A DNA stretch of 64,000 nucleotides from Thysanoteuthis rhombus (taxonomy: Eukaryota; Mollusca; Cephalopoda; Oegopsida; Thysanoteuthidae). Location: contig OY735201.1 of NCBI GenBank assembly GCA_963457665.1, positions 29,891,841-29,955,840 of the forward strand, in the 5' to 3' direction. A program made the translations under genes and the position numbers. Within the stretch, counting starts at the first letter, position 1. Each line of letters starts with the position of its first letter. Of this stretch, positions 1 to 64,000 are shown piece by piece. The notes under the pieces were generated by a model that worked only from the letters and a program-made list of their open reading frames with translations, was not told the origin of the DNA and made no database searches.

Positions 1-23
1 AAATTTCTCACAGGCATTTGACG

Positions 24-486
24 ATCATCACTATCATCAGTCTTTTAACGTCCGTCGTTGGACATAGACCTTCCCCAGGATCCACTACATTTTTCTGAAT
101 TTGTTTAGTTCATCTCTCCATCTTGTTTTTCGTCGGCCTCAGTTTTGCATGTGATCTCTTGGGATCCATGTCGTGAGTCGTGATGTCCATCGTTTGACTT
201 TCATTCTTGCAACATGACCAGCCCATTACCATTTGAATGTTTTAATGGCTTCTATGATGTCTCTGACCCCCGTTCTATTTCGGATATATTGTGCTGTCTT
301 GTGATCTCTCCATGCGAGGTTGAGCATGATTCTCTCATGTGCAAGTTGCATGTTTCTCAGTTTGTGGGTTTATCTCTTGGTTAGGTTCCATGTTTCAGCT
401 CCATAAGTGACTATCGGGAGGATGCATTGGTTGTATACTCTTCTTTTTAGGATTAGTGGGATCGTCTTTTTTTTTTAAAGTTGAGC
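24..486 (-). mobile_element. RTE-like LINE, 3'-terminal fragment
   Basis: The reverse complement matches the C-terminal reverse transcriptase tail seen more intact at 35659-36081 and 49735-50178: an ETWNLTKRQ-like segment, HERIMLNL, YIRKKTGVRDI and GHVARM. The 3' end is at the left, with a short ATC/ATG-rich tail. The match stops near 486, so the copy is 5'-truncated, as is usual for target-primed reverse transcription. Its right edge contains a T-run followed by AAAG that directly adjoins a coding-like stretch (487-671). Confidence 0.85.
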
Positions 487-671
487 AAACGCCAAGTAGC
501 AATTCTCTTAGGGTTGCATCACCTGCTAATCATGCCAGACCAAGTCAACATAACAGCTGCCTTTCAACAACAAACTCTTGGGATGAAAACCTATGGTATG
601 TCTCCGCCGTTCCAAGATGGCCGAGCCAGTCCAATAGTGAAATCTCAAGCGTTTTGAAATTGTATGAATGA
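487..671 (+). CDS. Possible 3'-terminal exon of an unidentified gene
   Basis: An open frame ends with TGA at 669-671 and has unusually protein-like composition: Ser, Asn and Pro rich, with four Trp (around SWDENLWYV and PRWPSQS) in about 60 residues. No family was recognised. The T-run plus AAAG ending at 480 looks like a splice acceptor but lies within LINE-derived sequence, so the true left edge is uncertain. The rest of the gene would lie upstream of the window or be displaced by the LINE. It could also be a chance ORF. Confidence 0.3.
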
Positions 672-1229
672 AACTGAGTCTTCTGCTTCATCAACAAAAG
701 CTGCATGACCATGTAAGACAAGCTTCTGGGTGAACAGTGTAATCAATCAATTAAAAGCTGCGAAAGAATAAGCCCTGTTTTCGTTGACAATCTTTGTAAT
801 AACACACCGTTAGCTGTAACAAAGAAAAAAAACTGCGCTTTCCAAAATCAATATACTTTATTGCAACAAATACAGACACACCTAGCGACATACGCTCCAA
901 TCGCCCACTAGTTGGTGGTACCACCCAGGTCGGTGTCAGTGTAACCTTTTCTGATTGTTTCTTTATCAGTAACAAAAGTCAAGCAATGGGCTCCGGAAAA
1001 TGTGATCAAATTTTGGAGCAGATACTTCCAACATTGTATCTATATATTCAGGCAACACAAATTATGCCAAAGTTCTGATTTGATTACAAATTTTCCGGAC
1101 ACGAAATAAATCAAACGTTTTTCATAGTGACTGTTTAAAGTAACCGTCAAGTGATGAAGTGCATATGTTCCATTCAATTCTTCTCTCCTTTTTGTAATTA
1201 TTTACCTCTATCAACGAAGTTTGAGTTGT
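672..1229. other. Non-coding stretch, nothing recognised
   Basis: AT-rich DNA. The short ORFs on both strands lack splice context or family motifs. A fragment near 1010-1030 resembles the 'GGAGCAGAT' part of the repeat that starts at 1230. Confidence 0.5.
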
Positions 1230-1860
1230 ATATGCGTTTGATTGCACCTATTCGTCTACCCATCTGCCCGCCTGTCCGTCCATACGATATCTCCGAAAGT
1301 ACAGAACGGAATGCTATTTCGTCGAAAGGTAGGGCGGTTGGCAGCTAGAAGCCTTAACTAATTCTGGAGCAGATTCATGCATAAATACTTCCCCCTACGT
1401 CTTAATTATATCTACACATTAGATAATATCGCTAGTATTCCTTGTCCATGCGATATCTCCCAAAGTTCTCGATGAATTTCAATGATACAATGGGCTACGG
1501 AAGAACTGATCAAATTTTGGTCAGATCCCAGCAAAATTACCCCCCCCCCCGGCAATGTTGCTGGTTGAGGTTTGCGTTCTCTGAGTTCTTTGTACTTATT
1601 TTAATGTATTTATTCGTGTCTTTTTGTCTCTCTGTTTGTCCACCTATTATCTCGAATAGTTTTAAATGAACTCAATGAAATTTTGTGCGAAGATGGGAAA
1701 TTGTCAACGAAGGAACTGATTGAATTTTGGGGGCTGATCAAGGAATTTTCTCCTGAATCATAGCTAAATGTCCTCACTACACAATATCTGCAAAAGTTCA
1801 CTATGAATTTCCAAACAATTCTGTGGAAAGTTGTGTAATTGGGCTACTGAAAAATTGATT
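1230..1860 (+). repeat. Degenerate tandem array, about 135-195 base units
   Basis: The recurring core is a CTGTCCGTCC-like run, then GATATCTCC, an AAAGTTC block, AATGAATTTCAATG and TGGGCTACGGAAGAACTGA. Cores fall near 1286, 1452, 1648 and 1783. The same family recurs at 22300-22640 (intron 6) and 48080-48560. It does not encode a recognisable protein. Confidence 0.65.
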
Positions 1861-1864
1861 AGAT

Positions 1865-3639
1865 TTGGGGGCTCTTCTAGGTATTTTCCTCCCGTGCATC
1901 GTAGTTTCATGCCATCAACATACATGGTTATCGTTTATGATATTCCATTCAATTGAGATCAATAATGAAAGGTTAAAACACAAGTCCTTAATATCATCAA
2001 GATGCAGTGATGTTTTATTTCTCAAAGTCGCAAAAAAAGACAAGAACCATGAGTTCAATGATGCGTCCACCATCCATGACAGTAGTAGCAGAAAGAGGAG
2101 GAAGAAGAGCAAGTAGTCTTTCTCTGGGCCAATTGATTCTCACACTGATAAAAACATTGGGATATGAAAATATTTCGAGGATATTATTTTAGATAAAAAT
2201 TGAAATTGACCATTTATCGCTGTTTTAGCCAATTTTTGCTATTTTTGAAAACGAAAGTACCGAGCTCATAAAATCTCAAATGGCATGCAGTTGATTTGGT
2301 AATGATGTCAAGCATTTAATCACATCACACCTCTTCCTACTTTCATATGTTCTCTGGGTCCATTGGTGTTGCCTATATGCATGATGCATAGCTAACCAGT
2401 CTGGTAGCCAGCTAGTTAAACCAACTTGAAAACCTGAAGAAACTTATGTTGGTGACAGTTTTGGTTGACAGTTTTGGTTGACAATTTCTAGTAGAGACAG
2501 AAAAGATTCGATTACTGCTGTCTTTCAAAACGATGATCATTTGCTTCAACTTGAATCCACAAAACTTTAACTGGGGGGGGACTCTATTTTCGATACAATC
2601 CAGATTCTGTGATCCAGATATGCAAAAACAAATCCTCGTGTAAATAAAAGTAATAGTCAAGTACAGTGATTTTTTTTAATTAAAAAAAAATAATTTTATT
2701 TCTGTGTGATTTGATTAAGTCTTAGCTTTTTATTCTTTGGGTTTCAACGCTGGTCTCCCGACTCAGTAAGTCAGGTCACCGTTATTAATAACAAGGATTC
2801 GGGTGGCAACTAGTTTTGTCTGCTACTGAGGGCTAAAAATTAGACCCTTTTTAGGAAAATACGTTATTTTTCGGAACGTGGCTTGACGCAGTATTTGGCA
2901 TGATTAAATACCTAACAACACAAATTAACCACTCTCCCATCCCTAGTTGGAGAATTCCGGAATTCGAAATTTGATTCCAGCATCTTTTTTTCCCGTACGC
3001 GTTTTCGATCCTACCGTGTACGGTCTGACCCAAACTGTGACTGCTATCTGTAACACAGTTGATTAGTTGAAATTTTGACCAGAATAGTTCAAAATGGAAA
3101 GAAAGTGTGAAGACGGGCATACTATTAGAATTCCCAATGGTCAAGCTACGTATGATCAGACCAAAACTGCAGCCATTTGCATTTCATTGGCCGCCATAAA
3201 AGATTGCAATATTTCAATTATTTACCAGGCGTACATTAGGTGATATAATGCTTTTATCTATGGATACAATGTATTATCACAAGGAATTAAATGCAATTTA
3301 TGATACTGTTCTGTTTCACCCGACCAAACTACGATAATATATACATGCGCTTTATATTTCTTTGCTTACAATGCACAGAAACAACTTTTATATATATCAC
3401 ATAAAGCAATTCAAATTGAAAGAAAGGCCCAAGAATGGAATGTTTGTAGATTGTCATGGAATATCAACAATCACTCAGTACAATGGCATCTTCCTGCGCA
3501 ATTGCAAAGTTCATTACATCTGAAACATTTGAATGGAGGTACGCATTCTTTTTACAGCTGAATTTTGCATTATTTGTTTGCCTCATCCATAATCAAATGA
3601 GCTATGTAAGTGCTGTTTAATAATAGTTAACTGCCCCAA
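1865..3639. other. Non-coding AT-rich stretch
   Basis: No supported gene. There are short homopolymers and small tandem words (for example TTTTGGTTGACAG repeated near 2458-2480). ORFs around 1915-2192 and 2851-3144 overlap on both strands and look like shadows of low-complexity DNA. Confidence 0.4.
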
Positions 3640-4740
3640 AATATATCCTACTTGATATGCAGCTTCCTTGGTGTGCTCTATGAGGGCACCCCCTGTTGGT
3701 GGTATGTGATCTAGCTATCTCCCGTCGATAAACAAACTTTGTCCTACTGGAATAGGTGCTACCATTTCTGTCTGATGCAAAGATGCTGGTGCAATCTATA
3801 AATACTCAGCTGGCAGCAGGACCGTTATTTTTTTTTTTTTACTATCTATGCTAATGGAAATTTGATTCATCTCCCTTCCTGGCTTTTCTTGAGTTGGAAC
3901 TTGAAGGATAGATCTGAAACGAGTCCATGGCATTTCTAGCCGTGGAATTGTGGCCTATATTATCGACAGCGCCAACTGTCAACACATCACTCGTCAGTGT
4001 AGATGGGCAAACACAGCCATCTCTTTAAAACATACAAATGATATTATCAGAGGGATTTGTAAAGATTTCTTGTCATGAGATATGGAGACACCGACTGGAC
4101 TTGATGTAGCAGCAATCTCTGTCTGGTATTGACAGGAATCATTAAACCAGTCTAAATGGCAAAGAGGGTCTCTCTTGTTTTAATGTGACGACAGCGAGAT
4201 CCAGGTGGATCTTTGTTGGATGTTTTGACGTTGAACACCAATAACTGAGACAAGGTTAGTGTCGTTTTGTGGCTGTATCATCTTCCTTCTGATATTCAAT
4301 GATTGATTCCTAAGATCATGCTAACAAGAGCGAGAACAGATCTTGGAATTGCATTGTATCATCGTCCAGGACTGAATGATCCATCAAAGATGCATTCCTA
4401 GGAAAATAAACGCTTCTTTAATGTATGTGCAGTATGTGCTACGTGGATAGAAGCATCATTACCATTTTGGGAGCAAGTAATCTGAATAGCTTCCTGTACC
4501 TGAATTAAACATCAGCATTGAGCACTACTCAACTTTGTGATTGTGTCATCAAGTCTGGAATCAAACTAAGCAATATCTCCTTCAGTTTCCAGAGAAAGTC
4601 TCTGTAAGTCAGACAAGTTGAAGACTGGTGGTATTTCATTTTGATGGCAACCCTCTGTGCATGAAACAAGTCCATCCTATACAACACAATAAGCTTCCCT
4701 TCTGGCCATCCATAATGTTTTCGAAGGGGATTCTTCATAA
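3640..4740 (-). pseudogene. Degraded copy of an uncharacterised multi-copy animal protein family (DNIDHNP type)
   Basis: On the minus strand short coding blocks appear in the order expected for a large protein that is highly repeated in mollusc and cnidarian genomes. A VGAVDNIGHNSTARNA-like block corresponds to the family motif DNIDHNP. Downstream, near 3650-3720, LDHIPPTGGALIEHTKEA corresponds to the conserved IPPT..AL..H...A segment, followed by AYQVGYILGQ. The blocks are in different frames and separated by stops, so this copy is dead. The family's role is unknown to me; its copy number suggests carriage by a mobile element. Identification is from remembered family consensus. Confidence 0.55.
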
Positions 4741-5188
4741 AAGTGTAACAGGTGAGTTAATACTTTGCATCTAATGCATGCATGTCACCTTCGGAAACTT
4801 TTTACATAAGTTTTCTTTCTTGTAGAATGGGACAATTAAGTCTATCTACACACAATGGGGTTTTCTTTTTGTGTCGTCGTAATAGCAGATAAAACAATTG
4901 ATTTTCATTGCTATTGAACTAATCCCACTGCGTCTGGTGTTAACTGGGCATGGTCGAAATTTTGTCCGATCTTCAGCCTTTTGTCTCTAGGCACGCTGAA
5001 ACTTTTGGTTGTTGAATATGTTTCTAGAGCTTTTCTGTCACAATGCGTGGTTTGATTTAAAAGAAACTTTAAATCCTACACCATTGTCCAGTCCAAAAAA
5101 ATCATGTCATTTGGTAAGGAATTGATTTTAGAGGTTTGTGGTCTCACATTCTATCATGTCCGCTACATATGTCTTTGTCAGAATTTAA
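4741..5188. other. Spacer, nothing recognised
   Basis: AT-rich sequence between the protein-family relic and the next LINE fragment. No ORF with coding character. Confidence 0.4.
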
Positions 5189-5625
5189 TTATCATCAGTC
5201 TTTTAACGTCCGTTATTGGACATAGACCCTCACCAGGATTCGCCAGACCTCTCCATCAAGGGTATCGTGTAGCCAATACTTTCTGAACTCGTTTAGTTCG
5301 TCTCTCCATCTTGTATTCTGCCGTCCTTGGTTCCGCATGTGATCTCTGGGGATACATGTTGTAAGTCATGATGTCCATCGGTTGTCTACCATTCTTGCAA
5401 CATGACCAGTCCATTGCCATTGGAGTTTTCAAATGGATTCTATGATGTTTCGGACTCCTTTTACCCAAAATACATTGTGTTGTCTTGTGACCTCTCTGTG
5501 TGAGGTTAAGGATGATTCTTTAATGTACACGTTGTATGCTTCTCAGTTTGGATGTCTATCTTTTGGTTAGGTTCCCTATTTTAGCTCTCTAAGTGACTAT
5601 TGGAAGGGTGCTTTGGTTGTATAAT
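5189..5625 (-). mobile_element. RTE-like LINE, 3'-terminal fragment
   Basis: Same family and orientation as the copy at 24-486: 3' end at the left (ATCATCAGTC then TTTTAACGTCCGT), extending into the RT C-terminal region. It is more diverged, with several substitutions and frame breaks. Confidence 0.8.
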
Positions 5626-6241
5626 GTCCTTTGATTAACTTGAAAAATCAATTAGAAACAATTATTTTTTTATAGCATTTTGAATTCAAAATCAGATGTC
5701 TACAAAAGCTGTCAAATATTGTACATACAACATCGCAGGTTTTGAACCAAGTCAGTTCTTCTTGTTGTTATATGGAAGAGCATTACAAAAAACTCTACTA
5801 TTACGCAGATTGTCGCACTTTTCTCTAATTTTGAACGATGTCTTCCTCAGCTAACACTATCAAAGTTAATCCCTTTGCCAATTTGATCAATACAAGAACG
5901 GTTTGCTGATCTTTTTCAAAGTAACGTGAACACAGACACACATACACACACACATACACACACATACACACACACACAAACACAAACACCATTTACTAGT
6001 AAAATGGATTATTTTTCAACATTTTAGCAAAAATTATCCAATTCACATATTCTGTGTTTTCAGCCGTATTTTCACCATAAACACTGAACAGACTGGGTGG
6101 TTTGAACTCTCCTTACCAAGCTACTGAAGGCACGAGAAAAACGAGTTTGAATATTTCCTACTTAATCTATAAAAATACTCGATCAAAATAGATCCGTTTA
6201 GATACGTCAATAGAACTTTCTCGTTGGACGTTTTTGTGCTG

Positions 6242-6285
<44 letters not shown>

Positions 6286-6635
6286 CACATAAATTTTTTT
6301 CATCAATAAGCCATCCTTTTGTCAATCAAAATTCAATGAAAAATATCAATAGTGTAAACTAAATATAAATCTATTGTCTTTTTTTTCTTGAAAAGAACCA
6401 TTATAGATTATATAATACTCTCCAGAAGTACAAGACTATTTATATTTATATTTGTAATGCTGTAGAAAGTCTTAAATAGTAATAAAAAATGAAAAATAAT
6501 CGGATTAAAATGTTTTTAAAAATCGTGCAAGGGTAATTCCTTTTAGTATTTCACACATACCAACACAAAGATTTTTTCTTGTATGAATTGTACACGGTTG
6601 TCTTAGTGTTAAAACTGTAAGCTGGATTTTTAATA
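5626..6635. other. Non-coding stretch with CA/GT microsatellites
   Basis: Contains an interrupted CA repeat at about 5933-5992 and a GT repeat at about 6246-6284. The short ORF over the GT tract is low-complexity. Otherwise AT-rich and featureless. Confidence 0.6.
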
Positions 6636-6639
6636 CCCC

Positions 6640-6890
6640 CTAACGAAAGAAATCAGAAATAAGGTCAGGCGATCGGGCTGGAAAGTCGATTTATCCATCT
6701 CGTCCAATCCATTGCAGGGGAAAATATCCATTCGACGAGTTGCAAGCAACGGTACGGAAATGAGATGACACCCCATTATATTGAGACCATATCCCGACAA
6801 TTTCTGGCCTATGGGGTCCTGTTGGAAGAAACTTGTTTCTGAGCATGTCGACGTGACTCTCACACACTTCCTTCAGAGAATAAAGGACCC
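6640..6890 (-). pseudogene. IS630/Tc1-mariner-type transposase relic
   Basis: The minus-strand translation includes FLPTGPHRPEIVGIWSQYNG, then SSHFR, then PLQWIGRDG and PARSPDL. This follows the order of a common DDE transposase type: a (W/F)QHDGAPPHF block, RWIGRGGP, and W..RSPDLNPLDFFLWG. The expected D of the HDGAP motif reads as N here and the frame breaks after SPDL, so it is inactive. No inverted terminal repeats were located. Confidence 0.6.
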
Positions 6891-7132
6891 ACCAGGAATG
6901 ACTCATAGATTCAAAAACAAACAGACAGCAAAGGTCAATATCCTTCGCAATGATCTTATGAGGGTTTACACTTGCCCAGTATTGTGTTGGGTGGTATGTC
7001 CTTTCAATCGTTATTATTATTTCTATAACAATTATTTATTTTCATTTTGATTTGTTTTCTCTTTATTGCAACATTACTCGGGTCGATTTCCTTCGGTTGA
7101 GAGTGAATTGCACGGATCGAAAATTATGAATT

Positions 7133-7222
7133 AGCTTTCGGTGAGATTCAAACTCACACCCCTGTTACTGAAGGGAAGCCAGGTTAATGCTCTGTTGCTC
7201 TTACCAACTGAGCTACGAAAGC
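7133..7222 (-). mobile_element. tRNA-derived SINE head
   Basis: Reverse complement starts GCTTTCGTAGCTCAGTTGG (box A) and ends GAGTTTGAATCTCACC (box B) plus CGAAAGC. The 7-base ends can pair, the D arm (GCTC/GAGC) and T arm (GTGAG/CTCAC) are intact, but the middle cannot form a normal anticodon arm. It is therefore a SINE head rather than a functional tRNA gene. Related heads occur at 10486 and 23628. Confidence 0.6.
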
Positions 7223-7229
7223 TTATCAA

Positions 7230-8460
7230 AGACAAGCCTGATACTTTCAGATGCAAATACCCGCTGACCTTCCTTCGCACAAACCTTCCTTATTTCAGAC
7301 TATACTGGGCTCTCACCCACACATCTACAGACACTTTCCCTCCCACTCCTATTAAACAACACACTCCTACTAAACAACCCAGAAATATCCTCATTCCTTT
7401 CACGAATTTCAAACATGTAAACAGGATATAGCTCTCTTTGTATCGCTGCAAGTTTCTGTGGAAAAGATGGCTGGCAACCACCGAAATGCATCGAAATATG
7501 CCCACGTCCTAATAAAATTTTCGAGATGTACCACCTGTTTTTTTTCTTACATTTTCTCTTCACTTTCCAATTGTCATTTTCATCAACATTCTGTCGGATC
7601 ACCTCACATCTACACAAACATACCAGTGTTGACGCATCTTAGTCAAAATATATCTGCAATATCTGGCTTCGAAATGGCTGATGATGCCGACTACTGTTTC
7701 TCGTTTTGTTGACAAATTGAAGCGTTCTCTAAAATATCTGCATGTCTCTCTGTTATTTTCTGCTCTGCAGAATGTTAAAGTGATAAAACATGCTGTTCAT
7801 TTGTACGACGTTGGACACCGGGGCTCATTGAAATTCATCTAAATTAACGGAAAATTTATCCAATTAACTATTGTTTAAGGATACTGTGTATTGTGAAATA
7901 TTTTTTAAATCCCTATTACTTCGGCCTGCCTCATGAAGAATGTTAGATATACGCAGACCGATCGATCATCATATAGATATAAGATTACTTTGGGGTCGGC
8001 ATGGTGCACATATTTTCGTATTTACACATGCATATATGTTTACATTCTGTGTGATTAGTGCAGATAGGTCGATTTTGATTGGAGGAAAACCCAACATCTT
8101 TGAAACAATATGTTACAACTGATTACGTTCCATGACCATTGGCCTTTCAAATCACTAAATGTGAACAGTTCGCTGCAGTAACTCAGTTTTGCCAGGTTAA
8201 CTAAGACTACCGAAGGAAATAAGGCCTTTTTTCAACGAAGTCCATTGAAAGAACATCATTGCGTGAGTTTTGAACATTTTTTTCAAATACATATAGAAAT
8301 ACACGCCTCAAATCCGAAACGAGTTGGACACGCTAAGATTTAGAGAGCGAACTTATACAGAATAAGTAGTCTTTTAAAAGTTCAAGAGATTATTATCATG
8401 TGTCTTTTTCCTTCTTTTGTCTATCTTTCTATCATATCAAAAACACTCAATCAAAATTAT
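7230..8460. other. Non-coding stretch
   Basis: No supported gene. ORFs of 80-105 codons on both strands at 7290-7712 overlap each other and carry no recognisable motif. They may be part of an unclassified dispersed repeat. Confidence 0.4.
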
Positions 8461-8464
8461 CATC

Positions 8465-8880
8465 AACTGTCAAAACGGGTTTCTTCAGTTTTCAAATTGG
8501 TCTGGCTGGCTACGTATCTCGCTGTACGCGTATCAATGGAGCTAGGGAGCTTGAAATTCAAACCTTTACTCCATGTTATGTCAAACGGTGTTTAAATCTC
8601 CCAGAATATAATGAGTTTTTATGGGGGGGTATATTTGCAATGTAAGTTTATGCTAAACTGACCCCTTAGTTACTGTCCAGCAGCATTCACGCTTGGTCTT
8701 TTGAAGATTCAGACCTTTTAAGTGATCACTACCTAACAAAAGGTGGGAGAAGTAACTCATCCATTGATCAGCCCTTTTCCCAATATTCTCGTTCATCGCC
8801 CTCAATACTGTATGCTGTCAAAAGATGTTGGTTTCTGGACGGTTTCTATTGAGTGACTAACCAGACCTGTTCATCATTTC
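8465..8880 (+). repeat. Dispersed repeat family, longest forward copy
   Basis: Recognised by internal comparison. The word TTCAAATTGGTCTGGCTGG, the GAGCTAGGGAGCTTGAAATT block, a run of G near ATGAGTTTTTATGGGGGGG, TGATCACTACC and TTCTATTGAGTGACTAAC recur in the same order at 50970-51190 (partial, +) and 25535-25700 (partial, +), and in reverse at 29935-30290 and 54296-54480. Length is about 400 bases. No coding capacity or clear terminal repeats; class unknown. Confidence 0.65.
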
Positions 8881-8925
8881 TTTTCTCACTGACTTTTCTG
8901 GCAAGAGCGATAGCTTAATGGTCGC

Positions 8926-9144
8926 CAACTCAAATGGCAATGGACAGGCCATGTTGCAAGAATGAAAGACAACCGATGGACATCACGTCTCACAACATGG
9001 ATCCCAAGAGATCACATAAGAAACCGAGGCCAACAGAACACAAGACCTTGACAGATTCAGGAAATACTGGATCCGCGATGCCCATAATAGGGAATTGTGG
9101 CGAATCCAGGGAAAGGTCTATGTCCAACGACGGACGTTAAAAGA

Positions 9145-9174
<30 letters not shown>
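8926..9174 (+). mobile_element. RTE-like LINE, short 3' fragment with GAT tail
   Basis: Begins within the ATGGCAATGGACAGGCCATG block of the family, continues through the shared 3' end (CAACGACGGACGTTAAAAGA) and terminates in a (GAT)n tail at about 9147-9174. Only about 220 bases of element remain. Confidence 0.85.
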
Positions 9175-9175
<1 letters not shown>

Positions 9176-9179
9176 GTCT

Positions 9180-9875
9180 TGATGATTATGTATCTTCTGT
9201 CACCATTGGTCGATTTATTAGGTTGATGCTAAAATTCCCAGCATTTTCTATCAGAATCTCCAATCTATATGAGTTCATACCATCCGTATCCTTCTTGACC
9301 TCACAACCACTTCCCCATCAGTTGTGTACTTCATCATAAGAAAACATTCGAAGACTACAGAAAAAAGAAAGCTATTTTGTCTACGAGGCCCATTGAAAGA
9401 ACATCTTCGTTAAAGTTTTACACATTTTCATAAATGATTTATTAGGTTGATACAAAAGTTGTTTTTTTTTCAGAAACGTTCCATTTATATGAGTTCATAG
9501 CATTATTATTCAGTCATTGACCTTACAGAACGTTTCAGATAAATTGTGTACTCCTCGATAAAAGAACGATTCCGCATCCGATGCGATCAATGCTTTGAGA
9601 AATTTCTCGATATCTTAAAAGTGTTGGAACAACTGACGAGACAAAACGCTACCATTACGTTGTCAATAGAACCCATTTCCATCAGAAAATTCCTGAAGTA
9701 TTCATTTTCTTTTCTTTTTTTTCAAAACTGATAAGATACCGGAAAATCATATTGATTGAAAGCACATAAAATTCTTTTTCCCCATGAAAGTGTCAAGGTA
9801 AAGTAAACTGAATCTTGGCCGAAATTCTTTGCATTTCTTATAGTTCTGATGATTCCATCTTTCAAATAAACTCTC

Positions 9876-9914
<39 letters not shown>

Positions 9915-10300
9915 TCAGAATCTATGAAAAAAATTCATTATTGAGTTGACTGCGCTGAAAGTCAGCAAACATTTCTATTTTCAAAGTGTGGCACAGGATG
10001 GACAGACGAATAGTTTGACAGACAATTGGACAAAAAATGGACTAGTTTATCCGAGTCACCAAAAATGACGGCTTATATAAATATATGCAAATTGCAAAAT
10101 GCATCCTACATAAGTAGGTAATTTTATAATATTCATTAAATTCAGCATTTGTATTACGTTATTAAAACATGCATGTAATTCTATTTTACTACGTCAGTTG
10201 CGTTTCTTAGCGTTGCAGAAGACATCTGCACATTGCTAATTATTATATGGGTTGATGATTAACCATTTGAAACTTTACAATAAGTTTTATTATTTCCATC
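9180..10300. other. Non-coding stretch upstream of GALNT
   Basis: AT-rich with a TA/TG microsatellite at about 9879-9914. The phrase 'tttattaggttgat' recurs near 9213 and 9437, suggesting a small internal duplication. No promoter motif could be assigned with confidence. Confidence 0.4.
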
Positions 10301-10485
10301 CTTTCGTTTGCAGAACAGTTATGTGTTTAAAAAGTCAAAAAAACCAAGAACCAAACTGCAGAAATTTATTTCCATGAATAATGTTCGGGATCACACTTTC
10401 AAGTCTGTATCACAACTTCAACTCGTATCATCTCTTCTACTGCAGCGAGCAAACACCACAGATCAGAAACAGAGAATAAACCCCG

Positions 10486-10569
10486 ATGATATTCGAACTC
10501 ACTCCACTTTCCCGAGATAAACCTTTCATACGCCCAGCTGCTTTAACCACTCAGCTACAGCAAGTCCGT
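10486..10569 (-). mobile_element. tRNA-derived SINE head just upstream of GALNT
   Basis: Reverse complement reads CTTGCTGTAGCTGAGTGG then TTAAAGCAGCTGGGCG (box A region) and later GTGAGTTCGAATATCATC (box B). It ends about 100 bases before the GALNT start codon. If the 5' leader begins at the acceptor-like site near 10314, this SINE would be transcribed in antisense within the leader. Confidence 0.55.
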
Positions 10570-10670
10570 GGTCAGCAGATGTAAAATTTTACCTTTTAAA
10601 CATACCTTTTACTTTGAGTATCAACGGCATAAAAAAAATCTGCTTGCTAATTAGCCGCCGAAGCATCTTC

Positions 10671-11008
10671 ATGAAGTTGGTCATCAGACTCTTGCCCAAA
10701 ATATTTGTCCTTCTGGCCTTAGGGTGGTATTTATTTTTCTTGTTTCACCAACAAACCCAAATGTACTTCAGCAGGGACATATGGCAAGGATGGAACAAAC
10801 GCCAAACTTCAGAAAAAACAGGGAATGATCTTATAGACAAGTATGGCGAGAACAACGACAAATTGGCTGGAGAGAATGGACGAGGAATTCTTCTGGTGGC
10901 AGAAGAGAAAGAAATCGGAGATGAAGCCCTAAAGACTTATCATATCAACACGAAAGTCAGTGATTTGGTTCCATTGAATAGAAAAGTACCAGACTCTAGG
11001 CCTCTGGC
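10671..11008 (+). CDS. GALNT (family): GALNT exon 1: membrane anchor and stem
   Basis: The ATG at 10671 gives MKLVIRLLPK followed by a hydrophobic anchor (IFVLLALGWYLFFLF), a typical type II signal anchor. The frame is open further upstream to about 10614 but has no other ATG, so 10671 is the best start unless an upstream coding exon exists. An acceptor-like TTGCTAATTAG ends at 10653, and another, TTTCGTTTGCAG, at about 10314. The stem is hydrophilic and ends VPDSRPLA. Donor GGC|GTAAGT leaves phase 2. Confidence 0.85.
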
Positions 11009-12839
11009 GTAAGTAAATATGTTTTTGCTTCATCTACGATCAAAACTTTGAAGCCTTATCAAATCAACACAAGAGTCAGTGATTTGGTACAATTGAACAG
11101 AAAGGTACCAGGCCCCAGCCTACCGTCGTAAGTAATTGAGTTTTTGCTCCAATTTCGTCTAAAAATGGAAGTTATTTGATTCAGGCGGAAGTTGTCGATG
11201 TAATATACTAATTATTTCAGAGCAGAAATTATTTTCGACTTACATATATGTATAAGTATAAAGTTGTATTTCTATGTACGCTATGTCATCTTATTAAATA
11301 AGAGCCAATGTGCCTTTTTTGCCCAATGGTTGGTTTCCATAATGCTAAAACAAACAGAGAAATCAGAGGCCTCTGTCTATGCGGTGGCATATGCTAAAGC
11401 ATGCAAATATGGATGTGTGTGTGTTTGTGTCTCGATTAATGCTACTGCTCCTGCTGATTTGTAGCAGACTGAAAACAAATTGAGGCATCTCTCATTTTTC
11501 ATGGATAAAACGAATTTTTTTCTCATACTAAGAAAGAAATTCAATCTGTTTTCTAATAATTTATAAACAATAATACCACGGCGAACGAAAAATATTTTTT
11601 GGTACTCACAGAGAATATCTGAGCAGATTGAGGCTTTTTTTATATTTTCGAAAAATAAATATCGAATCCGCTATAATTGACGCAACTGTCACCAAAAAAA
11701 TGGAGTCAAATTTTGTGATTTAAAATGTTTTCTGTATGTTTCACTGTATTTATCTATTTATTCGTACATTCGTAATTTGGGGATGGTGAAGTGTTCGTTT
11801 CAAACTAGTTTGAACAGTGCTCTGTAAGTGTAACCCAGACAAGACTATATGTTTATATGTTCGGTGGGTCAAAATTCCCCACCCTATTCAAAATTTGAAA
11901 TACTTTTTGATAAAATGGCATAAAATTTTCTCTCCAGATATATTTGTTTGGGACCTTGAAAATCCCTATGAACTATGCAAATGTGAGAATTAACATCCCA
12001 CAAATGCCTTTCATTTTCAGCTTCGCAAATTATTTTCACGTTGATCAGAAATTAACTATGCACCACTTTTGCCAGATTCGACCACTCTCAACTTTTTTTT
12101 CCTCTGGGGTTGTCTAGGAGAAATAGGGCATTCGGATCAGGAGCATTGCCAGCTGTCATTTCTTAAAAATGATTCGACACTGAAAAGCTGGAAATGGAAA
12201 GCAATTACGGAATGCTTGCTTTTTTCCAAAATTAGTTCAAACAAATTCCAAAGGTTCAAAAATTTCATTACGTTTTTATCGAAATGGTTATTCAAATTTT
12301 AAAATGGAGAGTGACTTTTGAGTCACCCTATGAAAACCTCAGGCAAAATGATATCGTTTTATTTTTTCAATTATTGATTTCTGTTCTCGTCTGATGATTT
12401 CTGTTTTTTGTCTAAATAAACAAAAGTCATTGGTCGTGACAGGGTCAATCGTTATGAAGCAGTAAGAGCGAAAGATGGAGCTTATTTGCAGTCCAGGTCG
12501 AACAACCTGTTACCCACTATTACATATATGCATATAAAATTTCAAAAAATCTATTGAAAAAGTTTTCTAATGCTTAGCTTTTTAAGCTGTGAAGCTTCCT
12601 AGACTATATATATGTATGTGTGTGTGTTCCATCGGAATAAAGCCATCTGGTGGATGAGGAATTTCTGTGAGGAATTTCTGAGTAAATAGATAATCGCTTA
12701 AATTCAGCCTTTCTGACTGTCCAGTTCCGTAGTCCAGAGGTAAGATATCGGCCTGATGTGAAGGTTTCAATTCGGCCTTGCGGTACTAGATGGGATAAAA
12801 ACACTGAAGAGATGTAATACATCGAAACAGCTGTCTGAC

Positions 12840-12885
<46 letters not shown>

Positions 12886-12965
12886 TGGTACCAGACAGTT
12901 CAAGTGATTTGACCCCGAAAAAAATGATTACCTTGACACCTTGTCTCGTTCACGGAATACCCTTG

Positions 12966-13003
<38 letters not shown>

Positions 13004-14035
13004 CATGAAGTCGGAGACTTTACGTCATGTGGCTCAACTAGCTGGGTCAGCCATGCTGCTGGGAAAGGGACGGCTAACACCCATAGTTAGCTCAGGTTTC
13101 GACCAGGAGAGAGAAACTCTTGTCAAACTTTCAACTTAAGGGTGTTGCTTTTTTCACCATCTTGGTTTGCATGCAAACCTTTTGGTTTGAAGTGTACATG
13201 TTCAACTTTACTCAGTACTCCATTGCAAAGAGCTTATGGCTTTTCAAGTACAGTACCAACCGATTTTGCTTCTTAAATAACCTGGAAAGCCGGATCTCTG
13301 TTCGTGGGTCCAGGTCATTATATACGAACATGTACTATCCCAAGTTAGGTTTTGTAAATACACATGGACAAGATTTGAAAATGCCAAAATTGGCTTTCTT
13401 TTGAAAATGTTAAGATTGACTTGATTTTTAATTGACCTTTATTTGTCATCAGAGATAACAATCGCTATCTTATGTTTATCAAGGAGTCAAGTTATTCTTG
13501 TGTACATATTTGAAGTTCGGAGGATGCAGCCGTCTTCTTCAGATTAGACAATGTCAAAATTGACCTGACACTGAAGTGACACTGAGAGGTAACCAGGAGT
13601 CATTGCCAACCTATCCAATGTTCAGCTTGGGATCTACATTCCCCTTGTCCACCAATTTGGAGCGCGTAGGATGTCTTCATTAGATTTGAAAACGCCAAAA
13701 TTGATCTTTTTAGAAAATGCCGAAAATGACCTAACCTAAAATTGACCTTTCGATGTCACCAGAGGTCAGCACCATCGATAATATTTTTAACTCGGGGCCA
13801 AGTTACCCTTGAACTTTAATTTACTGGTCGTAGGGTACAGACTTAGATTTGAAAAAGCAAAAATTGATCTGACCCCAAATTGTCATTTGAAGGTTACCAG
13901 GTGACATCGCCATTTATCTTCTGTTTTTCCAGGGATCAAGTTACTCTTATACACCAATTTCCAGCATTAGGAATCTATTAGATGAAAAGTTAGTTAGAAA
14001 CAATGAAACCTCGACTTTAAAGTATATTTTGTAGC

Positions 14036-14080
<45 letters not shown>

Positions 14081-14326
14081 TAGATGCGTGTGTTTATATC
14101 AATTCATACATATATACAATGAGTGCAAAAATTGTCCGATACATTTCGAAAAGATTATTCCAACACCTTCAAAACTGACTGAATTTGGACTAAATATTAA
14201 TTATTGTTCAATATCTTTTTTTTTTTTTTCGATTTTTTAATCTTTGGTCAACATTCAGTTAATTTTAAAGCTTTATGAGGTTGTTAAAATGATTTTTTCA
14301 AAATTCTTCGCATACTTTTGATACCT

Positions 14327-14381
<55 letters not shown>

Positions 14382-17300
14382 TGACTAGTGATCAAAATTT
14401 CGGTAAAGTATAAAACAACTCTTGTCTCCCAAATGTCTTACTCCCCAGATTTGGTCTCTTCCGACATTTTTTGATCCCGAAGCTGGAATCCACACTGAAA
14501 AAAAAATCGTCGATTGAAGAAAATGTATCATGAGACATGAATACTACCGCTTAAAATGATCCACTTGAAATGCCTTATTGGGATTGGGGAGAAGAGGGTT
14601 TTTTAGAGAGAGATATGTCTCATAAAGTTGTTGGTAAAGCAATACATGTGTATGTGTGTATGTGCGCATGCGTGACATGCCTAATCCTGTTGTCAGTCTG
14701 TCTTTATCCTCAATGTAGATGCCGTAATCAAATATTCGATGAGTCGGATCTCCCTACAGCAGCCGTGATCATTCCATTCCACAATGAGTGGCCGAGCATC
14801 TTACTCCGGACAATCTACAGCCTCATCAACCGCACCCCACGACGGTTGCTAAAGGAGATTATTTTGGTTGACGATGCCAGCACCCTGGGTAAGCAGTAGA
14901 TTCTCTCTTCTGTTCCTCTTCATCTCTCAAGCAGGATTGTTGTTACAAAACAGGAATTAGCTCAGTGTACATAACTAAACCCAAAGTCATGCCAGCTTCA
15001 CGCGTATCTGTTCATGAGAACGCATACATCAACCAACATCACATTATTAACCAAAATAAGTTAAATTATAATCATTATACAAGGGAGGTAAATGTGTAAT
15101 TTTCGATTTAGCATTATTCAAACTATTCTCCAAAATTTAATCAGTTCTTCCTTAGCCCATGGTCATATTTTCCACAAAATAGCATTGAAGTTCATTGAGT
15201 AATTTTGAACATATCGTACTGACAGAAAAGAAACATGAATGAACACATAAATATATTTGAAAAGAGGTGAAAAAAAAATTGAATTCACCAAAATATAGTC
15301 AATTCTTCCTTAGCACATGACTCGCTTTTCACCAAATTTCATTGAAATTAACTGATAACTTTTTTGCTGTCAGAGGTGAATAGCTCGTCAAACAAGAAAT
15401 CAATCAAGTGAAGTACGTGTTACGCTCAGTCTGATCCATCAAAATATTTTAAAAAATGATAACCTAATGAGAATTGACCTTATTTGCAATAACCTGTGAG
15501 ATAACCCAAGCGATCATAGCTTTACGGTAGGTGCCCAGTTGATCAAAAATAATGTCCTTTTCCGTAAGTTGGTGGTCTCTTGGGTGTTGACAATTGTTGA
15601 GAATATAGTAGATATCGCTCATCATGCAGTCATACACACGCCCACTTTCTGACCATGTCGTCGGAAGATTCATCCTTCTTTAGTGTAACCACCATTCCCC
15701 CATGGATCTCCTTGGATGATAAGCCCCTTGATACCGAGATAACGTATGACTGCACGATGAATGATATTGTCCATTTTCTCAACGATTGATGACTCCCAAG
15801 TTTCAGATTAACAAAAAACAAAAAAAATTCAATTTTTATGATTTTCTGTGGAATCATTTATAGAGTTGAGCTGTTGTGAATCATGTCCTTGCACTTTTGG
15901 CCAGGAACTTATCAGTCAGTTTTCGTATGGTTTTGATTTCTATTACAGAGTCATTGAAGGAAACTTTGGACAAATACATCGATACTCATTTTCCTCGAAA
16001 CCTGATCAAGATGGTTCGTTTGGATAAACGTTCTGGTTTGATCAATGCTCGCCTCAAGGGATTGGATCAGGTCTCAGCAGAAGTTGTGTGCATTTTTGAT
16101 AGTCACATGGAAGTCAATATGGACTGGTAAAGAAGACATTCTTTTTCTTTTGCTCTTTATCATTATTGGTAGTGTATATTTGTGACAGCAGAAGTTGTGT
16201 GCATTTTTGATAGTCACATGGAAGTCAATATGGACTGGTAAAGAAGACATTCTTTTTCTTTGGCTTTTTATCATTATTGGTTGTGTATATTTGTGACAGC
16301 AGAAGTTGTGTGCATTTTTGATAGTCACATGGAAGTCAATATTGACATTCTTTTTCTTTTGCTCTTTATAGTTATTGGTAGTGTATATTTGTGACAATCA
16401 CATGGGAGTCAATATTGATTGGTGAGGGAGATATTCTCTTCTTTTGCTCTCTATCGTCAGAGCTGGCTTTGTTCTCGGATTTTTGCTTTATCTTTATTTC
16501 ACGTTTACAAAAAATGACCAAAAGCGAAAATAGCGATCTAAGTTTTTTTTTCCACAGAAGACTGTTGTGAAGGCAGCTAGTGCCAACTCTCTCCCTTTTC
16601 CTACGCTCCAGTATCCTGTAACTCCCATCATGCCAACTTCCAACGACTCAGTTAAACATACCATCATTACAAATTTGTGGATCTGGGAATGATCAAACAT
16701 TTTTCCCATAAAATATATGGTAATCGCTCATTTGTTAGTGTTTCTCTGAATTTTTGAGATGAGGTATTATTATTATTTCTATTATTATTCGGACTATCCT
16801 CATCTTGGTTGTTTTTCATACAACGTTTCGGCTGTTGTACTCTACGGCCTTCATCAGGTATCATCTGGTAGGTGTGGGGAAGTAACGAACTGAACCCTTT
16901 ATTTAACCGACGGGGGTATATTGACCGCACTCCCCTCTTAGCATTCGTAGTATTATTATTGTCTCACACTGGGACTGAACCTAGAACCATTGGATTACTT
17001 GCAGTAATTCTGTCTGATTCTGTAACCACTACGCTATGTGTCCATGTTTGTTTACGCCATTTTAGTTTACAATATTTATATTTAGGATTGCTCTGATTCT
17101 GAATATCAGTGAAAACATGTAGACCTTTGTTTGTCAGTACTTGTAAATACATGAGCTGACACTTAAAACTGTAAGTGATGTTCTTTGTATTGATATATAC
17201 GAAATACCCTGTCGTTTGATTCGTAAACTGCAAAAAGGGTTCTCGGATAACTTCCCCCGTGGATTATTGCCACCGAATAATTACCCCTTGACAATGGCAC

Positions 17301-20182
17301 AGCAACTATGAAGCCAAAGTTAAATCAAATGTAAAAGATTACAATGCAAATGGCCACAAAAGTGAATTATCAGGAAACAATTGTCAAGAATCAATTATCG
17401 GCGGGGGGCAGTTATCCAGGGAGGAAGGTGTCGTAATACCCTGCCAAAAGTGCCTTCTTGAACTGCAACGTATTCTAAATTGTGTTTTATTTTTTTCCAG
17501 GCTGCAACCACTTCTAGTCGAAATTAAGAAAAACCGCATGACGGTGGCAATGTCTCAATTGGATTATATTCGTGCCGATACTTTATTGTATTACTTCGAC
17601 AGGGATTACAAACCCCGATATGGTTTTGATTGGAAACTTGTATTTTTTGAAAGTTACTTCCGAAATGACCAAATGGATGGCAGAGATCTCACAGGCGCTT
17701 TTCCGTAAGTGTATCTACTAGGTGTGTGTGCGTCCGTGCATGTGTTCGTATAGAGTCAATTGTGGTTGAAGTCAAGCTCATTCATCTCATAGGAAATGTA
17801 AAAGTAAATTAAACTAAATTACCAATAGATACAAGAAGTCTATTGTCTATTCTATTGTAGCCATACACTTTACCTAATATTCTCGACTGGGGGTATGCCA
17901 AAGGCCACTGGGCAGGACAAACGGGTACGCCGGAAGAAAAAGTTTGAGAACCCTAAAAATATAAGAATAGGCTTCTGTGGCCTCCAGGTTGGGAACAGTC
18001 CCGAAAATCTCCCAGTATATATCTGACAGAAAGCTGTTATTTTAGATGGGCGGAAAGAAAATAAAGTTTAGATGGGCGGAAAGAAAATAAAAGATATATT
18101 TTCAAACGAATTGATTTTGATAACTTTTTGAAAAATTCTATTGAGTTAGAAAATGTTGGCTTTTATCAGCTATTGGCTGAATAATTTCAGGGTTGTTTTT
18201 TTTGCGGGGGGGTCCAGGAAAATTTTGTTTTTGTAAATTTTGAACATTTAGCTTTTAATCGACGTGAATGGATTGGTCTCTAAGCTTGTTAACCAGTAAA
18301 TGCAAAATATACAGTATTTTGTATTTCATTACATACAAGCAATAAAAAAAAAACATATACATTCTACACACACACATCCACACACATCCACACAGAATCA
18401 TGCTACCTACCCAGATATCCACATACAAAAATGCTGCTCAATGTTTTCGATATTTCATAAGTACAACACAATTGCAAAATTACTTGAATACCGCCTTTTT
18501 TATGGCAATGATAAAATGTAATAAATGAGAATCTATGGTTTAACCTTATCATTAATTTTGACTAGCTTTTCCCCTTCATCCTTACTTTCAGTTGCTTTTT
18601 ATCACAACTTTGAATCAGACCGTAATCCTACGGCAACAATTTAACAGCGGAATCGGAAAAAAAAATCAATCCAACGATGAGAATCGAAATCGAGTTAGGC
18701 TTAAGGTGTAAAATAATCTTCCGTTCAACTATAAAGTCCCGTTGGCTGAATGGTTAAAAATGATCAGGCGTATAATGGACCAACTCTGGTTTGCTCTTTA
18801 TTTCCCGATTGCCCTGTATTTTTTCCCTCTGTCTAAGAATTTCGGAGAGATATACGTATGGAAAGGTGGATTGAACATAGACCCACACATAAAGCCATCT
18901 GACATTCAGTACATACATATATATTCTGTCGATGTTTTGCAAGTTTTGTAAACGTACTCAACATATTCTGGTGGGATTTAGTTATCTTAGAAATATAATA
19001 CACAATCATAAGACAAATCATCTCGACCGTACACAAGACTAAACTGACGACTTGCTACGACGATTTATCTCGTCTGGGACGTTGGATTCGTTACTTGCGA
19101 ATACGAATTATCTCGTTCGTTGCTCTGAACTGACGACCTCCCTAAGACGTGTTATCTCGTACAAAGTAACTTGCAGGTTAATGGCATATTATGCTATGCA
19201 GTCTCAACGACAATTGCTAGTGTTTGGCATCCAATGGGGATCGAACCCGCTACTGTAATGATAGTGTATGAACAAAGCCCTTTAACCACTGCTCGATGAT
19301 AACATGATTTGAATGCGTAGTGAGCATCTCACCTGTTAGCACTAAAGTGATTATTTTAGCGTAGTACAGCACAAGGCAATAAGTGTGGGGCATCAGTTAG
19401 AATTATCTCACTGCAGTATTGATAGCTGAGAAGCTATTGCACCCCAGGGTTGGGGTGAATTGCCCCAGCAAAAGATGCAACAGAGTTTGCTGCTCGAGAA
19501 TCGGGCTACACAATCACAGCTAAGCAGGTGACCTATATTAGCACAGTTGTCATCACTGTTATTTCTCAAAGTAATTCGCTAGTGAGCCGAATTCGATTTT
19601 CACGAGGTACCTCACTTAAATGGCCTTGTGCTATACCTTTCGTCTGGTTTCTTCTCAGCAGTTTCATTTTTCAGATTACGAAAGTGATTCGTTGAAATAA
19701 GTAAAAGAAAAATAACATCCAATTTATAATCAAATTTTACGACTACATCTTACCTACATCTTATTTTTTAGTTGTTTTTTATCGCAAAAAATCAAGATGA
19801 AGTTTAAAAGTGACCATAAAGAAATTACGTAATATAGTAATATGTTTCAACAAACAAAAAATGAATTTAAAGAATTTGCCTCTTCGTTTTAACATTTTGG
19901 GACTTCCTGCACTGCCTTAGAGGTGTGGTAATGGTAGGAGCTGGATTTGCAGTGAATACTGAATATTTCAAAGAGATTGGTACTTATGACACAGGAATGA
20001 AGATCTGGGGTGGAGAAAATCTTGAACTGTCATGGCGGGTAAGCAAATTTTCTGCTCACTTTTTTTTTTTTAATTCTCCATCAAGCCGAAAAATTTTCAA
20101 GTATTTTCAGCAAAATAAAAAGTGTGAATCTAATTTTTCCATTCAAAGAGTTTTGAGGGAAAGTTGTTTTTTTTAATTTTGC

Positions 20183-20254
<72 letters not shown>

Positions 20255-23200
20255 CTCTCTCTCTAACATATATACTTTCTGCAATTTTGGGACTGTTGCA
20301 AGTGTGCAAATGATTATTGGCACTACCTTCGCTATCATAATTTTCGTTCTATCAGTATTAGTAACAGCAATATCATTGTCAAATCCCTACTATTGAATTT
20401 TGACTTTATTTTTGTATCTAACAACAATTATGGATGACAATGACCCGACCAAAAACCAGTGAAGCCCTACAGGAATAACGGGGACACAGTGACGTATGGA
20501 AAAACTGATGATGAATTCACCCCCACTTCTAAAGCCCAACTCAGATCTACTTGTGTTGCAGAAGGATAGGGACTATTAACATAGGGGTTTCAGTTAGACA
20601 CGCAGTTTTGGAATAATATTGTATAGAGTAATTAATTCTGTTTTCTTTACCTTTTAGATTTTGATAAAGCAAGGAAATTTGACCCTAAGGCAGCTAAGCT
20701 CGTCTTGATTTATTTTGCCTTAGATTTATTATGGCACAAAGAAATCGAGGGAAAATGAAGGGTGAGGTCTCGTAGCTCAGTCAGTAAAAGCAGCTATCAC
20801 AGATAATCTGTCTTCCCTGGGTCAAATAAAATATAGGATGAGATGAATACTAGTTTAATTAATTATAGTAATAATTTTCACACTTTTCTTCTAACGTCAA
20901 CATCACACTGTGATTCGCTCCGACGCGAAAAAACTTTTCTCCATCATTATTTCCGGGAGCAGATTCAGTAGTTTGAGCGGGGTAGGGTCCAAACAGAAAA
21001 TTATTTTTACAAATAAATTTGTGGAAAAGAAAAAGCATTTCAAACATCTAAAGCAAGAAAGTAATCTGCGATCCGGTATTTTTTTCACTTTCATTCAAGT
21101 CGTAAATTTTTAGCAGGCATTATTTCATTCACATTTCAGTTGTAACTTTTTAGCCGTGGCACGACTATTCATCTAACGACTTCAATAATCTGGATTGGTC
21201 AGTTTTTTCTGAAAAATATCAAGTTCTGCTGAATTTATGTCAGTGAACATCATTATAAACAATAAAATGAAATTTGTTTTGCTTGCAGGCGTCCATGCAT
21301 GCTGGTCAATTGGTCTACTCACTATCTTTGTATATCGCTCATATGGTGCGAGAACTTTCTTATCAGTTCTGTGTTCTGGGATGCTTCAAGTAGTTACTTT
21401 CTTCTTTCCGGATTTCTTCTCTGCATGCATTTGAGTCAACATCGCAATACTCATTATAAACAACAAAATGAAATCTTTTCCCATGGTTTTTGTCCGATAT
21501 GTGTCCACGTGTAATGGTCGGTTAATCCGCTCACTGTGCCCTCATATCGGTCATATGGTAGGGGAACAACCTTATCGATCCGTGTTCTGGGCTGCTTCAA
21601 GTAGTTACTTTTTCTCTTTTTAGATTTCCTCTTCTCATCCAAGTCAGTTGATTTCGTAGTACTTATTATAAATAACAAAATGAAATCTTTTCTTTTGCAG
21701 GTGACCACGTGTGGTGGTCAGTTAGTCCACTCACTGTCTTCCCGTATCGATCATATATACGGGAACAACCTTATCAATCTGTGTTCTAGGCTGCTTCAAG
21801 TAGTTACTTTTTCTCTTTTCAGATATCCTTTTCGCATTCATGTCAGACAACGTTGTGATTTTCATTATAAACAAAATGGGATTTCTTTTTGTCTCGCTTT
21901 TCCTTTCTTAGGTGTCCATGTGTGGTGGTCAGTTGGTCCACTCGTTGTGTTCCCATATTGGTCATATCGCTCGAGCACAGCCTTATCAATTCCCTGAAGG
22001 TAGGAAAGAGACGGAACTATTTAATTACAAACGCGCTATTGATGTGTGGCTGGGACCCTACAAAAAATATGTCTACAATGCTCATCCAGCTTTGAAGGTT
22101 AGTGTGCTGCGATTAGTAGTAAGACATTATTTATTCTTACTTTCTAATTTACTAAGTAATATTCTCACAGACTTTGTGAGATTGTCACCAGCGAACAAAA
22201 ATTCATTCAAATAATATATGAAGTAAGGGCCGTATCTGTCACGCTTATACTATTGCTAACAGCCATCACCCCAACACCCTCCTATTGAAGCTAAAAGAGT
22301 TATATGTACTCACTCGTGTCTGTCGGTACGCTTATCTATTTTTCCACACAACAACTCCCAAAGCTCTCGATGTATTTCAATGTTACTTTCCAGAATGCTA
22401 GGCCTTGGGGTAGGAAAGAATTGGTAAAATTTGGGGGCGGATCCAATATTTTTTCTACTGAGATATATTTTTTTCTATTTCTTCTTTTTTTTTTTTTCAT
22501 GCATTATGTATTCAGTTATGTCTGTCCATACAACATCCCAAAAGTTGTAAATTAATTTCTTCGTGTGAAATATTGATTGAATTTTGGTTTGGATCCGGAA
22601 ATATATTTCGATTGGGAGATTTATTTTATATTGAGAAAGTAGTCCAACAATAGAAAAAAAAAGTCGAAACTTACAGTTACCTCTCCTACACCGTAGCTAT
22701 ATATGAACCGTTTTTCATTCAGATTATTTTTTTTATTTAGTATATGGCGTTGGCGTTGGCGTTGGCGTTGGTGCGTGCTTTATAGTTTATTTTATCATCC
22801 CAACAGGAGGATTTTTCTTTTAAAACTTTTTTGTCGCAGATTTTCCGAATATTATCCCTACCACTGTTAACAAACTTGTATTATATTTATTAAACCTATC
22901 AACCATGGAGTGGTGAAAATGAGAGGGTATGAAAAGGTACAGTGTAAATAGGCACACGACCCGGAGGGGCAACGACCCACCCCCCGCAAAATTTGAGCAA
23001 ACAAGTGCATGGCACACCTTGAAGCCTTATTGCGTAGGCTGGAGGGATAGCCAAGCCATTAATTATTCACAACCAGTGATGGGAAACGGTTTGAGGAGAT
23101 AGGTACACGGTAATACAAGGTGTTGGTGACTAGGCATACACTAACATCTCCATTGGTAGACACTGAACTTACAAAAAGATCTGTAATTGAGAAGTAGGTG

Positions 23201-26200
23201 TACGCTGTACCTAAACTCCCATTTCCACAACCATATTCCAGTTGTAGAGTCTCTATGAAATACTCCGAAATCATATTGTGAATAAACATTTTTTTGGCAT
23301 TTGCTTATCTTTTCTTTTTAAATTTTTGAGATATTTTCTCATTATTTTCCAAACCATCATAATCATACTCGCAACCCTTATTTGGGTCACGACCATAGTT
23401 TTGAGAACCACCGGTTCAACTACTCGAAGTTTCCTGTTCGTCTCAAACGATAAATTTTAACAAAGCTTTGTCAGATACGGGATTTGCATTTTTATTACTT
23501 GGTAGTTTAATTAAATATGTTGACTAGTTTTACTTTTATCTTAATTTTAGTTGCATTTTTATACAACTTTCAATTCGGGAAACTGTTTATATGACAACGA
23601 ATAACAGCGCGCTCGGATGTTAAGAATAAGCTTTCGGTGAGAATCGAACTCTCACCTTCATTGACAGAGGTAGTCTAGTTTACGCCTTACTGCTTTAACC
23701 ACGAATATTTCATCGATTCACGCTTTTAGACTTAGTTTGATTTTTAGTAGTTATGTTATTCAGTATTATACGGTTTTTAAGACGGTTGGTAGAATTATGT
23801 ATCAAGTATTATTCCATACAATTTGTTCTAATTTGTTTCAGGATATCAACGTCGGCGATCTGACTGATCGACTGGAACTCAAGAAACGACTCAAATGCAA
23901 ATCTTTTGATTGGTATCTGGACAGCATTTGGCCGGAATTATTCCGCTTTGAACACAATGTCAGAACAAGTGGACAGGTAAATGCATGCCTATATACTTAC
24001 CGGTTGAGGATTGTGATTGCATACACCAGAGATGGACAAACTTGTCCATTGTGAGAGGCACAAACGATAAACTTCAGATATTTGAGAACTGCAAGAAATA
24101 AACAAAATTTACACACACCTTTTTATTGTTACATACACAATTTGTTGCCCAAATTTTGAATAAATACTAGAATAAGCCCGTAAAAAAACGGCGGTGTTAT
24201 TTGCGAATGGATTAGTAGTATCGAGACGAAATCCGATGTAGTAAATAATTTAAATGTATTAATTGTAATGTACTAAATGTAACTTATATGACAGTCTCAC
24301 CTTTTTGTATAGGACATGAATTATTGATTTGAACGGTAATGTATGGAAAATAACAATTGATGTCATTAGGAATGAAAATAAATCTTAACAACAAGTTAAA
24401 ATGTTAGAAGTATAACTTAATTCATTAGGAAAAGTTTTAAAATAGTTATTATATTGGCAGTACCTCCCCCCCCCCATATCCAGGCAACGTTGAGTATTAT
24501 TGTTGATTAAAAATAAAATAAAAGGTTTATGAAAGTATCAGACCATCCGTTGCTATGACAATAAAGGGTATTACAAGCCACAGAGACGTCAGGTTTTTTT
24601 TTTAAACTAATGAATTTTTAAAAAATGATCATTTGTCTGTCTATTTTGGAGGTAACTAAAGAAATAAGGGACGAATACCTTTCTAACCTATATTCCTGAT
24701 TCTCGTTATCGATCATCTGAGACGCTACACCATCTGCCATTAATATTTAAGAAGTTTCTATAAACAACTGATATTTTTCAGCTCAAAATTAAAATTAATT
24801 TTGACGAAGGAAGACTGTTCCCAACTCTAAGTGTAAGCAATTTCTTTCCTCGTCTTCAAGGAGTCAAAATTTTGTGAAACTTTTCCCCCTTAAAAGAGTC
24901 AAAAGTGAACGGGGACTTCAAACCCCGATAAAGGGTCAAAAGTGAATGGGAGGCCTTTCCCCGACTTTAAGGTATCGAGAGGTTAGAGAAACTTTTCTCT
25001 TCCTCTAAGGAGTCTTTCACCTTTAATGTATCGATAGAAAAGGAAGTTTTTTTTTTCTCAATAAGGGGTCAACAGTGAAGTTCTTTTTTAACTCCTAAAA
25101 AATACCCGGTGATGACTGGCACAATCTGTATGTACAAATTTTATGGGTTTTAGCGAGGGAGTTGTATTTAAAATGTAACTTTAATACTGAAGTTGAACCT
25201 TACTTTCTGTCTAATATATATATATGCTTATTTTTATGCAATTGTTTATGGGGTCTAAAGTGAAGGCCTCCACTTCAAAGGGCAAAAGAGGGGGACATTT
25301 TTTTCCTTCTGGAAAGGTTCAGAAGTGAACAAGAACCTCCTTGTTAAGGGGTTAAAAGTGATGGGAAACTTTTCCTCCTCCAAGGGGCGTAAAGTGAAGG
25401 GAAAATATTTCCTCTATTTAAGGGTCCGTAACAATAGGAGACCTCCCTTAAGCTGTAAAAAGTGAATGAGACTTCTTCCTGTCTTTTAAATGATACTTCA
25501 CCTACTGCATTTCTGCTGAATTTTTCAGTAACATTCCCCACTAAATGATCACAGCCTGACTAATGACGAGAGAGGTAATTCATTCATTGATCACCACTTT
25601 CTAAAAATTTAATCGATCACCCCCAACACGACATGCTACCAAAATACATTTCACCGGATGATTTCTATTGAGTGAATAACAAGAACTGTTTTCTTTCTAT
25701 TTCTTTCAGTTAGTAAATGTGGAAAAGAATGTTTGCTTGGATAACAACAATCATTTATTTCCTTTTCCTGTCAAATTATTTGCTCGGCCTTGTAATAAAA
25801 TCTACGCTGAACAGGTGAGAACTTTTCTTATGATTCAATTTAAACCAATAAGTAATGTCCGATAACAGATAGTTTTAATTGCCAGATTGACTAGAGCCTA
25901 TGGGACCACGAAACTAGTGTTAATGTCCACCTGACTACAATTGTCAGTCGGTGTAAATCAAACCGGTATAAAAACAGAACTATAACTTAAAGAAATGGGA
26001 AATGAAAGCTAAGCCCCAGTGATATGAGAGAGAGAAAAAAAATGATTTCTGGATATATAGTGATCAGCTAAGGTGATTCGAAACGAGACTTTTTATATGC
26101 AATGTTTATTTATACATGAAAAAAATAATTTAGATCTCCCATTCTTCATTCTACACGGACATAGATCAAAGGGACATAAATCATACAGGAAACCCGAGTT

Positions 26201-28682
26201 ACCTCCCTTGCATGACAGATTTTTATGCTTTGTATCTGCTGGCAATGGAGCAGTGAGTTTATTAGTTATTGTTTCGCATCTTCTCAGTAGAAGACATCAA
26301 CTTTTGATTTAGATCTCTACACTAGACGGAGTGTGGAGATCTAAATCAAAGTTTTGTCTATCATTTGTATTTCAATTAAAGTGTTTTGCTTGGTGGGATT
26401 GTGTTGGCGAGGTTCATTTTTTTCCTATCAATGTTACGATTGCAGCTGACATATATTATCAGCAGTTGGAAAATTTTAGACACTGCCTCGAAGGAGAAGA
26501 GACCCAGTTTGATCAATCGTGTGGTGCCTCATTATGATAAAAATGTACGTTCCCTTACAGTTCACATCTGAAAAGATTGAAGACCTTGACTGGGAAGAGA
26601 ATCAACATCCTCTCAATCCTCCAAGTCATGCTCTATCTGATTATCAATTTTATTCTTTTGATTTTGGTGATTTTCATTTTTGTGTGATTTGTCAATGAAC
26701 AGGGAAACTACGGGAAGGTTCACAAGATGTCCCAACCTCTACCCGCAAGGTATGGATCAACCTGAACTTCATGAGTTGGCGCTGAACCATATATAGAGCC
26801 ATATTGATTGACTAGTTCTTAAAACACATGGACCGACTGAAACTAATCTCTCAACATTATTTTCAACCAATCGAAAGAAAAATTGATATCAAGAAGTTTG
26901 TAAGGCGTTGGAAAGGGGTTATTGAAAATGATGAAACCCGTGGTCATGAATAAATTCTACTTAAACATCCAGACATCGTTGGATAATCTGATAGGTTAAT
27001 AAGCCTGGCTACTTCAGGGTCAAACTCCACTCCAACATATTCCAGCTGATTACTGCAGACAACTGTTTCGTTGCATTACAACTCTTCAGTGTAGTAATAG
27101 ACTATACAATGTCCCTTCCAGTACCGCTGGGTAGGATCGAAACGCTCACTTCAGACCCAAAGGCAGATGCTCTACCCTTGCCCTACGCGGAAGTTGACGG
27201 TCAGTAGGACCGAGTTCAGCGATATATCTATTTATGCATTATTCCCCATCTGCTAGATTGCTCCATCCCACAATTGGAAGAGCATTGCATAGCAGCTTAT
27301 AGTTGACGAGTGTCCTATTTACATGAATATATCTATTTATTAGAATGAAGACAGCCCGTACATATCTGTATGATACATTTTTGTTAATCTCTGAGACTTG
27401 TCAATTGAGGTTAGTCACTAAAACAGCCTCCTGGTAATCGGTTTGTCTTTAGTTCAAATTACAGTAGGGTGGGTCTAGATTCCCCATCCCTAATTTTGCT
27501 ACAGTTGTTCTTGTTACGGTAGAAAAATAAAGCCAACTCAAATTTCAACAATAATACGGCTTGAACGTCTATGATTGGTCTTTGTGTTTCACCTTTCACT
27601 TTCAACTGACTATTTCGTGACGTGTGACCGACTTAACCGTTTTAATTCTCTCTTTACAAATCATTATTTCGCTTAGATTTGTTTAATTTTTACCGTTATG
27701 CATGTGACAGATATATGCTCTTGAATGTAGTTGAAATTAACTTTTTCACCTATTTCACTGTTCGTAATCCTGTAGTTTTTATAAAACGGCTAAAACTTTT
27801 GAGAATTGTGCAGAAATTTTAGTAGTCAACTCATAGCCAGTGAACATTCAGAGGATTCAAAGAATGTATTCGCTAATTAAATCTATTTTATTGAGTTTTC
27901 CTGCACAAAACTCAATATTAAATGCCTTCAATTTCTTCTTCTTTTTTTTAAGGGATTTTCTTTAACGAATGACTACAAAATTCGCACATCCTTGAACTGT
28001 GTTGGGTTGGAATGTAAAGAGAATAACTGTCATCCAGTTTTGATGGACTGCTGGTACCCATATATAGAACGATGGGATCAAACAAGGGTACGTTTCTGCG
28101 AGATCTTTACTTAGTTTTTCTTATTAGCTAGCTAGCGATCCAAGTCTGTTCATATCTCTCCATCTATCTAACAATCTATCCATTAGGTATGGATAGTGAG
28201 ACGCAATTTTCTCAGGAAAAACGACACGTAGCAAATCATTAAAATCTGGCAAAAATCAGCATATTATTCTATTTCAATAAAAGTTTCAGTACTTATTTAA
28301 TAAGGATTTGAAAAAAAAACATTTTCCATTCCAATTTTGGAAAAGAAGGATTTTTTCCACATGATTCCTAAACTACCTTTTGATAATTTGATGATATGTT
28401 TTCTCTTCTTTATTGATTTTAGCACAACCAACAGATGAATCACTCGGGATTTTAATGTTTTAACATTAAAGATTTAACATTTTAGAAAAGGCACTCCGGC
28501 CGGCTCAAATTGGGAGTTTTTCTTTGGGAACCAAAAAAACATTTCCTTCCTTCAAATGTTTTAGTTTCATTTGAGCAGAAATAATTCAGGCTTTTGACTT
28601 TTGACTTGCGAAAAAAAACTTTTTTTTAATCAATATACTTTTTGATTTTTTATCATTTTTATCAATTATTCAGATTAAGCCA

Positions 28683-28771
<89 letters not shown>

Positions 28772-29381
28772 CGCGTTTTGTTTTTGTTTTTTGGGGGAAG
28801 GGCTGCACAGTTGTGGTACGTTTTCATGTTGCGAATTCCACTGCTTGTTCGCAAAATCTTCTGTACTCAGCAGAAAATGCCCCATTGGTCAACATGAATC
28901 ATGAATATCAATAATTTCCTGGGAAACATGCTAATTATTAGAATTAAAAGCATTTGTTCAATTTTTTAAAATACAAAATATTGTACAATTTAGAGCAGTT
29001 TAGGTGACCGTATTTTCGAAAAATTTATCTTGATTTATCGAAAACATTTTTTATAGATTTTTAATGTCGGAATTCTAAATTTCTGAAAAAAAGAATAATG
29101 GAGTCATCGTTGATTTTCAGCAGAATATAAGAAACCTTAATTGATAACAATCAAAATCTACGTGATAATTAATGAAAATCTGTTTTTTTCTTTTTGTTGA
29201 GACAATTAGGCAGATTTACTTATATGAAAACGTTTAAAGAATCGAGAACAGTTTTTAAGTTTTTTTATCACGTTTTTAAAAGCAGGTATTGATTTCATGT
29301 TGAATGTTTTTGTTCACATTGTTCTTGCCTACTATCTATCCATTTAACTATCTACCTCAGTTTATTCATCAGTCTCTTCTT

Positions 29382-29427
<46 letters not shown>

Positions 29428-30590
29428 CCTATTCATATCTATCTATCTATTTAAAGTTACGTATTTGCAAGGCTTTTATTTTGTTGTATTTTCTGCAACT
29501 AACGGAGAGATTCCGATTTCATTGTTACCTCAGATCTATATACACTAATAAGATACCAGTTGCTTTGCTAATTTTATACGTAGGGGTTGAAAATCTAAGG
29601 CAGTATAGTATCTGGAAAAAAACTCAATGAAACTGTAAGAGACAAGAAATTCATATTTAAGTGGATTCGGTTCATAATTCCGAATGCCTACAATCTGAAT
29701 GTTGAAAAATGATGATCCCTAGAGTTTGAAATCCTAAAAAAAAAAACACAATCCCTAAAAGTCAAAATCCTGAAAATATAAAACTATTCAATCACAAACG
29801 ATTGGATGAATCGATTTTCATAGAATGTTTCTTATCGAAGGGAATTGGAGAACAGACTGACACAGATATTACTTTCTCCCATCATATAGGAACGGAGTTC
29901 GTTGCTCGGTTCGATATGTATGGAGATGACACAAATTTAACAGGTCTGCTTAGTCACTCAATAGAAACTGTCATTAGACCAACGTCTTTTCACAAAATGC
30001 TGTGTTGGAGGTGATCAATTAAAACATTGGAAGAAGGGATGATCAATGGAGAAGTTCCAGCACTAGGCTTTTGTTGGGTAGTAATCAAAAAGTTCGGATT
30101 TTCAAAAAACCAAACTTGGGACCAATTTACCAAGCTGGACCCTCACACTAAAAATCTATTTGGAGGGTATTTTGAAAAATACCGTTGTTGTAGACATAAT
30201 AAGGAGTAAACGTTTAAATGTTCAGCCTTCTAGCTCCATTGGTACGCCTGAGCATATATACATAGCCAGCTGGACCGACTAAAACACCGAAGGAACATAT
30301 TTAGACAGTTTTGTTATGACGTATCCAATAAGGGTGGGGGTTCTTGATAAAAAAATCTTCTTTTATTTTCTATGAAGTAACCCTTTCATAAATATCTTCA
30401 GTAGTTAAGAAGTATACAACAAAAGTTTTATTAAATCTATTCAGTATCATTTTGACAGAAAAGAGGCTAACTTTGTAGAGTCACCCCCTCTTCGCTAGAG
30501 TTGTATACCCTCGGGCAGTATGAAAATTTATCCAAATGTTCTATTTGCATGCATTTCCATAAATCCATGACACTTGAAAACATGATAGAT

Positions 30591-30663
<73 letters not shown>

Positions 30664-30669
30664 TGATGA

Positions 30670-30703
<34 letters not shown>

Positions 30704-30708
30704 GGTGG

Positions 30709-30739
<31 letters not shown>

Positions 30740-30813
30740 GATGAAGATGATGATGATGATGGTGGTGGTGGTGGTGATGATGATGATGGTGGTGGTGGTG
30801 GTGGTGGTGGTGA

Positions 30814-30847
<34 letters not shown>

Positions 30848-31191
30848 GGTGATGATGATGATGATGATGATGATAGCGGAGTCATAGATAGTCTTTAGAT
30901 ATGTTATATGGAATAGGCTTTGGAGTAAAAATCTAAGAAAAACGAAAATACTTCTGATAAATTCGATAAAATATTGAGTTAGTATTGAGTTAGTTTAAAT
31001 GAAAAAGAAATACAGAAATATTTGTAATTATAATTGAACTTTCTTTTTCTGTCAACAAGGATGGACTTCTTCAGGCGAAGGGAAAAAATCTATGTCTGGA
31101 TATTGATCAGAATAATGATGTCTTTGGTTCTCCTTGCAACGCATCAAAAGCCTCACAGAAATGGATCACCGTTCCTATCGAAATCAACTAA
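10671..31191 (+). CDS. GALNT (family): Polypeptide N-acetylgalactosaminyltransferase, ten exons
   Basis: Transfers GalNAc from UDP-GalNAc to Ser/Thr, the first step of mucin-type O-glycosylation in the Golgi. Coding exons: 10671-11008, 14719-14888, 15949-16126, 17501-17704, 19921-20038, 21912-22097, 23842-23976, 25710-25814, 27953-28087, 31060-31191. Every intron is GT..AG and phases agree, giving 566 residues, a normal family length. Order: short cytosolic tail, membrane anchor (about 8-26), stem (about 27-105), GT-A domain with FHNE (133-136), VDDAS (163-167), Mn-binding DSH (220-222), EIGTYDTGMKIWGGEN (315-330) and SHIGH (350-354), then a ricin-type lectin domain (about 437-566) with CLD at 452-454 and 535-537 and a final QKW. 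The middle lectin repeat lacks CLD. Catalytic residues look intact. I cannot assign it to a specific GALNT orthologue. Confidence 0.95.
11046..11135 (+). pseudogene. Extra copy of the GALNT exon 1 3' edge with donor site
   Basis: About 110 bases downstream of the exon 1 donor, a diverged copy of the last ~80 exon bases and of the donor reappears. The block AGTCAGTGATTTGGT is identical in both, and GTAAGTAA follows at 11128. It encodes an open peptide (INTRVSDLVQLNRKVPG) matching INTKVSDLVPLNRKVPD of exon 1. The copy donor is also phase 2, so it could join exon 2 in frame, but no convincing acceptor precedes it. Likely a non-functional exon-edge duplicate; alternative exon use cannot be excluded. 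Confidence 0.85.
11136..12715 (+). other. GALNT intron 1, first part: no gene seen
   Basis: AT-rich intronic sequence. A block at about 11860-11890 (GGTGGGTCAAAATTCCCCACCC) resembles one near 27470 (GGGTGGGTCTAGATTCCCC), hinting at a dispersed repeat. No coding signal. Confidence 0.4.
12722..12792 (+). mobile_element. tRNA-derived SINE head in intron 1
   Basis: Box A-like CGTAGTCCAGAGGTAAGAT and box B-like AAGGTTTCAATTCGGCC at tRNA-like spacing. No full cloverleaf. It is followed by two TA microsatellites (about 12843-12883 and 12968-13001) that may be the repeat's tail region. Confidence 0.4.
12843..13001. repeat. Two TA microsatellites with short spacer
   Basis: Pure AT/TA tracts of about 41 and 34 bases, separated by about 85 bases of unique sequence. 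Confidence 0.9.
13371..13985 (+). repeat. Tandem array of about 150-170 base units in intron 1
   Basis: Four diverged units start near 13371, 13538, 13682 and 13851. Each contains AGATTTGAAAATGCC-like, AAAATTGATCTGACC-like, GGTCACCAGAGGTCA-like and CAAGTTACTCTTGTACACC-like blocks. A partial degenerate unit may precede them. Non-coding satellite-like repeat. Confidence 0.75.
14036..14380. repeat. TA/GA and TA microsatellites in intron 1
   Basis: A compound (TA)n(GA)n tract at about 14036-14080 and a pure TA tract of about 50 bases at 14330-14380. Confidence 0.9.
14719..14888 (+). CDS. GALNT (family): GALNT exon 2: start of the GT-A domain
   Basis: Acceptor CAATGTAG|ATGCC. The split codon gives Ala, then CRNQIFDESDLPTAAVIIPF, the HNEW segment, LLRTIYSLINRTP and EIILVDDAS. 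These match the conserved UDP-sugar binding start of GALNTs. Donor CTGG|GTAAGC leaves phase 1. The cysteine at residue 114 is the conserved one just before this segment. Confidence 0.95.
14889..15948 (+). other. GALNT intron 2
   Basis: Intronic. Contains a mariner-like relic (separate entry) at 15470-15790. The rest is AT-rich and unremarkable apart from two similar phrases about Ala/Thr-poor AT words near 15120 and 15290 (TCAATTCTTCCTTAGC-like), suggesting a diverged duplication. Confidence 0.5.
15470..15790 (-). pseudogene. Mariner-like transposase, N-terminal HTH relic
   Basis: Minus-strand translation gives VEKMDNIIHRAVIRYLGIKG, then in another frame SSKEIHGGMVVTLKKDES and MVRKW, then HPRDHQLTEKDI. 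This parallels mariner/SETMAR N-termini (RAVIKY..KG..AKEIH.DM...L....S...V.KWV, later DRRLT...IA). The linker region is largely lost and frames change, so it is inactive. A second relic covering the C-terminal half lies at 26380-26955 in intron 8 in the opposite orientation. Confidence 0.6.
15949..16126 (+). CDS. GALNT (family): GALNT exon 3: carries the DSH metal-binding motif
   Basis: Acceptor TATTACAG|AGTC completes a Glu codon, followed by SLKETLDKYIDTHFP, the LIKMVRLDKRSGLINARLKG segment and VCIFDSHMEVNMDW. DSH (220-222) is the Mn2+/UDP-binding motif of the family. Donor GACTG|GTAAAG, phase 2; the Trp is completed by exon 4. The last 52 bases are repeated downstream in an array. Confidence 0.95.
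16075..16460 (+). repeat. Array of 111-base units duplicating the GALNT exon 3 3' edge
   Basis: Unit 1 (16075-16185) is the real exon end, its donor and the first ~59 intron bases. Unit 2 (16186-16296) differs from it at only a few positions and keeps GACTGGTAAAG. Unit 3 (from 16297) lost the donor segment in a small deletion. Unit 4 (from about 16395) is more diverged but has GATTGGTGAG. The period of 111 is divisible by three, which produces a 107-codon antisense open frame. In-register splicing into the extra copies would hit stops, so they are probably not coding. Confidence 0.95.
16955..17040 (-). mobile_element. tRNA-derived SINE head in intron 3
   Basis: Reverse complement has CATAGCGTAGTGGTTACAG (box A-like) and GTTCTAGGTTCAGTCCCAG (box B-like). 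The sequence to its left (about 16745-16955), including ATAATAATA repeats, probably belongs to the same element. Confidence 0.55.
17245..17417. mobile_element. MITE-like element, about 173 bases, with inverted ends
   Basis: Left end GGATAACTTCCCCC and right end GGGGGCAGTTATCC are imperfect inverted complements, with similarity continuing about 25 bases inward (GGATTATTG versus CAATTATCG). The interior is AT-rich and non-coding. No convincing target-site duplication was seen. Likely a non-autonomous DNA transposon of unknown superfamily. Confidence 0.65.
17501..17704 (+). CDS. GALNT (family): GALNT exon 4
   Basis: Strong acceptor TTTTTTTCCAG|GCTGC. Encodes LQPLLVEIKKNRMTVAMSQL, then DYIRADTLLYY and YGFDWKLVF, matching the WLEPLL...V.P.ID.I....F..W.L.F segment of the family. 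The loop after FDWKLVF (FESYFRNDQMDGRDLTGAFP) is divergent. Donor TTTTCC|GTAAGT, phase 2. Confidence 0.95.
17705..19920 (+). other. GALNT intron 4: SINE-rich
   Basis: Holds a 25-base direct duplication (AGATGGGCGGAAAGAAAATA twice, about 18042-18091), a SINE-like body at about 18540-18770 that shares blocks with 23515-23705, and a tRNA-like SINE head on the minus strand at about 19205-19300 (reverse complement GAGCAGTGGTTAAAGGGC and GCGGGTTCGATCCCC). No coding signal. Confidence 0.55.
19205..19300 (-). mobile_element. tRNA-derived SINE head in intron 4
   Basis: Clear box A (GAGCAGTGGTTAAAGGGC) and near-perfect box B (GGGTTCGATCCCC) on the minus strand, but no paired acceptor stem or anticodon arm. 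The flank at about 19040-19200 has repeated TTATCTCGT words and probably belongs to it. Confidence 0.6.
19921..20038 (+). CDS. GALNT (family): GALNT exon 5: WGGEN signature
   Basis: Acceptor CTGCCTTAG|AGGTG. Encodes GVVMVGAGFAVNTEYF, KEIGTYDTGMKIWGGEN and LELSWR, the Gal/GalNAc-transferase signature that is the best single identifier of the family. Donor CGG|GTAAGC, phase 0. Confidence 0.97.
20185..20264. repeat. TC microsatellite in intron 5
   Basis: About 80 bases of CT repeat with three interruptions, shortly downstream of the exon 5 donor. Confidence 0.95.
20768..20832 (+). mobile_element. tRNA-like sequence in intron 5
   Basis: TCTCGTAGCTCAGTCAG resembles box A, and CCCTGGGTCAAATAAA is a decayed box B. 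No acceptor stem. Treated as a decayed SINE head, not a tRNA gene. Confidence 0.4.
21245..21911 (+). repeat. Three extra upstream copies of the GALNT exon 6 start
   Basis: Four homologous blocks begin at 21289, 21501, 21701 and 21912, the last being the real exon 6. Each consists of ATTATAAACAA-type intron, TGAAATCTTTT, a pyrimidine tract, then a version of GTGTCCATGTGTGGTGGTCA. Copies 1 and 3 retain acceptor AGs (TTGCTTGCAG and TTTTGCAG); copy 2 lost it. Downstream of about 70 exon-like bases the extra copies run into a shared CTGTGTTCTGGGCTGCTTCA block absent from the real exon. Translations (VTTCGGQLVHSLSSRIDH in copy 3; VSTCNGRLIRSLCPHIGH in copy 2) resemble VSMCGGQLVHSLCSHIGH. Confidence 0.95.
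21912..22097 (+). CDS. GALNT (family): GALNT exon 6: third metal-ligand region
   Basis: Acceptor TTTCTTAG|GTGTCC. Encodes VSMCGGQLVHSLCSHIGHIA, then PYQFPEG and AIDVWLGPYKKYVY. The C.GG.L....CSH.GH segment contains the His (354) that aligns with the third Mn ligand of GALNTs. Donor TTGAAG|GTTAGT, phase 0. Confidence 0.96.
22300..22640 (+). repeat. Second locus of the 'ATCTCC...AAAGTTC' repeat, in intron 6
   Basis: Two units near 22345 and 22530 share CTCCCAAAGCTCTCGATG and the CAACATCCCAAAAGTTG block with the 1230-1860 array. A (GGCGTT)n hexamer run follows at about 22746-22772. Confidence 0.6.
23515..23705 (-). mobile_element. tRNA-derived SINE in intron 6
   Basis: Reverse complement begins ATTCGTGGTTAAAGCAGTAA (box A-like) and contains GAGAGTTCGATTCTCACC then GAAAGC (box B and stem), as at 7133. 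The body (TAGTTGC.TTTTTAT.CAACTTT...) is shared with 18540-18770. Confidence 0.6.
23842..23976 (+). CDS. GALNT (family): GALNT exon 7: end of the catalytic domain
   Basis: Acceptor TTGTTTCAG|GATATC. Encodes DINVGDLTDRLELKKRLKCK and SFDWYLDSIWPEL, matching the family's D.GD.S.R..LR..L.CK.F.WYL..I.PE block. Donor GGACAG|GTAAAT, phase 0. Confidence 0.96.
24840..25520 (+). repeat. Degenerate short tandem array (about 45-60 base units) in intron 7
   Basis: Roughly a dozen irregular units built on AAGGGGTCAAAAGTGAA, then GGGGAACTTTTCCTCC-like words. Examples near 24895, 24945, 25060, 25250, 25325 and 25385. Unit length varies. No coding potential. Confidence 0.7.
25535..25700 (+). repeat. Partial copy of the 8465-type dispersed repeat
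   Basis: Shares GTAATTCATTCATTGATCA, CGATCACCCCCAACA-like and TTTCTATTGAGTGAATAAC with the 8465 copy in order. It ends within about 10 bases of the exon 8 acceptor, so its right end may supply part of the polypyrimidine tract. Confidence 0.6.
25710..25814 (+). CDS. GALNT (family): GALNT exon 8: first lectin repeat
   Basis: Acceptor ATTTCTTTCAG|TTAGTA. Encodes VEKNVCLDNNNHLFPF and FARPCNKIYAEQ, the alpha ricin-like repeat with the CLD motif that binds GalNAc in some family members. Donor GAACAG|GTGAGA, phase 0. Confidence 0.95.
26292..26359. repeat. Inverted repeat (hairpin) in intron 8
   Basis: Arms of about 30 bases, GATTTAGATCTCTACACT and AGTGTGGAGATCTAAATC, with outer AGACATCAAC/GTTTTGTCT pairing and a 6-base loop. 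It sits immediately 5' of the mariner-like relic and could be a foldback junction of two inverted fragments. Confidence 0.75.
26380..26955 (+). pseudogene. Mariner-like transposase, DDE-half relic
   Basis: Plus-strand blocks in order: WWDCVGEVHFFPIN, TIAADIYYQQLENFR, EKRPSLINR, then EKIEDLDWEENQHPL-P-PSHALSDYQFYSF, and RRWKGVIENDE near the end. These match WWD..G.IHFELL...TI.ADLYC.QL, KRP.L.NR, KLEELGWEVLPHPPYSPDLAPSDYHLF and the terminal RW..VI...G of mariner-type proteins. Frames differ and the SPDL motif is altered, so it is inactive. Confidence 0.8.
27117..27186 (-). mobile_element. tRNA-derived SINE head in intron 8
   Basis: Reverse complement has GTAGGGCAAGGGTAGAGCAT (box A) and GCGTTTCGATCCTACCC (box B). 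The sequence to about 27330 may be the SINE body. Confidence 0.5.
27953..28087 (+). CDS. GALNT (family): GALNT exon 9: second lectin repeat
   Basis: Acceptor CTTTTTTTTAAG|GGATTT. Encodes GFSLTNDYKIRTSLNCVGLE and VLMDCWYPYIERWDQTR. NDYKIRT aligns with the family's T..KEIRT segment. The usual CLD of the beta repeat is replaced by NCVGLE, so this repeat probably does not bind sugar. Donor ACAAGG|GTACGT, phase 0. Confidence 0.93.
29935..30290 (-). repeat. Reverse copy of the 8465-type dispersed repeat
   Basis: Contains the reverse complements of the family blocks in reverse order: AACAGGTCTGCTTAGTCACT, GGTGATCAATTAAAACATTG, then CTTCTAGCTCCATTGGTACG and CCAGCTGGACCGACTAAAA. Nearly full length. 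Confidence 0.65.
30592..30875. repeat. Compound AAT/GAT/GGT trinucleotide repeat
   Basis: About 69 bases of (AAT)n pass directly into (GAT)n interspersed with blocks of (GGT)n, about 280 bases in total. The triplet periodicity creates long open frames on both strands (Ile/Met/Val and Ser/Pro runs), which are artefacts. Confidence 0.97.
31060..31191 (+). CDS. GALNT (family): GALNT exon 10: last lectin repeat and stop
   Basis: Acceptor GTCAACAAG|GATGG. Encodes DGLLQAKGKNLCLDIDQ, SPCNASKASQKW and ITVPIEIN, then TAA at 31189-31191. CLD and QKW are the classic gamma ricin-repeat motifs, so this is the expected C-terminus. The acceptor lacks a long pyrimidine run directly before the AG, but TTTCTTTTTCTGTC lies just upstream. 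Confidence 0.93.
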   Translation, partial: DGLLQAKGKNLCLDIDQNNDVFGSPCNASKASQKWITVPIEIN

Positions 31192-31486
31192 TCTAAAAAG
31201 AGAGATGCGTACTATACAAAATAGATCCCAGTAACAGAACAAAGGGATCAGTTTCTGAGTTCATGATTTCCACAAGAAACCATTTTTAAAACTGAATACA
31301 AATCTAAATATACTCTAAATCATTTTTTGCCGTTTCTGTCACTGACGATGTGTTCGTCGAATAATGTCTGCAACTTATTCGATGCATTTACAGGATCATA
31401 AACATCATCCTCTCTTTTATGTGTGGGCTGCGTACATGTAGCATCAAAATGTTTTGCTATCGCGAACTGGTCCCTGCAAGCCTTTA

Positions 31487-31492
31487 AATAAA
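31487..31492 (+). terminator. Candidate GALNT poly(A) signal AATAAA
   Basis: First canonical AATAAA after the stop codon, giving a 3' UTR of about 300 bases. Another AATAAA lies at about 31990. Confidence 0.5.
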
Positions 31493-32462
31493 AAAAAGTC
31501 AAACTAGACACGTCAGGCCTTTTAAAGGCCGGCATTGGATTCTCGAAGCTTGGCACTATCTTTGCCAAACGCAAACACGAAAAAATTCAAAACAGTTCAC
31601 ATGACCAAACATCTGATTTATCGACCAATCAGAGCTTCTATTGAAAATCTTTGCTGGGAGCCACTTTTTCCGATAAATTTGGCCGACAGAAGCTGTTTCA
31701 CCGGTCGATGATCTGCCCTCCCCTGGGGTTACGGACTGTTTACTCACAACAAGCATCTCTCCTTTCGTGCAGACATTCACATTTCTGCACCCACACACAC
31801 AGAACAAATGAGTTAACCTTTTCTTTGCACATAACATGCGGACTGTGTCTAAAGGCTTTCTTGTTAGAGGACGCTTCAATGAAAGTCATGCAAAAATCAT
31901 TCTATTCTCATTTGTATCAATCGAATGTCATTAAATCTTATTATTTGTCAACACAAGTCTTTTCGTCCTTCATTCAACATGTCTCTTGAAATAAACATTC
32001 TTCTAACTTCAACTCTATTTTCCCTCACTATGCTGCCAGTGGCTTACCACTAGGAGAGGTAAAAGTTAGAAGTAACATTTCTATGTCATTTCTGCATGCA
32101 TGGGCTACTGCTGGTTATTCATGCATAACTTACACAAAATATTATTAATACATTCGTAGTTGGATTTTTGTCTAAAAAAATAAAGTTAGATATTACTTGT
32201 TCACTCTTACTCTAATGAGGGCCTTATTCACCCACTAGTCAGCCAATTGTTTCTCCTTTTTCTCGCTAGCGCCAGAATCTAGAATATCATAAAACATGAC
32301 ATATATGATCTGTTTATAATCATGGTATATATGATCTATTTGTAGTCATTTAAACAAAATAGATATTGCAGTTTTATCAATACTCATGAGGCCATTGATT
32401 ATAGAGAATAGATACGTTTAACTAATACAACAAATATTTCTTATGAAATTACAATGGGTTCG
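31493..32462. other. Intergenic stretch, no supported gene
   Basis: Opposing ORFs of about 110 codons at 31556-31989 overlap on the two strands with no recognisable motif. The base composition is less AT-rich between 31640 and 31860 than around it, so an unclassified repeat is possible. Confidence 0.4.
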
Positions 32463-32868
32463 TCATCAACATCATCCTTTTAGCTTCCGTTGTTGGACAT
32501 AGACCTTCCCCAAGATTCTCCAAAACTCTCTGTCATGGCAATACTTCAAGACTTGTGTAGTTCGTCATGTAATCTCATATTTTGCCGGCTGCTTTTCTGC
32601 ATATGATCTATGGGATCCCTGTTGTACGTCAGGATGTCCAGCGGTTGTCTGACATTTTTGCAATATGGTCAGCCCATTGCCATTTGTGTTCTCTGAAGAT
32701 ATCTCTGACTTCTGTCTTTTCTCTAATATACTGTGCTATCTTATGGTCTCTCCATGTGAGGCTGAGCATGATTCTCTCTTGCTCACGTTGTAATTTTCTC
32801 AGTTTTGGGGGTCAATCTTTCATTTAGGTTCCATGTTACAGCACCATAGGTGACTATCAAGAGGTTGC
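32463..32868 (-). mobile_element. RTE-like LINE, 3'-terminal fragment
   Basis: Same family, 3' end at the left (CATCATCC then TTTTAGCTTCCGTTG), diverged and 5'-truncated in the conserved VTYGAETW region. Confidence 0.8.
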
Positions 32869-33419
32869 CTTAGAGCGTTATATGATATAAAAATAAATAA
32901 GATAATAATAATGATCAAGAGATTATGGTTCTTCATCGTTTAAAAGTACTATACAAAAATAAGCTTCCTAAAAAGTCCTTTTTTCCAAACACGATAAACA
33001 TGATACAGAAAATAGGTGAAAAATTCGTTCTCTTTTTCATTTTAACGAAAATTCAGCGGAAATTTCATTTTCATCTTTCAAAACATGCAAGAGACTAAAA
33101 AATCGAACAAAAAAAAAACGTCGACAATCGTTTTTTTTCTTTCAGGTACTAGAGAGGAAGTGTCAACACCCAACTGACCTTCCTCTATTGTCTTTCAGAT
33201 TCAGAGAGTATCAAACAGTTCAACCACATAGGAGTGGTGCTATTAAAACAACCCTCCAATACAACCAGGGACCACTCAATTAATACAACTATTCAACCAT
33301 ATGAACAAGAAGGGCAATTAGTCCGACCGGTTCACGAAACCAAGCCGACTAAATTACATCACTCTGGTAGACCTTACCGTCTTCTTCTGGTTCTACCACT
33401 GCTGACTCTTGTTGTAACT

Positions 33420-34450
33420 TCTTAAGAATTCTAGATAATTGCCAGCGATTGTTTGAGGCATTGCTTTATCGAATGCTACCTGCCAATATCCTGGCCTCAA
33501 ATCAAGCGTGAAATAATAAGATGCTCCGACCAGAAGGGCTAAGATGTTATCAATCAGTGGAAGGGTTAGGCTAAAGGCTTTGTAAAATCGTTCAACTCCA
33601 TGAAATCAACACAAATTCTGTCTTCTATCTCTCTCTTGCTGACTACTATTGTATGGAAACTCTAAGGTGACGTAGAACATCCAATCACCCCGCCTCTAAC
33701 ATGCCTGTTATTGCTCCCAAAGTTACGTGTGTGAATTTGGATCCTAGGCAGGTGATCGCTGGTTTCAGTGTCATCTGGACTGTTTGCGTTCGACCAAGCT
33801 TGTTCTCTGAATTGGCTGCGAGGTCTATTGTTTTTCAATAACTCAAGAACTCTGTCCATTGATTCGGCAAATGCTAATACTTCTCAATAATTGGCGTGTT
33901 TATATGTCTACCGCCTGATCTACTTTCCCTCGCTTCTCCCCTTTTGAGATTTTTATAAGACTAGTGGTATTAGTCAGCATGATCGGGATTTGATTATTAC
34001 CGTCCCCATCCACTAGTACCACCTCTCCATTTCGAGGGAGGAAGTCGTCTGACGAAATCACTTGGTACAAAATACCTGTCTGTTTTTCAACGGTCTCTAA
34101 TTTCCCTACCATATGAAATGGCCAAGTTCATGTGTGGATATTCTCGTGTCCTCATTTGCTAAGACGAATTATTCCTCTTCCATTCCTCCTATTTCCAATC
34201 ACGCAGGATCAAAATCAATCTGGACTTTCTGTTCCTTAATATCATCGATCTGTAATGTGCTCTGTATATTTTCTGTAGCTGTTTCACTCACCTCCAACGG
34301 TAACCATATAATTCCTGAGATCTCCTTCTCCTGTCCATCAACTTGACTTTATCTCGGGTCCAACGCCACTCGCTCTATTCTTAATCCTTTAAATGTTTCT
34401 AGTTCAGCTATTGATATAGCTGCACCCCCAAACTTCTCGTAATCCATGCA
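33420..34450 (-). mobile_element. Ty3/gypsy-type retroelement fossil (protease-flanking and RT parts)
   Basis: The reverse transcriptase part is recognisable by a VDFMELNDFTKP block followed by PLPLIDNIL and YYFTLDLRPGYWQV, matching Ty3-type RTs. The region to the right, upstream on the minus strand, is compatible with a protease/linker segment but has no diagnostic motif. No LTRs were identified. The copy is broken, with many breaks, and looks old. Confidence 0.75.
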
Positions 34451-34973
34451 GAAATGAAGAGAGACCTATGCAGATGGGAGTAGGGTGAGGCTATTCCAAC
34501 ATGAATACAGTAATAAATATAATTCACACCTCACTAAGTCACATTTTTGCAAAACTTGGATACAAATTTTGCAAACCAGTGTTGCCTATTTAGTTTATTT
34601 TTATTGCATCTCAAAAATCAAACAGCACCATTGTTTTTAGTAGTTTTAGCTAATTATCAGCTATTTTCATCATAAAGTGGCTAAAAATGTTTTTAGTGTA
34701 TTTTCGAATTTTTTTTTTTTTTCTTTGACGCTTTTTGATTTAGCAGGAGAAAAAATCGGATCGGGCACGCGGCAAGGATCTTTCCCCTTCCCCCGAAAAA
34801 TGACCTGGCTTTGCCACTCGCTGCTCTTGTATCAATTAACGCTCGGATCACCTCTCCCTTTACTATTAATTTACAAGTTATTTCAGCTCCTTAGTCGAAC
34901 TTGGGCCAACCACTCATCTACTTTCTTTTAGGTGTCCCTCTCCCATCTTTCTGCCCCTCAACAGCCATTCTAG

Positions 34974-35250
34974 CAAAGAAGAAAACGGGTGTCCCTGACA
35001 TCTTAGAAACTATTAAAAAAAACTCAAATGGCAATGGGCAGGCTATGTTGCAAGAATGAAATACAACCGATGGACATCACGGCTCACAACATGGATCCCC
35101 AGAGATCACATAAGAAACCGAGGCTGATAGAACACAAGATGGAGAGATGAACTGGACAGATTCAGGAAATACTGACTCTGCGATGCCCATGATTGAGAAT
35201 TGTGGCGGATCCTGGGGAAAATCTATGTCCAACGACGGACGTTAAAAGAC

Positions 35251-35299
<49 letters not shown>
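34974..35299 (+). mobile_element. RTE-like LINE, short 3' fragment with GAT tail
   Basis: Begins at an AAGAAGAAAACGGGTGTCC-type block, continues through the shared 3' end and terminates in a (TGA)n tail of about 50 bases (35251-35299), the longest such tail in the window. Confidence 0.85.
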
Positions 35300-35300
<1 letters not shown>

Positions 35301-35526
35301 GCTCCCCTATCCCCTGATTGCTTCTTCTCTTACAAATTGGTTGTCTATGGCGTCTGTAAAATATTTAGAAATGACGTTTGAATGCCCCTTCCCTCAGTCC
35401 CACATGATGATAAGCAACTTCAGCCAACTTTTCAGTTCTATTAGTTCTTTTCCTGGTCTTCTCATCTCGCCAAGGCCGATGATGTCCCATTTGATGTTTT
35501 TGATTTCGTTTTCTAGATGGGTTAGG
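35300..35526. other. Short spacer between two LINE fragments
   Basis: Pyrimidine-rich in part. No recognised feature. Confidence 0.3.
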
Positions 35527-36213
35527 TGAGCAAGAAAATCGGCCTACACACGAACTCCAATAAAACGAAGGTCATCTGCAACAAACACATCGAGAATAAG
35601 AACACATGATCGAAGATGCAAAACTGGAGGAAGTAGACCACTACATCTACCTAGCGCAGTGAATCTCCATGAAACTCACAAAAGAAGAAAGCAAGCGGAG
35701 AATCACTTTAGGATGGCAAGCTTTCGGCAGAGCAAGCTCAACCTTCAAAAACAAAAAATCCCATTAATCCTAAAAAGAAGAGTATACAGCCAATGTATCT
35801 TCCCGGTAGTCACTTATGGAGCTGAAACATGGAACCTAACCAAGAGACAGACTGGCAAATTGAGAAGCATGCAGCGCACGCATGAGAGGATCATGCTCAA
35901 CCTCACATGGGGGGATCACAAGACAGCACAGTATATCAGGAAGAAAACGGGAGTCCGAGATATCATAGAATCTATTAGAAAACTTGAATGGCAATGGACA
36001 GGTCATGTTACAAGAATGGCAGTCAATCAATGGATATCACGACACACAACAAGGATTCCCAGAGATCACAAGCGAAACTGAGGCTGGCAGAGAGACGAAC
36101 AAGACAAATTCAGAAAATACTGGCTCCGTGATACCCATGATAGAAAGATGTGGCGAATCCTGGAGGAGGTCTATGTCCGATGACGGACGATGAAGGACTG
36201 ATGATGATGATGA
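35527..36213 (+). mobile_element. RTE-like LINE, longest RT fragment
   Basis: Begins with KIGLHTNSNKTKVICNKH (the NxxKTKxM thumb-side segment of RTE/Jockey RTs), then ASFRQSKLNLQ, the RVYSQCIFPVVTYGAETWNL block, HERIMLNLTWGD, YIRKKTGVRDIIESIRKL and WQWTGHVTRM. One or more frame changes separate the first block from the 140-codon ORF (35659-36081). The 3' end has a short GATGATGAT tail. Endonuclease and catalytic YADD parts are missing, so it is inactive. Confidence 0.9.
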
Positions 36214-36400
36214 GCTAACTTCGAAACTCGGCTGGCCAATTCCTGTCTAATTATGACCAACGCTTTTGAAGTCTTCATACTGCCTGTTGAACCGTTTCAG
36301 TGGTTCCCCAACTAATTCCCGTGATGCTCGTATAAGTAGAGGCCTATATATTAGGACACAATAACCTCATAATAATCGTAAGTGAGATTAATAGACACAG

Positions 36401-36520
36401 TCAGCTTTTTAAGGCCTCTGCCCAGCCCTGCAGTTGCAAAGCCTTCTCGGAAAATATCGGGATCCACGATTCGCTCGTTCCCATCTTGGTGACTAGGCGA
36501 TTATAGTCTTCGTCCGTCAT
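36401..36520 (-). CDS. Coding-like segment, unidentified
   Basis: An ATG-started 39-codon ORF, MTDEDYNRLVTKMGTSESWI followed by PIFSEKALQLQGWAEALKS and a stop. It has strongly protein-like, acidic/amphipathic composition and low AT bias. In the longer frame it is fused to the LINE fragment at 36558-36651, and an AG at about 36550 could act as acceptor. It may be a terminal exon of a minus-strand gene or part of an unrecognised element. Confidence 0.3.
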   Translation of the reverse strand: MTDEDYNRLVTKMGTSESWIPIFSEKALQLQGWAEALKS

Positions 36521-36557
36521 TTTCAACTTACGGAAATTTCTAGTGCTAACAAAAACA

Positions 36558-36651
36558 ATAGATTCTATGATATCTCGGACTCCCGTTTTCTTCCTGATAT
36601 ACTGTGCTGTCTTGGGATCTCTCCATGTGAGGCTGAGCATGATTCTCTCTG
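36558..36651 (-). mobile_element. LINE fragment (internal piece only)
   Basis: About 94 bases of the YIRKKTGVRDIIESI / MLSLTWRDPKTAQ region without the 3' end or tail. This implies rearrangement or later insertion rather than simple 5' truncation. Confidence 0.75.
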
Positions 36652-36830
36652 GCTGTTGATTTTGTTATTGTCTGCATCTTGTAGTTTGGGGTTTCTAAAG
36701 GTTTGATTTGGGAATTGTGAGTTTGTATTTACGTCTTGGTTCTTTGTTTTTAGCAGCGCCTTTATTGACACTAATTTGTAATCAGATAAACTTTCGTCTC
36801 TAAGTGAGGTGTGGATGATCAGATACTATT

Positions 36831-37993
36831 ATGAATAGCACTAGTAAAGGATTTCAGCATTTTAAAAATGTGGCTTTCAATCTTAATGCTTTAGATCCAA
36901 AGCATTTCGATAATGTAGACAATGTGGGCAAATTGGAATTTTTAGCCGACACGTTCTCAGACATCATCCGAAGTCAAAAGTAGTTCAATAGCTTCTTATG
37001 TTCAAAGACACGAACTAAGTGAAAATTTGGAATAGCACTATTCAATGCACTCAAATGCATGAGTACAAATGAAGTGTTTATTTATCCTAATCTGTCCACA
37101 TTATGCCACATTTTGCTGATCTTTTCAATATCTACCGAAATTGCAGGATACTCCTTGAGCTGGCTCAAACACACCTAGTACCTTCGTTCTACAACAGGTG
37201 AGGATTTATTGTCACGGTAAACTTTGCTCTCCATTGAAAGACAGCTTTCTATTGAGATAGATTATGATTGAGTAATTGATAACTTTGCAAAAAAAAAGCC
37301 TACACAGAAGAGGCCGTTTTGCTACTTCATACGTTTTTCATATTGCTTTGTTTTTTGTTTCATTTTACGATTAAAATTCAAAATAATCAAATGGCACACG
37401 TTTTTATGTTTTGAATCCGTTATGGATCCATGAGCTTACTGTAAAATAAATAACTCTACTCACTGTCTACAGAAATTTTGAAACGAATTGCAATTATAAA
37501 AATATCTTCTTTGAAGTTTCAATTTTGGTTCAACTCCAGAAAAATAACACTGAGTTAGCCATAAAGGAATTACTTTTGCGTATTTTTTTAATTAATAATG
37601 CAAAAATCTAGGGGCCAGCAAGTTGTTGCATTCTGGGCCTCCATACATTTTAAATAAATATCAGTATCAATTTTTTTTTTAAATTGAAATAATTTTAATG
37701 AGAATTAGATTTTTTAAATTGCTTTACATTTCTCGATTATTGAGACTCAGTTTTTTTCAATAACGACATCTCAGAGGTAATCATGGAGAATAAACAGTTT
37801 TAAAATGTGCAAATCACGCTTTTTGAAGAGATTTTTTTTTGAAAATTCTTTCTTGAGCAAATAATTAATATTTTTATAATTTGAATGAAAAAGTTTGTTG
37901 TTTTTTTTTTCTTCCTACATATTTTGACACAATGTAGGGAAGATGGTCCTGATTACAAAGTTCCGCACACTCGCCCTCTCAATGCTGAAAGCG
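36831..37993 (+). CDS. Putative three-exon gene fragment, unknown function
   Basis: Proposed exons: 36831-36979 (ATG start, preceded by an in-frame stop), 37147-37197 and 37938-37993. Exon 1 encodes MNSTSKGFQHFKNVAFNLNA, then LDPKHFDNVDNVGKLEFL and ADTFSDIIRSQ. Exon 2, flanked by TTGCAG| and |GTGAGG, encodes ILLELAQTHLVPSFYN. Exon 3, flanked by ATGTAG| and |GTGAGC, encodes EDGPDYKVPHTRPLNAES. Phases agree (2, 2, then 1). The exon 1 donor (GTAGTT) is weak. The predicted peptide looks soluble. Further exons downstream were not found with confidence and no family was recognised. Confidence 0.4.
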
Positions 37994-37999
37994 GTGAGC

Positions 38000-39108
38000 A
38001 AATAAAAACAATTTTACAACTTAATTAGTTAGAATTAATAACAATATAACTTATTTTAGGGGAGATGGCACCAAAATTACCCTCTCCTCAGAGCGCCGTT
38101 AACCCTTGCAAAGCCATTGGTCACGACCAACAAAAGGGATATAATTAGCAAACCCCTTCCCCTACTTCAAGTCCCGAGATTCGCTATAAATTCGGGTGTG
38201 ATCAGGCCTTCGAGCGACACTAGTTGCGGGTTGCGGGTAGTGGAGCAGTCTCTTATGGCTACTCCATCCCACCGTAAGAACGACCCTGTGCCACATCTTG
38301 TCCTTGTGGGAGCGCAAGTAAATAGGACATTATCATCAGGATTAACAGAATAAGTGCTGCAACTCTGATTTTTGCTCATTCATATGAAATAATTGCATAA
38401 CTAAAATATTCATCGAATGATCAACCGAAGTAAGAAGCTGTATCAAAAAGCAAAATTGAGCGCTGTGACTTTTCTTCATTTAAAGAGAGGCATATTCGTT
38501 TTCCTTTCTTCTGATTGCTCAAGTATGGACAGGGGTGTCCAGCCCAGTGGTTTGAACAGGCATTTCGAACATATCGGCTTTTGGCCGGTTGACCTGGACA
38601 GTTCAGCCTTGACAAGTCACACGAGGATTTTTGGTCGCAAATCTGTCTACCCTGTCAGCGATTTGTTTTTAAAGGCGAAAATTAATAACTAGAAGTAATT
38701 CAAGATGATCTAATGCATTTTCCCATTTTTCCCATTATTACGACTTACTACTTTCACTTCGCTTACGGAAATTTGTGAGTTTTCGGACAGATGTTATTTA
38801 AGCTATTTTGTTTTAATTAAAATGATTTTACATTTAGGGTCCTATTGAGTCAAATGTTCGATTGTAAAAATAGAAAAAAAGACTTTCGAATAAGTATTAT
38901 CACTGACTTTTTGACGACGATAAACAACGTGTGAGTTACGGATTCTAACGATGAACGAAATTGACTATGGATGCACAAAATAATTTAAATGAATAAAAGT
39001 TTTGTAGTGATTTTATTTATTTTTCTTTCATTCTGTACTGTTTGCCACAGGAAGGGTAGAATAATCAATAACTGATATTTTTGGAATTATACTTTTATGA
39101 TGAAATAA
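38000..39108. other. Mixed stretch with a GC-richer open block
   Basis: An open stretch from about 38060 to 38353 (+) follows an acceptor-like TTATTTTAG and is less AT-rich than its surroundings. It could be the next exon of the putative gene above or an unclassified repeat. Another less AT-rich block lies at 38510-38690. The remainder is AT-rich. Confidence 0.3.
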
Positions 39109-39299
39109 GGTATTTTTTGCTTCAAAGTCTCTCCAAAATCTCGAAAAAGAATAATTTCTAACAAATTTCTTTTTTATGATTGGTATTCTTCACCCCAAAT
39201 TCTTCTAAAAGATTTTTTTTAATCAAAAGGAATCATTAGAAATTTGTCAGAAATTATTCTTTTTCGATATTTTGGAGAGACTTTGAAGCAAAAAATACC
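39109..39299. mobile_element. Foldback element, about 191 bases
   Basis: Terminal inverted repeats of about 62 bases with only a few mismatches: GGTATTTTTTGCTTCAAAGT at the left and its complement ACTTTGAAGCAAAAAATACC at the right. The centre is about 65 bases, AT-rich. MITE-like or foldback transposon. No clear target-site duplication was identified. Confidence 0.85.
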
Positions 39300-40371
39300 G
39301 TATTAACATTGATATTTTTATTGTAAAAAAACGTCCTTACTTATTTCATTATAATTCTGATTTGAAAAATATTCAAGTTTTCCTGTGACTTTCGGTACAG
39401 AATAAAAAAATATAGAATCACAATAATACTTTTATTCTTTCAAATTTACGAAAAATCATTTACTTCATCGAGTCATTAAGCGCTGGAAAAGAACTTTTTT
39501 TTTTTAGATTTTAACATCCAACAAGATGTTGATAGGAAAATGAAATTAAAACAAAATCTTTTATCCCTTCAAATTCACAAAACAAATTCTACTTGAGACT
39601 TGATTGTATCTTTTAATTCAAAATTTTGAAGGAAATCAGGTTACGAAATAAACAATAAACGTTAATTTATTTGAATTCAAACTTGAAAAAATCCAGCCAC
39701 TTTCAGCCATGAAGTGAAGCAAATACACCACAAATCTGGCAATTTTTAAATAAATGCCCAATTTGCATTAATTACTTATCATGAAGTTTAAGTATATAGT
39801 TATTTTATTTGATAACTGGGCTTTAAATGGAGAGGAAAAAAATTCTTTTAGCCATAAAGTTAGCCGAAAGGGAGAGATTCAGCCGATTTTTGGAGCAGTA
39901 TTAACCGAATAAATCAAATTTGAGTTGACAACGCCGCCTGGAGGCCATGCCAAGCAAGTAGGTGACAACAAGATAATATTTGACGGAGTTAACTTCCTGT
40001 CTGATGATCCAACCAGGGCAAAAATTATTTCACTCAATTAGGACCATCAATCCTGTTAGAATTAGATTAATAATTAAGATCGTAAATAACTCGTTTTGGT
40101 ATGTTTTCCTAAGCGAATAATGAGCTTGTAAACCTGCGTTGGAACACTCTCGAACAATGCTGAAACAGTAAACACACCCAAGTGCAAACAATTATTTAAA
40201 AGACTTAATCGCTGCTGTTCACTAAATACAAATGATTTCAAGCAATTGCTGAAAATTTCAAGTCGAATATAAATGGAAGCTAACATTGGTAATTTGAATT
40301 CACTGAAGGTGAGGAAAGAATTACATAAATCATATTATTCTATACGTTATAATCCGCGCTCTTCTTCAAGT
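39300..40371. other. AT-rich intergenic stretch
   Basis: No gene seen. 'AGCCATAAAGTTAGC'-like words near 39705 and 39851 recur near 43050 and 44965, suggesting a decayed dispersed repeat. Confidence 0.4.
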
Positions 40372-40443
40372 TCCCAAGTGGTCTAGTGGTTAGGATTCCG
40401 CGCTCTCACCGCGGCGGCCGGGGTTCGATTCCCCGCTTGGGAA
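40372..40443 (+). tRNA. trnE-CUC: tRNA-Glu, anticodon CTC
   Basis: 72 bases with a complete cloverleaf. Acceptor stem TCCCAAG/CTTGGGA pairs perfectly, D arm GTCTAGTGGTTAGGAT is the eukaryotic tRNA-Glu form, anticodon stem CCGCG/CGCGG encloses loop CTCTCAC (anticodon CTC at 40405-40407), and the T loop is GTTCGATTC. Discriminator A at 40443. A TTTTTT Pol III terminator follows within 10 bases. No intron, and no CCA encoded, as expected for a nuclear gene. Confidence 0.96.
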
Positions 40444-42645
40444 ATATTTTTTGATCTCCATGATCTAATTTTTTTTTCCTTTAAAAATCTGTTAACTTGT
40501 TAAACTTGAGTACTCTTACGGCTAAGAAAGATATACCAAATATCATTGTAGGAAAATTTCATATCGATGATGCTTAACCATTTTGTTCTTCATATATTGG
40601 TTAAGACATGTCATTTTGGAGAGAATAGTTCTTTTTCCGATTGTCAAGAGACTCTCTTACTGACTGAGCTGAATAGACGTCCTAGATATTAACAAAGATT
40701 CATCATGCAGGCACACAGGCATATTTCATTCTAATAAATAAATGATATTTTCTAAGGAATTTTTTTTTTTTTTTTCACAATTTCACGGCAATATTCGCGG
40801 GACTAGAGCGATATCCGAACTTAACGTATGTGCAACCTCATGTTGAATCACAACCTGCTCTCATGAGGAAACTGGGTACATCCAAAACTTGCACTCACAA
40901 GAATTACAGGTTTTCTCGTTGATTAGAGTTACGGTTGGACGATCTCGAAATTTAAGGTCCCAAATTATCGCGCTTTTTTTTCTTTTTGAGAGGGCCATCA
41001 CTTCGTTGATTAAAACAACCTAAGCACAGGTATGCCTCGTAAGAATAACCCAATAACCTAACGAAAATTGCACCAATTGATGAAATTTTGTCGATTCAAT
41101 CCCAGTGGAAGATGCTAAAAAGAACTTGAGAAATCAAAATGGAACAAACCACCCCTTCCCCAATGGCAAATACATCTTCAAATGTTATCTGTGCATATTT
41201 TTACGCATGGTTACTGAAAAAAATACGTTTATTCCTACATAAGAATGAAAAGCTACAACTGATATATTCCTGTGACCATTGTATTATTAAAATTTATATT
41301 TGTAACCATTGTATTAAAATTTTTCATTTGTTTTGTATTACATGTATTTATTTGTGTTGTAATTTTTCATTCGTTTGTAGTTATGCCCTCATAGATGGGG
41401 CTCTCTAGCCCTGAGGTGGCAATCAGTCTAGGAGAAGGATAACACTGATTCCAAACCAGGGAGTGGAACCCCTGGGGGTGGGGGTTGACGCCTAATTTGA
41501 CATCATTCCGGCAGCTCCTGCAGCCAACCTGATACCAGATGCATTACTCTCTTCTTTCATCTGGTCTACATCAGTTAGGCCGCGAGGGGGGGGGTGGATT
41601 CTGACGACGGGGCATCCCAAAATCACCAGACGCTTTTCTGTGGTATGCGCCCTGGAGTTGACGTTCATATTGTCTCTGTAGATAGAACTGGAGCCATCAC
41701 TCCGTTAATTACAACAAGCGCGATAATTTGGATCGCTAGATTACCTGTTATTCTTATAAGCACACGATTTGGAGATATCCAGCCGTGAAGGGCAATTTTT
41801 GATTCCGACCGTTATCTTCAGTTCACCCTATCAACACTCCCGAAAATAGTTTTCTGTCTCCTTTTCGACTTTTTCATTTTTTCTTGAAAAATTCGGGGTC
41901 TCTTTCCAATGTTAACTTCTTGATAACTGTTTAGATGGTGTTCACAAAAAAGGGAGGTAACTAGGATAGACGTATGCTGTACATGATAATAACATAAATT
42001 GCTCAGACGATTTTGAACTCATAGGAAACTGTTTATCTTTTATTTATATGGGTTCGGATGAAGGAATACTGCTAGAAATGACGAAGAAAATTTACTCAAT
42101 CATTTTATGATATTAATTTCAACTGTATATTCATTTCCGTGTTACCAATGTAAAAAAAATAGTTAAATTTTTTTTGTTGATTGCAATCCAAACCCTACCT
42201 ACAAACTCCATCACTAACCCTAAATAATACGGTAGTTTTGTCAAATCTTCTGCTTTAATTAGTTTGTAAGGCAGCTTAAAGCCTTTACTAGTTACCTCCA
42301 TATTATTTTGCGAACCTTATCCAAACAATTACCTACTTATTATAACACATAATTTGGGACACTATGAGGGCCTTTCTGAAAATTCCCACGCTCACTTTCG
42401 TGGAAAGAAATCGAGTTTCGATTGTTTTGAAGACGAAGAGAGAGAGAAAAAATAAAATCCTGTTTTACAATGAAAACAAATCTCCCAATTGCAATAATTC
42501 TTGCAAGTCGGGCGCTAAACAGACGTCTGTAAATATTAAAATAAGTTACATCCCTCTATGGCTATGAATGGATAAAAGTGGTTAACCCCTTCTCCGTTTA
42601 ATTTCATTTTCGAATTTTTATTTCCTGCTAAGTACATAGCTAAAC
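40444..42645. other. Mostly AT-rich stretch with one G-rich block
   Basis: No supported gene. The block at 41395-41790 is less AT-rich, contains GTGGGGGTTGACGCC and GGCAGCTCCTGCAGCC, and looks like the 5' region of a LINE or another mobile element, but this is unproven. Confidence 0.35.
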
Positions 42646-42845
42646 TGTTGAGGATCCTCAAAAATATCGTACGAAAACCCCAGAAATGTGAACTACAAGA
42701 AATAAAAAGACAGTTTGGCACGTCGGAACAACTGTTTCCATCTTACTTGGATGAGTTCGTCGCTCGAAACGTTTTGACAAACAGCGAGAGATATATGATG
42801 TTTACTATAATAATAGCATTGATATCTGATCAATACGTTGTTTGA
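42646..42845 (+). pseudogene. Merlin/ISXO2-like transposase, C-terminal relic
   Basis: The open frame encodes QKCELQEIKRQFGTSEQLFP followed by SYLDEFVARN and a hydrophobic tail. FPSYLDEF(M/L/V)WR preceded by an HTQ..E..W...K segment is the hallmark C-terminal block of IS1595/ISXO2-like DDE transposases, carried in animals by Merlin elements. The usual Trp after DEF is Ala here, and the N-terminal and catalytic parts are absent. No inverted ends found. Confidence 0.6.
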
Positions 42846-45333
42846 AATTAAAGGTAAAAAACAACAAATTACCTGCTTTTATTTTCATTATTGAGTTAGT
42901 ATCTGATACTTTCCTATCTATTTTCATTATTGAATTAATTTTTGATGAATGCGTTGTATAATAGTATTCTTTGGAGCTTTTGCATGAATTTTCGAGAGTA
43001 TTCAACACTTTGATGCCCTCATATGATTTTTTGAGCGTACATTTTTTAGCTATAAAGTTAGCTGGAAATGAATAAACATTTTCAGTCATAAAGGGAAAGA
43101 ACTTTTTTTTTTTTTGAATATTCACTTTTTTTTTGTCCGATTTGAAAAGATTCTCGCCAAATTTCATACCATCATAAAATAGCGCACTTTGTTTGATCCG
43201 GTCACTAGATCAATTTTTTTTTCAAATAGCCTGCACGTGTAAAGAAGCAAGGGACAATACTCTTCATTATCTTTAAAAGATTTACTTCCCTTGTTGAGAA
43301 AATGAATTCCCGTTTCAAATAATTGTGTTTCTTCAGTTTTTTCTCGCTATCCGAAAGTAAAAATCTTTCGTAATCCGAAATGACGTAAGTTTCAGCATTT
43401 ATCAGGTGGTCAACCTAATTGTAAAAACCAAGAATGATTTTACATCTCAAAGGGACAGCAGACAGGGTTGTTAACACAAGTTTTATTACACTTGCAATGT
43501 ATAACAATCAGTGAAAAGTGAAGAATGAAATTGTATTCAACAGAAATTAACACATTGAAGCAGTATCTTTTTGATCTCTATTAATCCACTTGAATTTCTC
43601 AAAATGTTAGATATAAATTATAAGACGAAAAGTAAACTAAGATAAGTAATTTAAAAAAACGAAACGGTCTAAAACATGCGATTTAATCCACTTGAACACA
43701 GGGTCAGTTTAATCAATATCAATCCAGTAATCTTAATCTGAGGGTTGTTCAGTTATGTCACGAAAATTAAAACAAATAATGGCCGAATGACAAACTATTA
43801 CGAAGCCTGCCAGATTTTTAAAAATGACCAGTTTAAAAAGATATATCCTGTTTTCTAGTAATTCTGATTTTCTAGGAGCCAGATAAATGGACTGGTGTCG
43901 TACCTTAATGATACTCTTAATTCAATGTACATAAACAGTAAGACAAAAGAGTGAAGTTTTATTGAGCTATGCAATTAGGATGATCCTCAGTTATAATATA
44001 TCTCCATATATAAGCAATAGAAATCTGTTTTGAACAATTATTGATAAATATTTACGGCTCCGTATCATCCAATAGATTTGCATTCTGAGAAAATTATTTT
44101 ATGCTTGTTGCTCTCTCAACGAGTTTGTGGTGGTTATCTGGGTTCGAAACTGTTACATCACGCAGCCCCTCTAAAAATAGTGATTACTCACGTCACATCC
44201 TGTTCCGACCCTAAAGAGTCCCTGGCTTCCGGTAGCCACCGTGGCTATAACAACTAACGCTAGAATGTGCTCACTCTCTTTTACCCTTTCCTAGCTCTGG
44301 CCATGCTGACCGTCGGACGAGTTCGTCCATGGTATCAATTTCCCTGCAGAGCGTTCTGCACAATTGTTTCTCAACGTGGACAAATTAGATGAATATCAAA
44401 TGGATATGTAATCCGATGCAATAATCATAAATTAATCAAGTTATATAGTTTTAAACTCTATTTGAAATTACCCCCCCCCCCGTTCCCTCACTTAGCCTAG
44501 ACAGCATGAATAGGATAAACAATTAAAGGAAATGCATATTCCTGCAGCAGCCTCATTTTCCTGTTTTTGCCCCGAACGGCCCGAGGTGTATTTCAGAATC
44601 TGCGATGGCCCAAATTTGTTAAATAGTCCAGTTTAAAACAATTCATAACTACTTGGGTTTTATCAACTGAAAAAAAAACGAATTGAATTAAAGTTCAAGA
44701 AAACTAAATTAAAACTTATGAAACAATTAGAATATAATCATAACATTTGAAATTGAAAACGGGAATGTTATGTAACATGATCAAATTGTTTTGTTATTTG
44801 TAAATTGAAAAAAAATCTAATTATAATAACGTTTAAAATTGAAAACGGCAAGTTGATGCTATAAAAATAAATGTCGTAAAATCAGTGTTGTCAAGTATTG
44901 TAAATTATTCGGGGCTGGAACTGCTTTTAAAGATGACTAAAATCAGCTAATTCTTTCCATTTCCAGCTAACTTTGTAGCTAAAAAAAGTTGTACATATAC
45001 ACATTTAAAGTCCAAGTCAAATTAAATAACTTTACTCAGAGACTCCCGAACTAATTAATTATATAAATGGTGCATTTACTTTTACTAAAATTATTTTTTT
45101 ATCAACGGCTACATTTCGGCTATTGCAGATTTTTATCGACTAAACTTGGGGAAAAAATCGACTTCCTCAGAAAAGCTCCCTACCCAACTGCCCCAGATTG
45201 CTTGCAAGCACCCCTGCTGAGGGGGGGTTTTCTTTGAAATTTAACCTGTATTCTTTTCTATTTGAGCAACTTTGCAAAGCTTAACCGGAATTTTACTGAC
45301 TAGCTCAGTCAATGAGATTCACTGAACGGAGAT
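42846..45333. other. AT-rich intergenic stretch
   Basis: No gene seen. The stretch 44100-44350 is less AT-rich, with a short perfect palindrome-like GGACGAGTTCGTCC. C-runs near 44470 and G-runs near 45230 are isolated. Confidence 0.4.
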
Positions 45334-45437
45334 AAATAATAACTGGAGGGAGACTTATTTGGAGTTTATGATAAATCTTAATTCATGATTTGATTTCAAT
45401 CATAAACTCCAAATAAGTCTCTCTCCAGTTATTATTT
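45334..45437. repeat. Near-perfect long hairpin, 104 bases
   Basis: Arms of about 39-40 bases match with a single mismatch: AAATAATAACTGGAGGGAGA at the left versus TCTCTCTCCAGTTATTATTT at the right. The loop is about 25 AT-rich bases. It could be a tiny foldback transposon, a recent palindrome, or a source of hairpin RNA. Confidence 0.85.
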
Positions 45438-47037
45438 CAAATATGAAATCCAAAGAAAAGCTGAAATTGACCAGCTGGAGATAAGTACAATAGGATGGTC
45501 AATTGATGACCCTTTAGCCTCCTTCCTGAAATATTCTAGTAACTAAAAGTGTCTATGATCCATGGTTCCCTCTTCCGGATAGGAAGACGATTTAAACAAT
45601 TGAGAATTCGTGACTGACGCGATGAATATAAAACATTAGACCTATTGCTTGCTTGACCAATTAAGAGGGTCTATTTATCAGATGATAGATGTAACGTAAT
45701 GTATATCCCTAAGCATACATTGACTTGCTAGTGTGTATGTGTTAGTAACAATCGTACAGATACGAATGCTGACTAATATAGGCAAAACGATGGGGTCAGT
45801 TGTAATTAGAACGACAGAAATGTGAAGAACCAGATACAGTAATATTGAAAAGTAAAAATTGACAAAATGAAAGAATACGAAAACTTGCGTAACAAAGGAA
45901 TAACAAAGTATATATTAATTGAGCTACGATACAAAGTTCAAGGAAGAGTTTGTTAAAGTTGCTACGAAAATTACTGAAAGAGTTAAGGATAAAAATTATC
46001 GTCATGCGAATCGTTCGTATTGTTCTGAAGAATAATGGAAATGTCTCTATGTAAGCATGTATGAAACGTGTGAGATTCTCTTGATTGAAAACCTTGTTTG
46101 AGTTGCATTTGTCCATCGATAGAGATGTATGTAATGTTATCGATAGGAGTGATGACTTATGTACTTGCCTCTCTGATGATGAGTGTGCGTGCGCATAGAT
46201 GTATGAGTGTGAGACAGTACATCTATCAGGTGCCGTTGAGAAACGGAATCTGTGCCTGTCTGGCGAGTGTTGTTGGGAGGTTGCCTTTACGATTAGGCTA
46301 GAAGTGTTCTGATTGACCTATTAAGGTTGTTTCCATTGGCTGATTTGGTAAAATGCATTTGAAGCCTACTAATTGACAGGTATGTTGGTAGATAGATGTG
46401 CACAGGTTTTGTCCACAGTACGGGGGTATAATGAGGTTCAAGACGAAATTAAATATACGTGTTGTTCAGGATTCCTGTGAGGACTATAATATCGACGGAT
46501 GATGATGATGAATGACCAGTGTTCGTAGCCGTATGCCTTTGTTGTAGTTAGAAAATTTGTTTCTGTTCAAGGGACGTTCAAGTAGCTATGTTTATCAAAC
46601 CTTGAACATCGGTTGTAACGATTGAAGTTCGGGGTTGTATCCGCTGTCACAAGTTTTCATGGTTGATATATTTTCCAATTCATCTTCAAGGTTGCGAAAT
46701 AGAAGAATTGGTGTTGGTTAAGTTAATTCCACCTTGAAGGTTGTGGAATTGTAGAATTGGCGAGATTGTTGTGTTGCCATTGAGTTGGATTGAATATATC
46801 GAGGTATTGGTCGATGAATGTGCAGAGATTTTGTCCAAAGTATGGAAGAACGTAATATTTGAAGTAACTATCAAGATTTGGCAGATTCAGGAAGTACGGC
46901 AAATATTGACCATTCATCATATCAATATCTGAAGTGAGTTTCATTCGGTTTTTTTGGGGGGGAATAATGTATGGTATTGGCCGATGTATGCACTCTCCGA
47001 ATGCTTTCTAATTAGGTATTCCGTTCGAGTCATAGAC
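45438..47037. other. Region downstream of the membrane-protein ORF
   Basis: A 106-codon minus-strand ORF (45796-46116) is rich in Phe/Ile/Leu but has no motif and may be chance. A short duplicated phrase occurs at about 46683-46715 and 46736-46765 (AAGGTTGTGGAATTG-like, then AGAATTGG). No poly(A) signal could be assigned to the minus-strand gene. Confidence 0.35.
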
Positions 47038-47785
47038 TCAGGTGCACTTGGAAAGACCTAGTCCCACTTTCACTTTCTCCATTCCAGCTACTACAGTGGA
47101 AACTGTTAGTATCAGATAGAGAAGACAGGAAAGGATGGTGCGTAGCAGGTCTGCTTTGGTTGGCGTATAACGCAACAGGATTTTGCAGATGACAATGTAG
47201 AGAGCCGCTGTCCCGAAGATAATCTCGAAAGCGATTATAATACCGACTTTGGTCGTCTCGTGCCATTTATACACGTGGAACATACAAAAGCCGATGGCTA
47301 GTATTATGACGGCGAAAACGGCTACGGTGCATGGCTTTTCGATTCCATGGTACTTGATTCGCTTGTTTAAGAGAGATATCAAATTTCCAGCGTGCACCGC
47401 GCACAACAAGAATCTTGGGATCGGATCCTCCTGAAAGCAGGTGTCTGGGTTGACGAATACTAGGATCAGGGAAATCACAGAGAACAACGTTAGAAAATTC
47501 AGTATCATTAGGGTTTCTTGGAGTCTCGGAATTTTGTTGGGGTTTTGGAAGTCTTCCTGTCCATCGATACCCCTATGCAAAATAATGTTGCTACGTTCGT
47601 CAGCTGACTTATTGTTGGTTTGGTGAATCGAGTATTTCCTCGTGGAATTCACTGGGTTCGATGATTAATGTCTTCTCTGGCAGGATCTTGCAGGTAGACA
47701 ATTCTCCAGAAGCAATACCTGATTGTCTTGATAAGGACGGAAATTCACTAGTCTGGCCAACAGCACAACATAACCCCTCTCCCAT
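47038..47785 (-). CDS. Multi-pass membrane protein, unidentified; frame switch near N-terminus
   Basis: The main open frame (stop at 47038-47040, open back to about 47660) contains five hydrophobic segments: MILNFLTLFSVISLILVF, a weaker one at RFLLCAVHAGNLISLL, VAVFAVIILAIGFCMF, IIIAFEIIFGTAALYIVI and ILSCLLYLILTVSTVV. It has no in-frame ATG before the first segment. A second frame starts at an ATG at 47783-47785 (MGEGLCCAVGQTSEFP...), runs 58 codons through ILPEKTLIIEPSEFHEEI and stops at 47609, overlapping the main frame. Together they look like one protein of about 240 residues. The frame change could be an assembly error, a pseudogenising indel, an unusually short (49-base) GT..AG intron that restores the frame, or an upstream ORF. 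The body appears intronless. Function unknown. Confidence 0.6.
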
Positions 47786-48079
47786 CTCAGGATGGTTCTA
47801 GTTAATCTGGGGGTGGATCCAGGAATTTCTAGCAGTTGAATCCTGGTTTAGCGATAGCTTTTTGCTGTTACTACCTAGATTGGTTTAAATAGTTCTGGCA
47901 GATCTCACTTCTCTTCTCCGTCAACTATTGTGGCATGCCAATAAAGAGACATTATGACAAGATACCTTGCAATGGAACATGACTCTAAGATAAGTAAATT
48001 AGTGCCTTTCACAATGGTATTAATGCGAAATAAACATAAGACACACACACACACACTGTTCCAACCTCTCTGTCAATAA

Positions 48080-48560
48080 AGTTGGAGAGGTATATATATT
48101 TGGTCGCGTCTTTACGTCTGTCCGTATGTCTGTCTGTCCACACGATATCTCCGAAAGTACTGAATGGAAGGGTGGGCAACGGATTGTGGAAGAGATGGTT
48201 GAACTTGGGGGTGGATCCAAGAATTTCTTCTTTGATTGAGAGAGATTTTTTCCATACATTTATGTATACGTTCATGTCTGTGTACGGGGTATCTCCAAAG
48301 GTTCCCAATGAATTTCGATTAAATTTTATGGAAGGGTGCACAATGAGCTACGTTAGAACTGATTAAATTTCGAGGCAGATTTATGCACAATTACTTCTCC
48401 TTAGTCGTAGCTATATGTTTGAAACATGTAATATCACCAAAATTCTGTGTCTGTCCACGTGATATCTCCAATGAATTCCAACAAAATTTTGTGGAAGGGT
48501 GGACAATAGGCTACGAAAGAACGGATCCATGCACAATTACCCCCCGCACCAACCATGACC
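48080..48560 (+). repeat. Third locus of the 'ATCTCC...AAAGTAC' tandem repeat
   Basis: Three units near 48143, 48288 and 48463. The most regular copy has CTGTCTGTCCACACGATATC, CCGAAAGTACTGAATGGAAG, TGGGGGTGGATCCAAGAATT and CACAATTAC. Same orientation as at 1230 and 22300. Confidence 0.7.
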
Positions 48561-48599
48561 TTGGCAGAGGTAGACGCTCTCTGAGTGCTTTTTAGTGCT

Positions 48600-49754
48600 A
48601 ACTGTCACTATTTATTCTGTTTTATCATCTGCTCCTGTTGACTTATAATCTTTCGAATGGTATAGTTTACAATTTGTATATTCACCAGTCGTTACCGTCG
48701 CCAACGATCAATGCTCTGTGAGTCATGATCCTAAAACAAAAAGAGAGTCTCTAGCAACAATACGCCTTCAATATCACCAGCGTTGCCGGGCAGTAGAAAT
48801 TGATGCCGTGATACAAGATTAAATAATAATGAATAGAAAATGAAGAAAAATCAATACACCAAATAATTAATTTCTTTTATCGAACACTTTTTGTCAAGAG
48901 TAACTGACCTTTTTTCTTCAGAAGTCTGACTACAGAGAGAGTACTTAACGTAGATAGGATGTGTTCTTAGAGATGGAAGATGAATGAATTACTTTTTATA
49001 TGCGATGATGTGTGTATAAGAAGTATGTAAAGACTATATATACTATCCTAACTAAACAGAGAGAAAAGAACGAGCTTACCTCGAGTCCGTCAGAACAGAG
49101 AGAGAGAGAGTTTTACCGCCACAGTTTGAATACCGTAAAGATAATGATCGGTTATCTTATTGGTAGTTCTGTGTGACGTTAAAGAGGAAGCGACAAGGAA
49201 TCTACCATTTCTACAGAGATTTACAACTATGTGAGGGATGTCACGTAGATGCCTGCCAAGGGCAGATAACTCCAAATACGTGTAATTTTCTTTTGCTGGA
49301 AAAGGTGGGCACTTCAGTTCCATAAACTTTTGACAAAAAAAAATCAACGTAGGTTTCTCAACGCGTTATTTATTTACTAAACCTAGCTTAATCTGACACA
49401 AGGCATGCAGATGATTACAAAAAGCGAGAGAATTCTTTAAAATTCAATCTTATCTACTTTAGAAAAATATTTCATAACAACACGTTCAATATGATCGCTA
49501 TAATCGGCAAATAAAGATTGTTTTATGTTTCATTTTAATTTGAATATGATATTCTATTAATTTATTTTTGTGAGAAAATTCTTTTAAATGAAAACAAGGT
49601 GCGGCCAAAACTAAGTTTTTTTTTTTGCCAGGAGTCGTCTCCCTTTATATCCCCCGTTCGACCCTTGACCACTAGTTAGTACAATTCGTTTTCGAAAAAT
49701 ACTGAACTCAAAAAGAGTTTTCATAATGACTTGAGTGGAACCTTTATCCCACAA
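48600..49754. other. Spacer, nothing recognised
   Basis: AT-rich with a short GA tract near 49099. The 85-codon ORF at 49090-49347 (minus) carries no motif. Confidence 0.4.
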
Positions 49755-50292
49755 AAAGAGATCCTCAAAGGAGGAGGAAATCAAGCAAAGAATCACTCTG
49801 GGATGGCCAACCTTCGACAGAACAAGCTCAACCTTCAAAAACCAGACGATCCCAATAATCCTAAAAGGAAGAGTATACAACCAATGCATTCTCCCGATAG
49901 TCACTTATGGAACTGAAACATGGAACCTAACCAAAAGACAGACCTGCAAACTGGGAAACATGCAACACGCACATGAAAGAATCATGCTAAACCTCACATG
50001 GAGAGATCACAAGGCAGCACAGTATATAAGGAAGAAAACGGGAGTCCGAGACATCATAGAAACTATTAGAAAACTTAAATGGCAATGGGCAGGCCATGTT
50101 GCAAGAATGAAAGACAACCAATGGACATCACGACTCACAACATGGATCCCAAGAGATCACATGCGAAACCGAGGCTGACAGAATACAAGATGGAGAGATG
50201 AACTAGACAAATTCAGAAAATACTGGCTCGACGATGCCCATGATAGAGAGATGTGGCGAATCCTGGAGAAGGACGTTAAAAGACTGATGATA
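49755..50292 (+). mobile_element. RTE-like LINE, 3' half of RT C-terminus
   Basis: A 147-codon ORF (49735-50178) reads KEEEIKQRITLGWPTFDRTS, VTYGTETWNLTKRQTCKL, HERIMLNLTWRDHKAAQYI and RKLKWQWAGHVARMKDNQW, colinear with the copy at 35659. After the stop the shared 3' end continues (DREMWRILEK-like frame) but a short piece before TTAAAAGACTGATGAT is missing. This is one of the best-preserved copies, though it lacks everything upstream. Confidence 0.9.
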
Positions 50293-50624
50293 AGATGTGA
50301 TGAGTGCGCATGTAAAGAAAATTTGCCCGTGTTCTATGACCAACAGAACCGACACTGCTGAAGTGGATGATATCGTCTGCAACAGAGTCGCTTATAAATA
50401 TTTGTTAATCTAGGGCTAGAATGGCACAAAAGATTGGGATAACTACACCAGGGTATTCCTTTCGGGCCGGTCCCATGACATTGTTTGAGCGATCATCCCA
50501 GCGAGAACCCTGTCGGGAATATTCTTCTTTCAAAGAGCTCATGACGCATAGTGGTAAAAGTCTACGGAAATCCACCGTCGAAATAACCATCGAAAGACAA
50601 AAGCAAAAACCTGATTAGGGAACC

Positions 50625-50833
50625 TGTAACATCAGAACCCTGTTCAAGAAAAGAGTTCAGAGGTCAAAGCGGGTCGGGAGAAGATGTTGAAAGTTAAACG
50701 AAGGTGGTCGGACATGGGCCCAGCTGAAGAGAGCCGCCTAGAACCAAGTCTACTGGTGTGGTATGGTGTAGTTGAGACACTACGCCCCTCAAAGATTCTA
50801 CAGGGAGAAAAAGCAACAACAACAACATCACAG
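50625..50833 (+). mobile_element. Second LINE-like 3' fragment with CAA tail
   Basis: GTCNIRTLFKKRVQ near the start resembles the start of an endonuclease (GTWNVRTL). GGRTWAQLKRAA then NQVYWCGMV resembles the C-terminal end of another LINE RT type (GRTW..L...A.DR..WR..V). It finishes with a (CAA)n tail. Start and end blocks lie only about 100 bases apart, so it may be an internally deleted copy. Confidence 0.4.
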
Positions 50834-50969
50834 GGATGAAGGAAAATAGTACTGCCTGTCTTCCGGATGGGTATCGCCTACCTGCTTTTTTTTTTTAACC
50901 TAAGCTCGAACACCGACTATTGAGGCTAATGGGAAATCTGTAAATATTAGAAACCATCTACCCAAACTG

Positions 50970-51190
50970 TCAACATAGGTTTCTCTCAGTTTTTAAACTC
51001 GTCTGGCTGTCTTTCAATGTAGCTAAAGGGCTGAAATTTTAAACATTTGCACCTATTTATGTCTAGTGAAATCTACTCCTCTTGAAATACCCCCAAGCGA
51101 GTTTTTAGTGGGGAAGGGTCCAATTTACCATGCAGATATATGCTAAATATATCCCTTAGTTTGCATCTGTTTGTTTCGTTTGATAATTAA
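50970..51190 (+). repeat. Partial copy of the 8465-type dispersed repeat
   Basis: Shares GGTTTCTCTCAGTTTTTAAA, GTCTGGCTGTC, GGGCTGAAATTTTAAACATT, GAGTTTTTAGTGGGG and ATATGCTAAA with the 8465 copy. The 3' part is missing. Confidence 0.6.
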
Positions 51191-51370
51191 GATTTTTTCA
51201 CTGCCCCTATCACCTGTTTTCCCAATTCCATGTTCCAGGAATTTCCACGGGTTTAGCTAGTATCTACTATTGTTTTGTTTCTTTTGAATAAGTTCTCGAG
51301 TGGTTTCAAACCACCAATTTCTCGTTTACAAGATGAACTAACCAACCAACTGCGCCAAGGAGACATTTTT

Positions 51371-51426
51371 CGTTGTTGTTGTTGTTTTTGTTGTTGTTGT
51401 TGGTGGTGGTGGTGGTTTTTCTTGTT

Positions 51427-51458
<32 letters not shown>

Positions 51459-51459
51459 T
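51371..51459. repeat. Compound GTT/GGT/GTA trinucleotide repeat
   Basis: GTT repeats grade into GGT and then GTA repeats, about 89 bases. All three antisense ORFs here are artefacts of the triplet period. Confidence 0.95.
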
Positions 51460-51569
51460 TTCTTCGTGGTATACAGAGTGCAAGCGAAGATTTCCAAAAC
51501 GAGGTAGCAATTATTACAGTGAGAATCAAAGGAACAACAAAAAAACCCTAACTCATCTTCAACCGATTA

Positions 51570-52340
51570 TGAAGACACGGTCTGAAATTGAATAAATCAG
51601 AGTGCATTTTCGTCCAAGTAAATATTCGGGTCATCTCATCATAAGTGAAAGATTGAAACCCGATTTAAGTGAAATAGAAGCGATCACCAACGTGCCCCTA
51701 CCAAAATGCAAACAAGATTTACAAAGATTTTTAGGCATGACAATTTACTTTTGCAGACTCCTCCCGAATCACTCAGATGTAACGACACCATTACGCCAAC
51801 TTCTACAAAATGACATAGTTTGATCATTCGAAAAGCCTCAAGCTGAAGTAATGTCAAAGCTTAGAGATGATAAGAAACTGGCCAGTTTCACAATATCACG
51901 ACCCCAACCTCTACCTACCCACAAGAATTACAACTGACGTGAGTAAACATGATATTGGTTCAGTACTCGAGCAAAATCACCACGGCAAATGGTTACCCGT
52001 CTCATTCCACTGAACAGAATTACTGTCGACTGGAAAGTGAAGCGTTGAGCATAGTGTTTGATTGTAAAAAAAAATCCAATTAATTATTCATAGCATTCAC
52101 CCCATGATCGAAAACGATCACAAAGCTTCGAAGCAAATTTTCCAAAACCGTGGGACTCTTTAACACATGAAAACAAGTCCGAACTATCCTCAATCAATTG
52201 GTACGGTTAAAATCTACTCCATGATAAAGATTATTGTAAGCCAAACAACCTTACAATTTTAAGCTCAACTGCATACCTGGTCGTGAATCAATCGTTGCTG
52301 ACACTCTCTCCTGTGCTTTTCTCTGGGACAACAACCCTAA
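51570..52340 (+). mobile_element. Ty3/gypsy-type retroelement fossil (RT end and RNase H)
   Basis: Recognisable parts: the connection segment (SGHLIISERLKPD, DLQRFLGMTIYFCRLLPNHS, TTPLRQLL), an RNase H start (ITTDVSKHDIGSVLEQ, then WLPVSFH) and a later PGRESIVADTLS block. These match the order of Ty3-type pol. Broken, with many breaks, old in appearance. LTRs not identified. A separate copy from the minus-strand one at 33420-34450. Confidence 0.8.
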
Positions 52341-54295
52341 AATATCTTATGCAGATATGAGAAAAAAAATTCACTATTATCACTCAAGGGGAAAATGATG
52401 AGCTGAATGTGTGCATGCAGGCAACCCAACTCTACAAACACTCATTGCATGCATAAAAAGTGATTCGATCATGAAGTAATTAGCTTCGACTTTAAAGCAC
52501 AATTATTCAATAGCCATGCATCGACCTACCCCCACATTACATTCTGGTAGTATGGACGCAACTCAATCTGGGTGTAAATCAATCATTATAAGACGAAGTG
52601 AAATATATGCATTGTACAACATGAGATACCACAACACATACATATTTACCTAAACATGTAAATATATCTTTCTTGCCTTTCTTAAAGATGTAAATATATC
52701 TTTCTTGCCTTTCCAAAGAGGAAAGAACAAATGCCATTTATTTTCCCCAAGTCATTAATTCAACCAAGCAAAGAGTCAGATTTCTTACCTTCTCCTTGCT
52801 TTCCCTGTCCAGAGAACTTGAAACAAAGATGGCGTATACGCTGCACTCTCTTCAGCAAGCTAACAATAACCTGACAGAAGTTTTCGTTATTTGCACTTGA
52901 TCCACAAAACTGAAATGACTGGAATTCCTGTCATCCGAAGTTAATGGATTTTAAGCACTTATGTACTTTGCAATCAGATGTAAGTCTACGTATGATTGTA
53001 TTGGTTCCTTTTAAATATTTAGTACCCAATGAAAGACTTTCAGAGATTGCATAACCTTTCTTTACATATAAGGGAGGTGTTAAATAGTTGAAAAAAGACT
53101 ATTGTCACTGCAACTATGAATTCAGCTCCTGCCACTTCTATTTAGCTGAAGGCCAAAGTGTATTAATGGTTGGCAATTGAGTGACATCAGTGTAATCATC
53201 AAACTTTGAATAGGGCAATGGTGCGCACTCTCACCAATATCAAGCCTACTCTAAGGCAGACACTCTAGACCATTGTAAATGAGCAGACCTTATGACAAAT
53301 TTTTTCAATACAACAAATACAGACTTTGCAAAGGAACGGTTAAGTATAATGCATTTATTGCAATAAATATTAACACATTCTTATATCGTAGTTAGTTTCA
53401 TTCAAAGATGGTGCCTCTATGTAAGATTTTTGTAGTTTAGCATTCCAAATTATGATTGTTTGGCACTCGGTCAGTTAAAACAAAATATTAACTAAGCAGA
53501 TATCAAATCCAATATAAATGTAAAAACTCTATCAGCTATTTCAACTGTAAGTTTATTCATTTTACCATTGATTCCTGACAGGTGGTACCTTCTTTCAAAT
53601 TTCATGAATAAAAATACATGTAGCAAAAAATGGTGACAATGATGAACAACTGTAGCCACCAAAGGTGGCGAAGGGTTCTATCGTTTTTTATGTGTGCATG
53701 TGTTTGTGTTCCAGCGCTCCTGGCCATACCTTTTTGTCTACTGACTTGAAAATTGATATCAATACTCCTCTAGACCCCTTCTAAGAAATACTTGGGGGGA
53801 AAGGGGGAGAGCTTTTCTTGACCCAATTGGGGGTCTTATGTTGACAGGTTTTATTGATACATCTATAATCTTCAGAATCTAGATGTTTCTAGATGTTTGG
53901 GTCTTTTTTTTTACTCTTTGTTTGATGTTTTCCACTGGAAAATGCCAGTGATGTCATGAATAGAATTTATTCTGACCATATTTATACTTTGATGGATTCT
54001 TTTTAGATGACTTGGAATTTTGATGCCACAGTTGTTCAATTATTGACAGTGAGGGTGAGTCTTTATAAGATTTGATTTCTGCTTTGTATTTCATTATAAG
54101 TGACCGAGTGCTTTCACAACAACCTTGATAATTTAGGGACACTAAACTTTGTGATCACCTTCTTTGCCTGGGGTTCAAAAAGATTCATGGATAATTGTTT
54201 TATTACGCTGAAATCTGTCTATGGTAGGAAAGCCTAGGGATAATTCTTACCTTTATACATGAAAAATAATGAAGATTATGAATCACCACCACCCA
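52341..54295. other. AT-rich stretch without supported genes
   Basis: Includes a 29-base direct duplication (ATGTAAATATATCTTTCTTG, twice within about 52657-52714) and a less AT-rich piece at 53650-53850 that looks like a dispersed repeat. The sequence after 52340 may include a further decayed part of the Ty3-type fossil. Confidence 0.35.
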
Positions 54296-54480
54296 TATAT
54301 GCTGAGTTTGGGGTGATCAATTAAAAAGTTGGAAAAAGTGGTGATCAATGTATAAATTACTTACCTTGACTTTTGTTTGGCTGTGATCAGTAAAAAGGGT
54401 CTGAACCGTTGGAAAAACAAGCAGACACAAACTATTTAGCATAAACTAACATTGCTCATTGACCCCCACCCCCACTTAAA
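54296..54480 (-). repeat. Partial reverse copy of the 8465-type dispersed repeat
   Basis: Contains TGGGGTGATCAATTAAAAAG, GTGGTGATCAATG, GGGTCTGAACC and AGCATAAACTAAC in the order expected for the reverse orientation. Confidence 0.6.
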
Positions 54481-56551
54481 AAACTTTTTATGGATGACTT
54501 GGTTTTTAAGAAAAACAATAACAAAAAAATTTTCATGACTCATGTTTGTGAAAAAAACTTTAGATTTCTACTATGAACTGTAAGAGCCAGGTGAAGTCTG
54601 TATAGATACATAGATACATATAAATGTTAGAACACGTGAATAATCTAAACCCAGAAACAGTATTTAGACTGTTCAGTGGTGGGTAGCAGTGATTAACAAA
54701 ATATGAAGCAGTTACAAAATGAGAAAAAAATGAAAAAAGTTGTACAGTGCCTTCAACAACTAAAATCTGCCAACTTCCAGCAGTTAGCTACATGAAGGTC
54801 CTTAGCTACAGTGGGTTGAATGTTAAATTATCAAGTGTACAAAATCTTGGCGCCCTTGAAAAAGAATGCATAGTGCTAAAGGTTAAATAACAATAAATGA
54901 AACAAAAAGACAAGACAGTAAATGGTTATAGAATTTTATTATAACACTGAACTTGCTCAAATCATTTTTTTTTTAAACAAATTCTAAATGATCACTGGTA
55001 ATGATTTTTCAATATTCTTTAGCAATTAGAACAATGTATACAAAATATATACACCCAGAAATATTGATGGCTAATTTCTGGCAAGTCTCTGAGGGAAGAA
55101 TGAAAGAAAAAAGTGGAGACAAATATTGAGCTATACTAAACAGTTTATTTGAATAAATTGTGATAAGAAATTTTTTGTCTGTCCTATGTCAGCCGCGTAC
55201 AATAACAGAGAATTCATGTAGAGACATTTTTTATACTGACTTTATATTCAGATTGAAATGATTAAAAAAAACAAAACAAAACGGGTCCAATGATTTGAAA
55301 TTCAACAAAGCAGGGTTGAAAAAATTTTTTGATAAAGCACAAGAAACTAGTTTTGATTTGTCCATGAAAAAAAAATTAACTTGAACTTGAGAATCATTGA
55401 AATTCAAAACTCTGTAAGCCATTTTGTTCACTGAGCAAAAAATTTGTCATGACACTGCAGGCGACTCCCTCCTACTAATATTGTTTTTGAATTTTTGGAT
55501 TGCACTGCCATGTCGATTTCAGTCATTTATGAACAAACAAACAAGTTCCAGGCTTTCAAAGTTAATGAGTGCACAAAATCTTGGTGCCCTTGAAAAAGAA
55601 TGCGGAGAGTCAAAAGCTAAAATGAAAAAAAAAAGAGTATAAGCGCATTTTAAAAAGGCTTATATGGTGGTATTTTGATAAAAATCAATATCTAAATCCC
55701 ATTAATTTTCAAAGTGTGAGGGAAGGAGGGAGGGAGGGGTCTGAAATCAGTAGGGATGGCTGTAATCAATTAATAAAATGACCTAGAGACTGATTCAAAA
55801 CATAAAGGAGGGGAGATAACTGAGTCAGCAGGAGGAGAGGCAGTCATCAGAGTGAATATCATTAGGACGATTTTAGAAGACTCTTTCAGAAAAAATGAAA
55901 TTAGCAGAATCTTGGGCAGTCAGATAATTTGAAAAACAAAATGTCACTTTGCAGAATGCTCAAAAATGAAAAATTTTTTCATCATTTTCATTAAATTTTT
56001 TTTTACAAGCCTGTGGCTTTAATTTTTCATAGCCTCAAGATATGAGTAATACTATAGTATAAAAGTCCGTTCTTGAATACAGCTATATTACAAAAAAATA
56101 TTTTTTATAAATAATACTGTATAAAATTTCTTTTAGCTCTCAAAAGAGATGAAAATGAATTCATAATAAGTAAATGAACTGAACAACCTCAACAGAATTG
56201 CAGCAAAAAGTTTTGCCTTTTCACTGGGTGTAAGGTGGGGTGAATTGTGACATTTAATATACGTGGAAAAGTCTAAAAAATGAGTTTTTCTATATGGTAA
56301 CTAAATATAAGAAATAATGAACAAAATACAAAATGTCTGAAACCTCTAAAATGAAATAATTTGAAAAATGTCATTTGAAACTACTTTTTTTAAATTGGTT
56401 CAAATTATTTCCACTCAGTACATTTAAACATTTTTTGATGGGTCATCCTCTGATGAGGGTCAATTGGAGCCGCTTTCAAGGATTTATTCAAAAAGACTTG
56501 TTCAAAACATTTCTCTTCCTCTTCTATTTTACCAATTACAGCAATTTGAAA

Positions 56552-56554
<3 letters not shown>
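54481..56554. other. A-rich stretch without supported genes
   Basis: A phrase of about 45 bases (ACAAAATCTTGGCGCCCTTG then AAAAAGAATGC) near 54839 recurs near 55573 with few differences, both in + orientation, so a diverged direct repeat or dispersed element is present. The ORF at 55424-55642 includes it and is probably not a gene. Confidence 0.4.

Positions 56555-56606
<52 letters not shown>
56555..56606. repeat. TA microsatellite
   Basis: About 52 bases of uninterrupted AT repeat. Confidence 0.95.
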
Positions 56607-56607
<1 letters not shown>

Positions 56608-56789
56608 GATCATGTCGAATAAGAGTTTCTGTATAGTATCATGCAATTCATAATCATTTAGTTAGTTAATATATCCATTTCTTAACATAATTGTCATGTT
56701 AAAGAAACTAATAGAGCAGATATAGACCTTAAATAAGCAAGATGAGAATTTGGAGTGAAAACAGTTATTTGGGCCTTTGCATTATCGGC

Positions 56790-56995
56790 AGCTGTTTAAC
56801 TCAATGTTAAGAGAAACATTGCATTGAAGTAGCTACCCTATCAGTCGCAGATTCGATTTCTACAGCAACCCCATTTTCTGCAATTGTTTATTCTATTTAC
56901 ATTGTCTAGACAAGATGGTATATTCACCGTGTAATAATGGATGATTATTTCAGATAAGAGATTCTATATGATATAACACAATTCACAATCATACG

Positions 56996-57060
<65 letters not shown>
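56790..57060 (+). mobile_element. tRNA-derived SINE, forward copy ending in TA tract
   Basis: Box A-like TTTAACTCAATGTTAAGAG, box B-like CGCAGATTCGATTTC, then a body (CCCCATTTTCTGCAATTG, ATTCTATTTACATTGTCTAG, ATATAACACAATTCACAATC) that runs into TA repeats at about 56995-57060. Confidence 0.65.
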
Positions 57061-57063
<3 letters not shown>

Positions 57064-57300
57064 CTATTATCAAGATGGATAATTATAAATGTGTTATATC
57101 ATCTTGAAACTACTTGAAATGATCTCTTGTTGATACGCAGTGAATGTATCATTTTGGCCAGACAACATAAATAGAAAAAACAATTGAAAATGGGGCTGTT
57201 GCAGCAATCGAACCTGCGACTGATTGGAAGTTGTTTCAATATAGCATCTATCTTTCCATTAAGAGACACTATGTTCAATTGGCTACTTATCAATCGCATC
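57061..57300 (-). mobile_element. tRNA-derived SINE, inverted copy sharing the TA tract
   Basis: The reverse complement has the same body and box B (CAGTCGCAGGTTCGATTGC) as the forward copy, placed tail to tail with it across one TA tract. Confidence 0.65.
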
Positions 57301-57425
57301 CCTATTTTCTTTAATTGTTTATTCTATTTGCGTTGTCTGGGCCAAACGCTACATTCACTGTGCATCAATAGGTGGTCATTTCAAATAGAGTTTCAAAATA
57401 ATATAATGCATTTATAATTTTAATA
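57292..57425 (+). mobile_element. Third, partial copy of the same SINE
   Basis: CCCTATTTTCTTTAATTG, ATTCTATTTGCGTTGTCTGG and AATATAATGCATTTATAAT match the bodies of the two copies to the left. The tRNA-like head is missing. Confidence 0.6.
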
Positions 57426-58645
57426 TATTAAACAGGATTTTGTTTACAACTGTGGTTCTCAAATTTTTTTCTCTGCAGACTCCTTATTGTTCTAAAAAAT
57501 TTGAGTTTTGACTTTGATTAGGTGATTCTAGCGTATATAAAGCCATCACAAGTTTCCAGAACAAAATATATACATCATAAAATAGAAGAGAAATGACAGA
57601 TAAGTCAATAGGGTGAATGAAATTGTTTAATTTTTTTCTCTTACTAATCTCTCCGAAATCTGATTTAATGGCAGACAGCTGGATTTTCATATCTACCTTA
57701 ACATTCAGTCTATTATGATGATGAGTTTTTATTGTTGTCTATTGTTGTGTATGTAGAAAATCCTGCTTTGCATAAATACATAGTTAGAAAGAAGAAAACT
57801 ACTTCAATAGCCTTTTCTGTTAGCTGTGAATATCATTTTTTATATTTGATTATTTTTCTCTAAATGATCTTCCTTTTGCAGACCCTTTACAAAGGTCTGG
57901 CAGACCACAGGCAGTTCACAGACCACACTTGGAAAAATGCTGGTTTAAAATATTTTAATCAGTAATAAAGTAAGACAATGCCCATAGTTATTTGGTGAAT
58001 ATTAAAAAGTAAGAATTTTTTTTATTGTAAAGCTTTTCTCACAAAAAAAATTTCAATACACATTTTCATTTAAACTAAGAGTTTCAGGGATTCTACATTT
58101 GAAACTCAGAATTTCTCCTGACTCAAATTTTTATCACACTGAACCGAAGCCATAAAAGATAAGAGGTGAACCAGATGAAAAAGACAAAGGTAGGATCGCG
58201 AGGGAACATTAGTCCCTTTTAGACCAGATAATTGTGGACTATAAAAACATCAGATACATAAAAAACATCCTTGAATAATACTGAATAAATCCTAAGGAAA
58301 GTCTTTTCATAAATCCAAACTTCCTAAAATAAAAGTCGGAAAAATAAGTCAGGATTTTCCACTGAAAAAACTTTATTCAAAATTATTTTGTGTAAAATAA
58401 TTATTTCAGATTTATTCCTTGTTTATAGAAAAGGAATTTTGAAATCAAAATAAGTTTGCACATTACTTTGAATATTTCTTCTAGGGTTTTTTACGAAAAA
58501 TATTTCAAGTAATTTACAAGAATTTTTTGTTTATATAGAAAAAATGATTTCATTATGCCATATTGCAAAAAAGGCATTCAAATATATTTTTTAACACTCA
58601 TTTTCCATAACTTGATATCAAAAAAACTAATTCTTTCTACAAAGC
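57426..58645. other. AT-rich stretch, nothing recognised
   Basis: Poly-T/poly-A interruptions only. No coding signal. Confidence 0.4.
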
Positions 58646-58647
58646 AC

Positions 58648-58727
58648 CAATGACGCCTCGATAGAGAAATGTGGCGGATCCTGGGGAAGGTCTATGTCCA
58701 ACGACAGACGTTAAAAGACTGATGATG
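58648..58727 (+). mobile_element. RTE-like LINE, about 80 bases of 3' end
   Basis: Only the last part (GAGAAATGTGGCGGATCCTG, then GTCTATGTCCAACGACAGAC and TTAAAAGACTGATGATGA) is present, an extreme 5' truncation. Confidence 0.85.
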
Positions 58728-58729
58728 AA

Positions 58730-61700
58730 TAGTTCCACTTATTGTTCTACCAAGTGATAAAAAATCCAATGTACTTATGTAGAACTCAGGTTATGAAGAT
58801 CAAATTTTTACCCCCTACCCCACCTCAAAGTGGAGGTAGGGAATATTCTATTTACTGGATGATAACTTAAAATCTGTGCATGATAGGAAGAGCAAGGAGT
58901 TACCCTCAGCTTCAGACATGAAAAATATTCACCAGTTTCTATCAGAAGAATGGAGACACAAAATATGTACAAATGATACAGTGCAGCACTTTCAGCAGTT
59001 GAAAAATACTAACTTACAGTTAAGTAAAATCAATCTGATTTTGTAGTTGATTAAGATGCAGAGTGGCAGAGTCTGAGTTTGAGTTCAAGCTGAGGCTGTT
59101 TACATTTGCTTTGTTAAAATGCCTTTGGACTAAAGGGCAAGCAACTCTGTGGGAATAAGCATTCTCTTTTTTCTATTAAACATTACAAGTTGCACCAGTG
59201 GTCGTTGAGTGTGGACACTGTGGGCCAGAATAGATCTTGCCATATCATAGATGTATTGCTTTAGTCTATTTTGCAGTTCCATCCTTAATTATATACAAAC
59301 TAAAAATACCCGTCAAAAATGACAGGGTTATTTATGTACGGATCAGTACTTACGAGCCTGAAGCTATTCTGTAAGGTAATTTATTTCTAATAATTCGAGT
59401 ATCCTAATTTTTAATTTTTTCAAGTCTCAACTCGTGCTGTTTCAAAGGATCATTTGACAAAGTCTTGAGAGTTTCTATAACGTAATCTTCTTTGTTATGT
59501 CATAATAGAAAGGTAAATTAACTAATGAGATCAATGAGGAAATAAACAAAAGTAATTTGCATATTTGCCTATTATATATTTACATGATATATTTGAGGTA
59601 ATTTATCAATTAAAAACTTTTATAGACATTCAGAAATTTTGTAGCAGCTTGTAAAACAGACAAGATGTTATACATGGGATTCTTAAACAGGAGACGATTG
59701 GTTTCCAGGGGAAAAACTTCAGTCAGAGGAAGAATATTGCCAAATACAATGGAGGAAAAATTATTAGATGACTATTCAAAATGGGGAAGGAATTGAGTAA
59801 ACCTGGGAACATGAGGGAAGGAAAGTGACCGAGGATTCTGAGAACCGATGATGTAATGTAGAAAAAATGCTCAATTTTGAGTTCTAATAGACATGTTTAC
59901 TTCAGAGAAGAAAGTCATAAAAATATGAGCAAAAATCCTTCTTTTAATATGATAAGCAATAATTATCTAATCAGACACTAAAACGAAGACTGCACTATCA
60001 AACTTCCTAAAACACAGGAAAAAAAATTTTGATTAAAAAATGAATCAACATGAATTCTGTTATCATTTTAACAAACATTCACAGTACCCTGGTGTTTAAG
60101 GCACCATGTGTTCATTATCAAAGATTTCTTTTGACCAGTCAATAGTATTCATGAGTAAAGTTGAAGAAAAAGAAAAAAATCAAAGTCAATTTGGCCAAAT
60201 ACAAGAGAAGAGATTCAAAATTTAAAAGAAATTTGAAGTATGTATCTACTGAGGCTAAAAATATCTAATGATGATATTCTGTCTCATAAAAGCTGAGATA
60301 ATTTAAAGAAAATCACAAATTCAAGCTGTATCATGAGAAGATACTTCATTAAAAATCAAGGAGGAACGTTCTTGTCCTGATCAGTAGTGACATCTGTACA
60401 AGGAGATTTTTCTCCATTCTTAGAAAGAACACCAAAAAATCTATGATTTTAAGAATTTTTTTGAACCCGATCATAAATTTTGATTTTTTTCACTTAAAGA
60501 AGAAAAGACTTGAGAAAACGAATAGAACAAAAATTATGTTTCTTCTCTTTTGTTCAAGGTCAATTGTGTTTTACAAGATGAATAATTGACCTCAGCCTCT
60601 GAAAAGTTTGTAATTAAAATTTTTTCTCCGTTTGCAATGATGGGTTAGGTAAACAAGGGGAGAGAATCAGAGGCTGCTTCCAAAGACCAGGAGACAAAAA
60701 CAGAAGCATAGACATAACCGTATCATGTAATGAATTTACACCGGAATTATTACATAATAAAATAAATGATAATAATCATAGTCAACCACTTCACTCAACA
60801 AACAGGCTAATCAATATGAAACTTCATATTTGCAAAATTTAAGAAGAAAAAATGATTGACAAAAATCTTGAGTAATAATTGTATTTATGAGCACAGACGT
60901 GACAGGGATAAAACACTCAGATAAACATGAAAAAATGGAATAAAACATACAATTATGTAAGAAATTATTCATCTGGTATGAATCGTGGATAAATTAAAGC
61001 AGCCAAATTTAATTAATTGCAAATATTTTTAGTATTTTTTTTCCTTTTGTTATGAAAAAATATTGGGGTGGCTTCTGGATAAGGACCTCTTTTTTTTTTT
61101 TATAATGGAAAATTTTGAAAAATGTATTGTCTAATGTTGGATAGAGAGAAAGAAAAATGTGTGGATCCCCAAATTAGAAATTTTGAAGAACAAAAGAGAA
61201 AAACACACATACATACAATTGCTTTTTTTATTATGTGGCTTCAAAGGAATGTGTGTGCTGGTTGAGGACAACTAACAGCTTAAAATTTTATTTATTCATT
61301 TACTTATTTACACACACCCTGATCATCATCTATGAAGCTATACCTTTTAGGAAAGATCTGTGTGTAAGCTATCACATATAAAAATTCAGCCCTCTAGGTC
61401 TGTTTTTAATGGTTACAGAACAAAAAAAAAAAAAAGGAAGTTAAATTCATATAATAGCGGTTATCTTTATTTTCTAAATTTTTATGGGTTATCAGTCAAG
61501 TGCTTTCAACTGTGCCTATCACTAGTGCTACAGGTAAACTAGGTGATCGCCTAGGGTGCTAAAATCTGGGGCACCACACAAGTTCTGAACTTGAACAAAA
61601 ATTTCCAAATGCAACTGAAAGCATAAAAACATTGCTAGATTCAAACTCTTTTGCTTCATTATAATCTAAAAGGTTGACAAAACAGAATTTATTTTTCGGT

Positions 61701-64000
61701 ACAAAATTATTCCAGAACTACGTGTCCTATTTCAACTCTTCTATTTGTAGCTCCTGTAATGAAACAAGTCGACCTTAGTTGAAAGAGTGAATTCGTCATC
61801 AATTTTTGTGTACGCAACTCTTATTCGTGCTGTCATGACATCAGAGGTTTTTGGTGAGGTCATCGTTATTGTTGTGACAAACGAGTAGGAGTTTGAAAAT
61901 AAAGACGGCAATGGCTAAAACTGATGATAATAATTTTGAGGAAAAAAAAAACTTTGTTGGAAGTGTTTCATTAAAAGAATGAGAGAATTCTGTTCTTACA
62001 AGAAGCAATGACACTTTGGGGTGTGTTGGAATTTGTATCTGCTCCACCAACCATCTTCCTCTAACAAAAAGGTAAGGTCATTCAAAAGATGGAGGGGTGG
62101 GAATAGAGCAGGGAATAGTCTGGGTGAAGACGGGATGCACATTGTAGGGCTGGCACTGGATACCCTGGCGTCAGCCCTGGGATGAGAGTACATTGAAATT
62201 ACTCGTGAATTTACAGAGTTTTGGAAGCCTTTGTTTTCTTTGATACTAAATAACATGAAAAAACCTTCGGCACTTATTTCGCCTTGTTCCTTTATTTCCC
62301 CAAACTTTCGTCTGTTCCACTTTCTGTGTGTTGACTCCATAGGCCATTATTCATTAATATTGAACATTAGAAATGCTTCCTAAAGGCATATATTGCTTAA
62401 AAACCCACTATCTATTCAGGAATCTTAGCAAAGTTACTACACCAAGGTGTTGAATGCAGCAGGAGTTTATCATTTCACAGTGATCAATATAATTTTATCA
62501 AACTCAAGAGTCAACACACTAAAAGCAGAATAGATGTTGGGATTGGCAAGATAGTGGCACAAGGTACACTTAGTGGCTTTCAGATATTGAAGAAGTACCA
62601 AATTTTATCATAAAAAAGATAACAAAAGAATTAGACAGGGTGATAAGAAGTCCTCAACACACTTCATGAACAGCCAGTAAATTTAATTAGTCACTGACAC
62701 TGTTACAATAAAAATAGATTAATTGTTAAATGGAAAAATTGATTTAATCTTGAGTAAAAGAAGTTTGAATAGGCATCACAATAAAAATATGGAAGAAAAA
62801 AAAATAAGAAAACAGAAAGTACAAAGAAAGGTAGATATAAAAAAAATAGAATAAATTAATCTTTAAATAAACAGAAAAAAAATCCTTCAATGTGAGATGA
62901 TGTAAAAAAATTTATAAAATTGCTTATAAGCGAAGCAAAGAATTGAAAAATTTTGAAAGAAGTACTTGACTTAATACGGGAGATTTTCGTAATTTTAAGT
63001 CAGTTTTTCCACCTATCCTTCCCCTTTAAATTTAAAAACCGTATACCATTGAGAGGGTGTGCGACTAGTAACTCTACCTCCTTTGTAAAGACTACTAGTA
63101 ACTGAAACTACAGCTGAGCGGTTGTGATCCTATACTCTACAAGGAGTCTACAGGAATAAACAAAACAAACATACCATTGAGAGATGGTATATCAAGACCA
63201 ATCTACCATCTATGTTACATGTAATGTTATAAGAGAATGTGTAGATTCCTCATAGCAAAGTATCAGATTCACTTTATATACATGTGAAGTTGGAAAGTAC
63301 ACATTAAAGAAAAATGTGAAACGTCCAAATTTTGGTCATTGCAGACTGCTTACTAATATTTTTTTACAGAACTGTTTATGATAAGGAAAGATTACAAGTG
63401 TAATATCTGAACATGCATAAATGTAATTCACATAAAGCTCTTTAAAAAAAATCAAATTGTTTTTTCTAAGCAAATATGGAATAACCCCATAAAGATTGAA
63501 TCTTGATATGTTTTGGTGAGATAATCATGTGATTATATCTACATGGTCAAGAGATGGCTTAAACCTTTCAAGAGTCCTGAGACATATATCCCGAGGTTTC
63601 TATGACTGGCACTTCATGTCCTACCGATGTCTCCTGAGACATTTCAATTCAGGCATTAAGCACCATAATAGGTTAGTATGCAAGGGTTAGAAATGCATCA
63701 GGGATCCAAATGGTTGCCAAGTTTTGAGGTGCTTTCATATTTTTATCTATCATCAATCGATAATTTTTGTTTTGTTTTAATAATATTGAATAAAAACTTT
63801 TCAATACATGGAACCAGCTTGACGTCTATTATGTTGTATAATATCTTACATTTTTTTGTGATTTCAGGCTTCCATACATTTTACATGAATCATTAATTTT
63901 TTAAAACTGAAAAATGAGAGCAAAATATATGATATATATCATGGGAATGTTTTTGCTCCAGACATGTATCCTGCAAGTCATCTAAGAACAACTGAAGAAA
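58730..64000. other. A-rich terminal stretch, no gene supported
   Basis: No exon-like block with splice sites and family motifs was found on either strand. The 114-codon minus ORF at 61996-62340 and the others are unconvincing. A phrase at 61528-61575 (AGGTGATCGCCTAGGGTG) resembles a common animal repeat, but I cannot name it. Confidence 0.4.

Follow-up and report, generated by a model that had tools for sequence, protein, structure and literature searches.

The window, that is, the whole 64,000-nucleotide stretch of Thysanoteuthis rhombus DNA analysed here, carries on its forward strand a gene (gene A, 10671–31191) whose ten exons, bounded by consensus splice sites, join into an uninterrupted frame of 566 amino acids (Table 1). 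On sequence likeness gene A is an animal GALNT-type glycosyltransferase (a sugar transferase), combining a GT2-type catalytic domain with similarity to solved GALNTs: exons 2 and 3 match Pfam Glycos_transf_2 (E = 2.5e-8 and 1.7e-7, respectively) and exon 6 matches the solved GALNT2 in phmmer (E = 1.7e-9). Exon 3 encodes a DSH tripeptide, which we take to be the DxH motif, and the last exon searched alone resembles Ricin_B_lectin (E = 2e-4) with 21.9 bits, below the Pfam cut-off of 29. A Pfam search with four larger open reading frames gave no match. A paralogue, gene B, lies head-to-head with gene A in the same genome and was modelled from ten exon matches. In the model of gene A the donor used is that of the first copy at exon 1 and at exon 3, and the acceptor that of the last copy at exon 6.

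Table 1. Exons of gene A and copies of the three junction-spanning arrays, in window coordinates
Feature	Position	Strand	Evidence
Exon 1 (start codon, hydrophobic N-terminal stretch)	10671..11008	+	Spliced frame; donor at 11009
Exon 1 array, copy 1 (77 nt of exon 1 end, 42 nt of intron 1 start; model donor)	10932..11050	+	TRF, self-alignment
Exon 1 array, copy 2 (decayed, intronic, GTAAGT at 11128)	11051..11151	+	TRF, self-alignment
Exon 2 (without array)	14719..14888	+	Spliced frame; Pfam Glycos_transf_2
Exon 3 (contains DSH)	15949..16126	+	Spliced frame; Pfam Glycos_transf_2; donor at 16127
Exon 3 array, A1 (52 nt of exon 3 end, 59 nt of intron 3; model donor)	16075..16185	+	TRF
Exon 3 array, A2 (same donor letters as A1)	16186..16296	+	TRF, alignment
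Exon 3 array, A3 (13 nt including donor missing)	16297..16393	+	Alignment
Exon 3 array, A4 (older partial copy)	16378..16455	+	Self-alignment, comparison with B
Exon 4 (without array)	17501..17704	+	Spliced frame
Exon 5 (without array)	19921..20038	+	Spliced frame; weak Pfam Glyco_transf_7C
Exon 6 array, c1 (exon-6-like start and intron tail; preceding AG kept, weak, 3.7 bits)	21289..21500	+	Self-alignment
Exon 6 array, c2 (preceding acceptor AG lost)	21501..21700	+	Self-alignment
Exon 6 array, c3 (strong preceding acceptor kept)	21701..21911	+	Self-alignment
Exon 6 (real exon)	21912..22097	+	Spliced frame; phmmer to GALNT2
Exon 7 (without array)	23842..23976	+	Spliced frame
Exon 8 (without array)	25710..25814	+	Spliced frame
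Exon 9 (without array)	27953..28087	+	Spliced frame
Exon 10 (end of C-terminal lectin-like region and stop; without array)	31060..31191	+	Spliced frame; weak Pfam Ricin_B_lectin

The initial annotation had placed tandem arrays across three junctions of this gene, and TRF and self-alignment together bear this out, with an array spanning the splice junction at the exon 1 donor, the exon 3 donor and the exon 6 acceptor. The unit lengths of about 120 and 111 nt that it gave agree with the 119 and 111 nt found at exons 1 and 3, while its figure of about 205 nt for exon 6 gives way to unequal spacings of 212, 200 and 211 nt between successive copies. No straddling pair was detected at any of the other seven exons under the same settings (±430 bp), in line with the claimed absence there. 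The arrays also differ in age as proposed, the copies being 80% alike at exon 1 (over 101 columns; 74% with wider bounds), 91.5–94.3% at exon 3 (A1–A3) and 70–78% at exon 6 (spare copies). Apart from the exon 1 and exon 3 arrays, no TRF entry of the window exceeds a period of 36 bp. Among closely spaced duplications of the window the splice-site arrays are the strongest, but there are others: local repeats away from junctions occur, for example, at 13371–13960, within intron 1 of gene A, and self-alignment finds looser pairs off junctions at 9212–9572 and 15125–15362. In a genome DNA search that skipped very common words and scored only the best candidates, the array units matched genes A and B alone, bar one 65-bp match (C37) for the exon 6 unit, and a dispersed repeat or transposon is not supported as their source.

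At the exon 1 donor, TRF reports 1.8 copies of period 119 with 81% matches (10932–11148). The homologue of copy 1 in gene B is 88–91% identical, and the 16 differences of copy 2 fall on the three codon positions as 3/5/8, a count too small to judge. Copy number differs between the paralogues here, with two units in A and one full copy in B. There is a weak hint of a decayed second copy in B (16 and 21 of 500 shuffles scored as well); alternatively, because intron 1 of B has a near-match to the unit start at that place, the signal could represent the pre-duplication state. The point at which intron 1 of A resumes gave no alignment with B (score 67; best of 60 shuffles 89).

The exon 3 array is detected by TRF at 16075–16346 (period 111, 2.5 copies, 97%), with A2 matching A1 at 92.4% of 119 aligned columns; the overlap of A3 and A4 in Table 1 results from fuzzy alignment ends. 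Gene B carries an older array at the same site, with copies B1–B3 69–76% identical. The A3–A4 segment aligns over the first copy junction of B (blastn, 16293–16433, 76.6%, E = 2.5e-26), and A4 is probably orthologous to the second copy of the B array. Since the older array of B has a breakpoint in common with that of A, alignment suggests that the exon 3 array was probably already present before A and B split, with a further duplication in A afterwards. A counterpart in A of the third copy of B was not found (321 of 500 shuffles scored as well).

The exon 6 array is absent from the TRF list and is detected by self-alignment (E = 8e-81, spacing 212, 74.6%). The exon-like part of the unit is matched by roughly the first 80 nt of the real exon, to which the spare copies are 65–73% identical. 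Counted by codon position in the first 39 nt, differences from exon 6 number 3/4/3 in c1, 3/4/3 in c2 and 2/2/2 in c3, and this even distribution leaves coding use of the spare copies unsupported. Copy number again differs between the paralogues: four units are present in A and one was detected in B, where a search for a decayed second copy found none (175, 180 and 436 of 500 shuffles scored as well).

Whether such arrays are equally common elsewhere, which would speak against anything peculiar to this gene, was assessed in part. Arrays straddling an exon edge occur at three of the ten exons of A, one of the ten of B and none of 65 sampled exons of other genes (25 other-GALNT matches and 40 myosin-head loci), and are thus not frequent in those samples. 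Fisher tests, which used 64 and 24 exons where the final counts are one exon larger, gave P of about 0.002 for gene A against 0/64, and for the 4/20 exons of A and B together 0.0025 against 0/64, 0.036 against 0/24 and 0.0099 against 0/40. The other-GALNT set comprises 25 exon matches in 24 fetched loci, several further matches having been left out, and the myosin set 40 of the first 41 of 72 matches, the one skipped falling within a stretch fetched for another match (L053). Myosin loci were examined with flanks of 430 bp, most GALNT matches with flanks of about 290 to over 600 bp; in either set the match ends, rather than annotation, defined the exon ends, and four myosin loci were inspected by eye. 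Local repeat pairs occurred at 6 of 24 GALNT and 4 of 40 myosin loci, none of them spanning a match end. At locus L087 an array with a spacing of 119 lies about 60 nt beyond the donor, and arrays near exons are therefore not rare; at L051 the exon is flanked by a pair with a spacing of 707 that reaches the end of the fetched stretch, so that a duplication including the exon may extend beyond it.

A second comparison covered 264 kb. A strict tandem rule (spacing of at most 700 and gap of at most 0.6 of the aligned length), set after the self-alignment had been seen, retained 10 of 119 local pairs, which merged into nine arrays; it excluded two close non-junction pairs of the window, at 9212–9572 (slightly above the limit) and 15125–15362. 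Seven of the nine arrays lie inside genes A and B. Four of the nine hit exon ends (P ≈ 0.0002 for random placement), and within the two genes the proportion is 4/7 (P ≈ 0.035); the test counted every exon end of the two genes, 40 in total with the gene ends, and is post hoc. Two of the nine have identical spacing, length, identity and E-value and may represent one dispersed element. TRF lists seven entries of period 40 or more in the same 264 kb, three of them at exon ends.

The probable explanation, in our view, is that, in a gene pair rich in arrays, separate local tandem duplications crossed these junctions and were tolerated because a single intact splice site is enough. Each event would be a local tandem duplication of roughly 85–210 bp across a single splice junction, copying the end of an exon together with the start of the intron (or the end of an intron together with the start of the exon), so that the outermost intact site would still be usable. 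Use of that site would keep the exon and the frame and turn the surplus copies into intron, where they would decay; the array might then duplicate again. At exon 3 at least two rounds would be needed, an early one probably before the separation of A and B and one in A afterwards that copied a different unit. The duplications presumably arose by ordinary slippage or unequal exchange, the spare sites would be used seldom or never, and the gene pair appears to have undergone tandem duplication at a raised rate and not to be a chance cluster. A local mechanism or tolerance of splice-site redundancy had been put forward from the outset. Recurrence is supported at exon 3 by the older array shared with B and the second round in A, and tolerance fits the intact frame, the exon 6 copies without codon bias and the spare sites kept in some copies. 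The slippage or microhomology that had been suggested is revealed by no breakpoint, their resolution being too low for either.

Three junction arrays in one ten-exon gene exceed expectation and leave room for a process specific to exon edges. A mutational hotspot at splice junctions or at this locus, where some process linked to transcribed exon edges duplicates them recurrently, would account for the concentration of arrays in A and B against none at the other-GALNT matches and myosin loci, and for the two rounds at exon 3. We nonetheless regard it as rather unlikely: the in-gene excess at exon ends is weak and splice sites are not seen to draw duplication, the arrays at exon 3 in the two genes are not independent of each other, the case was selected for its unusual look, and a conserved exon copy probably leaves old duplications detectable for longer than intronic ones. 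That the pair carries a heritable, locus-specific tendency to tandem-duplicate exon edges, which acted before the split and later in A, is likewise unlikely.

The spare sites might instead be functional, serving as alternative donors or acceptors whose unproductive transcripts tune expression. All scores bearing on this come from matrices built from the very sites scored, with one B acceptor apparently about one base out of register. The acceptor before c3 is strong (14.5 bits, against 16.5 for real exon 6), spare donors are present at exons 1 and 3 (7.7, against 10.1 in copy 1, and 6.7, the same as the real exon 3 donor), read-through of the donor of exon 1 or of exon 3 would meet an in-frame TAA directly, and use of the c3 acceptor would add 211 nt, which is not a multiple of 3. 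The c3 acceptor and the spare donors may thus be used in transcripts. However, the spare donor scores lie near the top of the range of plain 111-nt intron tiles (top sampled quantiles 5.7, 6.9 and 10.2), and some spare sites have been lost (the A3 donor is deleted, the GT of the B2 donor and the AG of c2 are gone). With no full second copy in B at exon 1 or exon 6 and no codon-position signal in the exon 6 copies, a regulatory role seems quite improbable.

Each array could also be a trace of the origin of its intron, tandem duplication over an intron–exon boundary being a documented route to new introns (PMC4974935). Two other GALNT genes of the same genome (L028 and L043) read through the exon 3 position without an intron, but L044 has one at the same position and phase, and the exon 3/4 intron may have been either gained or lost. 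Other GALNT genes have introns at the start of exon 2 (L032, L040), the end of exon 5 (L035, L042) and the start of exon 6 (L039, L041, L046); because of these, the introns at the 1/2 and 5/6 positions look older than the arrays, which disfavours intron gain at exons 1 and 6 and makes it very doubtful overall. An assembly artefact in the young 111-bp array, where the near-identity of copies 1 to 3 is of the kind on which assemblers fail, is barely credible given the private differences in each copy, the 13-nt deletion in A3 and the older array at the same site in B.

Tandem exon duplication, as in mutually exclusive exons, repeats exon sequence in tandem within a gene. The units in gene A differ from it in holding one exon edge only, not whole exons with both natural sites, and this candidate was rejected: the units end within exon sequence and the acceptor-like sites before the copies are weak (2.5 before exon 1 copy 2, 1.9 before A2 and 5.1 before A3, against 8.1 to 17.0 for the real acceptors of gene A). 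Comparable too are the internal tandem repeats at exon–intron boundaries in human genes of recent duplication (De Grassi & Ciccarelli, 2009; PMC2812944). In those genes, as in A and B, boundary repeats differ in copy number between recent paralogues; the human changes are ascribed to minisatellite expansion, were checked on transcripts and sometimes created new introns, whereas gene A has few copies of 111–212 bp at three junctions of one gene, described at the DNA level. The potato RdRp gene gained an intron through a tandem duplication crossing an intron–exon boundary (PMC4974935). The exon 6 array resembles it in that the unit joins the 3′ side of an intron to the 5′ side of the next exon; in potato, however, a cryptic donor made the new intron, while the copies in gene A are simply intronic in the inferred model. 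A literature search found no report of junction arrays in the GALNT family, which is not proof of absence. The arrays of gene A are a real and dense pattern, in which each event is of an already known kind.

With its paralogue as reference, gene A offers an age series of junction-spanning duplications within one gene, useful for following the tolerance, decay or conversion to alternative sites of duplicated splice sites. A genome-wide excess of such arrays at exon edges would implicate a mutational or selective process that is seldom considered; in the absence of an excess, this would be a neat but ordinary cluster. If the heritable tendency in A and B were true, splice-site redundancy would be repeatedly generated in one family and could seed alternative splicing.

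The gene in the window, gene A, is of the GALNT type: exons 2 and 3 match the Pfam glycosyltransferase family 2, exon 6 is similar to solved GALNT2 (E 1.7e-9), and the spliced exons, with consensus splice sites throughout, give a 566-amino-acid frame without interruption. The initial annotation had placed tandem arrays astride three splice sites within 10671..22097, a span whose limits are exactly the first base of exon 1 and the last of exon 6, and TRF and self-alignment recovered them at the end of exon 1, the end of exon 3 and the start of exon 6. The first exon 1 copy is followed by a second that is 80% identical (TRF, self-alignment). The exon 3 array comprises 2.5 copies with 97% matches (TRF); its third copy, A3, aligns with 13 nt missing, the donor among them, and is followed by an older partial copy, A4. 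The spare exon 6 copies (c1, c2 and c3, in 5'-3' order) lie at spacings of 212, 200 and 211 (self-alignment), which replace the proposed unit of about 205, while those of about 120 and 111 stand. As also claimed, the other junctions are free of arrays, no straddling pair being found within 430 bp of the remaining seven exons.

Tandem arrays and other features. Positions are those of the window (G000:C4:29891841-29955840; genome size 2.73 Gb) unless a contig (C) is named.
Feature	Position	Strand	Description
Gene A, polypeptide GalNAc-transferase kind	10671-31191	+	ten exons
Exon 1 end array, A			119-bp unit: exon 1 contributes its last 77 nt, the intron 42 nt
Exon 3 end array, A			111-bp unit: 52 exonic plus 59 intronic nt
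Exon 6 start array, A			three upstream copies: preceding intron tail plus roughly 80 nt from the exon start
Intron 1 repeat, A	13371-13960		degenerate tandem repeat at spacing 311 (67%), lying away from exons
Intron 9 tract, A	30592-30874		long TAA then ATG/GTG trinucleotide tract, 36-bp higher-order period
Gene B	about C4:29843065-29867720	-	ten exon matches, as in A; upstream of the window, in head-to-head orientation to A
Rfam tRNA match	7133-7222	-	45.3 bits; gene or SINE-derived
Rfam tRNA match	40372-40443	+	62.1 bits; gene or SINE-derived
Open frame	47038-47664	-	208 aa, multi-pass membrane protein-like; Pfam match not found
GALNT-like match	G000:C35:23552469-23553959		493 query residues, one frame, no stop; 35% identity to A; possible retrocopy or intronless gene
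GALNT-like match	G000:C20:39171323-39172825		497 query residues, one frame, no stop; 33% identity to A; possible retrocopy or intronless gene
Array at myosin locus L087	L087 745-1059 (C36:21916578-21917641)		119-bp spacing, pairs at 119 and 230; about 60 nt beyond exon donor, outside exon

The frame of A is kept by the first copy at the donors and by the last copy at the exon 6 acceptor; in the sequence, read-through at either array donor (exon 1, exon 3) runs into an in-frame TAA, and splicing to the acceptor of c3 would bring in 211 extra nt. Scored with weight matrices built on splice sites of A and B (18 donors, 18 acceptors), the spare acceptor in front of c3 reaches 14.5, where the real exon 6 acceptor reaches 16.5. 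The spare donor at exon 1 has 7.7 against 10.1 for the real one, and that of A2, the second exon 3 copy, has 6.7, as does the real exon 3 donor; the best sites in some plain intron tiles equal the spare donors. Other spare sites are gone, through deletion (A3 donor), mutation (the donor of B2, second exon 3 copy of B) or loss of the AG before c2. Over the first 39 nt, differences of c1-c3 from exon 6 are spread evenly over the three codon positions, a pattern that neutral decay would give, although the numbers are small.

The paralog, gene B, carries an older exon 3 array of its own, at a spacing of 86 and with copies that are 69-76% alike; A1-A3, mutually 91.5-94.3% alike, arose in A in a later round whose unit differs. 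Since the A3-A4 stretch aligns over B's first copy junction, A4 and B2 probably descend from one ancestral copy. Exon 6 of B was detected as one copy; the intron before it contains a homologue of the intron tail, and an exon-like copy was sought in that intron and not found. Exon 1 of B shows one full copy and a weak trace of a second. Across the genome, a search with the exon 1 unit gives matches in A and B alone, and with the exon 6 unit there is one further match, 65 bp long. Identity between A (10671-28087) and B is uneven (92-99% in exons 2-6, 68-79% in exons 7-9), and exon 1 has diverged in its N-terminal part, which points to either gene conversion or unequal constraint in this head-to-head pair.

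Duplication could possibly be targeted to splice edges. Self-alignment of 264 kb joined around the window, under a strict tandem rule chosen once the pairs in the window were known, gave nine arrays. Four of them touch exon ends of A and B, and of these four the one at exon 3 of B is not independent of its counterpart in A. Random placement reproduced four in about 0.0002 of 200,000 trials, and at least four of seven in about 0.035 when limited to genes A and B, so that the signal is part array richness of both genes and part position. Straddling pairs occur at 3/10 exons of A and 1/10 of B; in the same genome none was found in other GALNT genes (25 exon matches), one of the comparisons proposed initially, or at 40 myosin-head loci (Fisher 0.0025 for 4/20 in A and B against 0/64; 0.0019 for A alone), P values that overstate the evidence because the case was chosen for looking striking. 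An old duplication would stay recognisable longer in a conserved exon copy than in an intron, favouring detection of old arrays at exon edges, but this does not account for the young exon 3 array of A.

Gain of the exon 3 intron of A by tandem duplication is possible for that one intron, which is absent from two other GALNT loci (L028, L043) but shares its position with a third (L044); the introns at exons 1 and 6 occupy positions common to other GALNT genes. A potato gene in which a new intron was made by duplicating an intron end and exon start is described in PMC4974935.

Ordinary local tandem duplication is the most economical account of the arrays in A. Each event would copy one exon edge and be tolerated because one usable splice site remains, the surplus becoming intron. 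Of the local mechanism first proposed, recurrence at one place is borne out by exon 3, which was duplicated in at least two rounds; the route may be slippage, unequal exchange or microhomology, which these sequences do not separate. Tandem repeats at exon-intron boundaries, varying between recent paralogs, have already been described in human segmental duplications (PMC2812944); what is unusual here is their presence at three junctions in one gene.
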